The notes beneath the pieces were generated by a model. It did not search any database and was not told where the DNA came from. It saw nothing but the letters and a program-made list of their open reading frames with translations. A DNA stretch of 51,917 bases from IMG/VR virus record IMGVR_UViG_3300044950_000141, positions 65,670 to 117,586 of that record; one strand, written 5' to 3'. The DNA is from a virus. Shown piece after piece: positions 1-51,917 of the stretch; position 1 is the first letter of the stretch, and each line of letters begins with the position of its first letter. The position numbers and the translations under genes are program-made.

Positions 1-2
1 TA

Positions 3-3000
3 GCTCCAAAAGGATTTGGTAAATCTTTTGGTTCTATTTCTGCTGCTGAAATATATGCAAACAGACGCTATCCTATCTATGATAGGAACATGCCTGATTT
101 AGAAGATGTATATGCAGAGAACCAACCTTGGTATAAGATATTAGGTAATGGTATTGCTAAGATGGGATTGATAGGAGCTGGAACCTTTGCTCAATCTTTA
201 ACAAACTTTCCTAATGTAGTGGATGCTGCAAGATCAAAAGATCTATCTGAGTTATCAGGAGATCCAGATGGTTATGAAGGATCTATTGATAACTGGATAA
301 AAAATATAAATGAGGATCTTCCTAACTATGCTAGTAAGTATGTTAGAGAGAATCCTTTCTTATCTGCTATTCCTTTTATGAAAGGAAATGCTTATTGGTG
401 GGGAGAGAAGTTTATTCCTAATCTAGGATTTATGTTAGGAGCTGTTGGTGGTGCTGCTGTACAAGATATTGCAATAGGTGCTGTAACAGAAGGTATAGGT
501 GAGATTCCATTATTAGCTAACCAAATTGGTAAGGCTTCATTATATCTAAATAAATTATTTAGTGCTGAGACTGCTGTAGGTAGAGGATTAGGAGCAACAC
601 AACTTTCTAAATTAGGAAGACTTGAACAATTAGGTGAAAGACTTGGTAAGACAGAAGCTCAGATGTTCAAAGTAACTGAACTTGCTCAATTGGCAGCAGC
701 TGCAAAATTAGGAAAAGGATTTAGAACTACCACAGCTATATTAGGTTCTGCTATGACAGAAGCTGGTGTTGAGTCTAGGAATGGATATAGTATGGTTAAA
801 GATGAATTAACTAACCAATACAAACTCACTCATGCAGGAGAAGAGCCTACAGGAGATGATTTACAACAAATAGAAAACCTTTCTACAAATGCTATGAATA
901 CCAGGTTTGGTATTAACATGGCATTACTCACTGTATCTAACTCATTACAGTTCAATAACTTATTTAAAACAATGGTTGGTGTTCCAGGCAGCAGAGCTAT
1001 ATCTGGATCACTTACACAAGAGTTAGAAGGACTTGGTAAAGTAGGATTAAAAGAAGGTAGCTTAGATGTGTTTGAAAAAAAGGTAGCTACATCTGTTTTA
1101 GGAAAGGTATGGGAAAGTGTTAGACCAACAGGTGCTAATGTATTTAGAGAAGGTGTGTTTGAAGAAGGTGGACAGTTTGCAGCTGAGAGAGGAACATATG
1201 ATTATTACACAAGAAAGTACAAGAGTGATAAGTATAAGGAACAATGGAATGGTGTTAATGAATTAATCAATTCTACTGTCTATGGATTGAATGAACAATT
1301 TACTAGCACAGAAGGTCTTGAGAACATGTTGATTGGTGGATTAACAGGTCTTGTTGTTGGTGGTGTACAAAGTGGTATTGATGCTAAGAGAGGATTAAGT
1401 AAAGATGCTAGATTAGCTACAGCAACTAATGTACTTAATCAAGTGGGTATTACTAGTACATTACAGAACAACTATGATAACACTGTAACTTCTGCAGGTA
1501 TTGCAAAAGATATGGAAGAAGCTGCTGCTTCAGGTGATGTGTTTAAATATAAAAACTTACAGGCTGATGAGTTCTTCAACTTTGTAACATCTCGTCTTCC
1601 ATCAGGAATGCATGATGTAACAGTTGAGCAATTGAATATGTTGAAAAACCTATCCAAAGAACAGTTTGAAAGTATGTTCCAATTGGATTTCAATTCTACA
1701 AACAGAGCCACTGTAAGTGAATATGTAGATGGTATGATTGCCAAATCAAATGATATTAAAGATACATATGAAACTGTTAACACTACATTTAAGAATCCAT
1801 TTAAGATAAACTACAATGCTGATAATATAGATAGTATTGTTGAGGCTAACAACTATATTACATTTGAAAAGTATAAGAAAGACTTAACCTATTTTGCTGC
1901 AATGCCAACACTTGCAGATAGTAGAATTCAATCTATTCAAGAGTCTGTCAATAAGATTAATCCTAATATCACTACAGACTTATTATCACAACTTACTAAT
2001 AATCAAGGTCTTGCAGAGTTAGCTAAGTTCTATGAAGAGAAAGCTACATCTTTAAAGAAGACTATTACAGACTACACTACACCTGTAGATAAGAAGAAGA
2101 TAAATGATCAGATCAAAGCATTACGTACAAGATCTGAACTAATTGCTCAATCACTTAATACTGGTAAGGTAGATGATAAAACATTTGATAGCTTATTAAA
2201 CTTTGAGTTGAATGGTCAAGATGCTACACTAGGTAAATCTGTAGCTTCTTTACATGCTCAAGAATTAATGGATTATAGTGTAGATATCAACGCTTTAGAA
2301 AAAAGAAAGAAGGATGCATCTAAGGCTTATGATGAGATGTCTACTAAAGAAGGCTTTGAGAAATACTTCAAAGAGGCAGAAGAAATGGCTTCTGATAAAG
2401 ATGCTGTTGTAAATGAGGAGGAGAAGAAAGAAGAAACTGCTCCTACACCAGAGACACCTAAAGAACCTGTAAAGTTTAGATTCAACAATGCTAATAAACA
2501 AGCTGAGAATCTTGAAGTGGATAGAGAGTATGAGATGGGTAAGGTGTATAAGACAAAGATTAATAAACTTGATGATGATAGATGGCAAGTTGTATCTCCT
2601 GATGGAACATATGAGATACTTCCTAGCAAAGAAAAAGCACAAGAAAGATCTGATGAACTAACTGATGAGTTTAATAACTTACAGAAGATTAAGGTTTTGG
2701 CTCTTAATCCAGATGGTTCAATTAAGATAGAAGATGTTAATGGTGACATCTATAATATTGATCCTAGAAAGCTATCTGGTTTCAGTAGAGTTCAAACAGA
2801 TCAAGAGAAGTTACAGAAGATAGCTAATCAGTTAGGAGCTGCTCAAACTAGAATAGAAATAAAGTCTGGAGCAGTATCTACTGATGACCCAAGCAAAGAG
2901 CAACAAGTAAAAGAACCTAAGAAGAAGAGAGTTGATGTATTCTTTATCTCCACTGTAGACTCAATGGATGATGGTGTTGCTCCTTCTAAGACATATCAAA

Positions 3001-6000
3001 TACGTACAAGACAGTTCTTAAACAATGTTAAGAACTTCCCTAATAGAGACAACATCAAAGTGATGCTTGTCACTCCTAAACAATATAAAGGATTAGGATT
3101 AACCACTCTTGATAATGTAGCTTATGGCCAAGAAACATTTACACCTGAGGAGCAAGCAAAGCTTACTGATGTAGATAATGGATTGGTAACTGCTGTTTAT
3201 GTAGAACAAGATGGTAGCACCCTTTATTATGTTGATAAAGATGGTAAGCGTTTATCTAAAGTAGATGGTACACAAGCAGATGTTAATAGTTTAGTATTTG
3301 CTAATATGCCTACAGCATCATTGTATTATAATTACAAAGATGCTAAGGGCAATCCTGAGCCTAGATTTAAAAAAGGTGAGGAGGCAGAAGCAGAAGCATA
3401 TATGGAGGCTTGGAAGAAAGCAAGGGCAGATGTGTTTGCTTCAGATCCTAACAATCCACAGTTATACAGCTTCTCTATCTCTAGAGGTATGGCTGTTGAA
3501 ACTCCTGTAGATGGTAAGCCTGCAACTAATCATGTTGGTGATAATTTAATCCCTGAAAAGAAGATTAAAAACCAAGCTAATGTAATTGTAGTTTCTACAA
3601 CAGGAACCATTTCTCACAATGGAGAAAACTATAATATCCCTAAAGGAAGACCAATGTTGCAATATGGTGACACATTGCAATGGTTAAATAATAGAAAGTT
3701 CACACAAGATGAAGCTAAAAGTATCTTTGAAGCATTAAGATTGATGTCAGAAGATATTCAAAAGAAAGCTAAAGATGGTAAGGCTGTTGAGTTTAACCCA
3801 TTGTATTCTAACTTCTTACAGAATATATTGTTCTGGAAAAAGGGTGCTGAGACTAAGAACAACCAAATGTATATAGATGATAGAACAATGGATCTATATC
3901 TTGGTGGTAAGAAATATAACTTTGCTAACTTAGCTATCTCTGAGAAAGAAATAGTTAGTCAGCTTCAGAATACATTTAACACAGTTAACAATGACTCTGT
4001 TAAAAAGAATGATGAAGAATTTACAGAACTTTACTTTGAGGATGGATATTTAAAAGATAGACAATGGCCTAATTATCAAAGCTATTTGTTATCTAGTAAA
4101 CTTCCTAATGGTAAAGGAAGATCAATTAAAGATACACCACTATCTACATCTGTAACAAAACCATCTGATCAAGTTCCATATAACTACAGACAGAAGTATG
4201 TAACATTAGGTGGGTTAGAACTTGCTGTACAAAAGGTTACTAAACCTATAGCTCCTGTAGCTAAAGGTGGTGCCACAGAGATTGGTGGATATAAGATGGA
4301 TGGTACAACAACACATACAAGAGAACTTAAAGCTCTTGGTAATGTAACGTTCACAGCTAGATTAAACTCTAATGGTGTTCCAGCAGTTACAGTTGATACA
4401 ATAGAAAACTTAGAATCTATTGTAGCAGACCCAGCTAAGACAGCTCCTTACTTTGACTTCTTAAAGAAGGAGAACTTATTTGATGCTACAAGAAGTGAGC
4501 AAGAGCTAATGTATGATTTTGCATCTATAGCAATTGCTAATCAATTGAATAAGATGAAGAATGCTGAGCCAGCTCCTGCTGCTCCAGTGGCTCCAGCTCC
4601 AGAAGCTGAAGTAGCACCAACTGTTCAAGAGAACGTTGAGAAGTTAGAACAATTAGAAGATACTGTTGATGATGCTGAAGAGAAAGCTCTTGAGGATGAA
4701 ATCAATAAACAAATAGCTGAGAAGGTTAATGCTCTTGGGAAAACAAAAGCACCAAAGAAACGTTATAGAGAGATTGCAGGATTAGATGTTCCTAGAATGA
4801 CTGACGCTGAGCTTCAGTTATTTAAAGAGTGGCATGCTAAGAACGCTGCTGGTATTCCATTTGAAGTGTTACAACGTGTGATGACTACTAATGATGGTAG
4901 ACAATGGGGAGCATTTGAGAATGGTGTAGCTAAGTTTTATAAGTCTGCAGCTAGAGGTACAGAGTATCATGAGATATTCCATGGCATCTTTGATGGTTTC
5001 TTAAGTGCAGAAGAAAGACAACTTATTTTTGATGAGTTTAAATCTAAATCTGGTAAGTTCAAAGATAGAGCTACAGGTAGTATGATCTATTATGAGGAAG
5101 CTACAGATCAACAAGCTGAGGAAAGAATAGCTGATGACTTTGCTGACTTTAGATTAGGTAAGTTACCTGCTAAAAGTATTGGTGAAAGAATATTAAGATT
5201 CTTCAGAAGCATTATACAGTTTGTTAGAGAGTTTGTAAATAAGCCATCTAAGAAAGATGAATTATTCAAAGCTATTGATGCTGGTAAATTTAAAGATACT
5301 AAGTTAAACCCTGCTGTATATAATCAACTTACACAGTGGAGTGTTATCCCTGGTCTTGATGAACCCACTACACACGAGTCAGTTCAGGACGTGGCTGCTA
5401 GATTCTTCTTTGAAGTGTTTAGCAAAAACATGGACTTATATAATCCTAAGTTATTAACTTCTCCTGAGATATTTGATACAATCAAAGAAGAATTTGCTGA
5501 GGAAGGAAAGCTAGATGTGTTAGGTGAAGAAGGTTGGAGTCAATTGGTTAAGAAATCAAGAGAGTTCTTACGTACATTCAAGATTCAATTTGATGAGAAT
5601 AATGTTGTTGTTTTTAATAATGATGATAATACTAATCGTGACTATGCACCAGAACCATTCTCTGTAGACTGGAAGAAACAATCTAGTTTCCCAATTAAGA
5701 TTACTGTAGGGTCACTAGTTTTAACTGTGCCTACTAATCAAGAGAATGCATTGCGTTTACAAATGCCTGATGAGGTAATTTCAGCTAATGCAAAAGGCTT
5801 CATGTTATTGAACTTTAGTAGAGCGTTTGCCACTATATTAAATAAAGTTTCTAATACTTCTGCTGTAGGCAAGGTAGTAGATAAACTACTTACATTAGCT
5901 AAGCAAGATAGTAACTATGTAAGATTATGGTCTAAACTTGGTGGAACTATAGATAAGTTGGATTCTGAGAATAAAGAAACAGCCATGGACTATTCTAAGT

Positions 6001-9000
6001 TCAAAGCTCATGATTGGAGATTGTTTATTAACTTCTACCAAACATTTACTAAGCAACATCCTAATGCACGTATACAATATGTTTCTGATGATGAGGTGTA
6101 TACAGGATCTGCAGAATTATCTGATGCTATAGATGATGTAACAGAAGGATGGATTGAAGGTATCAAAGCTTTATCTAAAGATAGTAAGTCTCTTATTGTT
6201 CTTGATAAACCAAATAAGGTTTATAAGGTGGGTGACCTATCTGATATAAAGATTAAGACACCTGAGCAAATGGTAGAGTTCTTAGGTAAGATAGGTGTAA
6301 TCTTTCCAATTGATGTATACAATAAACTTACCACTAGAGAAAAGAATGTATTTGGTAGATCAGTGGGAGGCCTTTTAACATCTCTTCGTAGTAAGAGTGA
6401 TATACTAAGTAGTATTACTAGTAAGTTATTAGACATCAAGGGACCATTAAATGCCATGGGTGAAATGTTAGTTAGAGTTACTAATCCTAACTTTGATCCT
6501 ACACATACTAATGTAGAGGGAGAGAAAACTAATGGCTATTCAGAAAACAATAACCCTTCTGTATTTGAGAATGAGTGGAGAGAAGCTGGTACATTAGAAA
6601 ACATTAAGGAGGCTAGACCAGAATTAAATGATCCATTCTCTACAAACAGTCTTGTCTTGAAAAAAGATGGATTATATATTGATGAAGATGGTAAAATTAA
6701 GAAAGATCTTAAGATATCATATATTCAAGGTACTAAAGATATTGATACAGATGATGGTACTTCTACAAGTAAACTAACACTTGGTAATAGATATACACAA
6801 GAGATTAATGAGAACGTTAATGGTAGATTCTATATATTACTTCCTGCTGAAAGTAGTACAGAATGGGAAATGGACCTTGGTGTAAATGTTCCATTTAAAC
6901 AATTTGGTACAAAAGTAGGATGGGATAATACATATAAGATATTCCAAGGATACTTGAAAGATGACATAGCTTTAGCTAAAGATGCTGATGTAAGAAAGAA
7001 ACTTAAGAATATAGGTGATAGAGCTTATGATTTACGTTTCTTCAAAGACATTCTATCTGAAGATATGTTAGCTAAGATCAATACTGAATTAGTAATGAAG
7101 TCTGCTTCTGATGTAGAAGTGGCTGCGTTTATAGCTGAGAATGAAGAGGAGATCAATGGTTCTATAAAAGGATATTTTGATGAATATATAAACACTACAA
7201 TTGCTACGCTTAAAGAATATAAGCAAGTAGTTCTCACTGCAAATAAGAAAGCTTGGATGTATCCAATGCTTAATAGTGTATTTGCTAAGAACTCTGGAAT
7301 CAATAGATATGGTCTTACAGATGAGAAGTTAAGAAACCTTATTGAGTATGTAAACATTAACTATGTCATAAGCAATATTGAATTCCATAAGATCTTATTT
7401 GGTGATCCATATCAGTTTGCTTTAAAGGATGGTGAGTCAGAAGAAACTAAACGTATTAAGTCTTTCTTATCTCCAAGAAGAACAACATTTGATAGCCCAG
7501 AATATAATGAGTTCCTTAACAATGAATTTAACAAAGCTGGTGAAATTGAATTAACACCTGATGATCTTGGATACCATGAACATAAGTCTCACACTAACAC
7601 AGTAACTATCAAGGAGATATATGTGGAAGGTAGATTAATGGGCAGAACAAAAGAAGCAGATGCTCAGTCTTGGATTATGGATACTACAAACAGAGAGTTA
7701 AAGTTAAAGAATGCTCAATGGACAGATGAAGCAGAAACATTCCACCAATGGCAAATGGCTTACACTAGAAATAGAATGGCTGCTAAAGGTAAATATACAT
7801 ATACCAATGATATACTTAAAAAACAAGATGCAGCATTAATTGAAACTCCTAGACCTAAATATGGTTTAGAGGTATTGAAGCCTATTGTAACTGGTAATAA
7901 GTTAGGTAAGACATACTTTGACTTAGTATTAGATAAGTTCTCACAAATGCCTTTGTACTATCAAGCTATTGAAGGAACCACATTGGAAGGACTTTATATA
8001 AAGATGTGGGAAGAGAATATTGGTTATGCTATTTTAGAGAGTGGTAGAAAGATGGGTACAACAGAAGCATTTGACTTATATAAAGGTGGTAAGTTAAACC
8101 CAGAACCATTTAACAACTTAGTTCAAGTTCCTTGGAAAGCTTATGGCATCCAGGTAGAAACTAATTATGATGTTATCAAAGCACAAACACGTGGTAGTCA
8201 ACCTACTAAGTTAGTAACTGTAGACTTGTTTGATAATGGTGTTCCTGTTAGTCAAAAAGCTAAAGAAGCAACAGATAGAAACAATAATATATTGGACTTA
8301 ATGCATGAGAATGCATATAATGTTTTGTTAGAAAGATTAGGTATTGAGGATTTAGGCACTGAGTTTATATTAGCAAACAAACAAGCTGTATCTAATACAT
8401 TAGTATATGAGATGCTTAGAAGAGAGTTAGATGAGAATGCTAAGGATACAGTTCAATTAGATAGTAAAGGTGAGTTCCCTATTCCTTTTGAAGCGTCTCC
8501 TTCTTACAAGCAAATTAAAGATATCCTATACTCTGTTGTACAAAAGACTATGGTTTCTCCTAAAGTAAATGGTGGTCCTAAGGTACAGGTGAGTGTTACA
8601 GGATGGGAAAACTTAGAGAAAGGAAGAAGATTAGCTATCAAAACTGAGGATGGATATAAAGAAATATCTAGAGAAGACTATGACAAACTATCTGATGAGG
8701 AGAAGAAGAAGGTAGTATTAACAGATGATACACTTAAGTTTTATACCAAAGATGATCCATACATGGAAATCATGTTACCTCATTGGTTTGGTGATACGCT
8801 TAGAAAGACTACTAAGTATACGACTGATGAAGAAATCATTAACTACTTAAATATTACAGAGGAAGGTAAATCTATCTTAAGAGGTATAGGATTTCGTGTT
8901 CCTGCACAAGAATTAAGCTCTCTGGTAACATTCAGAGTGAAAAAGTTCTTACCTCAATTCATGGGAGAATCTGTTGTTGTACCTTCTGAAATCACTACTC

Positions 9001-12000
9001 TTGCTGGATCTGACTTTGATATAGATAAGTTAAATACATATTTGAAATCTATATACATAGATGTGAATGGTAACATACGTTTAGTAAAGTGGTTAGGTTC
9101 TGAGGAAGCTACAAAAGACTTCTTCAGAGGTGTATATAAAGATACCATCCAAAGAGACATAGATAAAATTGAAGAGTTTGAAGAATTCAGAAGTAAATTA
9201 GTAGATGTATTATCAAAGCTAGAAAGAATAGAAGGTGCTGCCAGTCCAGAATCTTTGGAGAGTGCACTTACTCCTTCTGAGCTTGACTTCTTCTACGATC
9301 GTTTATCTATATTCAAAGCAATCACTGATCAAGCTGCACAAAAAGATCTTACAGCTGTAGATTACATGAATAAGCAAATTGAAGACTTATCTATTAATAA
9401 AGAAAAGCTGACAAAGGATATACTTAGTAATTCTCTTAGAGAAGATTATGTAAAAGATATGTATAAGCGTTCTCTTGAGAATGAGTACTATGATAGCATG
9501 GAAGAGTTGTTAACTCTACCTGAGAACTTTGAAAGACTTATTTCTCCTGTAAATGATGCTGGATTAGAAAAGCTTGCTGATAAAATAGACAAACTAGTTA
9601 ATCCTAAAGGTGATCAAGTTAAGAACAAGATTCTTAACAGAAACTTTATGACTAAGTTGAGACACTATTTTGTAACAGCTAAAAGATGGATAGGTATTGC
9701 TGCTACAAACATTACAAGTCACTCTCTATTCCAAAAGGGTCAGATATATTTGAACCCAGAAAGATTCTTCATGTTACCCCAGCAAGATAGAAAATTTATT
9801 GGAGATGGTAGTATTATCTTACCTCACAATAAAGTGAAGATTGGTGATAAAGAATATGCTTCATTATCAGGAACTAAAACAGCTGATGGTAAAAAACAAT
9901 ACATATCATCTAGATTATCTGGATATGGTACAGCATTTGTGGATGTAGCTAATAAACCATATATTGTTAAACTTGTTACTAGTGACTTATCTGTAGGTAC
10001 CTTTATGTTCTTAGAGAGAATAGGTGCAGGTGAATACACTGGTATATTTATGAGCCAGCCTATTATCAGAGAATACTTAAAGCAACTTGATAGCCAAAAT
10101 AAAAAAGGTCTATTTAGTAAATTTGATATTGATAGTATTAAAAGTAACTTTGTTACAACAAATAAGGCTATTGAGACAGCAAGAATAGATATAAGTAACT
10201 TAGAGGCAAACATTGCTGATTACTATGCAGGTAACGAATTAGGCATTGAAAGAAATGCTGAACAACATGCAATTCTTAATGAGTTCTTGAAATATGCTAA
10301 GTTAGCTGAATATAACTTTGACCTTACACAGGCTATTAACTATGATACCACTAGATATAGAAGTGGTGATACCTTGTTTAAGAAGCAGGTTAGAACTGAT
10401 ATAACCATAGCAAGAAGTCCATTTAGTGGCATTGCTGAACTATTAGATCCTGAGAATCCTAAGATATTTATTGCTAAGCAAAGACATTATCTTGACTTAT
10501 CTATGGAAGGAATGGGAGTAATATTAAAGCTTGAGCAAGATCAATTTAGAATTAATGTAATTGACCCATTATTAAAACCATATGCTAGAAATAAATATGT
10601 TGGTGCAGATGACTTTGAAAGAATAGCTAACAAGTTGAAAGCCAGCTTCTTAGATTATATTATACAAACAAAGACAGGATTTAACTCAGAGATAAATAAA
10701 TTATTTGTAAATCCAAAGACCTCTGTATCTGCTCAATTAGAAGAAGCTAAGAAGATAAGTTCTAATCCTATCTTGAATGATTTTAAGGTGATTAGTTCTC
10801 CAAGACCAGATGGTGTAATGAGTGTTAAGTTAACTGTGAATATTAAAGGAAGTGCATATGATAAGAACTTATACATAGGATATATGAGACAATTAAGAGA
10901 TACTCCTAGTACTAATGCTTTATATAAAGACTTAGTTAAGATGGCTCTCTTACAAGGTACATATGAGAATGGTGTAAGTATTGCTAGCATTATTCCTATT
11001 GAGGATTCTAGTAAGTATGTTGCTCCTATCATGGCACCTTTAGTATATGATGAATCATTAGATGCCTTTGCAGATGGAGGTTTCCAAAGAAACAACTGGA
11101 AAGACAATAAGGTATTTAAGAAGTTTGAACCTAAGTTTTGGTTAGCTGATGAAGCTCCAGTAGATGTACAGGTAAATGACTTTGGTGATATTATTGGTGA
11201 CATTTATCAATATCAATCCTCTGATTATTTCCCTAGCATTGATAAGTTTGGTCTTTCCACAGACAGAAGAATATTAGCATTAAGTGAAGAGTATGATAGT
11301 TTCTATCTTAGCAATGACTACTTGTTAGTACCTAGAGTGGTACAAATAAAAGGTGGTGAAAGAGTAGATATGAAGACAGGATTATCTATTACAAACTACA
11401 GCTATATAGAGAGAAAGAACCAAGGAGATATGTCATTAAAGAATGTATATGGTTATAAGAAGGTATACTATGATGATGGTACTCCTGTAACATATCAAAC
11501 TACAACCTACAAAGGTGAGGTAATTAATAAACATGTTTATAAACTTATTAACTTACGTGGAGATGGTAGATTAGTATCTGAACACTATACTGACACTAGA
11601 AAGTCTGTATTAAATAATGGCACAGAGAAGATTGAGAATGAGATTTCTGACGATGAAATTCGTATATATTTTAATGAATTAGGTGAACAAAATTTTGTAT
11701 CTTCGCAATCAACAGAACCATATATTCAAATTCCAGAATATGTAACAGATGAAAAACTAAAGAATGCTGATGGCACTAAGAGATTTGCACAGGCAAGTAA
11801 GCTTGGTACTATTACAATCAATCCTCCTAAGAGTGTGGATGAGTTCTTTAACTACTTTGAAGGTAAAGAAGGTGGGCCTACCTCTGAACAAAAAGCTAAG
11901 GTTTTAAATAAGTTAGCTGAGAAAGGATATAACCTTGATGTTATTAAAACTATATTAAACAGTGTTGATAAAATTATTAACTTCCTAGTATTACATGAGA

Positions 12001-12215
12001 AAGACCATGTTGAAAATAATGACATAGATGTATATTGGAAGAATGGTAAAAACTTATTAACAGATGATAAAGTTGATATTGAAACTAGAGCTACAATTGC
12101 AGCATTTGAAAAATTAGGTGGCATTCCTAGTGTAATAGATATAGAATTTGAAGATGTTAATACAGATGATACAGAAGGATCTGATAACCCTACCCCTTGT
12201 GGAACAAAACAATAA
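3..12215 (+). CDS. Giant virion RNA polymerase polyprotein, crAss-like (5' end outside window)
   Basis: The frame is open to the left edge (reading APKGFGKSFGS...), so the ATG at 90 is internal and the gene is partial; at least 4070 residues are present. Numbering from that ATG: residues about 1-430 are hydrophobic and Ala/Gly-rich; a Pro/Ala linker lies near 1492-1510; a zincin-like HEIFH is at 1627-1631, followed by an AEERIADDFADF segment that may give the third metal ligand; GSDFDIDK at about 2973-2980 has Asp 2975, 2977 and 2979 spaced as in the Mg-binding DxDxD loop of two-barrel RNA polymerases, preceded by RVPAQ; a second HExxH (HEKDH, 3969-3973) with Glu 3998 lies near the C-terminus. 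In crAss-like phages such a single-chain RNAP is packaged in the virion and transcribes early genes after ejection. I infer the same role here, with possible proteolytic processing. The next gene starts 3 bases downstream. Confidence 0.8.
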   Translation, partial: APKGFGKSFGSISAAEIYANRRYPIYDRNMPDLEDVYAENQPWYKILGNGIAKMGLIGAGTFAQSLTNFPNVVDAARSKDLSELSGDPDGYEGSIDNWIKNINEDLPNYASKYVRENPFLSAIPFMKGNAYWWGEKFIPNLGFMLGAVGGAAVQDIAIGAVTEGIGEIPLLANQIGKASLYLNKLFSAETAVGRGLGATQLSKLGRLEQLGERLGKTEAQMFKVTELAQLAAAAKLGKGFRTTTAILGSAMTEAGVESRNGYSMVKDELTNQYKLTHAGEEPTGDDLQQIENLSTNAMNTRFGINMALLTVSNSLQFNNLFKTMVGVPGSRAISGSLTQELEGLGKVGLKEGSLDVFEKKVATSVLGKVWESVRPTGANVFREGVFEEGGQFAAERGTYDYYTRKYKSDKYKEQWNGVNELINSTVYGLNEQFTSTEGLENMLIGGLTGLVVGGVQSGIDAKRGLSKDARLATATNVLNQVGITSTLQNNYDNTVTSAGIAKDMEEAAASGDVFKYKNLQADEFFNFVTSRLPSGMHDVTVEQLNMLKNLSKEQFESMFQLDFNSTNRATVSEYVDGMIAKSNDIKDTYETVNTTFKNPFKINYNADNIDSIVEANNYITFEKYKKDLTYFAAMPTLADSRIQSIQESVNKINPNITTDLLSQLTNNQGLAELAKFYEEKATSLKKTITDYTTPVDKKKINDQIKALRTRSELIAQSLNTGKVDDKTFDSLLNFELNGQDATLGKSVASLHAQELMDYSVDINALEKRKKDASKAYDEMSTKEGFEKYFKEAEEMASDKDAVVNEEEKKEETAPTPETPKEPVKFRFNNANKQAENLEVDREYEMGKVYKTKINKLDDDRWQVVSPDGTYEILPSKEKAQERSDELTDEFNNLQKIKVLALNPDGSIKIEDVNGDIYNIDPRKLSGFSRVQTDQEKLQKIANQLGAAQTRIEIKSGAVSTDDPSKEQQVKEPKKKRVDVFFISTVDSMDDGVAPSKTYQIRTRQFLNNVKNFPNRDNIKVMLVTPKQYKGLGLTTLDNVAYGQETFTPEEQAKLTDVDNGLVTAVYVEQDGSTLYYVDKDGKRLSKVDGTQADVNSLVFANMPTASLYYNYKDAKGNPEPRFKKGEEAEAEAYMEAWKKARADVFASDPNNPQLYSFSISRGMAVETPVDGKPATNHVGDNLIPEKKIKNQANVIVVSTTGTISHNGENYNIPKGRPMLQYGDTLQWLNNRKFTQDEAKSIFEALRLMSEDIQKKAKDGKAVEFNPLYSNFLQNILFWKKGAETKNNQMYIDDRTMDLYLGGKKYNFANLAISEKEIVSQLQNTFNTVNNDSVKKNDEEFTELYFEDGYLKDRQWPNYQSYLLSSKLPNGKGRSIKDTPLSTSVTKPSDQVPYNYRQKYVTLGGLELAVQKVTKPIAPVAKGGATEIGGYKMDGTTTHTRELKALGNVTFTARLNSNGVPAVTVDTIENLESIVADPAKTAPYFDFLKKENLFDATRSEQELMYDFASIAIANQLNKMKNAEPAPAAPVAPAPEAEVAPTVQENVEKLEQLEDTVDDAEEKALEDEINKQIAEKVNALGKTKAPKKRYREIAGLDVPRMTDAELQLFKEWHAKNAAGIPFEVLQRVMTTNDGRQWGAFENGVAKFYKSAARGTEYHEIFHGIFDGFLSAEERQLIFDEFKSKSGKFKDRATGSMIYYEEATDQQAEERIADDFADFRLGKLPAKSIGERILRFFRSIIQFVREFVNKPSKKDELFKAIDAGKFKDTKLNPAVYNQLTQWSVIPGLDEPTTHESVQDVAARFFFEVFSKNMDLYNPKLLTSPEIFDTIKEEFAEEGKLDVLGEEGWSQLVKKSREFLRTFKIQFDENNVVVFNNDDNTNRDYAPEPFSVDWKKQSSFPIKITVGSLVLTVPTNQENALRLQMPDEVISANAKGFMLLNFSRAFATILNKVSNTSAVGKVVDKLLTLAKQDSNYVRLWSKLGGTIDKLDSENKETAMDYSKFKAHDWRLFINFYQTFTKQHPNARIQYVSDDEVYTGSAELSDAIDDVTEGWIEGIKALSKDSKSLIVLDKPNKVYKVGDLSDIKIKTPEQMVEFLGKIGVIFPIDVYNKLTTREKNVFGRSVGGLLTSLRSKSDILSSITSKLLDIKGPLNAMGEMLVRVTNPNFDPTHTNVEGEKTNGYSENNNPSVFENEWREAGTLENIKEARPELNDPFSTNSLVLKKDGLYIDEDGKIKKDLKISYIQGTKDIDTDDGTSTSKLTLGNRYTQEINENVNGRFYILLPAESSTEWEMDLGVNVPFKQFGTKVGWDNTYKIFQGYLKDDIALAKDADVRKKLKNIGDRAYDLRFFKDILSEDMLAKINTELVMKSASDVEVAAFIAENEEEINGSIKGYFDEYINTTIATLKEYKQVVLTANKKAWMYPMLNSVFAKNSGINRYGLTDEKLRNLIEYVNINYVISNIEFHKILFGDPYQFALKDGESEETKRIKSFLSPRRTTFDSPEYNEFLNNEFNKAGEIELTPDDLGYHEHKSHTNTVTIKEIYVEGRLMGRTKEADAQSWIMDTTNRELKLKNAQWTDEAETFHQWQMAYTRNRMAAKGKYTYTNDILKKQDAALIETPRPKYGLEVLKPIVTGNKLGKTYFDLVLDKFSQMPLYYQAIEGTTLEGLYIKMWEENIGYAILESGRKMGTTEAFDLYKGGKLNPEPFNNLVQVPWKAYGIQVETNYDVIKAQTRGSQPTKLVTVDLFDNGVPVSQKAKEATDRNNNILDLMHENAYNVLLERLGIEDLGTEFILANKQAVSNTLVYEMLRRELDENAKDTVQLDSKGEFPIPFEASPSYKQIKDILYSVVQKTMVSPKVNGGPKVQVSVTGWENLEKGRRLAIKTEDGYKEISREDYDKLSDEEKKKVVLTDDTLKFYTKDDPYMEIMLPHWFGDTLRKTTKYTTDEEIINYLNITEEGKSILRGIGFRVPAQELSSLVTFRVKKFLPQFMGESVVVPSEITTLAGSDFDIDKLNTYLKSIYIDVNGNIRLVKWLGSEEATKDFFRGVYKDTIQRDIDKIEEFEEFRSKLVDVLSKLERIEGAASPESLESALTPSELDFFYDRLSIFKAITDQAAQKDLTAVDYMNKQIEDLSINKEKLTKDILSNSLREDYVKDMYKRSLENEYYDSMEELLTLPENFERLISPVNDAGLEKLADKIDKLVNPKGDQVKNKILNRNFMTKLRHYFVTAKRWIGIAATNITSHSLFQKGQIYLNPERFFMLPQQDRKFIGDGSIILPHNKVKIGDKEYASLSGTKTADGKKQYISSRLSGYGTAFVDVANKPYIVKLVTSDLSVGTFMFLERIGAGEYTGIFMSQPIIREYLKQLDSQNKKGLFSKFDIDSIKSNFVTTNKAIETARIDISNLEANIADYYAGNELGIERNAEQHAILNEFLKYAKLAEYNFDLTQAINYDTTRYRSGDTLFKKQVRTDITIARSPFSGIAELLDPENPKIFIAKQRHYLDLSMEGMGVILKLEQDQFRINVIDPLLKPYARNKYVGADDFERIANKLKASFLDYIIQTKTGFNSEINKLFVNPKTSVSAQLEEAKKISSNPILNDFKVISSPRPDGVMSVKLTVNIKGSAYDKNLYIGYMRQLRDTPSTNALYKDLVKMALLQGTYENGVSIASIIPIEDSSKYVAPIMAPLVYDESLDAFADGGFQRNNWKDNKVFKKFEPKFWLADEAPVDVQVNDFGDIIGDIYQYQSSDYFPSIDKFGLSTDRRILALSEEYDSFYLSNDYLLVPRVVQIKGGERVDMKTGLSITNYSYIERKNQGDMSLKNVYGYKKVYYDDGTPVTYQTTTYKGEVINKHVYKLINLRGDGRLVSEHYTDTRKSVLNNGTEKIENEISDDEIRIYFNELGEQNFVSSQSTEPYIQIPEYVTDEKLKNADGTKRFAQASKLGTITINPPKSVDEFFNYFEGKEGGPTSEQKAKVLNKLAEKGYNLDVIKTILNSVDKIINFLVLHEKDHVENNDIDVYWKNGKNLLTDDKVDIETRATIAAFEKLGGIPSVIDIEFEDVNTDDTEGSDNPTPCGTKQ

Positions 12216-12218
12216 AGC

Positions 12219-15200
12219 ATGATTTGTAAAGTAAGATACATAGAGAATCAATACAGAAAGAACTATCCTCAATTAGCTGATAGACTTACAACCATCTATA
12301 ACGATGCTTGGAAGGAAATCACTAGCTCTAAGCTATTTAGAAAGTATGGGGATGGTGATGACGCTACCTATTTATTCTCTTCTTCTGGTACAGCACAAAA
12401 TCAAAAGCAAAGAAATCTTATTGATGCTATCAATAAGAAGTATGGTGGAAACATAGTAAAGCTTAAGACCACATCTTCAGGAATGAACTCAAAGGTAACT
12501 ATTGATGTTCACCCTATTGCTGAAAAAGAATTTAATAAACTAAACCCACAGCAAGTATTGTTCTCTAAGAAAGGACAATTAGAAAGCTCTAAAGCTTCTC
12601 CTAAAACATTAGCAGTCATTAAAGACTTCTTAAATAGAATAGGAGTAGACATGCAGACTGTAGATAAGATTGTTGTAGATGGTGTGAGACAAGATGCTAA
12701 TGGTGCTGCATTGGTAATGCAAAAACTATTACAGGTTGTAGAAGGTAAAGATGACATTGCTCTTCCTGAGGAAGCTATGCACTTTGCTGTAGAGATTTTA
12801 GAACAGAAAGATCCTGCATTGTTTAATCAATTATTAAAAGAGATTGGTAGCTATAGAATGTTACAACAAGTAATAGATCAATATGGCTCTGATCCAAATT
12901 ATCAAACTGCTGATGGCAAACCTAACATCAGAAAGTTAAAGAAAGAAGCTATTGGTAAAGTCTTGGCTGAGGTCGTTATTGGTAAAGCTGAAGGTGTTGT
13001 TGAGAAGCCAGAGCTTATGGCTAAAGCAGAAACTTGGTGGCAAAAGATTATTAACCTCTTTAAAAACTTATTTGTAGAAAGTGGATTTGACACAGCTGCA
13101 ATAAAGGTTCTTACAGGAGAAGCTATTGGTACAGCTGAAGATATTAGAGCTGAAGAAGGAGAGTTCTTTTTACAGACTCCTGGTAACTCACAAGCTGCTG
13201 TATATCAAGGAATTAAAAACTTACAGAATCAAGTTACTACTAAAGATGAAGTACAATCTGATGGAACAATAAAAACTTTCTATTATATTAATGGAAAGAA
13301 AGTTCCTAGAAGGGTAAGTGATCTTGTACAAGATTGGTACACTAGAAGATTTAAAGCTAATGATTTAACTAAAAGTGAATATGCTAAGTCATTAGATGAT
13401 TTTAGAATGGAGAAAGGTACAAAAGGACATTCTGATATTCAATATGCATTCAGCAGATTTGTAGATGAGAATGGATACTTACGTCCTAAAATGTTAGATG
13501 ATTCTGATTACACGTCTCAACTTGATCCATACAACAGAGACTACTATGAAATCCTTAGAGATAACTTGGAGGCAAGATTAAATTCTTTCCCTCCAAATAC
13601 AAGATTCATGGCTGAGGTTACAATATATGATGAGAAAAGAGGAATTGCAGGCACAGTGGATTTCTTAGCTATTGAAGAATCAGGTAAGGTAAATATCTTA
13701 GATTGGAAGTTTATGGATATTAATCTTGAAAAATCTAAAGGAGATATTCCTTGGTACAAGGTTAATTCTTGGAACCTACAAATGGACCAATACAAATCTA
13801 TTATTAAAACAATGTTCAGTTTAAAGGATAAAGACTTTAAACAAACAAGAATGATTCCTATCAGAGCAGTATATGAAGGAGGTAGTGCTAAAGAGAATGT
13901 ACTTCCTATATTAACTTCAGTGGAGATTGGAGATGTTAATATACAGAATATACAAGAAAACTATTTAATTCCTGTAGGTCTTGAAAAAGAAGAAACAGGT
14001 AATAAAAAGATTGACAAGTTATTAGAAAAGCTTAACGCTGTATACAAACAGATATCTAATATTAAAGCTCTTCCTTCTCAGAAACTATCTAAAGCTGAAC
14101 AGTTAAACGCATTGTTCTCTGCTATTAGGCAATTACAGATGAAGCAGAACATTGTACCATTGATATATCAAGCTAAGGTATTGAACAAACAGATTCAAAC
14201 TACCATTGATACATATAATAGTAAATGGAAAGGTACAGATCCTAAGTCTTTCTCTATGGAAGAAATAGATGAATTCACTGATTCAATTATAGGAGCACAA
14301 GAAGCTATTCAAACTTATGCTACATTAGATACAGATCTTAAATTCTTATTCCAAGGAGAGTTATCTGAAGAAGATAAGAAATTAAGAGAAGACTTAAGAG
14401 ATGCTGCTGATAATGCTAGGGATCTAAACACAGAACTACTAGAAGTAATGGATGAGTTTGCTGATAAAATTGTTGCTAATAGACAAGGTATATCTGATAT
14501 ACTTAAACCTGAGAAGATTGTTAGAGGGTTTGCCAAGTGGTTTTCTTCTACATCAATAACACAGGTTAAGGCTATACAGGTTTTATATAGAATGGCAAAT
14601 AAAGCATTTGGTATAGGTGCTCAACAAACACTTGATGAAACTAAAAAGTTACAAACTCTTCAAACTGCATATGAAGAATGGGCTAAGTCTAAAGGACTTG
14701 TTCCTAAGAACTACTTTGATATCTTGATGAAGAAAGGAGAGAATAAATTAATTGATCAATATGATCCTCAGTTTTATAAAGAACTTACTAAAAATGTAGG
14801 TGAGAAAAACTTTGATTGGATTAAAGACAATATTGATATTTCTGAATATAATAAGTTCTTAAAAGAAAGACTTGAGAAAGAAACTGAATACATTAATGAA
14901 AAGGCTAGAGTAGAAGAAGGAGAAGCAAGAGAAAAAGCTATTCAGCAAGAGATTACTAAAGCTGAAAGAATGTATGACACTTCTACAACTGAAGGTCTTG
15001 GATGGTTACAATATGAGCTTATTAGGAAATTTCCTAAAGAGAAATGGGAATCTGTTGAATGGAAAGAACTTAAGAACGTTAAACCAGCTAAAGATTTCTA
15101 TGACTACATTATAGAAAGAAATAACTACTACCAATCTATAGGATATATCCACGCAAAAGAAGCAAGGGTGTTCCTTCCTTGGGTTAGAAAAGGAATGATG

Positions 15201-17180
15201 GAGAAGTTAATCTTTGGTGGTAAGATGGCTATAGGTGAACAGTTCTTAAGAAACATATCTGTAGATGAAGGTGATTTAGGATATGGTGAGACTGATCCCC
15301 TAACTGGTAGACCAGTGAACAGAGTTCCAATCTATTTAACTAGGGAACTAGAAAAAGATTATAGTACAGACTTGTTTAGAAACATGGCTCTTTATAATGA
15401 GATGGCTATTAAGTTTAAACAAATGTCTGATATAGAAGCACAAGCTAGATTACTTATTAGTGTAGAAAGAAATAAGAAAGCTATTGCTACATCTAGATAT
15501 GGTAAGACTATAACAAATGAAAAAGGTGAGTTAGAATATACACCAGACAACACTGAGAATACTCAGCTATTAGAAGATATGGTGAAGGGTATTGTGTATG
15601 GACAGAAGTATATAGAAAGCGAAACCTTTGATCAGTTATTAGGTAAGATGGGTAACTTTGGTGAATCGCTTAATAATGGCCTTGCTAAGTTAGGTGTTAA
15701 TAGTAGAATATTTCCAGAGAATATAGCTAGTAGACAGTTCAGCGTAAACAAAGTAATTAATCAAATTAATAATACATATCAAATCAATGCATTAGGATTC
15801 AACGTTCTATCAGCTCTTTCTAACTTATTTGGTGGTACAGCTCAGTCTATTATCAATGCTGGTACATACTTTACACATGAAGAGTTTGCAGCCACTGAGT
15901 ATTGGATGACGTTAGGTAAGATGACTGGTAATGATAAGGATAAAAGAATTGCAGCATTAGAATACTTTCTTCCTTTAACAGATAATTATAATAAAGAAAT
16001 TGCTAAGACATTATCTATTAGTAAGTTAAGTCAGGAGAATGTCCAAGAGTTTTTAATGATCTTAATGAGAAAGTCAGACTTGTATGTACAGTCAGCTAAC
16101 TTCTTTAGCTTCTTAAGTAATACTATTATAGTAGATGGTGAGGTGGTAAATGCTAGAGAGTATTTAAGAAAGCAACCAGACTATCAAAAGAAATATCAAG
16201 GAACAGCTGAAGAACAAAAAGCTTTCAAACAGAAGTTTAACGATGATGTTAAAAAGCTAATTGAAGATAAAGGAATCATGAAGATAGCTACTATTAAAGA
16301 TGGTAGATTAGAAATTCCTGGTGTAGAAAGATCTTCTGATAGCGTATTAGAACTAAGAAGAAAAGTGCAGTCTTTAAGTAAAGCTGCATTAGGTAACTTA
16401 TCTGAAGATGATATTAGAAAGATCAACCTAAATATATATGGTAAGTCTTTTATGTTATTTAAGAACTGGATTCCTAGACTTGTAGATGTAAGATATGGTA
16501 ACTTGAAATTCAACGCTGGATCTGATGCCTATGAGTGGGGAAGAATGAGAAATGTATTTAGAATTATGTCTGAAGATGTAAGAGGTTCATTATCAAATCT
16601 ATACAACACACTACAAGGTAATGAGAAAGGTGTAGACTTTATGAGAAAGCTTTATGAAAAGAAGAAGGCTGACTATGAATCAGATACAGGTAAAGAACTA
16701 GAAATGGATGAAGTGGCATTCATGGATTTAAATGTAAAGAACGTTAAGGCTCAGTTACTTGATACCATCTTCTTATTAACATTAGTTTCTTTATATGCTG
16801 GAGTTAAAGCATACGCTCCAGATGATGATGAGCTTAGCAAAAACCAACACAGATTCTTTGTCAAAGCAACAGATAAACTTAAGGATGAGCTTTTATATTT
16901 CTATAATCCTACAAGCATACTTAATCTAGTTTCACAAGGTTTCTTCCCAGCAAAAGGTCTTATTGAAAACTATGCAAAGTTCTTTAACAATTTCATGTTA
17001 GAAAACTACTACATAGTTACAGGAGATGAAAAAGCTGCAGATAAAAACTTTGTAATCAAGTATGGTATGAAAGCTGTTCCTGGTTTGAATCAGTTTGCAT
17101 CTTGGCTACCAATGTTCTATCCTCAAGCAGCTAAAGACTTAGGAATTAGGGCCCAAGCTCAGTATGGATTTGTTAGGTAG
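12219..17180 (+). CDS. Giant virion-type protein with RecB-like PD-(D/E)XK nuclease domain
   Basis: 1653 residues, starting 3 bases after the RNAP polyprotein and so co-transcribed with it. Around residues 400-530 it carries the RecB/Cas4-like nuclease signature: Glu 466 (FMAEV), Asp 481 (GTVDF), Asp 495 and Lys 497 (LDWKF), then a QMDQY motif matching the QxxxY of RecB-family nucleases. The rest is mostly charged and helical, with coiled-coil-like stretches near residues 600-950 and hydrophobic segments near 1190-1220 and 1510-1530. The nuclease fold is clear from the spaced motifs; the substrate is unknown. Neighbourhood and size suggest a virion cargo protein ejected with the polymerase, perhaps acting on host DNA or genome ends. 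A strong hairpin terminator follows the stop codon directly. Confidence 0.7.
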   Translation: MICKVRYIENQYRKNYPQLADRLTTIYNDAWKEITSSKLFRKYGDGDDATYLFSSSGTAQNQKQRNLIDAINKKYGGNIVKLKTTSSGMNSKVTIDVHPIAEKEFNKLNPQQVLFSKKGQLESSKASPKTLAVIKDFLNRIGVDMQTVDKIVVDGVRQDANGAALVMQKLLQVVEGKDDIALPEEAMHFAVEILEQKDPALFNQLLKEIGSYRMLQQVIDQYGSDPNYQTADGKPNIRKLKKEAIGKVLAEVVIGKAEGVVEKPELMAKAETWWQKIINLFKNLFVESGFDTAAIKVLTGEAIGTAEDIRAEEGEFFLQTPGNSQAAVYQGIKNLQNQVTTKDEVQSDGTIKTFYYINGKKVPRRVSDLVQDWYTRRFKANDLTKSEYAKSLDDFRMEKGTKGHSDIQYAFSRFVDENGYLRPKMLDDSDYTSQLDPYNRDYYEILRDNLEARLNSFPPNTRFMAEVTIYDEKRGIAGTVDFLAIEESGKVNILDWKFMDINLEKSKGDIPWYKVNSWNLQMDQYKSIIKTMFSLKDKDFKQTRMIPIRAVYEGGSAKENVLPILTSVEIGDVNIQNIQENYLIPVGLEKEETGNKKIDKLLEKLNAVYKQISNIKALPSQKLSKAEQLNALFSAIRQLQMKQNIVPLIYQAKVLNKQIQTTIDTYNSKWKGTDPKSFSMEEIDEFTDSIIGAQEAIQTYATLDTDLKFLFQGELSEEDKKLREDLRDAADNARDLNTELLEVMDEFADKIVANRQGISDILKPEKIVRGFAKWFSSTSITQVKAIQVLYRMANKAFGIGAQQTLDETKKLQTLQTAYEEWAKSKGLVPKNYFDILMKKGENKLIDQYDPQFYKELTKNVGEKNFDWIKDNIDISEYNKFLKERLEKETEYINEKARVEEGEAREKAIQQEITKAERMYDTSTTEGLGWLQYELIRKFPKEKWESVEWKELKNVKPAKDFYDYIIERNNYYQSIGYIHAKEARVFLPWVRKGMMEKLIFGGKMAIGEQFLRNISVDEGDLGYGETDPLTGRPVNRVPIYLTRELEKDYSTDLFRNMALYNEMAIKFKQMSDIEAQARLLISVERNKKAIATSRYGKTITNEKGELEYTPDNTENTQLLEDMVKGIVYGQKYIESETFDQLLGKMGNFGESLNNGLAKLGVNSRIFPENIASRQFSVNKVINQINNTYQINALGFNVLSALSNLFGGTAQSIINAGTYFTHEEFAATEYWMTLGKMTGNDKDKRIAALEYFLPLTDNYNKEIAKTLSISKLSQENVQEFLMILMRKSDLYVQSANFFSFLSNTIIVDGEVVNAREYLRKQPDYQKKYQGTAEEQKAFKQKFNDDVKKLIEDKGIMKIATIKDGRLEIPGVERSSDSVLELRRKVQSLSKAALGNLSEDDIRKINLNIYGKSFMLFKNWIPRLVDVRYGNLKFNAGSDAYEWGRMRNVFRIMSEDVRGSLSNLYNTLQGNEKGVDFMRKLYEKKKADYESDTGKELEMDEVAFMDLNVKNVKAQLLDTIFLLTLVSLYAGVKAYAPDDDELSKNQHRFFVKATDKLKDELLYFYNPTSILNLVSQGFFPAKGLIENYAKFFNNFMLENYYIVTGDEKAADKNFVIKYGMKAVPGLNQFASWLPMFYPQAAKDLGIRAQAQYGFVR

Positions 17181-17209
17181 TTATTGCTATATTATGTAGC
17201 AATAATTTT
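17181..17209 (+). terminator. Intrinsic terminator after the giant-protein genes
   Basis: A perfect 9-bp inverted repeat (TTATTGCTA / TAGCAATAA, 7-base loop) begins on the first base after the stop codon and is followed by TTTT. It is AT-rich but uninterrupted and separates the RNAP operon from the fibre operon. Confidence 0.7.
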
Positions 17210-17218
17210 CCTAATTCA

Positions 17219-17248
17219 TTGAAAATAAATTAAATTCACTACTTTTGC
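17219..17248 (+). promoter_or_regulatory. Bacteroidota-type promoter for the fibre gene
   Basis: TTG at 17219-17221, an 18-base spacer, then TACTTTTGC at 17240-17248, matching the Bacteroidota primary-sigma pattern TTG-N17-23-TANNTTTG. It lies ten bases after the terminator and about 100 bases before the fibre ATG. Transcription is expected to start near 17254. Confidence 0.65.
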
Positions 17249-17250
17249 TA

Positions 17251-17288
17251 ATAAGGGTGCATATGCTATAACTAGTTATGCACCTTAT
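17251..17288 (+). promoter_or_regulatory. Leader hairpin at the predicted transcript start
   Basis: ATAAGGGTGCATA (17251-17263) pairs with TATGCACCTTAT (17277-17288), 12 bp with one bulged G. It sits at the 5' end of the predicted fibre mRNA. It lacks a T-run, so a stabilising 5' stem is more likely than a terminator. The remaining 57 bases before the ATG show no clear Shine-Dalgarno sequence, as is common in Bacteroidota. Confidence 0.5.
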
Positions 17289-17345
17289 TGTATATCATAC
17301 ATATATGTATAGCAAAAAGTTGTTATAACATCACAATATCAAAAC

Positions 17346-20300
17346 ATGAATATATCTTGCACAGAAGAAGTGTGTCCAATAATAATGAATGCTATTTGTG
17401 TATTCTATGAGGGTGCTGATTTAATATATACAGGGATTAATACTAATGATAATCTTCAAACTGCTCTAGAAAAAATAGATGCTAAGTTTGGTGATGCTTC
17501 TATTGGATATATATTTCAAAATGGTGTTATTCAAGCATCTCCAGGTGATCCTGTAAAACTAGGTGGTACATTAAATCAAAATACAGTTATTCTTAGTAGT
17601 GGATATACATTCACTATAACAGACTCTATTGAATCTGCTGCTTTGATAACAACAGGTGGAACATCCTCTGACTTTGTTAAAGGAGATGGCAGTCTTGACA
17701 GTGGCCCATATCAACCTGCAGGTAATTACATATCTTCTCTTTCAGGAGATGGTACTGCTACAGGTCCTGGAGCGTCTACACTAACACTAGCCACAGTAAA
17801 TACTAGTCCTGGTACATATGGATCTAGTACACTAGTTCCTAGGGTGACAGTTAATGGTAAAGGATTAGTGACAAACATCACTCCTGTTACAATAACTGTT
17901 CCTTCTGCTATTCTTATATTTGTAGGAGATGTGACAGGTGCTGGTATAACAGGATCTCCTACAACTCTTACATTACAGACAGTCAATCCTAATGTATATA
18001 GTTCTAATACATTTTTAAAGTTTGGTGTAAATGGAAAAGGTCTTGTAACATCTGCTGCTCCTATCACAGCATTAGATATAACTGGTGTATTAGGTTACAC
18101 TCCTGTACCCACTACAAGAACGCTTACAATTAATGGTTTAACACAAAACCTAGCATCTAATAGAACTTGGTCTGTAGGAACAGTGACAAGCGTAGGAATA
18201 TCTATGCCTTCTGGATTCACTGTAGGACCTCCTGTCACAAGTAGTGGAAACATTAATGTAACAGCTAATGGTACAATCGCTCAATATATAAGAGGTGATG
18301 GATCTATAGGTAGTTTTACAGCATCCACTTCAGGAAGTTCTGGAACATCAGGAACAGATGGTTCTTCTGGTACATCTGGAAGCTCTGGTTCAAGTGGTTC
18401 ATCAGCAACATCAGGTACATCTGCAAGCAGTGGTACTAGTGGTACAAATGGAACAAGTGGAAGCTCTGGTACGTCAGGCTCAAGTGGAACATCAGCAACA
18501 TCAGGCAGTTCAGGAACAGATGGCTCTAGTGGGTCAAGTGGTACATCAGGATCTTCAGGTAGTTCAGGTACATCTGCAAGCTCTGGTTCCTCTGGCTCTA
18601 GTGGAACCTCAGGTTCTTCTGGTTCTTCTGGATCTAGTGCAAGTTCAGGAACCTCTGGCAGCTCAGGTACAGATGGTTCTAGTGGCACTGATGGCTCAAG
18701 TGGTACGTCAGGAAGCTCAGGAACCACTGGTACAAGTGGTACATCAGGGAGTTCTGGTACATCTGGAAGTTCAGGTACAAGTGCTTCCTCAGGAAGTTCA
18801 GGAACAGATGGTTCAAGTGGAACATCTGCAAGCAGTGGAACTAGTGGAACTAGTGGATCTAGTGGTACGAGTGCAAGTTCTGGTTCTTCAGGAACTACTG
18901 GCACAAGTGGAACAGATGGGTCTAGTGGAACTTCAGCTTCTAGTGGGTCAAGTGGAACTAGTGCATCCTCTGGAACCAGTGCGTCATCTGGAACTAGTGG
19001 AACCTCTGGTACTAATGGAACATCAGGTAGTTCAGGAACATCAGCAACTAGTGGTTCATCAGGAACAAGTGCTTCTTCAGGACTATCAGGTGATAGATAT
19101 GCCACAACATCAACAACAACTTTTACTCTTGGTAATGCAGGAACAATAACTGTAGGTACTCAATTAGCATATACAGTGGCTCAATCAATCATTGTAGTGT
19201 ATGATGCTTTGAATTTCCAAGAGTGTGAAGTCTCATCATATAACCCAGCAACAGGCTCTCTATCTTTCTTAGCACCTACTAGAACAGTGGGTGGTGGTAC
19301 TTATTCATCATGGACAGTAAACTTAGATGGTGCTAGTGGAGGAGATGGAAGCTCTGGTACTTCTGGTTCAAGTGGAAGCTCAGCAAGTAGTGGTACAAGT
19401 GGTACGTCTGGAACAAATGGTACAAGTGGAAGCTCTGCAACAAGTGGGTCTTCAGGCACATCAGCTAGTTCTGGTACAAGTGCGTCATCAGGTACATCAG
19501 GAGTAAATGGTACTTCAGGAACTGATGGAAGCTCAGGTACTAGTGGTTCTAGTGGAACATCAGGAACCAATGGTACATCTGGTACTAATGGAACCTCTGG
19601 CTCATCAGGTACATCAGGAAGCAGTGGAAGCTCAGGAACTAGTGCGTCATCTGGTTCTAGTGGTACTAGTGCTTCAAGTGGATCTAGTGGTTCTAGTGGA
19701 AGTTCTGGTACCTCTGGCTCAAGTGGAACAAGTGGAACTAATGGAACATCAGCTTCAAGTGGATCTTCAGGAAGTTCAGGAACAAGTGGTAGCTCTGGAT
19801 CTAGTGGTACGAGTGCTTCATCAGGAAGCTCTGGTTCTAGTGGTACAACAGGAACTAGTGGATCAAGTGGAAGCAGTGGCACCTCTGGAAGTTCAGGTTC
19901 AAGTGGATCTAGTGGAACAAGTGCATCTAGTGGGTCAAGTGGTTCTACTGGAACTAGTGGAACAAGTGGTTCATCAGGAAGCAGTGGAACAAGTGGTAGT
20001 TCAGGAAGTAGTGGAACAGCAGGTTCAAGTGGTTCAAGTGGTGTAGGTGCTGTTATTGTGCTTGGAGCAGGAACATTATCATCTGTTAGATGTGGTGCGA
20101 GTAATAGTGCAACAGGTTCGTACACAGGTAACCTTGCAGGTTCAGGTAATACAATTGGTGGTTCTGCTTACAATACTATAATTGGTGGAGCTATCAATAC
20201 TGCTAGTGGAGCTTATTATGCTCATATAGGTAATGGTGCTAAACACACAGCTAGTGCAAATTTTTCTACTGTAAGTAATGGATATTGCAACATAGCAAGC

Positions 20301-23300
20301 GGTGGTTATTCTTTTATAGGTAGTGGTAATACAAATACAGCATCAGGAGATAAGTCGTTTATAGGTAATGGTCAATCTAATACTGCTTCAGGAGCTTGTT
20401 CAACTGTAGGAGGAGGTAGTAATAATTTAGCTTCAGGAATATTTTCAACTGTAGTAGGAGGTAGTAGTAACACTTCTAATAATACGAGAGCGTTTGTTGG
20501 AGGAGGTATTAGTAACACAGCATCAGCATACAATACAACAGTTGCAGGAGGATATGTTAACTCTGCCACTGTAGGTGGTGCAACAGTTGTGGGAGGTATA
20601 GGTAATACTGCATCAGGTGCTTGTAGCTTTGTAGGTGGAGGTTGTGCAAATTCAGCAACAAGCAATTTTACAACAGTAGGTGGTGGTGTTTGTAACACAG
20701 CAAGCAGTTATGCCAATACAATTGGTGGAGGATTTTATAATTATAGTGTTGGAAATTATAATACAATTTCAGCAGGTTATAAAAACTGTATTTTCTCAAC
20801 AGGCTCATTTATAGGTGGTGGTACTTGTAATTACATTTGTAATGGATTAGCTTTTTCTTGTACATCAAGTACTACAATTGCAGGTGGTGCAGGAAACAAT
20901 ACAAGTGGTGGTACATTTAATCCTACTAGTGGATATTTTAGTGTTGCTCCTACAGCTTTTTATGCAGCAGGACAATTTAGTTTTATAGGTGGAGGATTTC
21001 AGAATAGAGCAACAGGGACAAGTTCTGTTGTAGGAGGAGGTAAATCTAACACATCTTCAGGACTTTATTCAGTTGTTGGAGGAGGGTATCTGAACGTAGC
21101 AAATGGTGATACTTCTGCTGTATTAAGTGGACAACAAAATACATCATCATCTAATCAATCTGTAGTTGCAGGCGGTTATTTAAACACAGCTTCAGCATAT
21201 AGAGCAACTATTGCAGGTGGTCAGTCAAATACAGCATCAGGTAATTGTTCAACAGTTGGAGGAGGTCAAGCAAATCTTGCTTCAGTAGCTCATTCAACAG
21301 TGGCAGGAGGTATATCAAACATAGCTTCAGGGAACTGTTCATTTGTTGGTGGAGGATGTAGAAACTATTCAACAGGTGCTTGGTCTGCAATTGTAGGTGG
21401 CAGTGATAGCTGTGCCACAAGTACAAGAGCTTTTGTTGGTGGAGGTTATAATAATACTGCATCAAGCACATATTCAACAGTATCAGGTGGCTATGTAAAT
21501 GTAGCATCAGGTGGTCGTTCATTTGTAGGTGGAGGAACGAGTAACTTGGCATCAGGAGCAAATTCAACTGTGTCAGGTGGTATATCTAACACAGCTTCAG
21601 GTAACTGCTCTGTAGTTGCAGGGGGTAAAAATAATACAGCTTCTAATGCATATACATTTGTAGGTGGTGGTAATTTTACTATTGCTTGTGGAGTAAGTGC
21701 AACAGCAAGTGGCGGATATGCTTCACACGCTTATGGTAATTATTCAACAGTAGGTGGTGGATGTGGAAACAATGCTTTATCAGCTTGTTCAACTGTTGCA
21801 GGTGGTCGAGGTAATACAGCTAATTTTGCAGGTGCTGCAATAGTAGGAGGTCAATTAAATACAGCTTCTTATTATTTTTCTTTTGTAGGAGCAGGTAATT
21901 CTAATATAGCAAATAATTATGCAAGTGCTGTAGCAGGAGGTAGTAGTAATACAGCATCAGGTTATCGTTCATTTGTAGGGGCAGGTATAAGTAACACAGC
22001 TTCAGGTAATTGTTCTACAGTAGGTGGTGGTGAGAGTAATCAAGCATCAGGTGTATATTCAGCAACAGGGGGAGGAGTTCTTAATATTGCATCAGGAATT
22101 GATTCTGTGGTTGCAGGTGGGCGTTCAAATTCAGTATCAACACTTCGTTCTGCGGTAGGAGGAGGATTCCAAAACACAATTACCACAGGTGGCTATTCTA
22201 CTATTAGTGGCGGTTATGCTAATATTGCTTCAGGTGCAATATCATTTGTTGGTGGTGGATGTAGAAACTGTACAACATCAGCTTATTCTGTAGCTGTTGG
22301 AGGTAGAGCAAATACAGCAGCAGGAAGTGGTTATTCGTTTGTTGGTGGTGGTATAACAAATACAGCAAGTGGTTCATATTATTCTTTTGTGGGTGGTGGT
22401 TCTTCTAACACAGCTTCAGGAATAAGGTCAACTATTAGTGGTGGTGCAGGTAATACAGCATCAGGTGCAATATCATTTGTAGGAGGTGGTCAATCTAACG
22501 CAGCTTCAGGAGCTTGTTCTACTATTGGAGGAGGACAAGGTAATACAGCAACAGGTGCTAAATCATTTGTAGGAGGTGGATATAATAATACTGCTTCAAT
22601 TGCAAATGGAGTTGTAAGTGGTGGTTTAGGTAATACTGCATCAGGTTATTCAGGAACTGTAAGTGGTGGTTATCAAGGATTAAATAACCAAGCCTATGGA
22701 ACTTTAGGTGGTGGTACATTCAATAGTGTTTGCCATTCAGTTAGTGATATATGTGCATTAGGTGCAACAGTAGGTGGCGGTGTAGGTAGCAACTCTACAG
22801 GAGGAACATTTGTAAATGGATGGACAGTTAATCCAACAAGAGTAAACGCAGGTAGATATAGTACAGTAGCAGGTGGATTCCAAAATAAAGCAACAAGCAC
22901 AAGTGCTACAATTGGTGGTGGTTATCAAAACACTGCAAGTAATAGTTATTCTACTGCATCAGGTGGTTATAGAAATACAGCATCAGGAGTAGTATCAACA
23001 ATATCAGGTGGTTCAAATAATTTTGTATCATCAAATTATTCCACTGTAGGTGGAGGTACTTCTAACTGTATAACAGCAGGAAGAAACCACGTAATTGGCG
23101 GTGGTGAAACAAACACTATTAGTGCTAACTATTTTGGTACAGTTGGTGGTGGTGTATCTAATACAGCGTCAGGTTATAAATCTACAGTGGGAGGTGGCAG
23201 AACAAATGTTGCTTCAGCAGAATATTCAACAGCATCAGGAGGGCAAAGCAACACAGCTTCAGGGGTAGGTACATTTGTAGGGAGTGGATTAGGAAATACA

Positions 23301-25241
23301 GCAAATGGTACTCGTTCAGCTGTTGTAGGTGGTTCATCAAATGCAGCATCAGGTGTATGTAGCTTTGTAGGAAGTGGTCAAGGTAACAATTCATTAGCAA
23401 ATGCTTCGTTTATTGGTGGTGGTCAAGCTAATACTGCAAATGCAAACCAATCAACTGTAGTAGGAGGATATGGAAATACAGCTTCAGGTTATCGTTCATT
23501 TGTTGGTGGAGGTATATCAAATACATCTTCAGCATATAGAACAACAGTTTCAGGAGGTGATAGTAATGGTGCAACAGCAAACTATGCTACAGTAGGGGGT
23601 GGTATATCTAATACAGCTAGTTCTACTAATGCATTTGTAGGAGGTGGACAAGCAAACATATCTTCTAACGGAAGTACAACAGTTGCAGGTGGGACAAGTA
23701 ACACAGCTTCAGGATTAAGAGCTACAGTAGGAGGTGGCGATACTAATACAGCTTCAGGTGGACAATCAACAGTAAGTGGTGGTAACACTAACATAGCTTC
23801 AGGTGCTTGTTCATTTGTAGGTGGTGGAACAGGAAATAATGCAGTTAGTTTAGGTTCTTTTGTAGGCGGTGGAAGTATCAATACAGCTTGTGGTCCATAT
23901 AAAGCAGCAGTAGTGGGTGGAGGAAGTAACACTGCTTCAGGATATTATTCATTTATTGGAGCAGGATATGCAAACTGCATTTGCAACGTTTATTCAGGAA
24001 CAATATCAGGAGGTTATCAGAATACAATTTCAGCAGGTTGTCATGGATTTATTGGTGGTGGTAGACAAAACGTAGTTGCAGGTGTTCACGCAGGTGTAGT
24101 GTCAGGTATTTTAAACACAGCTTCAGGCAGTTGTTCATTTGTGGGTGGTGGTAGACTTCATACTGCTGCTGCGGGATTTTCAACTGTATCAGGAGGTTAT
24201 TGTCATACATCAAGTGGATATGGTTCAACAGTTGGTGGTGGCTATAGAAACACTGCAAACAATACCTATTCAACAGTAGCAGGGGGAAGCGGTCAATTAG
24301 CAACAGGAGCTAGATCTGTATTAGGAGGTGGAAGTGATAATATTGCTTCAGGAACTTATGCGTCAGTAATAGGAGGTATTTCAAATACAGCATCAGGACT
24401 TTGTTCAACCGTTGGGGGTGGTCAAGGTAATGTTGCATCAGGATGTTGGAACTTTGTAGGTGGTGGCCTTAGCAATACAGCAAGTGGTCTTTATTATGCA
24501 AGTGTAGTCGGTGGTGTTGGAAACATTGCTTGTTGTTCTTATTCAGCAATTGGTGGAGGATATTATAACTGTACAGGGTTTGTAGCTTCTGTAGGTGGAG
24601 GAGATGGTAACAAAGCTATGGGTAACTATTCAGCTATTGCTGGTGGATATTGTAACTGTGCTTCAGGCGCTTGTTCGTTCATTGGTGGTGGTGGTTCTTT
24701 TGGCGCAGGGGGTAATGTTGCATCAGGAGCTTGGTCAGCTATTTTAGGCGGTTTAAGTAATACAGCATCAGGTGCATTTTCAGGAGCATTTGGTTGTGGG
24801 TTAGCAGCTTCAGCAGCTTGTACATTCTATTCAAACAACTTCTGTGCAACTTCTTGTATAAATGCAGCAAGCAGGGGTACTTTTCTTGGAGCTGTTGACA
24901 ATGCTTTATTTAGTTTAAATAGTGGAGGTACATTGTACACAGTTGGATTTAGTCCAACAGCAAGTGCAAGTAGTACAAATACTTTTACATTAACAAATGG
25001 TACAACTACTTGGATTTACACTGGTAGTGGTGCGGCAACTTGGACACTTCCTAATCCTAGCGGTAATAACCAAATATATTGGATTAAAAACGCTGGCACT
25101 GGTGCAATAACTTTAAATGCTTTTAGTGGTACTAATATAATAAATAATAGTGCGACATCAGTAGGTAGTATTTCAATAGCGGTTGGTGCAACAGCAGTAA
25201 TCGCCCAAGACGGAAACGTAAAATCTTATCAATTACAATAA
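17346..25241 (+). CDS. Giant repeat-rich tail fibre / adhesin
   Basis: 2631 residues. Residues 1-328 form a non-repetitive N-terminal part, probably virion-attaching, containing TGGTSSDFVKGDGSLD-type blocks common in phage fibres. Residues about 329-582 and 665-898 are two stalks built almost only of Ser, Gly and Thr with some Ala, Asn and Asp (SGTSGSSG units). They are separated by an 83-residue beta-rich domain. Residues about 928-2485 are about a hundred degenerate copies (estimated from the period) of a 14-16 residue unit, VGGGxxNTASG, resembling the left-handed beta-roll heads of trimeric YadA-like adhesins. The C-terminus (2486-2631) is a separate beta-rich domain. No membrane anchor is present, which argues against a bacterial autotransporter. 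The Ser/Thr content makes it a plausible acceptor for the sugar transferases encoded nearby. Confidence 0.8.
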   Translation: MNISCTEEVCPIIMNAICVFYEGADLIYTGINTNDNLQTALEKIDAKFGDASIGYIFQNGVIQASPGDPVKLGGTLNQNTVILSSGYTFTITDSIESAALITTGGTSSDFVKGDGSLDSGPYQPAGNYISSLSGDGTATGPGASTLTLATVNTSPGTYGSSTLVPRVTVNGKGLVTNITPVTITVPSAILIFVGDVTGAGITGSPTTLTLQTVNPNVYSSNTFLKFGVNGKGLVTSAAPITALDITGVLGYTPVPTTRTLTINGLTQNLASNRTWSVGTVTSVGISMPSGFTVGPPVTSSGNINVTANGTIAQYIRGDGSIGSFTASTSGSSGTSGTDGSSGTSGSSGSSGSSATSGTSASSGTSGTNGTSGSSGTSGSSGTSATSGSSGTDGSSGSSGTSGSSGSSGTSASSGSSGSSGTSGSSGSSGSSASSGTSGSSGTDGSSGTDGSSGTSGSSGTTGTSGTSGSSGTSGSSGTSASSGSSGTDGSSGTSASSGTSGTSGSSGTSASSGSSGTTGTSGTDGSSGTSASSGSSGTSASSGTSASSGTSGTSGTNGTSGSSGTSATSGSSGTSASSGLSGDRYATTSTTTFTLGNAGTITVGTQLAYTVAQSIIVVYDALNFQECEVSSYNPATGSLSFLAPTRTVGGGTYSSWTVNLDGASGGDGSSGTSGSSGSSASSGTSGTSGTNGTSGSSATSGSSGTSASSGTSASSGTSGVNGTSGTDGSSGTSGSSGTSGTNGTSGTNGTSGSSGTSGSSGSSGTSASSGSSGTSASSGSSGSSGSSGTSGSSGTSGTNGTSASSGSSGSSGTSGSSGSSGTSASSGSSGSSGTTGTSGSSGSSGTSGSSGSSGSSGTSASSGSSGSTGTSGTSGSSGSSGTSGSSGSSGTAGSSGSSGVGAVIVLGAGTLSSVRCGASNSATGSYTGNLAGSGNTIGGSAYNTIIGGAINTASGAYYAHIGNGAKHTASANFSTVSNGYCNIASGGYSFIGSGNTNTASGDKSFIGNGQSNTASGACSTVGGGSNNLASGIFSTVVGGSSNTSNNTRAFVGGGISNTASAYNTTVAGGYVNSATVGGATVVGGIGNTASGACSFVGGGCANSATSNFTTVGGGVCNTASSYANTIGGGFYNYSVGNYNTISAGYKNCIFSTGSFIGGGTCNYICNGLAFSCTSSTTIAGGAGNNTSGGTFNPTSGYFSVAPTAFYAAGQFSFIGGGFQNRATGTSSVVGGGKSNTSSGLYSVVGGGYLNVANGDTSAVLSGQQNTSSSNQSVVAGGYLNTASAYRATIAGGQSNTASGNCSTVGGGQANLASVAHSTVAGGISNIASGNCSFVGGGCRNYSTGAWSAIVGGSDSCATSTRAFVGGGYNNTASSTYSTVSGGYVNVASGGRSFVGGGTSNLASGANSTVSGGISNTASGNCSVVAGGKNNTASNAYTFVGGGNFTIACGVSATASGGYASHAYGNYSTVGGGCGNNALSACSTVAGGRGNTANFAGAAIVGGQLNTASYYFSFVGAGNSNIANNYASAVAGGSSNTASGYRSFVGAGISNTASGNCSTVGGGESNQASGVYSATGGGVLNIASGIDSVVAGGRSNSVSTLRSAVGGGFQNTITTGGYSTISGGYANIASGAISFVGGGCRNCTTSAYSVAVGGRANTAAGSGYSFVGGGITNTASGSYYSFVGGGSSNTASGIRSTISGGAGNTASGAISFVGGGQSNAASGACSTIGGGQGNTATGAKSFVGGGYNNTASIANGVVSGGLGNTASGYSGTVSGGYQGLNNQAYGTLGGGTFNSVCHSVSDICALGATVGGGVGSNSTGGTFVNGWTVNPTRVNAGRYSTVAGGFQNKATSTSATIGGGYQNTASNSYSTASGGYRNTASGVVSTISGGSNNFVSSNYSTVGGGTSNCITAGRNHVIGGGETNTISANYFGTVGGGVSNTASGYKSTVGGGRTNVASAEYSTASGGQSNTASGVGTFVGSGLGNTANGTRSAVVGGSSNAASGVCSFVGSGQGNNSLANASFIGGGQANTANANQSTVVGGYGNTASGYRSFVGGGISNTSSAYRTTVSGGDSNGATANYATVGGGISNTASSTNAFVGGGQANISSNGSTTVAGGTSNTASGLRATVGGGDTNTASGGQSTVSGGNTNIASGACSFVGGGTGNNAVSLGSFVGGGSINTACGPYKAAVVGGGSNTASGYYSFIGAGYANCICNVYSGTISGGYQNTISAGCHGFIGGGRQNVVAGVHAGVVSGILNTASGSCSFVGGGRLHTAAAGFSTVSGGYCHTSSGYGSTVGGGYRNTANNTYSTVAGGSGQLATGARSVLGGGSDNIASGTYASVIGGISNTASGLCSTVGGGQGNVASGCWNFVGGGLSNTASGLYYASVVGGVGNIACCSYSAIGGGYYNCTGFVASVGGGDGNKAMGNYSAIAGGYCNCASGACSFIGGGGSFGAGGNVASGAWSAILGGLSNTASGAFSGAFGCGLAASAACTFYSNNFCATSCINAASRGTFLGAVDNALFSLNSGGTLYTVGFSPTASASSTNTFTLTNGTTTWIYTGSGAATWTLPNPSGNNQIYWIKNAGTGAITLNAFSGTNIINNSATSVGSISIAVGATAVIAQDGNVKSYQLQ
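18331..19092 (+). repeat. Ser/Gly/Thr stalk 1 coding repeat
   Basis: About 254 codons of near-uniform TCA/AGT/TCT-GGA/GGT-ACA/ACT units encoding SGTSGSSG-like sequence. Low complexity opens long false frames on both strands. It is part of the fibre gene. Confidence 0.85.
19342..20040 (+). repeat. Ser/Gly/Thr stalk 2 coding repeat
   Basis: A second, independent block of about 233 codons of the same SGTSGSSG type, separated from stalk 1 by a normal-complexity beta domain. The domain-flanked duplication suggests expansion by recombination between repeats. Confidence 0.85.
20128..24800 (+). repeat. NTASG / VGGG repeat array
   Basis: About 1557 codons of a degenerate unit of 42-48 bases (GGTGGAGG...AATACAGCATCAGG and variants) encoding VGGGxxNTASGxxST. 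A few longer inserts interrupt it, for example near 20800-20990 and 22690-22860. Units vary and there are no unique spacers, so this is protein repeat and not CRISPR. Confidence 0.85.
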
Positions 25242-25242
25242 T

Positions 25243-25563
25243 ATGAAAACAATAACCCCACAACCAATTTGGATTGACGGTATGTCAAAATTAGCAACTG
25301 TAATATATTCGCAAGTTAATAGCGATAATATGAAAGACACTGCAACTTTCTATTTTCAATTATATGAACAAGTTGAACATAACATAATGCCATTAGTTAA
25401 TGGTAAAATTGATATGACTGGTGCTAATTATATTACCTATAATAGTGCAACTGATGCTAACGCTTATGCTTGGCAGTGGATTGCAACTACATTAGGTTTA
25501 ACAATTACTGGCGAATATATCCCTCCACCAACACCAGCAGAATTAAAACAAGGAGTTTCTTAA
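25243..25563 (+). CDS. Small fibre-associated protein, unknown function
   Basis: 106 residues, ATG one base after the fibre stop, so translated from the same mRNA. It opens with ITPQPIWIDG and ends in a Pro-rich EYIPPPTPAELKQG tail, with no signal peptide or membrane segment. A small gene directly after a fibre is often a fibre chaperone or a tail-tip accessory protein, but I recognise no family. The reading frame and spacing support a real gene. Confidence 0.6.
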   Translation: MKTITPQPIWIDGMSKLATVIYSQVNSDNMKDTATFYFQLYEQVEHNIMPLVNGKIDMTGANYITYNSATDANAYAWQWIATTLGLTITGEYIPPPTPAELKQGVS

Positions 25564-25570
25564 AATTTAG

Positions 25571-25579
25571 TATATTTGT
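25571..25579 (+). promoter_or_regulatory. Possible -7 promoter element
   Basis: TATATTTGT matches TANNTTTG and lies 26 bases before the next ATG. No TTG is found at the usual upstream distance, so the site is weak. Confidence 0.35.
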
Positions 25580-25605
25580 AAATTAAAAAATAAAAACAAA
25601 CAATT

Positions 25606-25929
25606 ATGGCAAACTTATGGAACACAATCCACATCTTTGGATTTGGAACAGTTCAGGCAATATCTGACACACAAAATGTACAAGCACCAATAGCTGCTTT
25701 CCAAGCAGAAGTGGATGCTGTGGTAGATGATGTATGGGCAGGCAAACCAGCAGATTACACAGGTCCAAAGACCTATCATGCTATTAACAACTTCAACACT
25801 TTGTTTAGTGACTGGTTACCTAATAGCCCAGACGCACAATCATTTAGAGTGGAAGCTGCTAATCTTGATCAAACTTTATTGGACACTTTGGCAGCATCTG
25901 TATTAGCATATGTTCCCCCTACAAATTAA
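25606..25929 (+). CDS. Small hypothetical protein, possibly structural
   Basis: 107 residues beginning MANLWNTIHIFGFG, soluble, with a central helix-prone AAFQAEVDAVVDDVW stretch and a C-terminal LAYVPPTN. No known motif was seen. It has its own weak promoter and is followed by an AT-only hairpin, so it may be a single-gene transcript. It lies between the fibre and the glycosyl/sulfotransfer block. A virion role is a guess from position only. Confidence 0.55.
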   Translation: MANLWNTIHIFGFGTVQAISDTQNVQAPIAAFQAEVDAVVDDVWAGKPADYTGPKTYHAINNFNTLFSDWLPNSPDAQSFRVEAANLDQTLLDTLAASVLAYVPPTN

Positions 25930-25949
25930 ATTAATTTTTTAATTTAATT
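25924..25949 (+). terminator. AT-only hairpin, weak terminator candidate
   Basis: AATTAAATTA / TAATTTAATT, a perfect 10-bp inverted repeat with a 6-base loop, overlapping the stop codon of the preceding gene. With no G:C pair and no clear T-tract its strength is doubtful. Confidence 0.35.
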
Positions 25950-25958
25950 AATTATTCA

Positions 25959-25966
25959 TAACTTTG
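25959..25966 (+). promoter_or_regulatory. Possible -7 promoter element
   Basis: TAACTTTG matches TANNTTTG. It would start transcription about nine bases before the ATG at 25982. There is no TTG at the expected distance, only a T-run. Confidence 0.35.
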
Positions 25967-25981
25967 AGCAAAACTCATAGT

Positions 25982-26851
25982 ATGAATATAATATTCCAAA
26001 TCAATGGTGGTATTGGCAAAGTTATTGCTAGTACTGCCATTTGTGCTTCTATAAAGGCACAGTATCCTGACGCTAAACTTATTGTTGTTAGTGGTTATCC
26101 AGATGTATTTTTAGGTAATAAGAATGTTGATAGAGCATATGTCTTTGGTCAACAAGCTTATTTTTATAAGGAATACATTGAGAATCAAGAAGTTATAGTG
26201 TTTGGACATGATCCTTACTTAGAGGCAAAGCATATTAAGCAAGAAGAACACCTTATTGAAACATGGTGTAAATTGTATGGTTTACCAGTTACAAAAACTG
26301 CTGGAGAGTTATTTCTAACACAAAGAGAAATAGATTTCTTTAGTCAAAAGTTTGTATCTGATAAGCCTATTTTTTTGATGCAAACTAATGGTGGTGCTGA
26401 ATCTGATATCAAATACTCATGGGCTAGAGATATTCCTAGCTATGTTGTAGAGAATGTCATCCATGAATTTAGAGAGCAATATAACATTGTACATATAAGA
26501 AGAGATGACCAAATTAAATATGATGGAACGTTTGGTGTATCAGATACATTCAGATCTTTGCTTGTTCTTGTAGGTATAAGTGAGAAAAGATTATTTATGG
26601 ATAGCTTTGCACAACATGCTGCAGCTGCTTTAAATAAACCATCCACTGTATTATGGGTTGTAAATAGTCCTAAAGTATTTGGTTATAACATACACAGTAA
26701 TATCACAGCTAATCCAGAAACCACTACACCAGAATTGCGTAATGCATATCTTGGGAAATACAATATTGCAGGTGATCCTCTTGAGTTTCCTTACAACAAT
26801 GAGTCTGAAATATTTAATGTAGATGCTGTTATTAAATCTTTAAAATCTTAA
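25982..26851 (+). CDS. GT9-like glycosyltransferase (heptosyltransferase fold)
   Basis: 289 residues from the ATG at 25982; an upstream in-frame TTG at 25964 is rejected because MNIIFQINGGIGKVIAST is the natural start of the fold. The N-terminal nucleotide-binding half has the GIGKVIAST loop typical of GT9/GT-B enzymes. The C-terminal half has a SFAQHAAAALNKPSTVLW segment, the place where GT9 enzymes hold the sugar nucleotide. It would move a sugar from a nucleotide donor onto a cell-surface or virion acceptor in the cytoplasm. It leads a tight + operon with the sulfotransferase (one-base gap). Confidence 0.65.
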   Translation: MNIIFQINGGIGKVIASTAICASIKAQYPDAKLIVVSGYPDVFLGNKNVDRAYVFGQQAYFYKEYIENQEVIVFGHDPYLEAKHIKQEEHLIETWCKLYGLPVTKTAGELFLTQREIDFFSQKFVSDKPIFLMQTNGGAESDIKYSWARDIPSYVVENVIHEFREQYNIVHIRRDDQIKYDGTFGVSDTFRSLLVLVGISEKRLFMDSFAQHAAAALNKPSTVLWVVNSPKVFGYNIHSNITANPETTTPELRNAYLGKYNIAGDPLEFPYNNESEIFNVDAVIKSLKS

Positions 26852-26852
26852 T

Positions 26853-27671
26853 ATGGAAAAGATATTCTATCAAAGTTCTTTACCAAGAGCAGGTTCAACA
26901 TTGTTACAAAACATATTAGCACAAAACTCAGACATCTATGCTACACCAACTAGTGGTGTTCTTGAGTTAGTGTTTGCAGCTAGAGGAAACTATACAGATA
27001 GTCCTGAGTTCCAAGCTCAAGATCCTGAGATAATGAAGACAGCATTCCAAGCTTTCTGTAGATTTGGTATGGAGGCTTATTACAATGCTATTACAAATAA
27101 GAAATACATTGTAGATAAATCTAGAGGATGGGGAATACATTATGACTTCCTAAACTTTGTTCACCCAGAGCCAAAGATTATATGCATGGTGAGAGACTTA
27201 AGAGATGTATTTGCATCAATGGAAAACAACTATAGAAAGAATCCTGACAAAGCAAATGCCATCCTTAATTGGGCACAGATGCAAGGCACAACAGTTCCAA
27301 AGCGTGTAGACATTTGGGCACAGGGTCAACCTGTAGGACTTGCTATTGAAAGGTTGCAAGAGTTGTTTAGATTAGGCATAGACAAGCATGTTTTATTTGT
27401 AAAGTTTGAAGACTTATGTTTATATCCTGATAGCACAATGGTAAAAATATACGAGTATTTAGGCATACCATATTACCAACATGATTGGGATAACATAGAG
27501 CAAGTAACTAAAGAAGATGATGAAGTGTATGGAAGCTTTGGTGACCATGTAATTCGTACAAAACTTGAACCTGTAAGAAGTAAAGCAAAAGAACTATTAG
27601 GTAAAGATGTTACAGATTGGATTTGGAATAATTATGAATGGTTTTTTAAACAATTTAGATATACAAAATGA
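26853..27671 (+). CDS. PAPS-dependent sulfotransferase
   Basis: 272 residues. The N-terminal SLPRAGSTLLQNIL (P11-T16 core) is the 5'-phosphosulfate-binding loop of sulfotransferases. A second motif, MVRDLRDVFASMENNYRK, matches the 3'-phosphate-binding strand and helix (Arg then Ser). The C-terminal FEDLCLYPDSTMVKIYEYLGIPY also fits the family. It would transfer sulfate from PAPS to a hydroxyl, such as a sugar or Ser/Thr/Tyr. It is followed by an APS kinase overlapping by ATGA, which would make its donor. The acceptor is not visible in the sequence; nearby glycosylated fibres are one candidate and host surface glycans another. Confidence 0.8.
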   Translation: MEKIFYQSSLPRAGSTLLQNILAQNSDIYATPTSGVLELVFAARGNYTDSPEFQAQDPEIMKTAFQAFCRFGMEAYYNAITNKKYIVDKSRGWGIHYDFLNFVHPEPKIICMVRDLRDVFASMENNYRKNPDKANAILNWAQMQGTTVPKRVDIWAQGQPVGLAIERLQELFRLGIDKHVLFVKFEDLCLYPDSTMVKIYEYLGIPYYQHDWDNIEQVTKEDDEVYGSFGDHVIRTKLEPVRSKAKELLGKDVTDWIWNNYEWFFKQFRYTK

Positions 27672-28105
27672 TAATAGTTATTTTTGGACAGCCTGCATCA
27701 GGCAAGACAACCCTAGCTAAAAAGTTTATAGAAGAGGGATTCCACCACATAGATGGTGATGAACTAAGAGAGACATTTAAGAACAGTGATTATAGCAGAG
27801 AAGGTAGAATTAAAAATCTAAATAGAGCTAGTGACATAGCTCATTACTTAGATAAGATAAAAGGCTATAATGTAGTGCTTTCATTAGTATATCCTTATGA
27901 AGAAGCTAGACAATACTTTATTAAATTAAACAGAAGTGTTAAATGGATATATCTTATATATCAAGAAGATAGAGGTAGAGATGAATTTAAAGTGGCAGAC
28001 TTTGAGCTTCCACATATGGATAATGTAGAGTTAATTTTAAATACTTCAGTTGATTCAATAGATGTATGTACTGATAAAATTAAAAATGTATGCAGAATAT
28101 TTTAA
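27668..28105 (+). CDS. cysC: Adenylylsulfate (APS) kinase
   Basis: 145 residues. Walker A GQPASGKTT (7-15), then HIDGDELRETF and a SREGRIKNLNRASDIAHYL segment that matches the APS-binding region of CysC enzymes (DGDxLR, then RxxNxxR). It phosphorylates APS at the 3' position with ATP to give PAPS. It is slightly short compared with typical CysC (about 180-200 residues). It overlaps the sulfotransferase by ATGA and the next gene by 16 bases, so all are translated together. A generic P-loop nucleotide kinase is the alternative, but the DGDELR motif and neighbours favour APS kinase. Confidence 0.75.
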   Translation: MIIVIFGQPASGKTTLAKKFIEEGFHHIDGDELRETFKNSDYSREGRIKNLNRASDIAHYLDKIKGYNVVLSLVYPYEEARQYFIKLNRSVKWIYLIYQEDRGRDEFKVADFELPHMDNVELILNTSVDSIDVCTDKIKNVCRIF

Positions 28106-28476
28106 CTGAAGGCAATCGTAAGACAGATGGTTATGCTATGTTCATTGGAAGATGGCAACCATGGCACGCTGGACACAGGTGGTTAATTGATCAACAATTG
28201 AACCAGGGAAAGAAGGTGTTACTGTGTATAAGAGATGTTAAGCAGGATGAAAAGAACCCATGGTCTGCTTGGCAGATAATGATGAATCTATCAGAAGAAC
28301 TAATAGATCTTATAGAAGATAACAAAGTGAGACTTATGATTATCCCTGATATTGAGTCTATTAACTTTGGTAGAGGGGTAGGATATGATGTTGTTGAACA
28401 CGTTCCACCACAAGAGATACATGACATCTCAGCTACTCAAATTAGAGAACAAATGAAAGCAGAAGGTAAGTTATGA
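28090..28476 (+). CDS. HxGH nucleotidyltransferase, possible sulfate adenylyltransferase role
   Basis: 128 residues with GRWQPWHAGH (His 26 and His 29 form HxGH) and a C-terminal ISATQIREQM, the two signatures of the cytidylyltransferase-like superfamily (NMN adenylyltransferase, FAD synthase, pantetheine-phosphate adenylyltransferase, ATP sulfurylase). In the context of APS kinase and sulfotransferase, an ATP-to-sulfate adenylyl transfer giving APS would complete PAPS synthesis, but size and motifs do not fix the substrate. The chosen ATG overlaps the kinase gene by 16 bases; an internal ATG just before FIGRWQ is possible. Confidence 0.65.
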   Translation: MQNILTEGNRKTDGYAMFIGRWQPWHAGHRWLIDQQLNQGKKVLLCIRDVKQDEKNPWSAWQIMMNLSEELIDLIEDNKVRLMIIPDIESINFGRGVGYDVVEHVPPQEIHDISATQIREQMKAEGKL

Positions 28477-28682
28477 TAGTAGAACGTAAAAGACACATAG
28501 CTAAGACAATCAGTTATAGATTGATAAGCACCCTTATAGGATTTGCTGCAATGCTTGTTGTTACAGGCTCTGTAAAAGCAGGAGCAGCGTTTGGTATAGC
28601 TGAATTACTTTGGAAACCAATACAATATTATTTCCATGAACGTATATGGTATAGATGGATTAAGTATGGACTAAAGCCTTAA
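28473..28682 (+). CDS. DUF2061 membrane protein
   Basis: 69 residues with the DUF2061 pattern: KTISYRLISTLIGFAAMLVVTGSVKAGAA then a C-terminal YYFHERIWYRW. Two membrane segments are likely (about residues 14-32 and 36-50). It overlaps the nucleotidyltransferase by ATGA. In bacteria, proteins of this family are, to my recollection, often encoded beside sulfate-activation genes, which supports reading this operon as a sulfur cassette; its molecular role is unknown. Its 3' end overlaps the convergent glycosyltransferase gene by 23 bases. Confidence 0.75.
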   Translation: MIVERKRHIAKTISYRLISTLIGFAAMLVVTGSVKAGAAFGIAELLWKPIQYYFHERIWYRWIKYGLKP

Positions 28683-29763
28683 CTGCCATAGCAACATCAT
28701 TAACAGAAATACTCTTATGACATTCAAACTGTCTAGGAGTATTTTCATTTTCAGGACACCAGTTCCAATCTCCTTTGTTAAACTTGAACATAGGATTATT
28801 CCAACATCCATTACACACTTCTTTATTAGTTATACGTGTACAATCTTCTTGAAACTCATGGTCTTCTGTAGTGAAGTTAGAGATCATTACAGTGTGCTTA
28901 CATATAGCCCAGTTCAACCAACTGATACCACTAGACAGTCCTATGAACAAATCTGCATGATGTAGATAGTTCATAACGTTCTGTAAACTAGTATCGTCTA
29001 GTTTCTCTGCACCATAGTCATCAGCTTCTTGAGACATCTCAAACACTCTGTATCCCCAGCTTTTTAGTTGCTGAATTAACTCTGGCCAGTAGTACCAATG
29101 TTTACACTGTGCTGTAGATTTTGTAGATATACATATGTATTCATTCACTACAGGTCTTTCTTCTAGTGTAAATGCTATTCTAGGATGTATCTCTTTAAAT
29201 GGTAGGGCTAATATGTTACTTGCTGATTGTTGTAATGGTATAGTGGCAGGATGTGTAGGTTCTTTTTCCTTATCCCAAAACCAACCTAGTTCAACCCTAG
29301 CTTTGATATTCTGTACTATTGTTCCTCTACCTGAAAACTCTAGTTCAGGATATGCACTCTCAAACAAGTCATTCTTGAATGTAGACACAATCACTTTACA
29401 TTTATAAACTTCCTGAAATTGTAAACAGTATGGTATCCAAGCTATGCTATCACCAAGACTCTTAGACTCAAATACAATAAACACCCTCTCACCTTTAAAC
29501 TCATCTAGTAAGTTCACTTGTTTAATTGTACGTCCTTCATACTTAATGAATATAGCTATATCAGATATATACTTTCTACTAAGTCTAGCCCACGCACCTG
29601 GCTTTAGTTTTGTTTCATAGATAGTTACATGTTGATCTGTAAGCATGCCTTCCACCTTACCCTTTCTATCTACAAACTGTATATCATATTCTCTGTTCTT
29701 ACCACCATCCTCTATTAGTTCAAAGAACAAACCATCAACATGGTTTAATTTATATGTTATCAT
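28660..29763 (-). CDS. TibC/BAHT-like O-heptosyltransferase family glycosyltransferase
   Basis: 367 residues. A central GT-B half contains SLGDSIAWIPYCLQF and ADLFIGLSSGISWLNWA. The C-terminus has four cysteines as C317-x2-C320-x15-C336-x11-C348 within EVCNGCWNN, GDWNWCP and RQFECHKSI, which I recognise as the metal-binding signature of bacterial autotransporter heptosyltransferases (TibC/Aah type, strand-loop-strand family). Those enzymes O-glycosylate Ser residues in beta-solenoid repeats of autotransporter adhesins using an ADP-heptose-type donor. This is the last gene of a five-gene - operon (14-base overlap upstream). Substrate here is unproven; the phage's own beta-repeat fibre is the obvious candidate. 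Confidence 0.7.
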   Translation of the reverse strand: MITYKLNHVDGLFFELIEDGGKNREYDIQFVDRKGKVEGMLTDQHVTIYETKLKPGAWARLSRKYISDIAIFIKYEGRTIKQVNLLDEFKGERVFIVFESKSLGDSIAWIPYCLQFQEVYKCKVIVSTFKNDLFESAYPELEFSGRGTIVQNIKARVELGWFWDKEKEPTHPATIPLQQSASNILALPFKEIHPRIAFTLEERPVVNEYICISTKSTAQCKHWYYWPELIQQLKSWGYRVFEMSQEADDYGAEKLDDTSLQNVMNYLHHADLFIGLSSGISWLNWAICKHTVMISNFTTEDHEFQEDCTRITNKEVCNGCWNNPMFKFNKGDWNWCPENENTPRQFECHKSISVNDVAMAVKALVHT

Positions 29764-30763
29764 ATGCGTTTATATATAATTGTTTTGTCTTTTCTGATGT
29801 ATATCCTTCATTGATCTTCAACACATTTTCATAGTATTTATGTAATGTCTTAGCTACATTGTCCCAGCTATAACTATTACGTACAGTTAGCATCTCTTGT
29901 CTTCTATGTTCATATGTCTTAATTGTCTCTGTAATGCCATGCATTACACTCTCTGTGCTAATGTTTGGTAACACCCACATACCAGGGAAGTGTTTAGATC
30001 CTCTATAAGTTCCTACAATAGGAATACATACACTAGCTGCTTCACATAATGTTAGATTGGGATGTCCTGCTTCTAGCATAGATGGATGTAAGAAGATGCT
30101 ATGATCCTGATACAGTTCTTTCATTTCTTCATCTGTAGGATTTGTTAACTTTAAAGTTAACTTTTTATAATTCAATAACTCTATATGGATATCAAAGAAC
30201 TTCTGATTGTCAGTATGTCCAGCAATAGTGATAGGTAGATCTAATTCTCTAGCTGCTTCTATACCATATCTAAATCCTTTTCTATCAAACCCTGAGTCAC
30301 CTGCTAATCCATTGTTAGCTATCATCAATAGTTTATGTGGACCCATTCTATAGTCTGGTGTAAAGAATTCTGTGTTAGCCCCATGTCTTAGATAGAACAA
30401 CTTATCAGTCTCACTGAAGTAGTCTATTAGATACTCAGCATGTGTAAAAGATATAATGCTATTCTTCATAGCCTCTAGATTTTGCTTATACACCCAGCTA
30501 TCTTTACCATACCATTCTGTATGATGATCATGTAGAGAGTATACATAAGGTATACCTTTGTCTCTACAATACAAAGCCTGGTTAGCTAGATGTGTATGTA
30601 CAATTGTATCTGGCCATTTCTCTAGCTCATTCATATATTTGATGTCTACAACATCTCCTAGCTTTTCAAGGGATTGTTTATATTCCCATGTAAGTCTTTC
30701 TACAGCTCCCCATCCATTTGGTGGTATAGTTATAAGCCCTGTAGCTACGTGTACTATTCTCAT
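29750..30763 (-). CDS. GT4-family glycosyltransferase
   Basis: 337 residues of GT-B fold. N-terminal MRIVHVATGLITIPPNGWGAVERLTWEY is the acceptor-side start of GT4 enzymes. The C-terminal half has LFYLRHGANTEFF, GDSGFDRKGFRYGIEAA and HPSMLEAGHPNLTLCEA, which corresponds to the EX7E donor-binding region (LEAG...LCEA). A retaining sugar transferase using a nucleotide-sugar donor in the cytoplasm is expected. Start and stop overlap the neighbours (4 and 14 bases), so it is translationally coupled in the glycosylation operon. Confidence 0.75.
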   Translation of the reverse strand: MRIVHVATGLITIPPNGWGAVERLTWEYKQSLEKLGDVVDIKYMNELEKWPDTIVHTHLANQALYCRDKGIPYVYSLHDHHTEWYGKDSWVYKQNLEAMKNSIISFTHAEYLIDYFSETDKLFYLRHGANTEFFTPDYRMGPHKLLMIANNGLAGDSGFDRKGFRYGIEAARELDLPITIAGHTDNQKFFDIHIELLNYKKLTLKLTNPTDEEMKELYQDHSIFLHPSMLEAGHPNLTLCEAASVCIPIVGTYRGSKHFPGMWVLPNISTESVMHGITETIKTYEHRRQEMLTVRNSYSWDNVAKTLHKYYENVLKINEGYTSEKTKQLYINAYDNI

Positions 30764-33414
30764 TTTCTAAATGTTTTTTGCATGTTGTCTATTAAGGAAA
30801 ATCCATCTGCTTGTGTGGTAAGTCTCTTCTTCACAATACCCATTCTATCTCCTGCAAAGATATTATTAAAATACATATCAGCAGCATCCCACTTGTGCAT
30901 TCTTAAAGTTTCTTTTAACCATGGAGCTACATGTGCAGGGAACATGATACATTGTAAACCTATAATATGATTTGTAACATACATGTCATTGTTCACTTCT
31001 TTGACAACAGGACTTTGTGGCCAGCCATATTCTAATGTATCTTTATCTCCAAAGGACATGTATTCTATTCCATTCTCTATAAGCTTAGTTGCACACTCTT
31101 CTACAGTCTTAATGAACTCTTCAATAGGTGCCTCAATGATACAATCACCTTCACACACTATCAAGTAGTCACAGTTATTGAATTCACTCAAGATAGCATT
31201 CTTGAATGCTTCATAGCATCCATAATGTGCTGGGGTAAGTGCAGTGCCATGTTGTTGAACTTGTTGTTCATTGAAGAGTTCCATTGAAACACAACTGGGT
31301 CTGAGACAGTTATATGATGGTGGTAATGATTTATAGGGCTCGTTAATGTGTAACTTATATTCCCATCCATGGTTGATAACTTCAATAAGGGAGTCTCTGC
31401 TAGCTTTTTCTCTTTCATCATTTAATGTGGTTTGTATGTGAACTAATTTAATCTTTGGTCTATCTTTCTTCTTCCATTCAAATTTACCAGTTTTCTGATA
31501 TTTATGAATAGTATCTGCATTCATTTCAAACTTTTCTTTCTTATATATTCTATCTCCATCATAACATGACATTTCTATTACATTATTTCCTGTGTATTCA
31601 AACTCATGTTTAAATTCTCTTGTTGTAGAAATATCTATCTTCATCATATATTCTCCAATCTTAACCCAAAATATTCTATCATCTACATTATATGTAAAGA
31701 AATAGAACATATACCAATCAGGCTTTCCAGTAACAGGAAGTATAGAATAATACTCGCTATTAGATGCAACACCTAATCCACTGTGTATCAACAATGTTTG
31801 ATCAGCATTAGTAACTAATTGTATATCATTTGGATTGAAACTAAATACCACCTTAGCTAAATAGTCTTCTAGATAGTTCTCACACTTTCTTCTCTTACAT
31901 ACAGCATCCCATTCATCAGGTGTACGTACATCATCAAATTCTTTTACAAAGAAGTCTACATCAAACATCATTCCATTGGTTTGAATTCCTTTTCCTTGAG
32001 ATGTATTAACTATACCTAAATAAGCTTTCTTGTCTGTATTAAAGGATTCATTAATAACACCTAAGTCTTTCTCATTTACAACTACATCATATGTGTTATA
32101 GAATGCACGTTTGTATCCTAGATCTTGAGCAGCTTTGAATCCATTATATAAGTTAGTAAGTACAGTGAGAGACTGATTACTATATTTCAATCCATTGATA
32201 TTCACCTCAGCATAATAGTCATCTGTATGTCTATAGAATCTGCTGTAATAAGAATGATGTGTTAATGGATTATGTGCATCGTACACATAGTGATCCACCA
32301 TACGTTGTATCTCCTCGTCCACAGGATAGTGACTGATTAACATGATGTTTCTACCTAAGGCTTTCATAGAGTTGATAGTATCCTTAGTTAATTGTGCACG
32401 AGATTTTAAATTAGGATAGGTGCCTATGATGATAAGTTCTTCATCTTTCTTATCAAGGTTTAATTTTTTGATGATATTAGTAGCATCACTACCAATATCT
32501 CCAGTTAAATAAACCATATTCTCTGCATCATTATACTTGTTACAATATACATCTAGGTTGTACATTACTTTGATCAAGTCATCATATTCCATAGCTTCTT
32601 TAATAGCAATAGGATTTAACTCCTTGTTACCTCTGTCTCCTTTAGATGGGAAGAAGAATACATCAGAAGCTTCTAAGAACATGTCTACATCATCTCGCTC
32701 ACCCCACACAACACAGTTGTCTGGTTTGTTAGCCATCAAGGGCTTCCAATATGATTCAAAGTTACCAGCTTGGTTACCTAGGAAATGAAACTTAACCTTG
32801 TAGTTCTTAAGTCTTTCTGCTAGTTGGAATGCATAAGCTTGATTCTTTCTAGGTGTAAACAACCCTACAGTTACAAAGTGTTTATAGTCATGCTCTAATC
32901 CTAACTTTTCTCTTATAGCATACTGGTTTCTTTCTTTCTTGTTTACAGGATACTCAATCACTTCTGTAGGTACATTTAATGTAATGTATTGAAATGAATT
33001 ATATGAGCTAACAAATATAAACTTGTCAGGCAAATAGTATTTGTTTTTAGGATTGAATGAACTATCATGTGTAGTTTCTACAATCTTCCATGGCTTCTCT
33101 GCATCGTATAGATAGTCAGCACATTCTTCATTCATAAACATCTCTGGAAACTCTTCCATAGAGATTACATCTGGTTTGAACTCTTGCAGAACTTGCAACA
33201 GTTCATCATATTTATTCTCTCCTAGTGAATGGAAGTTCTGATCTCCCACTAGTTTAATTATTCTATTTCTTTGCACAACAAACTGCCATGCTAGGAATGC
33301 ATACTCTACCACCTTGATATCAAAGTCATTCTGTAGTAGTTCTACTTTGTTTACTGTTACCTGGGGTGCTCCTCCTGTTGATAGATGAGGAGTGATGATT
33401 AATAGTTTCTTCAT
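30760..33414 (-). CDS. Three-module glycosyltransferase
   Basis: 884 residues with three apparent parts. Residues about 1-290 look like a GT4-type GT-B domain: MKKLLIITPHLSTGGAPQVTV, later TVGLFTPRKNQAYAFQLAERL and FFFPSKGDRGNKELNPIAIKEA. Residues about 310-600 begin IIIGTYPNLKSRAQLTKDT and contain YNTYDVVVNEKD, suggesting a GT-A-like domain. Residues about 650-884 contain CDYLIVCEGDCIIEAPIEEF and a GT25-like ending (NHIIGLQCIMFPAHVAPWL). It could add several sugars in sequence. Domain borders are estimated by eye. It overlaps both operon neighbours by 4 bases. Confidence 0.65.
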   Translation of the reverse strand: MKKLLIITPHLSTGGAPQVTVNKVELLQNDFDIKVVEYAFLAWQFVVQRNRIIKLVGDQNFHSLGENKYDELLQVLQEFKPDVISMEEFPEMFMNEECADYLYDAEKPWKIVETTHDSSFNPKNKYYLPDKFIFVSSYNSFQYITLNVPTEVIEYPVNKKERNQYAIREKLGLEHDYKHFVTVGLFTPRKNQAYAFQLAERLKNYKVKFHFLGNQAGNFESYWKPLMANKPDNCVVWGERDDVDMFLEASDVFFFPSKGDRGNKELNPIAIKEAMEYDDLIKVMYNLDVYCNKYNDAENMVYLTGDIGSDATNIIKKLNLDKKDEELIIIGTYPNLKSRAQLTKDTINSMKALGRNIMLISHYPVDEEIQRMVDHYVYDAHNPLTHHSYYSRFYRHTDDYYAEVNINGLKYSNQSLTVLTNLYNGFKAAQDLGYKRAFYNTYDVVVNEKDLGVINESFNTDKKAYLGIVNTSQGKGIQTNGMMFDVDFFVKEFDDVRTPDEWDAVCKRRKCENYLEDYLAKVVFSFNPNDIQLVTNADQTLLIHSGLGVASNSEYYSILPVTGKPDWYMFYFFTYNVDDRIFWVKIGEYMMKIDISTTREFKHEFEYTGNNVIEMSCYDGDRIYKKEKFEMNADTIHKYQKTGKFEWKKKDRPKIKLVHIQTTLNDEREKASRDSLIEVINHGWEYKLHINEPYKSLPPSYNCLRPSCVSMELFNEQQVQQHGTALTPAHYGCYEAFKNAILSEFNNCDYLIVCEGDCIIEAPIEEFIKTVEECATKLIENGIEYMSFGDKDTLEYGWPQSPVVKEVNNDMYVTNHIIGLQCIMFPAHVAPWLKETLRMHKWDAADMYFNNIFAGDRMGIVKKRLTTQADGFSLIDNMQKTFRK

Positions 33415-34340
33415 ATGTTATTGTTAATTGCGTGAATCACCTGCTCTACAGATGGATGACACTCATAAGCTTCTTTCTTCTCTAAGCATCCAATCAGTGG
33501 CTGTACAGAGTCTATTGTAGGCCAATACTCAAGAGCATATTTCATATTGGATGAACAGTGTAATCCACATGCTCCTCTTACGTATATATGTTTGCTAGTC
33601 TTTCTACGTGGTCTACGAAACTCTGGGTTGATAGGAGATCCTAATTCAATTATAGGTGTTTCTGTTGTACCTGCTAAATGTAGGATACCTGAGTCCATTG
33701 TAATTACAACTGCAGCATCGTTAATCAGATGCCAGCTCTCAGAGATAGATGTTTGATTCATTAGATTGATAACATTTTGATTATCAATATCATGTACAGG
33801 TTTGTTTACATTAAAGAATCCTGTCTCAGAACTATCCTTACCTATAGCCACCACTTTGTATCCCCACTTCACTAACTCTTCAGATAGCTTTAGCCAGTTC
33901 TCTTGTGACCATGTTCTATTAGGCCAGCTGTTAACAGGATGTATTACAGCATACTTCTCATGTACAAAGTTCTTCTTAGGTTCTGTAGGTTTGTAATAAC
34001 ATTCTAGTTCATCTTCTCCAAGCATAAAGCCTAGGTGTATGGCATGAAACTGTCTGATGTCCATCATGTTATGCTTCATCTCCACACCACGCTCGTCCTT
34101 CTTACCTACTAGATAGAATGAATTATGTACAATGTAATTACTTTGTATGTACGTCATGTCTATAGAACTAGCTTTATAGCTCTTCTCTACATAGGGATTC
34201 GTTTTAAATAGCTCAGGCATCTGAGAGATGACAGTAATCTTTCTTTGATATGCATCATGTAGTTTCTTAATGGTGGGGGTGGCACATATCAGGTCTCCCA
34301 AACCATTACATTCTTCTAAGTTTAAGCAAACTGGTTTCAT
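33411..34340 (-). CDS. GT9-family (heptosyltransferase-like) glycosyltransferase
   Basis: 309 residues. N-terminal ECNGLGDLICATPTIKKLHDAY has the GxGD loop of GT9 enzymes. The C-terminal half has YAVIHPVNSWPNRTWSQENW, AIGKDSSE and VVITMDSGILHLAGTTETPIIELG, a textbook GT9 donor-binding region (D-S-G-x-x-H-L-A). Such enzymes transfer heptose or related sugars. A cysteine cluster near the C-terminus (ACGLHCSS) is also seen. Second gene of the - glycosylation operon, with 4-base overlaps on both sides. Confidence 0.75.
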   Translation of the reverse strand: MKPVCLNLEECNGLGDLICATPTIKKLHDAYQRKITVISQMPELFKTNPYVEKSYKASSIDMTYIQSNYIVHNSFYLVGKKDERGVEMKHNMMDIRQFHAIHLGFMLGEDELECYYKPTEPKKNFVHEKYAVIHPVNSWPNRTWSQENWLKLSEELVKWGYKVVAIGKDSSETGFFNVNKPVHDIDNQNVINLMNQTSISESWHLINDAAVVITMDSGILHLAGTTETPIIELGSPINPEFRRPRRKTSKHIYVRGACGLHCSSNMKYALEYWPTIDSVQPLIGCLEKKEAYECHPSVEQVIHAINNNI

Positions 34341-34981
34341 TGTATTGACATTAAAAAATCAGGAGTTGTATAGTCTCTTTTAACTGTTGTATATCCTAGT
34401 CTAGCTAAGAAATTTACAGCTGTACTTGTATTGTCCTCTAACCATATTAGAGGCTTATCTCTTTGTATTAATTTTATCATTCCTTCAAAAGCAGACATCT
34501 CATGACCCTCAATATCTATCTTGATAAACTTAACAGGCTCATCAAACCATACATCATCTAGAGCTAAGACAATGTTCTTATGTGCTCCATTAGGTACAAT
34601 CTTTACCACACCACTGTTGGAACCATGTCCATCATCAAATGAAACAATAGATGTTCTACTACCCACTCCTACATTTATTGCAGATACATCCTTGTATCTT
34701 TTTGTGTTTTGCTTTAGAACAGAATAGTTATCTGGATGTGGTTCAAATGCTATAATCTTTAAGTTAGGGAAGTGGTGTTTAAATTGTACACAATGTCCTC
34801 CTATATTAGCCCCAATATCTAACATTAGTCCTGTAGAAGGGAAATGTTCTTTCCAATCATTAAATAACTGAAATTCCCAGAAATCATTGTATTTAACTAT
34901 GTCATCTGAGATACATTCAGGACTCTCAAATATAACCATAGGTGTATTGTGAATACTTACTATCCTAGTTTCTCGTTTCAT
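34337..34981 (-). CDS. FkbM-family SAM-dependent methyltransferase
   Basis: 214 residues with GLMLDIGANIGGHCVQF (SAM-binding motif I), IIAFEPHPDNYSVL (motif II) and VKFIKIDIEGHEMSAFEGM, together diagnostic of the FkbM family, which O-methylates sugars or polyketides. It is the first gene of the leftward glycosylation operon, with its promoter immediately upstream in the divergent region. It probably caps or decorates sugars added by the four downstream transferases. Confidence 0.8.
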   Translation of the reverse strand: MKRETRIVSIHNTPMVIFESPECISDDIVKYNDFWEFQLFNDWKEHFPSTGLMLDIGANIGGHCVQFKHHFPNLKIIAFEPHPDNYSVLKQNTKRYKDVSAINVGVGSRTSIVSFDDGHGSNSGVVKIVPNGAHKNIVLALDDVWFDEPVKFIKIDIEGHEMSAFEGMIKLIQRDKPLIWLEDNTSTAVNFLARLGYTTVKRDYTTPDFLMSIQ

Positions 34982-34984
34982 TTG

Positions 34985-35015
34985 TTGGTTATTTCCACAA
35001 ATATACTATCTTTGC
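34985..35015 (+). promoter_or_regulatory. Bacteroidota-type promoter for the rightward DUF6165 / lysis block
   Basis: TTG (34985-34987), 19 bases, TATCTTTGC (35007-35015). The predicted start is near 35021, 18 bases before the DUF6165 ATG. The two promoters face away from each other and share about 20 bases. Confidence 0.7.
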
Positions 35016-35027
35016 TCAAAATAACAA
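34997..35027 (-). promoter_or_regulatory. Bacteroidota-type promoter for the leftward glycosylation operon
   Basis: On the - strand, TTG (35027-35025), 19 bases, then TATATTTGT (35005-34997), an exact TANNTTTG match. Transcription would start about ten bases before the methyltransferase ATG. It overlaps the oppositely directed promoter. Confidence 0.7.
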
Positions 35028-35038
35028 AACGTTTTGCT

Positions 35039-35407
35039 ATGAAAATTGAAGTTTCTGTAGGAGAAGTAGTAGATAAATGGACTATACTTTCCATCAAAGC
35101 CCTGAACATTACAGACAAAGACAAACTAGTTAATGTTTTCAAAGAAAGAAATTATCTGAATGATGCTGTACATCCTGAGATCTTACATGACCCTATGACT
35201 GATGAACTTCTTAAGGTGAACCAGTTTCTTTGGAAGGTGGAAGATCTTCTAAGAGACTTTGAAAGAGCTAGTAGCTTTGGAGAAGAGTTTGTTGACTTAG
35301 CTAGATCTGTCTACAAATTAAATGATCAAAGAGCACATATTAAAAAAGAAATTAATATTAAGTATGGCTCTGACTTTGTAGAGGAAAAGTCCTACCAGCC
35401 CTACTAA
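35039..35407 (+). CDS. DUF6165 family protein
   Basis: 122 residues from the ATG at 35039. The N-terminal VSVGEVVDKWTILSIKAL is the hallmark of DUF6165, a family often found near glycan and glycosyltransferase genes; its function is not known. The in-frame extension to 34949 is rejected, since it would run through the promoter. It is probably the only gene of its transcript or the start of the lysis block, since a second promoter and a terminator follow. Confidence 0.75.
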   Translation: MKIEVSVGEVVDKWTILSIKALNITDKDKLVNVFKERNYLNDAVHPEILHDPMTDELLKVNQFLWKVEDLLRDFERASSFGEEFVDLARSVYKLNDQRAHIKKEINIKYGSDFVEEKSYQPY

Positions 35408-35415
35408 AAAAATAT

Positions 35416-35447
35416 TTGGTAGTTTCAACTTTTTTACCTAGTTTTGC
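35416..35447 (+). promoter_or_regulatory. Bacteroidota-type promoter upstream of the lysis genes
   Basis: TTG (35416-35418), 20 bases, TAGTTTTGC (35439-35447), exact TANNTTTG. The predicted start is near 35453. A short GGTCA-ATC-TGACC hairpin and then a terminator-like hairpin follow before the first ATG. Confidence 0.6.
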
Positions 35448-35490
35448 AATGAAGTAGAATTTAACCTAAATAGGTCAATCTGACCATGTT

Positions 35491-35520
35491 ATACATCCAT
35501 GTCCTGGGTGTATTTTTATT
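35491..35520 (+). terminator. Intrinsic terminator or attenuator in the lysis leader
   Basis: ATACATCC (35491-35498) pairs with GGGTGTAT (35506-35513), one G:U, 7-base loop, followed by a T-rich tail TTTTTATT. It lies only about 40 bases after the predicted transcript start. Confidence 0.6.
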
Positions 35521-35537
35521 TACACTCCTTTAAGAAA

Positions 35538-35840
35538 ATGATAAAAAGTAACCCTACACTTGAGGCTTTTAAAGTTTGGACATTCCCAACCTTAGTTTCT
35601 ATATTAGCTATGATGATATGGAATGATGTAAACGAAATCAAAAGTGACGTCAAAGTCTTAATGGCTCAGTCCAATGTAGACAAGACACGTATAGACAACT
35701 TGGAAAGAGTAGTCTATAAAACAGCTGCTTCCTTTCCTACTAGAATTCCTATAGAAACAGCAGTATTTAGAGAGATGGCTATACTTCCTAATAACAAATT
35801 AATTATAAAAAATGAAAAAGTTCTTTTCAGATCTATTTGA
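35538..35840 (+). CDS. Single-membrane-span protein with coiled coil, lysis module
   Basis: 100 residues from the ATG at 35538; an upstream in-frame ATG at 35499 lies in the terminator hairpin and is rejected. One membrane segment (VWTFPTLVSILAMMIW) is followed by a coiled-coil-like NDVNEIKSDVKVLMAQSNVDKTRIDNLERVV. Its 3' end overlaps the next gene by 29 bases. A small membrane protein placed ahead of a holin-like gene and endolysin fits an accessory lysis protein; no family was recognised. Confidence 0.6.
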   Translation: MIKSNPTLEAFKVWTFPTLVSILAMMIWNDVNEIKSDVKVLMAQSNVDKTRIDNLERVVYKTAASFPTRIPIETAVFREMAILPNNKLIIKNEKVLFRSI

Positions 35841-36054
35841 TGATAGCAACTCAATTAATGAGAAAGCTATAATTGGTTTCGCTTCTTTTATAATCATGAT
35901 CATTTTTGCAATAGTGGACATCATCACTGGCACTATGCATAAAGAGTTGGTTGTCAATGAGTTCATATATGATTCATTCAAAATATTAACTATAGCTTGT
36001 TTTGGTATTGCTTCTGTAGACAAATGGATAAACAAAATAAAAGGTAATGAATAA
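35812..36054 (+). CDS. Holin-like two-span membrane protein
   Basis: 80 residues with two hydrophobic segments (IIGFASFIIMIIFAIVDIITG and FKILTIACFGIASV) and a charged C-terminus (DKWINKIKGNE). Size, topology and position two genes before a GH19 endolysin match a holin, which would make the inner-membrane hole that lets endolysin reach peptidoglycan. It overlaps the genes on both sides. Confidence 0.6.
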   Translation: MKKFFSDLFDDSNSINEKAIIGFASFIIMIIFAIVDIITGTMHKELVVNEFIYDSFKILTIACFGIASVDKWINKIKGNE

Positions 36055-36643
36055 AATTCTAGTATTTGTTGTAATGGTTTTACTGTTTACAGTGACTCTT
36101 CAACATAAAGGATGCGTTAGCTCTCAGATAAAAGCTGATACTGTAACGTTACACGATACAACCTGGCAAGTTCATGACTCATTGATTGTCAAGAAGTTAA
36201 AGGTTAAAGAGATAATACATGACACACTACCTGCAGAATATATTGCAGACACAAACTACCCTAAGCTAAAAGCACAATATGATGCTTTAGTCTTTGCTCA
36301 TTTAGCAAAGAAAGTCTATACTGACACTGTCAAGATAGATACCTTAGGCTATGTAGCTGTAGCTGATACAGTACATAAAAACGAGCTACAGAACAGATCT
36401 TATAAATACAACTATAAGATCCCAACAATTACTGTGACAACCATCATCACTAAGCAAGCTCCTCCTAAGGGAGCTCTATTTATTGGTGGTGGATTCACTA
36501 ACACAAAACAACTAGAACTTCAAACCATACAGGGGGGAGTGCTTTACAAGACTAAGAAAGATAAGATATTTGGTTTACATATTGGAATAAACAACAATAG
36601 TCAAGTTATATATGGGGTGAGTAGCTATTGGAAAATTAAATAA
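36047..36643 (+). CDS. Membrane-anchored or exported protein, unknown
   Basis: 198 residues. An N-terminal hydrophobic segment (ILVFVVMVLLFTVTL) followed by KGCVSSQ could be a signal anchor. The middle is polar and Asp/Thr-rich (DTVTLHDTTWQVHDS). The C-terminus has Gly-rich beta-like strands ending GVSSYWKIK. It overlaps the holin-like gene by 8 bases and ends 2 bases before the endolysin, so it belongs to the lysis block. Its role is unknown; a periplasmic part of the lysis or envelope-crossing machinery is a guess. Confidence 0.6.
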   Translation: MNKILVFVVMVLLFTVTLQHKGCVSSQIKADTVTLHDTTWQVHDSLIVKKLKVKEIIHDTLPAEYIADTNYPKLKAQYDALVFAHLAKKVYTDTVKIDTLGYVAVADTVHKNELQNRSYKYNYKIPTITVTTIITKQAPPKGALFIGGGFTNTKQLELQTIQGGVLYKTKKDKIFGLHIGINNNSQVIYGVSSYWKIK

Positions 36644-36645
36644 CT

Positions 36646-37251
36646 ATGAACGTTGATAAATTAAAAGGGCACATTCCTGATGGGGTGATTGCTCAAATCC
36701 CTAGTGTAGTAGATAAGTTTGAGATCAATACACCTTTACGTTTAGCCCATTTTCTAGCACAAACAGGACATGAATCTGGCGGATTCAAAGCTGTTACAGA
36801 AAACTTAAACTATGGAGCTGCAGGTCTTTCAAGTATCTTTAAGAAATACTTTACACCTGAAAGTGCTAAAGAGTATGAACGCAAACCTGAAAAAATAGCA
36901 AATATAGTATATGCAAACAGAATGGGGAATGGTAACCAGGCTTCTGGTGAAGGTTATAAATTTCGTGGAAGGGGTTTTATCCAACTAACAGGAAAGGATA
37001 ACTACGCTGCTTTTGACAAGACAGTTGATGATGATATCATAGCTAACCCAGATCTTGTAGCTACAAAGTACCCACTTTTATCTGCAGCTTGGTTCTTCCA
37101 TAAGAATGGATTACACAAGATTGCTGACGAGGGGGCTACAGATGCAGTGGTAACCAAGGTAACCAAGCGTGTTAATGGTGGAACAATTGGTCTACCAGAT
37201 CGTATTAAACACTTTAATGAATACAATAATCTTTTAAATGGTAGTATATAA
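36646..37251 (+). CDS. GH19 (chitinase-type) endolysin
   Basis: 201 residues. AHFLAQTGHESGGFKAVTENLNY carries the GH19 catalytic pair (Glu 43 as acid and Glu 52 as base, by family position), followed by YKFRGRGFIQLTGKDNY, a conserved substrate-binding segment, and later AAWFFHKNGLHKIAD. It would cut the glycan strands of peptidoglycan at lysis. There is no signal peptide, so release through the holin is expected. Neighbouring holin-like and spanin-like genes confirm a lysis cassette. Confidence 0.85.
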   Translation: MNVDKLKGHIPDGVIAQIPSVVDKFEINTPLRLAHFLAQTGHESGGFKAVTENLNYGAAGLSSIFKKYFTPESAKEYERKPEKIANIVYANRMGNGNQASGEGYKFRGRGFIQLTGKDNYAAFDKTVDDDIIANPDLVATKYPLLSAAWFFHKNGLHKIADEGATDAVVTKVTKRVNGGTIGLPDRIKHFNEYNNLLNGSI

Positions 37252-37553
37252 TGGCAGCGAAAAAAGAAACAAATATATCAGCAAACCCTTTACCTATATC
37301 GTTTAAGGAGTTTGCTAAAAACCCAATAGTGGGCACCCTTTTCTTGGTGCTCATTGCTATTTCATACCTATACGTAGATGTTCGTACAACATTTAAAGAG
37401 CAGGCAACTTCTCAAAACGTACGTATAGATAAGGTAGAAACTAGATTAGATAAGGTACAGGAAGCTTTGAGAGTTAGCGATAGCACTAAAGCTGTGACTA
37501 CCACTCAGTTACAAACATTACAACAATTAGGGGCCATAAAAAAGTTACACTAA
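37251..37553 (+). CDS. Inner-membrane spanin-like protein
   Basis: 100 residues, ATG overlapping the endolysin stop (taATGg). One membrane span (IVGTLFLVLIAISYLYVDV) followed by a coiled coil (VRIDKVETRLDKVQEALRVSD) and a Gln/Thr-rich tail. This layout resembles an Rz-type i-spanin, although the N-terminal cytoplasmic part is longer than usual. The next gene overlaps its stop codon and could encode the outer-membrane partner. Confidence 0.55.
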   Translation: MAAKKETNISANPLPISFKEFAKNPIVGTLFLVLIAISYLYVDVRTTFKEQATSQNVRIDKVETRLDKVQEALRVSDSTKAVTTTQLQTLQQLGAIKKLH

Positions 37554-37882
37554 TGAGAACATTAGCATTTTTAATATTAATAAGTCTATATGGATGTCAA
37601 TATACCACAGCTCAGCACGTTGATGAAACAGTTAAAGAAGATAAAGAGTTTGAACTTCTACTTAACAAAGTTTCAGAAAATAATAAAAATAGTGCAGCTA
37701 TACAAGAAGGTGCTACCAAAGCCCAAACAAAAATAGTAAACCAAGCTGTTAACCAAATTGTATCGTTAAAAGCAGAAGTTAGTTCATTAAAATCTGAATT
37801 AAATGATGTTAAAAGTAAACTTGATAGTAATCTTACTGACACTGGTGTCAAATTTAAGTTATTGCCAGTATCCAATCGTTAA
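37553..37882 (+). CDS. Outer-membrane spanin-like lipoprotein
   Basis: 109 residues. N-terminal MRTLAFLILISLYGCQ has a lipoprotein-type signal with Cys 15 preceded by Leu-Tyr-Gly (an imperfect lipobox). The rest is helical and coiled-coil-like (VNQIVSLKAEVSSLKSELNDVKSKL). Following a single-span coiled-coil protein and the endolysin, it fits an o-spanin. It overlaps the following gene by 80 bases in a different frame. Confidence 0.55.
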   Translation: MRTLAFLILISLYGCQYTTAQHVDETVKEDKEFELLLNKVSENNKNSAAIQEGATKAQTKIVNQAVNQIVSLKAEVSSLKSELNDVKSKLDSNLTDTGVKFKLLPVSNR

Positions 37883-38192
37883 GAAAATAGGCAATGACTC
37901 TGTTGTAATAATGACCTTAAAACAGGCAACAACTATAAATAGTACGTTTCAATCTAATCAAAATACAATTGATTCGTTGAAAACACATGTCTATATAAAA
38001 GATAGCATTATAAATAATAAAAAAACAACATATGATAGCTTATACAAAATTACAGATCAGTATAAGATAAGATATGATGAAAGACTAAACATGCGTATTC
38101 CTGTTCCTAAAGATAATAGTGGATGGGACTTTGCTCAAAAAATGGTATTGATTTTTGTTATAATATTACAATTCTCCACTATAAAACAATAA
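37803..38192 (+). CDS. Signal-bearing protein with C-terminal membrane span, possible u-spanin
   Basis: 129 residues, starting inside the 3' end of the previous gene in another frame (80-base overlap); a second ATG follows immediately. N-terminal LIVILLTLVSNLSYC is a signal sequence ending in a Cys with an imperfect lipobox. The middle is polar and helical. The C-terminus is a hydrophobic segment (MVLIFVIILQF). An N-terminal lipid anchor plus a C-terminal membrane span is the layout of unimolecular spanins. The alternative is an ordinary exported protein. Confidence 0.5.
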   Translation: MMLKVNLIVILLTLVSNLSYCQYPIVKKIGNDSVVIMTLKQATTINSTFQSNQNTIDSLKTHVYIKDSIINNKKTTYDSLYKITDQYKIRYDERLNMRIPVPKDNSGWDFAQKMVLIFVIILQFSTIKQ

Positions 38193-38193
38193 A

Positions 38194-38316
38194 ATGGCAA
38201 AAGCAGTAGGTAACTCAAGAAAAATCTCCTTTGGAAAACGTAAAAGAGGCAAAGCTTCTAAGTTTAAAGGTCCTAAGGACAAGGCTACTAAGCCTTACAA
38301 CAGGCAGGGTAAGTAA
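38194..38316 (+). CDS. Small Lys/Arg/Gly-rich protein
   Basis: 40 residues, ATG two bases after the previous stop, with an ISFGKRKRGKASKFKG core and strongly basic overall. Very similar short basic proteins with a FGKRxxGKA motif recur, to my recollection, in Bacteroidota phages; function unknown, possibly nucleic-acid binding. No terminator was seen in the 59 bases before the next promoter. Confidence 0.6.
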   Translation: MAKAVGNSRKISFGKRKRGKASKFKGPKDKATKPYNRQGK

Positions 38317-38375
38317 TAACTAAAAAAGTTAAAACACATATAACTAAAATTGTTATTGTAAATTATTGACACTCA

Positions 38376-38405
38376 TTGTTAATATTAAAAAGTAACATAT
38401 CTTTG
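38376..38405 (+). promoter_or_regulatory. Bacteroidota-type promoter for the stalk-protein block
   Basis: TTG (38376-38378), 19 bases, TATCTTTG (38398-38405). The predicted start near 38411 gives a leader of about 14 bases before the 56-residue gene at 38425. Confidence 0.65.
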
Positions 38406-38424
38406 AACATTAATTTTTTATATC

Positions 38425-38595
38425 ATGGCAATACCATCAAGACAGATAGGTTGGAGTACAACAGATAACTTGCTTTGGCAGATATCTAAGCAATTAGAAT
38501 ATTTGACACAAGTAACAGCTAATTGTTGTCCTACAACAACTACCACAACTACAGTAGCACCAACAACTACTACTACGACTACACCTGCTCCTTAA
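38425..38595 (+). CDS. Small protein with Thr-rich tail
   Basis: 56 residues. N-terminal IGWSTTDNLLWQISKQLEYL is helical and resembles short phage proteins containing a QIGWSxxxNLLWxISKQL motif. After NCCP the protein becomes two Thr runs split by VAP and ends in PAP. The CC-x-PTTTTT junction is the same as in the two stalk proteins downstream. It directly follows a good promoter. I infer a small virion-surface or tail-tip protein with a glycosylatable tail. Confidence 0.65.
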   Translation: MAIPSRQIGWSTTDNLLWQISKQLEYLTQVTANCCPTTTTTTTVAPTTTTTTTPAP

Positions 38596-38621
38596 TAAAG
38601 AGAAACCAACAAACTACATAT

Positions 38622-39638
38622 ATGAAGGATCTTAAATTTATCTGTGCACAGCCAGATGATGTATACTACACATGGCAGGTACATCTATGGTTGGAAAGTT
38701 TAAAGAAGCTTGGGCACTCAGACAAAGCAATTGTTTTAGTGTACACACCTAGTTTCAGAGAATATAATGGTAAATGGGAGAAGATAATGGAGCTGTATCC
38801 AGAAGCACAATTTGCTTTCTACAAGGATACAGGAGATGTTAGTCAGTATTTAGGAGTATATATTCCTATTCTACGTCCTTATTGCTTAATGAGATATTTC
38901 CAGGACAATCCTGAGATGGTATCCAAAGCAGTTTTTTATTGTGATTGTGATGTAATCTTCACAGAAAAGTTTGATATAGATAAATTTAAAGATGATGATA
39001 TAAACTACTTGTCTGATACAAACAGTTATATCAACGCTTCATATTTTGATAGTAAAGACAGAGATGTTCTACCAGACAAACTGGAAGAGTATAAGACTAG
39101 AGATGTCTTAGCTGAGCTTACAAGCTTAGTGGGTATAACAAGAGAGATAGCTGAAGCTAACAATGATCATTCAGGAGGAGCTCAATACTTCCTTAAAAAT
39201 ATAGACAGTGAGTTTTGGAAGAAGGTGATGAATGACTGTATATTAATACGTGTCTACCTTCAGAATATAAACAAACAGTTCTTCAAAAATGAAGACAAAG
39301 GGTTCCAAAGCTGGTGTGCAGATATGTGGGCTGTGCTATGGAACGTTTGGCTTAGAGAGAAAGAAACAAAGAACATTCCTGAATTGGAATTCTGTTGGTC
39401 TTCAGATCCTATAGAGAAGCTAGATAGAACAACATTGTTACATAATGCAGGGATTACAGGACAGAACACAATGGGTTATCCTGCCTTTTATAAAGGAGCA
39501 TATCACGCTGGTAAAGATCCTTTTAAAGATACACAACTATATGTAGTACGCACTGATGAGAAGTCTAAGAAATATGCAACTCATTACTATGTAAAACAAC
39601 TATTAGAAATAAAAAACAAATATAATATAAATTATTAA
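38622..39638 (+). CDS. GT-A-type glycosyltransferase with DxD motif
   Basis: 338 residues from the ATG at 38622 (the longer frame from 38523 would overlap the preceding gene). LKFICAQPDDVYYTWQVHLWLESL starts the nucleotide-binding fold; AVFYCDCDVIF carries the DxD metal and donor site; GFQSWCADMWAVLWNVWL and RTTLLHNAGI follow. The layout resembles eukaryotic and bacterial peptidyl-O-glycosyltransferases, but I cannot assign a family. It lies between three genes for Thr/Ser-rich stalk proteins, so glycosylation of those stalks is the natural hypothesis. Confidence 0.6.
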   Translation: MKDLKFICAQPDDVYYTWQVHLWLESLKKLGHSDKAIVLVYTPSFREYNGKWEKIMELYPEAQFAFYKDTGDVSQYLGVYIPILRPYCLMRYFQDNPEMVSKAVFYCDCDVIFTEKFDIDKFKDDDINYLSDTNSYINASYFDSKDRDVLPDKLEEYKTRDVLAELTSLVGITREIAEANNDHSGGAQYFLKNIDSEFWKKVMNDCILIRVYLQNINKQFFKNEDKGFQSWCADMWAVLWNVWLREKETKNIPELEFCWSSDPIEKLDRTTLLHNAGITGQNTMGYPAFYKGAYHAGKDPFKDTQLYVVRTDEKSKKYATHYYVKQLLEIKNKYNINY

Positions 39639-39640
39639 TT

Positions 39641-39928
39641 ATGGCCCAGAATACTAATCGCCCTCTCAAAGCTTATGTACGCTTTGATGGTACTGGAAGA
39701 ATCGTTCCAAGCAGCCTAATCTTAAGAAGAAAGAAACCCAAGGTTGGTAAGTGGGTAGAGATCCCAGCTTATGAATGTTGCAATTACGTTCCTACAACAA
39801 CTACTACAACCAGTAGTACAAGCACTAGCACAACTACTAGTACATCTACTAGCACAAGTACAAGTACAACAACAACTACTACGACTGCTACTCCAACAAC
39901 AACAACAACAACAACTCCTGCACCTTAA
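39641..39928 (+). CDS. Thr/Ser-rich stalk protein without display domain
   Basis: 95 residues, 2 bases after the glycosyltransferase. Residues 1-50 form a small domain (LKAYVRFDGTGR, SLIL, KVGKWVEI, ECCNYVP); residues 51-95 are almost only Thr and Ser with a final PAP. The N-terminal domain is clearly paralogous to that of the next gene, which continues into a lectin-like domain. This copy may be a decoy, a tail-surface decoration or a form that lost its tip. Confidence 0.65.
   Translation: MAQNTNRPLKAYVRFDGTGRIVPSSLILRRKKPKVGKWVEIPAYECCNYVPTTTTTTSSTSTSTTTSTSTSTSTSTTTTTTTATPTTTTTTTPAP
39791..39925 (+). repeat. Thr/Ser codon repeat (stalk)
   Basis: About 45 codons of ACA/ACT/AGT/TCT repeats encoding the mucin-like tail of the 95-residue protein. 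Low-complexity coding repeat. Confidence 0.8.
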
Positions 39929-39940
39929 AATTAAATAAAC

Positions 39941-40747
39941 ATGGCAAATAGCAACAATAGATTAAAAGCATATGTACGTTACGATGGTACAGGACGTGTC
40001 ATAGCAGGTAGCTTGATCTTACAAAGATTCAAACCACAAGTGGGTAATTGGGTGGAGATAGATGCAAATGAGTGTTGTAATTATGTTCCAACAACCACTA
40101 CAACTACGTCTTCTACTAGTACTAGTACAAGCACTTCTACAAGCACTTCTACAAGTACTACAACAAGTACATCTACTTCTACAAGTACAAGCACTTCTAC
40201 AAGTACAACAACAACAACAACAACAGCTGCACCAGCAGAATGTCCTGAAGATTATACAATTGGTCAAGCTGCATTAGGTGGTAAAATTGCATACATCCTA
40301 CAATCAGGTGACCCAGGATATGATTCAAATTTACAACAAGGATTAGTAGCTACAATAGCAGATATTTCAACAGGTGCACAGTGGGGATGTTTTGGAACAG
40401 CAATTGCAGGAGCAGATGGTACAGCTATTGGTACTGGTAATCAAAATACTATAGATATTATGGCTGGTTGTGCTACAGCAGGTATTGCAGCTAGACTTTG
40501 TGGTGATTTAGTTCAGGGAGGATATTCTGATTGGTATTTACCTAGTCAAGATGAATTAAATAAATTATACCTAAATAGAGTAGCTATTGGTGGTTTTACG
40601 AATAACGGCTATTGGAGTTCTACGGAGTACGCCACCATCTTCGCGTGGGACCAGAATTTCCTCACTGGCAGTCAGGACGGCAGCGATAAGACCTTCCCAA
40701 ACTATGTTCGCGCCATTAGGGCTTTTGCATGTACAATTCCTAGATAA
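39941..40747 (+). CDS. Stalk-mounted lectin-fold receptor-binding protein (candidate DGR target)
   Basis: 268 residues. Residues 1-50 match the paralogous anchor domain of the preceding gene (LKAYVRYDGTGR...ECCNYVP). Residues 51 to about 97 are a Thr/Ser stalk. Residues about 98-268 form a DUF1566/Lcl-type C-type-lectin-like domain: SDWYLPSQDELNKLY, NNGYWSSTEY, a variable AW..NF..G..DG..K segment, and NYVRAIRAF. The final stretch has strongly C-ending codons unlike its surroundings, as in variable regions of diversity-generating retroelements. It probably forms a phage tip that binds host receptors and can be diversified. Confidence 0.75.
   Translation: MANSNNRLKAYVRYDGTGRVIAGSLILQRFKPQVGNWVEIDANECCNYVPTTTTTTSSTSTSTSTSTSTSTSTTTSTSTSTSTSTSTSTTTTTTTAAPAECPEDYTIGQAALGGKIAYILQSGDPGYDSNLQQGLVATIADISTGAQWGCFGTAIAGADGTAIGTGNQNTIDIMAGCATAGIAARLCGDLVQGGYSDWYLPSQDELNKLYLNRVAIGGFTNNGYWSSTEYATIFAWDQNFLTGSQDGSDKTFPNYVRAIRAFACTIPR
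40091..40230 (+). repeat. Thr/Ser codon repeat (stalk)
   Basis: About 46 codons of alternating Thr and Ser (STSTSTST and TTTT runs) joining the anchor domain to the lectin-like domain. Confidence 0.8.
40604..40723 (+). other. Candidate DGR variable region (VR)
   Basis: Within codons 222-253, 16 of 32 codons end in C (including TAC GCC ACC ATC TTC in a row, GAC, CTC, GGC, AGC, ACC TTC), against 1 of 34 codons ending in C in the stretch just before. C-ending codons with free first and second positions are what adenine-directed mutagenesis of AAC template codons produces. The region ends in a conserved YVRAIRA, where a homing signal would sit. No template repeat or reverse transcriptase was seen in this window. 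Confidence 0.6.
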
Positions 40748-40762
40748 TAAAACTAAAACAGC

Positions 40763-41167
40763 ATGGCAAAATCATTATTCCCTGATGAGATGATGAAATC
40801 AGGAGAATTAAACTTGGAAACAATAGCTGGGAAGCTTACATATTTCCATGAGCAACTACATCTATTGCATTGGCAGACAACTAGTTATGCACAGCACAAG
40901 GCTCTTGGAAAGTTATATGAATATGTACAAGATTTTAAAGATGGTGTTGTTGAGAAGCTTATGGGTTATACAGGTAAACGTCCTGGTGCAATTAAACTAG
41001 AACAATTAACAGCTACAGATCCTAATGCAGTTGTCACAGCACTAATGGACTTCTCTAGTAACTTAAAAGCATATGGTGAGACTAATAAATTTCATGATAT
41101 AGCTAATTTAGCTGATGCCTTAAGTGGTGAAGCTGCAAAAACTAAATACTTATTAACCTTGTCTTAA
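40763..41167 (+). CDS. Ferritin/Dps-like DUF5856 family protein
   Basis: 134 residues, all helical. The pattern FHEQLHLLHWQTTSYAQHKAL...YEYVQDFKDGVVEKLMG has the His/Asp/Glu spacing of Dps-like ferritin helices (HxxxHW, HxxL, DxxxE), and I recall it as the phage family DUF5856. It may bind metal or protect packaged DNA, but the family is functionally undescribed. Its stop overlaps the next start (TAATG), so the two are coupled. Confidence 0.65.
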   Translation: MAKSLFPDEMMKSGELNLETIAGKLTYFHEQLHLLHWQTTSYAQHKALGKLYEYVQDFKDGVVEKLMGYTGKRPGAIKLEQLTATDPNAVVTALMDFSSNLKAYGETNKFHDIANLADALSGEAAKTKYLLTLS

Positions 41168-41457
41168 TGCAAATTAACAAGAAATTCTTTCCTGAGGTGA
41201 TGCAAGATAATGAACTTGCTTATTTTGCTCACCTTGAAGGAATTATATCATCAGTTGATGAACTTTCTACGTTAGAGGTCACTAAGAACCCTCTATCGTA
41301 TCACTTTAGATTAGCTCCATCATTGCCTATGTATAATGAGATGTTGTTACAGGAGATATTAAAACTACACAACCTGTTCAAGATTAAGCTAAACTTAAGT
41401 AAAAGTATTAAGAGTTCTGCAACTATAACATTTGAAATAAATTTGGAGGATACGTAA
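41167..41457 (+). CDS. Hypothetical protein
   Basis: 96 residues, translation coupled to the ferritin-like gene (TAATG). Contains FFPEVMQDNELAYFAHLEG and a C-terminal basic strand-rich KIKLNLSKSIKSSATITFEINL. No signal peptide or membrane span, and no family recognised. The ribosome-coupled start and normal composition support a real gene. Confidence 0.6.
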   Translation: MQINKKFFPEVMQDNELAYFAHLEGIISSVDELSTLEVTKNPLSYHFRLAPSLPMYNEMLLQEILKLHNLFKIKLNLSKSIKSSATITFEINLEDT

Positions 41458-41473
41458 AACATACATATCTTCG
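41443..41473 (+). promoter_or_regulatory. Near-consensus promoter for the basic-protein cluster
   Basis: TTG (41443-41445), 20 bases, TATCTTCG (41466-41473), one mismatch to TANNTTTG. Position about 25 bases before the next ATG is right for a promoter. Confidence 0.45.
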
Positions 41474-41497
41474 TGACTAAACCAAAAATATAATTAT

Positions 41498-41770
41498 ATG
41501 GCAGAGATTATCAATTTCGAAGACGTTGCTAACCAAGCATCTCAAGGTCCTAAGTTTGATCCAAAAAAGAAGTACACATGGTCTCCAGAGACAGTGTTTA
41601 CAATTAATGGTCATGAATTTGGACTGTTATTGAACACATTACGTTCTATTACAAGCACAAAGGAAGCACAGACTATTATCCTAGCACATGAAGCTGGTGA
41701 TGCTCTTGAAAAGACATTATCAAGTGCAGTTGAAACAGGTATAGTGGTTGAACTTCCAGAAAACAAATAA
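41498..41770 (+). CDS. Conserved small phage protein, unknown
   Basis: 90 residues. YTWSPETVFTINGHEFGLLLNTLRSITSTKEAQ is a pattern I associate with small proteins of Bacteroidota phages; function unknown. Predicted as strand-helix and soluble. First gene after a near-consensus promoter; ends 4 bases before the next ATG. Confidence 0.6.
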   Translation: MAEIINFEDVANQASQGPKFDPKKKYTWSPETVFTINGHEFGLLLNTLRSITSTKEAQTIILAHEAGDALEKTLSSAVETGIVVELPENK

Positions 41771-41774
41771 GATT

Positions 41775-42140
41775 ATGGCAACAATTAAAAAAGCTCAATC
41801 TGGTATTACAAAAAGAGGAATGGCAGGTATGAAAAAACTTCCTTCTCTTAATCCTAAAATGGTTCCAGGTGAAATGACTGGTAAAATGTACAAGAAGTCT
41901 GAACTTGATGAGATTGGTAGAAAACAAGCTGCAGAATTAGATAAAGTTTCTATGCTTGGTAAAGCTGCTATGGCTAAGAAGAAGGCTCCTAAAGCTAAGA
42001 ATGGTATGTTAAAGCGTGCTGATGGTTCATATTCTAAAAGAGGATTATGGGATAATATCAGGAATGCTAAAGGATCTGGAAAGAAGCCTACAGCTGCCAT
42101 GTTAAAACAAGAGAAGAAAATTAAAGCTAAAACAAAATAA
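41775..42140 (+). CDS. Small basic protein, KKAQSG family
   Basis: 121 residues from the ATG at 41775 (MATIKKAQSGI); the in-frame ATG at 41748 lies inside the previous gene and is rejected. Strongly basic, with repeats of Lys-Ala (KKKAPKAKNGML) and a C-terminal GLWDNIRNAKGSGKKP. First of a run of related basic proteins sharing KAQ-G or AKNG motifs. Possible roles are DNA condensation or virion packaging; none is proven. Confidence 0.65.
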   Translation: MATIKKAQSGITKRGMAGMKKLPSLNPKMVPGEMTGKMYKKSELDEIGRKQAAELDKVSMLGKAAMAKKKAPKAKNGMLKRADGSYSKRGLWDNIRNAKGSGKKPTAAMLKQEKKIKAKTK

Positions 42141-42142
42141 TA

Positions 42143-42487
42143 ATGGCAAAGATTAAAAAATCTGGTATGGGTAGCATGTCAGGCTTAGATGCTTCTGATA
42201 AGCGTGTAGGTCCTATTGACCCACAAGGTGCTTGGACTAAAGTTCAAGAGGCTACTTTAGCAGGTGCTAGAATGAAAGCTACTTTAAAGAGAGATAAAGA
42301 ACTAGGTGCTACTAAGATGGCAAAGAATGGACGTTCTGAAATGCAATTTGGTCTTAACAAGAAACAAAAAGCATCAAAAGAAGTTAATCCAGCAGGTTTT
42401 AGAAAAGCAGCATTAAAGCGTGAATCTGAACTAGTTGAGAAGCGTAGTGGTGAAATGGCTCCTAAGTTGAAATCTAAAAAGAAGTAA
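42143..42487 (+). CDS. Small basic protein, MAKNG motif
   Basis: 114 residues, ATG 2 bases after the previous stop. Begins AKIKKSGMGSMSGLDASDKR; contains ATKMAKNGRSEMQFG and ends in MAPKLKSKKK. Highly basic with few hydrophobic residues, so probably extended or helical and nucleic-acid binding. Function unknown. Confidence 0.65.
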   Translation: MAKIKKSGMGSMSGLDASDKRVGPIDPQGAWTKVQEATLAGARMKATLKRDKELGATKMAKNGRSEMQFGLNKKQKASKEVNPAGFRKAALKRESELVEKRSGEMAPKLKSKKK

Positions 42488-42490
42488 GAT

Positions 42491-42643
42491 ATGGCAACAG
42501 CTAAAAAGAATTGGATACAAGATGCTGTTAACCCTAAGCATAAAGGTTATTGCACTCCTATGACCAAAGCTACATGTACTCCTAAGCGTAAAGCTTTAGC
42601 TAAGACATTCAAAGCAATGGGTAGAGCTAGAAAAGGAAAATAA
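42491..42643 (+). CDS. Small Lys-rich Cys-containing protein
   Basis: 50 residues. The KKNWIQDAVNPKHKGYC start is followed by CTPKRKALAKTFKAMG and a RARKGK end. The KNWIQ-A-x-NPKHKG motif recurs in small phage proteins as far as I recall. Two Cys and one His could bind a metal. It sits between basic-protein genes with gaps of 3 bases and 1 base. Confidence 0.65.
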   Translation: MATAKKNWIQDAVNPKHKGYCTPMTKATCTPKRKALAKTFKAMGRARKGK

Positions 42644-42644
42644 T

Positions 42645-43082
42645 ATGGCTAAGATACCTAAGACAAAAGTATATAATCCACAGAAGGCTGAAGCCTATGT
42701 AGGTAAAGATGTTCTCAGAAATGGAGATACATTAAGTCCTATCAAAGGATCTATAACACCTGTTCCTAATGGTCATCTAATTAAAAAAGATGGTACATCG
42801 TTAAAGAATGGTGGTAAAACACCAGCCTGGACTCGTTCTGAAGGGAAAGATCCAAAAGGTGGTCTTAATAGAAAAGGTGTAGCTTCTTATAGAAGAGCTA
42901 ATCCAGGATCTAAATTAAAGATGGCTGTTACAACCAAACCTTCTAAACTTAAAGCTGGTTCTAAAGCAGCAGGTAGACGTAAGTCTTTTTGTGCTCGTAT
43001 GTCAGGAGTCAAGGGTCCTGCAAAGAAACCTAATGGTGAACCAACAAGAAAAACGTTAGCATTAAGAAAATGGAATTGTTAA
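42645..43082 (+). CDS. DUF6321-like basic protein
   Basis: 145 residues. The central AWTRSEGKDPKGGLNRKGVASY, then RRKSFCARMSGVKGP and a terminal RKTLALRKWNC, is the pattern of DUF6321, a short phage-associated domain of unknown function. Two invariant-looking Cys (FCAR and WNC) could pair or bind metal. It starts one base after the previous stop. Confidence 0.75.
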   Translation: MAKIPKTKVYNPQKAEAYVGKDVLRNGDTLSPIKGSITPVPNGHLIKKDGTSLKNGGKTPAWTRSEGKDPKGGLNRKGVASYRRANPGSKLKMAVTTKPSKLKAGSKAAGRRKSFCARMSGVKGPAKKPNGEPTRKTLALRKWNC

Positions 43083-43102
43083 AAAATTAAAATTATAATA
43101 AG

Positions 43103-43471
43103 ATGGCAAAGATGGTAAAAAAAGCTCAAGATGGTATGGAATCTCCTTTAAAATCAAGGATTGCACCAAAAGGACCAGCTTTAAGAGAAGGTCAAATAAA
43201 GCGTATGGATAGAATCTATAAATCTAATCCTGATAGAGCTATTAAAGTAGGTAAAAGAATGTTAAAAAGAGCTAATGCTAAAGCTGAACCTATTATGAAA
43301 AAAGGTGGTAAAGCTAAGAATGGTACATCATTTGGTATGTTATCAGTGAAAGCTGGTATTGACAAAAACCCAAAACCTACAGCAGCAGATAGAATTGCAG
43401 GTGCTAAGAAACAAGCTAAGTCTGGTACAAAAATGATGAAAAAAGGTGGCAAATGTAAAAATGGTTGCTAA
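43103..43471 (+). CDS. Small basic protein, KKAQDG / KKGGK motifs
   Basis: 122 residues. Begins AKMVKKAQDGMESP, parallel to the KKAQSG start of the gene at 41775. Contains two MKKGGKxKNG repeats, the second at the very C-terminus (GGKCKNGC). No hydrophobic core is obvious, and it is strongly cationic. It overlaps the next gene by one base. Confidence 0.65.
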   Translation: MAKMVKKAQDGMESPLKSRIAPKGPALREGQIKRMDRIYKSNPDRAIKVGKRMLKRANAKAEPIMKKGGKAKNGTSFGMLSVKAGIDKNPKPTAADRIAGAKKQAKSGTKMMKKGGKCKNGC

Positions 43472-43677
43472 TGAAATCAGCTAAAGTAAGCAGCAAACAA
43501 GCAAAGTCAGTAAAGCCAATGACTGCAGGGAAAGCTAAAGGATCAGGTACACCAAGACCAGCTCCAAAGGTGGCTCCTCCTAAACCAGTCAATGGTAATT
43601 ATATGAAGGAAGCTGATACACCTCTTAGATTAAAAAGTAAGAATTGGCCTCTTAAACAAAAGAGGTTATCAAAATAA
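43471..43677 (+). CDS. Small Lys/Pro-rich protein
   Basis: 68 residues from the ATG at 43471 (TAATG overlap with the previous stop); the TTG at 43465 is not preferred. Contains a Pro-rich TPRPAPKVAPPKPVNGNY linker and a basic end. It closes the basic-protein cluster and is followed by a GC-richer gap and a terminator. Confidence 0.6.
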   Translation: MKSAKVSSKQAKSVKPMTAGKAKGSGTPRPAPKVAPPKPVNGNYMKEADTPLRLKSKNWPLKQKRLSK

Positions 43678-43679
43678 CT

Positions 43680-43787
43680 GTCTTCTCCTGCATCCCTCGC
43701 TCTGCACGCTCAGGTTGTGGTAACTCAGTCTAGAATGAGCCCCTTAAAGAAGAATTTTCCCCCCTATAGTCTCAGTATTATAGGTCT
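43680..43787 (+). ncRNA. Candidate structured RNA / unexplained GC-rich gap
   Basis: No ORF. The first 60-70 bases are clearly richer in C and G than the flanks. GCTCA (43708-43712) can pair with TGAGC (43736-43740), and CCTATA (43763-43768) with TATAGG (43779-43784), just before the terminator. No promoter and no tRNA-like T-arm was found. Strand is assumed from the + operon running into it. Confidence 0.35.
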
Positions 43788-43821
43788 AAAAAAGCCTCCC
43801 TTAAAAAAGGAGGCTTTTTTT
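43788..43821 (+). terminator. Bidirectional intrinsic terminator between convergent operons
   Basis: AAAAAAGCCTCC (43788-43799) pairs perfectly with GGAGGCTTTTTT (43809-43820), with a T-run on the + strand and, by symmetry, on the - strand. It overlaps the stop codon of the leftward gene by two bases. Confidence 0.9.
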
Positions 43822-44356
43822 ATGATACTAATGAATTGTATACAGATAGTATCTTGTTTATGTAATGTTTATTCTTTGCTTTTTTATAACAGTTCTCAGC
43901 AAATACACCATCAGCATCTCTCCTTGATAGAACAAATCTTTCTTGATTCACTATAGATGTATGTACAATGAAGTTATGGCTATCTACATAGCTTAACTTA
44001 ATTATGTTTCCATACAATCTATGTACACCACTGTTCCACAGTTGATCAAATGATATAAAATCATTGTTTAAGTCTTTGATATTGTCCCACAACTCTGGAT
44101 GCATAGTTGTATCATCATCGTTGAAATATATCCAACCCTCTGTTACTAGATTAATTGCTAGGTTTCTTTGTGCATTTCCACATACGCTTTTTACATCCTT
44201 TATACAATAAGCTTCACATTCAGGAATATCAGTTGGAATAGTCTCTGAATCAAACACAACAATCCATCTGTAATTTTCTTTAGGTATGTTAATGCTTTCT
44301 GCAATTCTATGTAAAAAATGAGGTCTACTACAAGGAGTGATAATATTTAAGAACAT
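43820..44356 (-). CDS. GT2/GT-A-like glycosyltransferase
   Basis: 178 residues. NIITPCSRPHFLHRIAESI is a GT-A start and WIYFNDDDTTMHPELW holds the DxD donor/metal site. It is short for a GT2 enzyme (usually 230 or more residues) and may lack the C-terminal acceptor part. Last gene of the leftward operon, overlapping the methyltransferase by 10 bases. Confidence 0.7.
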   Translation of the reverse strand: MFLNIITPCSRPHFLHRIAESINIPKENYRWIVVFDSETIPTDIPECEAYCIKDVKSVCGNAQRNLAINLVTEGWIYFNDDDTTMHPELWDNIKDLNNDFISFDQLWNSGVHRLYGNIIKLSYVDSHNFIVHTSIVNQERFVLSRRDADGVFAENCYKKAKNKHYINKILSVYNSLVS

Positions 44357-45000
44357 GGTTTGTCATTTCTATGTAAAACTAAAAGCTTATCATTGTCCCA
44401 ACCTGGAGAAAACTTTAACTCATGATTAGCCATAATAAATGTAGCAGATGAGAAGTATTCTTTAATGTGATCCATGGCTTCCATGTATCTGTTTTCATCT
44501 TCTCTAAGGAAGATATCTTCGATGATGATTATACCTCCTGGCTTAACACATTTGTATGCTATGTTTAAAAATCTAATCTGATCTTCAAACACGTGTGTAG
44601 AATCTTCTATGATTATGTCAAAGAAGTTATTTTTGTTGAACACATTGTTAAGAGACTGTTCACTGGTAACATCTACATGAGTGTATGTAGCATTGTTAAG
44701 ATTATCACGTATTCCTTTTTGCAACTTATCATCATGATATTCATAACCAAACAATGTTGCATTAGGGAAGTACTCTCTCCAACATAACATAGAATGATTA
44801 TCTAATATACCCACTTCACCTATTGTAATCTCTTTGTAACGAAGATTTGAAAACAATAAGTTATATATGGAAGTGTAAGCATGTCTATGTAAATGAGGAT
44901 GGTTATGATAAGGACACTTGTCTGTAGGATACTTAACAGCAAGTTTACACAAGTCTGTATTAGAATGTGTAGAGTCAATACTTAGTCTATTTATTTGCAT
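44347..45000 (-). CDS. Class I SAM-dependent methyltransferase
   Basis: 217 residues. TIGEVGILDNHSMLCWREYFP stands in place of motif I, ATLFGYEYHD of motif II, and FFDIIIEDSTHVFEDQIRFL with CVKPGGIIIIEDIF is the C-terminal part seen in sugar and macrolide methyltransferases (TylF/macrocin type). It overlaps both glycosyltransferase neighbours (10 and 14 bases), so it probably methylates a sugar they add. Confidence 0.7.
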   Translation of the reverse strand: MQINRLSIDSTHSNTDLCKLAVKYPTDKCPYHNHPHLHRHAYTSIYNLLFSNLRYKEITIGEVGILDNHSMLCWREYFPNATLFGYEYHDDKLQKGIRDNLNNATYTHVDVTSEQSLNNVFNKNNFFDIIIEDSTHVFEDQIRFLNIAYKCVKPGGIIIIEDIFLREDENRYMEAMDHIKEYFSSATFIMANHELKFSPGWDNDKLLVLHRNDKPCS

Positions 45001-45742
45001 TGATAAAATCTTTTAACAATTCTGAATAATCTTTATCCCAATGAGGATTTAGTTTAACTTCTCCTGTAGGAATCTTTCCTAAACGTCTTTCAGATTCAAT
45101 GTGAGCACTGTGTCTTTGTATAGCATTGAGTTTTTTAGGATGGTCTGTACCTTCTCCACTCATGTGGTATCCTCTTCCTCCCCACATGTAAAACCAGCTA
45201 GCTTCTTCTTTAGGTGGAGTAGCAAATAGTCTACCTCCATGTTTATGTAGTCTTTCAATGAAAGTCATATCATATCCAGCATTTTCAAGAGGATGTCCCC
45301 CTATTGCTTTCCAAGCTGCTTTTCTAAACACAAGACCAGAATTACCTATCCAACCAACTTGCTCAATACCTGTAATGTGACACAACACACCTATTTGCCA
45401 ATGAAGTATGTTAACTTCTTCTGTCATGTATTTAGCTACATTCTTTAAATGGTGTGGTAGAGCTACGTCATCATCGTCCCATTGACATATAATATCTCCT
45501 TGACACAGTTCTGTAGCAAAGTTTTCTTTCTCTCCTATGGTCTCAAAGGTCTTAACTAGGTTAACTATCTTAACTTGAGGATGCTCAAATATAAGAGTTT
45601 GTAAGGCATAGTCATTTACTATGATAAGTTCGCACTTATCTGCAGGGTAGTCCTGCTTGAGGAAAGACTCAATGCTCTCCTCAAGCGTACTAACCCTTCC
45701 ATAAGTTATACACTTACATGATATAAATGGATGTGAGTTCAT
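44987..45742 (-). CDS. GT2 glycosyltransferase
   Basis: 251 residues. ISCKCITYGRVSTLEESIESFLKQDYP is the GT2 N-terminal signature, ICQWDDDDVALPHHL the DxD site, and WIGNSGLVFRKAAWKAIGG, then GYDMTFIERLHKHGG, the acceptor half with an ExD-like region. An inverting transferase using a nucleotide sugar is expected. Overlaps the methyltransferase by 14 bases. Confidence 0.8.
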   Translation of the reverse strand: MNSHPFISCKCITYGRVSTLEESIESFLKQDYPADKCELIIVNDYALQTLIFEHPQVKIVNLVKTFETIGEKENFATELCQGDIICQWDDDDVALPHHLKNVAKYMTEEVNILHWQIGVLCHITGIEQVGWIGNSGLVFRKAAWKAIGGHPLENAGYDMTFIERLHKHGGRLFATPPKEEASWFYMWGGRGYHMSGEGTDHPKKLNAIQRHSAHIESERRLGKIPTGEVKLNPHWDKDYSELLKDFINANK

Positions 45743-45743
45743 A

Positions 45744-46025
45744 TTACCAGATCATTATTACATCAAATGGAGATACTAATAGAACTTGCTCAGTTTCTGA
45801 TAAGTCTACTAATGGAGCTTTTGCTAAAACACCTGGATCTACCAACACTACATCTCCTGCTTTTATAGTTGATATAGTATCACCCACTGTGTGTACAGTT
45901 AACTTAGAGAACGTCTTAAGCATTTCTCTTTGTAATGATTCTTTTGTGTTCTCATCTACAACAATCTTGTTTTCTTCATTTTGCTTTGGCATCTCTAAAT
46001 AGATGCGATTTCCTAATAGTTTCAT
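45744..46025 (-). CDS. GroES-like co-chaperonin
   Basis: 93 residues. Starts KLLGNRIYLEMPK and has VHTVGDTISTIKAGDVVLVDPG, matching the roof and core strands of Cpn10 (GD-x-V-KxGD-x-V), with a final VSPFDVIMIW. The mobile-loop position (around residues 20-35) is charged and does not show the usual GGI hydrophobic tip, so partner binding may differ. Phage GroES-like proteins help the host GroEL fold capsid protein. The sequence is divergent and the call is moderate. Confidence 0.6.
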   Translation of the reverse strand: MKLLGNRIYLEMPKQNEENKIVVDENTKESLQREMLKTFSKLTVHTVGDTISTIKAGDVVLVDPGVLAKAPLVDLSETEQVLLVSPFDVIMIW

Positions 46026-46026
46026 G

Positions 46027-46290
46027 TTATTTATTTGCTAGGTTATGGAATCTTTCAATGTCGTTACCACTTAATGTGATTTCTGTTTGGAAAGTGTTAC
46101 GTTCCCTTTTGGAACCAACCACTTTACCATTTTTAACATCAGGTACTTGTTCAGAACGCTCATGTATGTCATCTAATACAAGGATTACTTTGTTTTCATC
46201 TATTTGCATAGACCTAACTACCTTGTTAATGTTAAAACTGTCTGTGTAGATCTTTCCATCTACTTCTCTTGTGTAAAAGAATAAATTCAT
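46027..46290 (-). CDS. Hypothetical small protein
   Basis: 87 residues, beta-rich start (MNLFFYTREVDGKIYTDSFN) and a C-terminal ERNTFQTEITLSGNDIERF pattern. One base separates its end from the GroES-like ATG, and one base separates its ATG from the upstream stop. No function recognised; a soluble accessory protein in the replication/early operon. Confidence 0.65.
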   Translation of the reverse strand: MNLFFYTREVDGKIYTDSFNINKVVRSMQIDENKVILVLDDIHERSEQVPDVKNGKVVGSKRERNTFQTEITLSGNDIERFHNLANK

Positions 46291-46291
46291 G

Positions 46292-46552
46292 TTAATTTTG
46301 ATTTGGGTTATTTAATATTGCCATTCTTTGGACTAAAACACCTTCATACATTTGCATAGATGCTAATTGCTCTTCTAGTAAACGTGAATGTCTGTAGTTT
46401 AATGCTTTAAATTCAGAATTCATTGTTATGAAGATTTTTAACTTTTCAATCTTCTCTGATAATTGAAGTCTTTCAATGTGAAGTTTAGATTGTAAAGGTA
46501 AATCTACTTCTTGTTTTTCTTCTGGAACATTATCCCATTCTGATGCAATCAT
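46292..46552 (-). CDS. Helical protein, crAss-phage conserved type
   Basis: 86 residues. Begins MIASEWDNVPEEKQEVDLPLQ and continues as a helical coiled coil (ERLQLSEKIEKLKIFI... LLEEQLASMQMYEGVL). I associate this pattern with a small conserved protein of crAss-like phages (crAss001_48-related), recalled rather than checked. Overlaps the upstream gene by 4 bases. Confidence 0.6.
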   Translation of the reverse strand: MIASEWDNVPEEKQEVDLPLQSKLHIERLQLSEKIEKLKIFITMNSEFKALNYRHSRLLEEQLASMQMYEGVLVQRMAILNNPNQN

Positions 46553-47004
46553 TTGGTTATATTTATTTGGTTATAAAAAGAATTTGTTAAATGTTGCACT
46601 TCATATGCAAACGCTTCCTCTGTATCTGAATTAAGTCCCATACCTACCCAGTACATTATGTTCAAAGTTGTATGAAATATCTCATGTGCTATGACACCTT
46701 GATCTTCTGTGTTAGCCATCCATATGATAGGAGACTTACCATCTATTGTAGAAAATGATACAGCTCTAGCATCAAAGTCTGCAGATGTCACTGTACTATC
46801 TAAGTTCTCACGTACATATTTAGTGGCAAATGCTATGTCTTCTGTAATAAGAACTTTGACATCAAGATCAAACGTGTCTCCTTTTAATATAAAGAGTTGA
46901 TACTTAGTAGTTAGTTCAGATGGTGCAATCTCTGTAAGTTTAAATACAGTAAATATTACCACTCCTGCTAATGTTAGACCAATTGCCCAATTAACTAATT
47001 TCAT
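46549..47004 (-). CDS. Membrane-anchored zincin-like protein
   Basis: 151 residues. N-terminal hydrophobic segment (NWAIGLTLAGVVIFTVF), then a domain with GVIAHEIFH (HExxH at 107-111) and NSDTEEAFAYEV, in which Glu 129 or 130 can be the third metal ligand. The motif spacing fits a small metallopeptidase exposed outside the cytoplasm, but the core is short and activity is unproven. Overlaps the HNH gene by 14 bases. Confidence 0.6.
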   Translation of the reverse strand: MKLVNWAIGLTLAGVVIFTVFKLTEIAPSELTTKYQLFILKGDTFDLDVKVLITEDIAFATKYVRENLDSTVTSADFDARAVSFSTIDGKSPIIWMANTEDQGVIAHEIFHTTLNIMYWVGMGLNSDTEEAFAYEVQHLTNSFYNQINITK

Positions 47005-47419
47005 ATTTCTTTTTTAATAGTTCACGTCTTTTGTTTACTTCTTCATATCTTGTTGGGTCCATCTCTACCTGGTCATGTTCTTCCCATGTCAAAAGTATAA
47101 TATTTTCTTCATCTAAACTAGCTTCAGGATATTTTTCTTTTGGTAAAATGTGATGGAAATAAACTGAAAGGGGCTCCCCAACTAAAGGGAGTCCACTAAC
47201 TTCAGATAAATGTAGTCTCTTCTTCCATATTTGTAAGAAAAACTCTCTCATTTCTTTAATTCTATCAGCCATCATTTCATCATATATCTCTTTAGCAACC
47301 CCAGATAGTTTTACCTTTCTCATGGGTTTACCATTTGACATAAGTTGTTTTCTAGGCTTGTGCTTAAAACAGTATTCTCCCTCACAGTTTTTACCACATG
47401 TCTTACATTGTGCTTTCAT
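46991..47419 (-). CDS. HNH / NinG-like endonuclease
   Basis: 142 residues. N-terminal zinc-ribbon-like CKTCGKNCEGEYCFKH, then a basic helix, and VYFHHILPKEKYP...DEENIILLTWEEHDQVE, the HNH catalytic region with HH and later His. It resembles NinG-type recombination nucleases and other phage HNH proteins that process DNA during replication or packaging. Its ATG overlaps the stop of the upstream frame (TAATG), which is the main evidence that the upstream 60-codon frame is real coding. Confidence 0.75.
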   Translation of the reverse strand: MKAQCKTCGKNCEGEYCFKHKPRKQLMSNGKPMRKVKLSGVAKEIYDEMMADRIKEMREFFLQIWKKRLHLSEVSGLPLVGEPLSVYFHHILPKEKYPEASLDEENIILLTWEEHDQVEMDPTRYEEVNKRRELLKKKYEIS

Positions 47420-47601
47420 TACATTGTTGATGCTGTAGTTAATGTATATGAGTTAGATGTAGGAGCACTGCTAGCTGTAAATGTATTTATTACATTATTT
47501 GTACTATAAGTGCCTCCACATACGTATTGTCCAACATTAGTTCCATTCTTGAGGTATCTATCGCTAGATCCCCTGTTGGTGTAATAAGATGGAACATTTA
47601 A
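47419..47601 (-). CDS. 60-codon frame reached only by a -1 frameshift
   Basis: Reading from 47601 on the - strand gives LNVPSYYTNRGSSDRYL...LTTASTM and a TAA that overlaps the HNH ATG. The protein has normal composition and a beta-rich Thr/Ser end. No ATG, GTG or TTG starts it, but it is exactly the -1 continuation of the preceding gene from the AAATTTT stretch. Either it is the product of ribosomal frameshifting or a gene that lost its start. Confidence 0.5.
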   Translation of the reverse strand, partial: LNVPSYYTNRGSSDRYLKNGTNVGQYVCGGTYSTNNVINTFTASSAPTSNSYTLTTASTM

Positions 47602-47798
47602 AAATTTCTTACCAAGATTTGAACGTTATCTGAGTTCTCAGCAAACTCTTCAGGAATTTCTCTAGTAATTTTAAACACAAGGTCTTTCTCTGATTTTGCT
47701 AAGGCAAACTTAGGTTCAATGATAATTTGTGAATCTACATAATTGTCATCTGTGTCATGCTTGTGAAAAAGCACTGTGTACTGGAATAAACTTTTCAT
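47598..47798 (-). CDS. Conserved small protein ending at a slippery site
   Basis: 66 residues. KITREIPEEFAENSDNVQILVRNF resembles the end of small phage proteins (AREIPEEY...QILIRPF), so the zero-frame product looks complete. The last sense codons and stop are AGA-AAT-TTT-TAA, which includes a textbook X-XXY-YYZ heptamer (A-AAT-TTT). Confidence 0.65.
   Translation of the reverse strand: MKSLFQYTVLFHKHDTDDNYVDSQIIIEPKFALAKSEKDLVFKITREIPEEFAENSDNVQILVRNF
47601..47607 (-). promoter_or_regulatory. Candidate -1 frameshift heptamer
   Basis: AAATTTT in the zero frame as A-AAT-TTT immediately before the TAA stop. Slipping back by one gives AAA-TTT-TTA and continues into the 60-codon frame. A hairpin with a GCGA loop lies about 27 bases downstream, further than usual for a stimulator. 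Confidence 0.45.
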
Positions 47799-47816
47799 TT
47801 TTGTTTATTTTAATTG

Positions 47817-48269
47817 TTATTTAATACCTGTTGATCCAAAGCCTCCCTCACCTCTTTCAGAGTTCTCTAGCTCAGGCACCACTTCAAAAGCTATAGGTAT
47901 TACAGGTTCAAAAAATATTTGACCCACTCTATCACCTACATTATAAGGAAATGATGTAAAACCATTATGAGATCCTAAAGGAACAGGGATTTGTGTAAAG
48001 ATTGCCATCCACTCTCCTCTATAATCAGCATCAATTATACCAAAGGAGTTATTCATCATCCAGAAATGTTTAGTTAAGTTACTGCGTGGAACTAGGATGC
48101 CTTTATATCCCTTAGGGATTTCAGTTTTAAATCCAAGTCCTACAGCCACCTTACCTTCTTCTTTACTTGTGATGCTATGTGCGTATACATCATAGCAAGC
48201 AGCATCAGAGGATGCCTTAAATGGCATGTTTGCATCCTCTGTTGTCTTTTGTAGTTTAATTTTCAACAT
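47817..48269 (-). CDS. dut: dUTPase (trimeric type)
   Basis: 150 residues. Motif I SSDAACYDVYA, motif II-like LVPRSNLTKH, motif III FGIIDADYRGEW with the catalytic Asp-x-Asp-Tyr, and the C-terminal motif V GEGGFGSTG are all present in order. It hydrolyses dUTP to dUMP and PPi, keeping uracil out of phage DNA and feeding dTMP synthesis. Start overlaps the recA stop by 14 bases. Confidence 0.9.
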   Translation of the reverse strand: MLKIKLQKTTEDANMPFKASSDAACYDVYAHSITSKEEGKVAVGLGFKTEIPKGYKGILVPRSNLTKHFWMMNNSFGIIDADYRGEWMAIFTQIPVPLGSHNGFTSFPYNVGDRVGQIFFEPVIPIAFEVVPELENSERGEGGFGSTGIK

Positions 48270-49293
48270 CTGCTAATTCAATTTTAGGTTCTTCAACTTG
48301 TTTAATTTTGTTTACAATACTATTTCTAATATCATTATAAAACTCTTCATTATCTAATAACATGCGTTTGAATTCTTCAAGGTTGTATTTAACATCATTG
48401 AACGTCATTGTCTGGCCATACTTTCTACCAAGTTCAAACTCATTAAGAAGGTCCATGATTTCTTTCACTTTATCAATACCTACACCATACACAATCTCAA
48501 ATGTAGTCATTCTAAATGGAGGACTCATTCTATTCTTAGCACACTTCACTTTAGTAATATTACCATAAGTTACATCACCATCTTTAGCAGCTGACTTACT
48601 GACTTCTATACGAGCATCAGATGCAAACTTTAATGCATGTCCACCTTGTGTTGTAGTTGGATTACCAAACATCACACCAATCTTCTCACGATATTGAGAG
48701 ATGACAATAACACATGTATTGTGTATGGATATTGCAGATTTTAGTTTTGAATACACACTGCTATTCAATCTAGCTTTCAAACCAATTGATGAATCACCCA
48801 CTTCACCATCTAATACCTTCTTAGGAATTAATGATGAGTCTGAGTCAATGATTACAAGATCCACTTCATTAGTCTTAATCATTTCTAATGCAATATTAAA
48901 TCCTTCTTCACCACAACTTGGTTGAGAGATTAACATGTCTGCAGTGTTTACACCAATTGCTTCAAAGTAATTTTTATCTACAGCATGTTCGCCATCAATG
49001 TAAACCACTTTACCTCCTGCCTTCTGACATTCAGCAACAGCATGACCACATATAGTAGACTTACCTGAACCTTCCCATCCCATCAATTCATATAATTTTC
49101 CTTTAACAAATCCACCAGTACCTAATGTAATCCAATCAAATCCAATTGAACCTGTACTAATAATGTCATAGTGACCATCTGTTTTGGAATCTAGTGCAAG
49201 AACTGTTCCTACACCATATGCTTTGTTTAATTTATCCAAAGCGTCTTGGAGTTTAGAGACACCACTGTCTGTTTGTTTTACTGCTTTCGCCAT
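48256..49293 (-). CDS. recA: RecA-family recombinase
   Basis: 345 residues from the ATG at 49293 (MAKAVKQTDSG...). The upstream in-frame extension to 49449 crosses a terminator and promoter and is rejected. Walker A GWEGSGKST (residues 73-80), Walker B LVIIDSDSSL, and the L2-like GNPTTTQGGHAL are present. It pairs homologous strands in recombination-dependent replication and repair. A little shorter than bacterial RecA, with an acidic end (LADVEN). Confidence 0.9.
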   Translation of the reverse strand: MAKAVKQTDSGVSKLQDALDKLNKAYGVGTVLALDSKTDGHYDIISTGSIGFDWITLGTGGFVKGKLYELMGWEGSGKSTICGHAVAECQKAGGKVVYIDGEHAVDKNYFEAIGVNTADMLISQPSCGEEGFNIALEMIKTNEVDLVIIDSDSSLIPKKVLDGEVGDSSIGLKARLNSSVYSKLKSAISIHNTCVIVISQYREKIGVMFGNPTTTQGGHALKFASDARIEVSKSAAKDGDVTYGNITKVKCAKNRMSPPFRMTTFEIVYGVGIDKVKEIMDLLNEFELGRKYGQTMTFNDVKYNLEEFKRMLLDNEEFYNDIRNSIVNKIKQVEEPKIELADVEN

Positions 49294-49310
49294 AATTGTT
49301 AATTTTGTAT

Positions 49311-49319
49311 ACAAATTTA
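49311..49319 (-). promoter_or_regulatory. Possible -7 element for recA
   Basis: On the - strand TAAATTTGT matches TANNTTTG; transcription would begin just before the recA ATG. There is no exact TTG at the -33 distance (a TGG is there). Confidence 0.45.
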
Positions 49320-49344
49320 CTATTTTTCTCTGATATTTCCATAC

Positions 49345-49408
49345 TTTTTCGTTAAAAAATAAAGCCCCCAAGATAGAAATCCCAGGGGCTGACACAATTA
49401 ACGAAAAA
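49345..49408 (-). terminator. Nested double-stem terminator between DUF5522 and recA
   Basis: Outer perfect 11-bp repeat TTTTTCGTTAA (49345-49355) / TTAACGAAAAA (49398-49408) encloses an inner AGCCCC / GGGGCT stem (49363-49368, 49385-49390). On the - strand the inner stem is followed by TTATTTTTT. It ends the RNR-DUF5522 transcript. Confidence 0.75.
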
Positions 49409-49415
49409 CAGAGAT

Positions 49416-49449
49416 GCAAACATACGCATATAAATGCATACACACGCAA
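49416..49449 (-). promoter_or_regulatory. Possible promoter just upstream of a terminator
   Basis: On the - strand TTG (49449-49447), 22 bases, TATGTTTGC (49424-49416). It would start a transcript near 49409 that runs straight into the terminator, leaving about 60-70 bases: a possible small RNA, or a chance match in AT-rich DNA. Confidence 0.3.
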
Positions 49450-49455
49450 AATATT

Positions 49456-49635
49456 TTATCCTTTATTATCATCTGCTATCATTTGGTTACCCTTGATAAC
49501 AGGTTTTTCATATGGACAGTGTCTGCAGTTATTACCACAGCACTCTCCTTTCTCTCTGAGATAGCTTTCTGTAAAGATTACAAAACCATCTTCCAGATAG
49601 TAATCAATGTCTTTTATAAAATCTTTCTTTTCCAT
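49456..49635 (-). CDS. DUF5522 small Cys-rich protein
   Basis: 59 residues from the ATG at 49635 (MEKKDFIKDIDYY); an upstream start inside the RNR gene is rejected. YYLEDGFVIFTESYLREKGECCGNNCRHCPY is the DUF5522 pattern with a CC-x3-C-x2-C cluster likely to bind zinc or iron-sulfur. It follows the RNR stop by one base, so a link to nucleotide reduction is possible. Confidence 0.75.
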   Translation of the reverse strand: MEKKDFIKDIDYYLEDGFVIFTESYLREKGECCGNNCRHCPYEKPVIKGNQMIADDNKG

Positions 49636-49636
49636 A

Positions 49637-51634
49637 TTATTGTATTTCACAAGCACCACCAGCACAAGCTGCCACTTGACTAAATTCAACATTGTCATCT
49701 ATTTCCATCACCTTGTTTAAGTCTATGGCTTTCAATGTGTTAATGCGTACATTGTATTCATCTTCTGTAATGTCTTCAAAAGGAGCTTGCTTATATGTAT
49801 GATCAAATGCTGGTAATACAGAAAGACCATTATAGAATTCTCTATTCTCCCACATCCATTGACCTACAGCATCCCACTCATCATAGTTATAATTAGCCAA
49901 ATCATGTTTCATTACATCTGACGCACTATGTCCTTCTGATAAATAACCATTTTCATCACCAATGTCATACCTTTCTTTTACTGTTTCTAGAGAAAGAAAT
50001 TGATCCATTTTATAAGTTCTATTTTTATCAATTGATATTGTAGCACTTACGTTATGTGTATTAGGACCATTTACATGGCCTGCTCTCACCCATTCTGTAG
50101 AGAATCTCTTAACACGCTCTAATGTATCAATTGCTGTCTCTGTTCTCAAGATAGATCCTTCTGGAGCCTTAACAGGAATTCTTACACATATTGTATCTTT
50201 AGGACGTAACACATCATCTTCAACTAGTTCAGGATGGTTAATCTCTAAGTATAAAGCTAAGTCTTCTGTCTTGTTAAATCTCATTGTTCTTAAGTAGTGT
50301 GGAGCATGCCAAGCATGAATACCACTTGCTGTACCTAAAACTAATGATGTAGTTCCTGAAGGTTTGATACATGTAATACGAGCTGCTTCGTTGGTGCCAA
50401 TAATCTCAGTGATTAATTGGTTTGTCTTCTTAGCAATAGCTGCTGCCACTTCTAGATTGTATTTCAATACTTCACCAGAAGCAATACCAGTCATTCCTAT
50501 GCCTAATAGAGCGTCTCTGAAGGTTGTCATCTTCCATACGTCACGTAGATAATGAAAGTCTGTAAAACCTGCCTGCAATGTACCAAAGAATGCAGCTGCT
50601 GTCACTCTATCATTAAGATCTTCTTGACATGTGATGTCAGATACATTCACTTCACATAGGTTACAGAACTGATAGGGTCTCAAAGCAATCTCACAACAAG
50701 GATTAGTTCCCCAATCTCTATCATTAGTCCAATAGATACCTGGTTCACCAGAACCAGAAGCTTCAATTCTTTTCCATAGAGCGTTAAACTCTTCTTCACC
50801 TACTGATTCTCTCTCTAACACTGCAGAGTTATTAGCTCTACCTCTTTGTTCATTTAGTTCCCACCAGTTACCATACTTACATGTAATCATCTCTTCATCG
50901 TCATGGCTGAATAGAGCAATCATTGCTGATCTTCTAATACCACCAGCTAACACAGAGTTTGCAATGTAACATAAGATGTCATGAGACTCTAATGGTGTAA
51001 GCTTTGATCCATGTTCTTTACGCTCCATAATAGCATCAATGTGTGCTAAACAGATCTTTAATGGTTCTGGACCAGGTGCTTTACCTCCTGCAGTCACTAA
51101 TCTAGCTCCTTTGTGTCTAATAGCTCTAAAGTCAAACTTAGGCTTAAGACCTCCCTCAAAGTAAAACTTCATCAAGACCTTCACAGCATCAGCCCAGCCC
51201 ATAATACTGTCTTCAATAAGCCAGTTTCTGTGCTTGTAACGCTCATGCTTAATAATTGTAGGTAGTTGGTCTACGTGGTGCTTTTGTACAGAATAACCTA
51301 CACCTGTACCTCCTAATAATAGAAACATAGTCTCACTGAAGCTATGAACACTATCAATTGGTAGGAAACAACAGTTGTAGATACGTGAGTTGTTCACTTC
51401 AGCTGCAGGTCCTGCAAACTGTAGAGCTCTCATAGAAGGAAGGACTTTCTTCTTTCTGATAAATGTAGCACTGTCTTTGATTTCTTGTTCTAGATTAGGA
51501 TACTTCTTAACCATCATGTTCTCATATCTGTCTACTATCTCGTCCCAGGTCTCTCTTCTTTTTAGTTCAGGGATGTACTTTGCGTACTTACTAAAAATGG
51601 TAATTTTGCTCAAGGCTTCTAATCCTAAATCCAT
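49637..51634 (-). CDS. nrdJ: Class II (B12-dependent) ribonucleoside-triphosphate reductase
   Basis: 665 residues. N-terminal SRIYNCCFLPID carries the first redox Cys. TNPCCEIALRPYQFCNLCE holds the radical site: N311-x-C313-x-E315 with the partner Cys 324 eleven residues later, the spacing of monomeric RTPR. IKPSGTTSLVLGTASGIH is the phosphate-binding loop. The C-terminal ACAGGACEIQ has the Cys657-x4-Cys662 reducing pair. It makes deoxynucleotides using adenosylcobalamin and needs no oxygen. It is slightly short for the family (about 740). Its promoter sits inside the upstream terminator. Confidence 0.9.
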   Translation of the reverse strand: MDLGLEALSKITIFSKYAKYIPELKRRETWDEIVDRYENMMVKKYPNLEQEIKDSATFIRKKKVLPSMRALQFAGPAAEVNNSRIYNCCFLPIDSVHSFSETMFLLLGGTGVGYSVQKHHVDQLPTIIKHERYKHRNWLIEDSIMGWADAVKVLMKFYFEGGLKPKFDFRAIRHKGARLVTAGGKAPGPEPLKICLAHIDAIMERKEHGSKLTPLESHDILCYIANSVLAGGIRRSAMIALFSHDDEEMITCKYGNWWELNEQRGRANNSAVLERESVGEEEFNALWKRIEASGSGEPGIYWTNDRDWGTNPCCEIALRPYQFCNLCEVNVSDITCQEDLNDRVTAAAFFGTLQAGFTDFHYLRDVWKMTTFRDALLGIGMTGIASGEVLKYNLEVAAAIAKKTNQLITEIIGTNEAARITCIKPSGTTSLVLGTASGIHAWHAPHYLRTMRFNKTEDLALYLEINHPELVEDDVLRPKDTICVRIPVKAPEGSILRTETAIDTLERVKRFSTEWVRAGHVNGPNTHNVSATISIDKNRTYKMDQFLSLETVKERYDIGDENGYLSEGHSASDVMKHDLANYNYDEWDAVGQWMWENREFYNGLSVLPAFDHTYKQAPFEDITEDEYNVRINTLKAIDLNKVMEIDDNVEFSQVAACAGGACEIQ

Positions 51635-51656
51635 GTTAATTTGTGTTTTATTAGTT

Positions 51657-51692
51657 AAAAAATGAAGGGCTGCAAATCTACTGCAACCCTTC
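51657..51692 (-). terminator. Intrinsic terminator upstream of the RNR gene
   Basis: On the - strand GAAGGGTTGCA pairs with TGCAGCCCTTC (11 bp, one G:U, 7-base loop), followed by ATTTTTT. It would stop transcription coming from the right-edge gene. Confidence 0.8.
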
Positions 51693-51703
51693 TAATAAAC
51701 CAA
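51672..51703 (-). promoter_or_regulatory. Promoter nested in the terminator loop (RNR operon)
   Basis: On the - strand TTG (51703-51701), 20 bases, TAGATTTGC (51680-51672), an exact TANNTTTG. The -7 element lies in the loop and right arm of the terminator, so a new transcript would begin past the left arm and escape it. Confidence 0.6.
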
Positions 51704-51718
51704 GAGAATTTGAAAATT

Positions 51719-51917
51719 CTAACTAACTAAATTTCTTATTTTCATTCCTAATTCTGCATTGTTTGGATGGTCTCTAACTAATTTAGTTAGTTCCTTGTCT
51801 AAGCTCATTAATTTCTGTAAATAGAGCGTAGCATCCATCAATTCTTCCTGTAGATGCTTAAGATAATTATCCTTATTGTTAGTCTCTAGAGTGGTGCCAT
51901 ACTTGGTAATCCCTATT
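51719..51917 (-). CDS. Partial gene, phage conserved helical protein (3' part)
   Basis: About 65 codons open to the right edge and ending in TAG. ITKYGTTLETNN then HLQEELMDATLYLQKLM matches small phage proteins with a KYG-x-L...EE-x-MDAxxYL pattern, somewhat like MazG/dUTPase-type helical pyrophosphohydrolases, but the visible piece is too short to call. The start lies outside the window. Confidence 0.6.
   Translation of the reverse strand, partial: IGITKYGTTLETNNKDNYLKHLQEELMDATLYLQKLMSLDKELTKLVRDHPNNAELGMKIRNLVS

Follow-up and report, generated by a model that had tools for sequence, protein, structure and literature searches.

In the Bordetella phage BPP-1, the variable region (VR) of the target protein Mtd lies beside the template repeat (TR), Avd and reverse transcriptase (RT) of its diversity-generating retroelement (DGR). 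Complete DGRs are also reported for crAss-like phages (PMC7290462), and Lcl_C (DUF1566) has been called the most common DGR target domain (PMC6642488). VRs served in trans have been described inside one bacterial genome (PMC10907252), second, distal VRs are known inside a prophage (PMC12629997), and a replicating phage was retargeted in the laboratory by a donor plasmid (PMC3240598). A phage VR served by the DGR of its host is a case for which we found no description in the open-access literature. DGR surveys look for the RT first and then seek the VR beside it, and the largest of them states that remote targets go undetected (PMC8144416); a VR-only habit among phages, if true, would be missed by such cassette-centred surveys.

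We analysed a window of 51,917 nucleotides, i.e. positions 65670-117586 of a 117,586-bp IMG/VR record (IMGVR_UViG_3300044950_000141, hereafter G000). Positions 40604-40720 of this window are a DGR variable region (Table 1). It belongs to a lectin protein that sits on a stalk and is encoded by a crAss-like phage, and our results suggest that the phage leaves the diversification of this receptor protein to its bacterial host.

Table 1. Features of the target locus (positions in the window)
Feature	Position	Strand	Description or basis
Target gene, 268 aa, open frame	39941..40747	+	Probable anchor module, Thr/Ser stalk and C-terminal Lcl_C lectin-like domain
N-terminal module, ~50 aa	39941..40090	+	Common to neighbour gene 39641-39928
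Thr/Ser-rich stalk	40091..40237	+	Translation
Lcl_C domain, C-type-lectin-like fold	40238..40744	+	Structure model and Pfam
Stalk-only paralogue	39641..39928	+	Same N-terminal module and Thr/Ser stalk, without lectin tip
Variable region (VR)	40604..40720	+	Codon-usage switch; TR match at 41/43 non-A positions over 40607-40681
5' constant block TATTGGAGTTCTACGGAG	40610..40627	+	Identical in 39 IMG/VR stretches
Diversified codons	40628..40699	+	Opposite AAC/GAT/AAT/AAA/ACA template codons
3' constant block TATGTTCGCGCCATTAGG	40703..40720	+	First 17 bases in five IMG/VR stretches, four phage lineages
Stretch alignable with bacterial TR	40589..40720	+	One-codon indel at 40682-40684

The target gene and its neighbour (39641-39928) share the same translated start, LKAYVR-DGTGR...LIL-R--P-VG-WVEI---ECCNYVP, and this N-terminal module is probably a virion or assembly anchor. 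The target protein matches phrog_4245 (E 8.5e-26), a family annotated as of unknown function, and its residues 138-260 match Pfam Lcl_C (PF07603, DUF1566) above the cut-off (E 4e-11). An AlphaFold model of the domain (pLDDT 94.2, pTM 0.91) has as its best PDB match 8q4e, the C-terminal domain of Legionella Lcl (E 9.5e-9), and C-type lectins are among its weaker structural matches. By both PF07603 and the comparison of the model with 8q4e, the variable domain is C-terminal and of C-type-lectin fold, as in DGR targets. No PHROG match was obtained for the stalk-only paralogue. A further short Thr-rich gene ends upstream (38500-38595), so that at least three stalk-like genes are clustered there; the gene directly 3' of the VR gene (40763-41167) matches a Dps-like starvation-inducible protein (phrog_858, E 5e-16).

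Codon usage switches abruptly in the last segment of the lectin domain. C-ending codons account for 16 of the 32 codons in 40604-40699, against 4/122 in the preceding part of the same domain (40238-40603) and 1/36 directly upstream of the VR (p = 6.9e-6), and 40604-40723 has the highest GC content among all 120-bp segments of the record (54 % vs 34-35 %). The original prediction of a DGR variable region had pointed to this switch, to a lectin-like domain with the motifs YWSSTEY (from 40610) and YVRAIRAF (from 40703), and to the codon run TAC GCC ACC ATC TTC (40628-40642); all were confirmed, the domain being Lcl_C (PF07603). The use of C-ending codons as a mark of recent import into an AT-rich phage, and so of rewriting, was dropped since bacterial genes switch likewise. 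The IMG/VR stretches that contain TATTGGAGTTCTACGGAG are mostly Lcl_C-type VRs in different, unrelated phages, and the same block is identical in bacterial VRs and in one bacterial TR; TATGTTCGCGCCATTAGG is found with one mismatch in two Chitinophagaceae genomes.

The ends of the record carry a 179-bp direct terminal repeat (178/179 identical; L002 1-179 and window 51739-51917) that lies inside one gene, and an ORF truncated on the left resumes at the right end. Because of this repeat and of an ORF continuous over the junction, the record closes as a circle and is probably complete, a terminal repeat being no proof by itself. Portal, TerL and major head proteins of crAss type were all identified (phrog_6547, phrog_6681 and phrog_11589), and the portal matches mostly those of crAss-like, Bacteroides, Flavobacterium and Cellulophaga phages, with 24-29 % identity among the matches listed. 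Judged from these protein sequences, the phage would stand near the crAss-like phages. Three giant ORFs, of 4129 aa (from upstream of the window to 12215), 1653 aa (12219-17180) and 2631 aa (17346-25241), are of a size that we regard as usual for crAss-like genes coding for virion RNA polymerase or structural proteins. Two minus-strand clusters (28660-34981 and 43820-45742) hold what look like genes for glycosyltransferases, methyltransferases and sugar-related functions, more than a phage usually carries.

No RT was detected in the whole record by Pfam (RVT_1), by tblastn or by a profile built from 14 RTs, several of them from DGRs, which gave E 1e-46 to 1e-147 for its positive controls. A two-sequence Avd profile gave no match in the record, and an adenine-tolerant ungapped scan for a TR reached a best non-self score of 12.5, vs 10-13 in shuffled sequence. 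The phage VR is an orphan: neither a template nor an RT nor an Avd is encoded in the record. What had been said of the window, namely that it holds no TR or RT, is therefore true of all 117,586 bp. The accompanying proposal, that another part of the phage genome would provide the element, was not borne out: the search of the closed record for a near-copy of the VR and an RT gave nothing above noise for the former and none of the latter, and the matching TR is bacterial.

This TR was found in genome G518 with a constant-base pattern applied to 395 genomes of its class (Bacteroidia, as deduced from named relatives). Its contig C275 carries a VR, a bAvd gene adjoining the TR (PF22296, E 1e-17), the TR itself and then an RT fragment, truncated where the contig stops, that shares 63 % identity with a full DGR RT over 139 aa. 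Over 75 nt (40607-40681), the phage VR and the G518 TR agree at 41 of 43 non-A positions; recoding of the same peptide with phage codon usage gave a mean of 26 and a maximum of 35 matches, and 41 was reached in 0/100,000 trials. Differences between VR and TR lie mainly at TR adenines, as in a DGR pair, both over 81 nt (40601-40681; 17/36 A vs 2/45 non-A sites, p = 7.5e-6) and over the whole VR (22/49 A vs 9/71 non-A sites, p = 1e-4). The AAC-rich template first deduced from the phage codons is borne out almost codon by codon: TAC GCC ACC ATC TTC stands opposite AAC GAT AAC AAC AAT, and the codons GCG TGG, CAG AAT TTC and CAG are the same in both sequences. The G518 TR lacks one codon relative to the phage VR; because of this indel and of the 9/71 non-A mismatches, G518 is regarded as a member of the donor family, not as the exact donor.

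Another cassette of this type, with all its parts (VR-bAvd-AAC-rich TR-RT), is present in the Chitinophagaceae MAG L074, whose TR was the best non-self hit of the adenine-tolerant scan over related Lcl_C gene loci and the RT loci of those genomes. The donor search covered 396 Chitinophagaceae genomes (two patterns), the 395 genomes of the class, 28 selected genomes, the G331 genus with its 10 genomes (searched for an RT) and the family and order of G518 with their 2 genomes; in these bacterial genomes, the search turned up no TRs but the related ones of L074 and G518, and the exact donor TR was not among them. At the level of sequence comparison, the phage VR bears an adenine-specific imprint of the kind of TR that adjoins the bAvd and RT genes of Bacteroidota. 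An ACCGC-GAA-GCGGT hairpin follows several bacterial VRs of this DGR family and is absent after the phage VRs; no GC-rich hairpin lies within 100 nt downstream of the present one. In the form ACCGC-G(A/T)A-GCGGT, the hairpin is near-identical in different genomes, ~35-45 nt after the VR (L074 558-618; L175 and L177 1606-1666; L178), and represents a candidate target-recognition element of the bacterial family.

Other phages carry VRs of the same type. When 16 clear phage VRs from several unrelated phages, which have their constant bases in common, were compared with the L074 TR, entropy was 1.48 bits at template adenines vs 0.40 elsewhere (p = 4e-10). This A-site-specific variation, together with the 41/43 agreement given above, upholds the predicted identity of the region as a DGR variable region. 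Between the window and phage L007, 41/66 changes in the flanks fall at third codon positions and 25/30 changes in the VR at first or second positions (p = 5e-5). Two T4-like phage contigs (L093 and L094) contain tandem VR copies whose flanks are at most ~15 % different, and these copies (the three of L094 and the L093 pair with alignable flanks) differ at 18-26/38 template-A vs 2-7/71 other sites. In L093 (record G459, ~69805-71300), five tandem VR-like matches lie ~344 bp apart, the first directly after a short lipoprotein-like ORF; no RT was found in this 88-kb contig. Phage L009 was discarded as proof of recent VR replacement: its upstream near-identity came only from drawn tree lengths, and its DNA is 82 % identical.

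RVT_1 was found in 0/70 related viral records. A terminal repeat is absent from the checked records apart from G000 and G019, and the VR-bearing records of the same sequence type other than G000 are fragments. As the records checked mostly lack a terminal repeat, RT absence in single related records is weak evidence; the closed G000 and the absence of a TR of this type from 2.9 million IMG/VR contigs (exact G518-TR pattern and a looser pattern) weigh more. A different TR pattern readily finds phage DGR cassettes with their own RT in IMG/VR.

The reading that we place just on the probable side is that the orphan VR depends, in trans, on a DGR of the Bacteroidota host, the phage record being without machinery. 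During infection, the host DGR ribonucleoprotein would replace VR sequence of the phage with a copy of its own cDNA, mutated at A, and the phage would acquire diversified receptor-binding tips without carrying the machinery. We infer such rewriting from the non-adenine positions, where the VR is still nearly identical to the host template; it is further favoured by the tandem copies, with their similar flanks and different A sites, and by the constant bases common to several phage lineages. The related phages L108 and L113 have the same 5' VR sequence, and their differences lie in the last three mutable codons, the pattern to be expected if retrohoming started at the 3' end and was partial. 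The failure to find the exact donor TR in the genomes searched counts against rewriting in trans, and the missing 3' hairpin and the identical VR of L006, the sole near-identical phage genome (two genomes compared), count against it or are neutral. The tip may act as the host-range engine of the original prediction, yet no change of the VR was seen between these two genomes. The Lcl_C segment may instead have been captured, already diversified, by recombination from a bacterial DGR target gene, its VR now being a fossil that is no longer rewritten. This is possible, if rather doubtful, and accounts for much of the same evidence because phages and bacteria often exchange domains: phage and bacterial Lcl_C genes interleave in the tree, at least four label changes being forced by supported branches, and with the same codon switch in bacterial genes a joint transfer of domain and VR would give the same picture. 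The lack of a hairpin and the VR shared with L006 fit capture, as do the AT-rich VRs without C-ending signature of many related phages, which are expected of frozen regions. It is at odds with the tandem copies, with the several unrelated phages that have the same constant bases and different A sites, and with the 3' differences between L108 and L113. The wider proposition, that unrelated Bacteroidota phages (crAss-like and T4-like) keep VR-only receptor genes tuned to host DGR templates for diversification in trans, is tentative and falls somewhat short of probable.

The machinery could also come from another mobile element in the same cell, i.e. a co-infecting phage, prophage or plasmid and not the host chromosome. 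Phage-borne Lcl_C DGRs do exist (L130-L132), but their TRs differ in the 5' half and no TR of the present type was found on plasmids, in GenBank phages or in IMG/VR, which makes this source improbable; L127-L132, considered as donors, are genuine phage DGRs with other TRs and were rejected. That the phage formerly carried a DGR, of which RT and TR were recently lost, is a shade less probable still: complete DGRs are reported for other crAss-like phages (PMC7290462), but the record retains no remnant of TR, Avd or RT, no relative with the same VR type has an RT, and the matching TR lies in bacteria. Least credible of all is that the pattern arose without a DGR, from codon bias or from the usual conservation of the Lcl_C motif in protein sequence; YWSSTE...YVRA(I/V)R is indeed conserved at protein level in the family, but the DNA-level match to the TR goes far beyond same-peptide recoding and the variation is specific to A sites.

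A VR sequence is common here to phages without a detectable element and to bacteria with one. Should these VRs be the work of the hosts, a diversification system of bacteria would be an engine of phage evolution too, and the constant bases of a phage VR, being those of the host TR, would aid in assigning hosts to uncultivated phages. The weaker reading, i.e. repeated capture of host-diversified lectin tips, would still offer a route to varied phage binding domains.

As in BPP-1, the VR forms the C-terminal, C-type-lectin-fold part of a phage protein likely to bind a receptor, and its variation is directed to adenines; unlike BPP-1, this phage has neither TR, Avd nor RT, and the GC-rich 3' hairpin needed there for efficient homing is missing. 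The present phage resembles crAssphage LMMB (PMC7290462) and the epsilon and zeta crAss-like phages as a Crassvirales-type phage with a DGR-diversified surface protein, whereas in the published cases the RT is self-encoded. The bacterial Lcl_C DGRs of L074 and G518 have the same domain, near-identical constant bases and an AAC-rich template, but their targets are secreted surface proteins, their TR, Avd and RT are in cis, and the hairpin follows several of their VRs. The IMG/VR cassettes L130-L132, with Lcl_C-like targets, show a similar 3' template design but an adjacent RT and Avd and a different TR. In Thiohalocapsa PB-PSB1 (PMC10907252) and in the second VRs of gut prophages (PMC12629997), the VR also lies apart from TR and RT; there it shares a genome with the machinery, whereas here VR and machinery apparently reside in different genomes.
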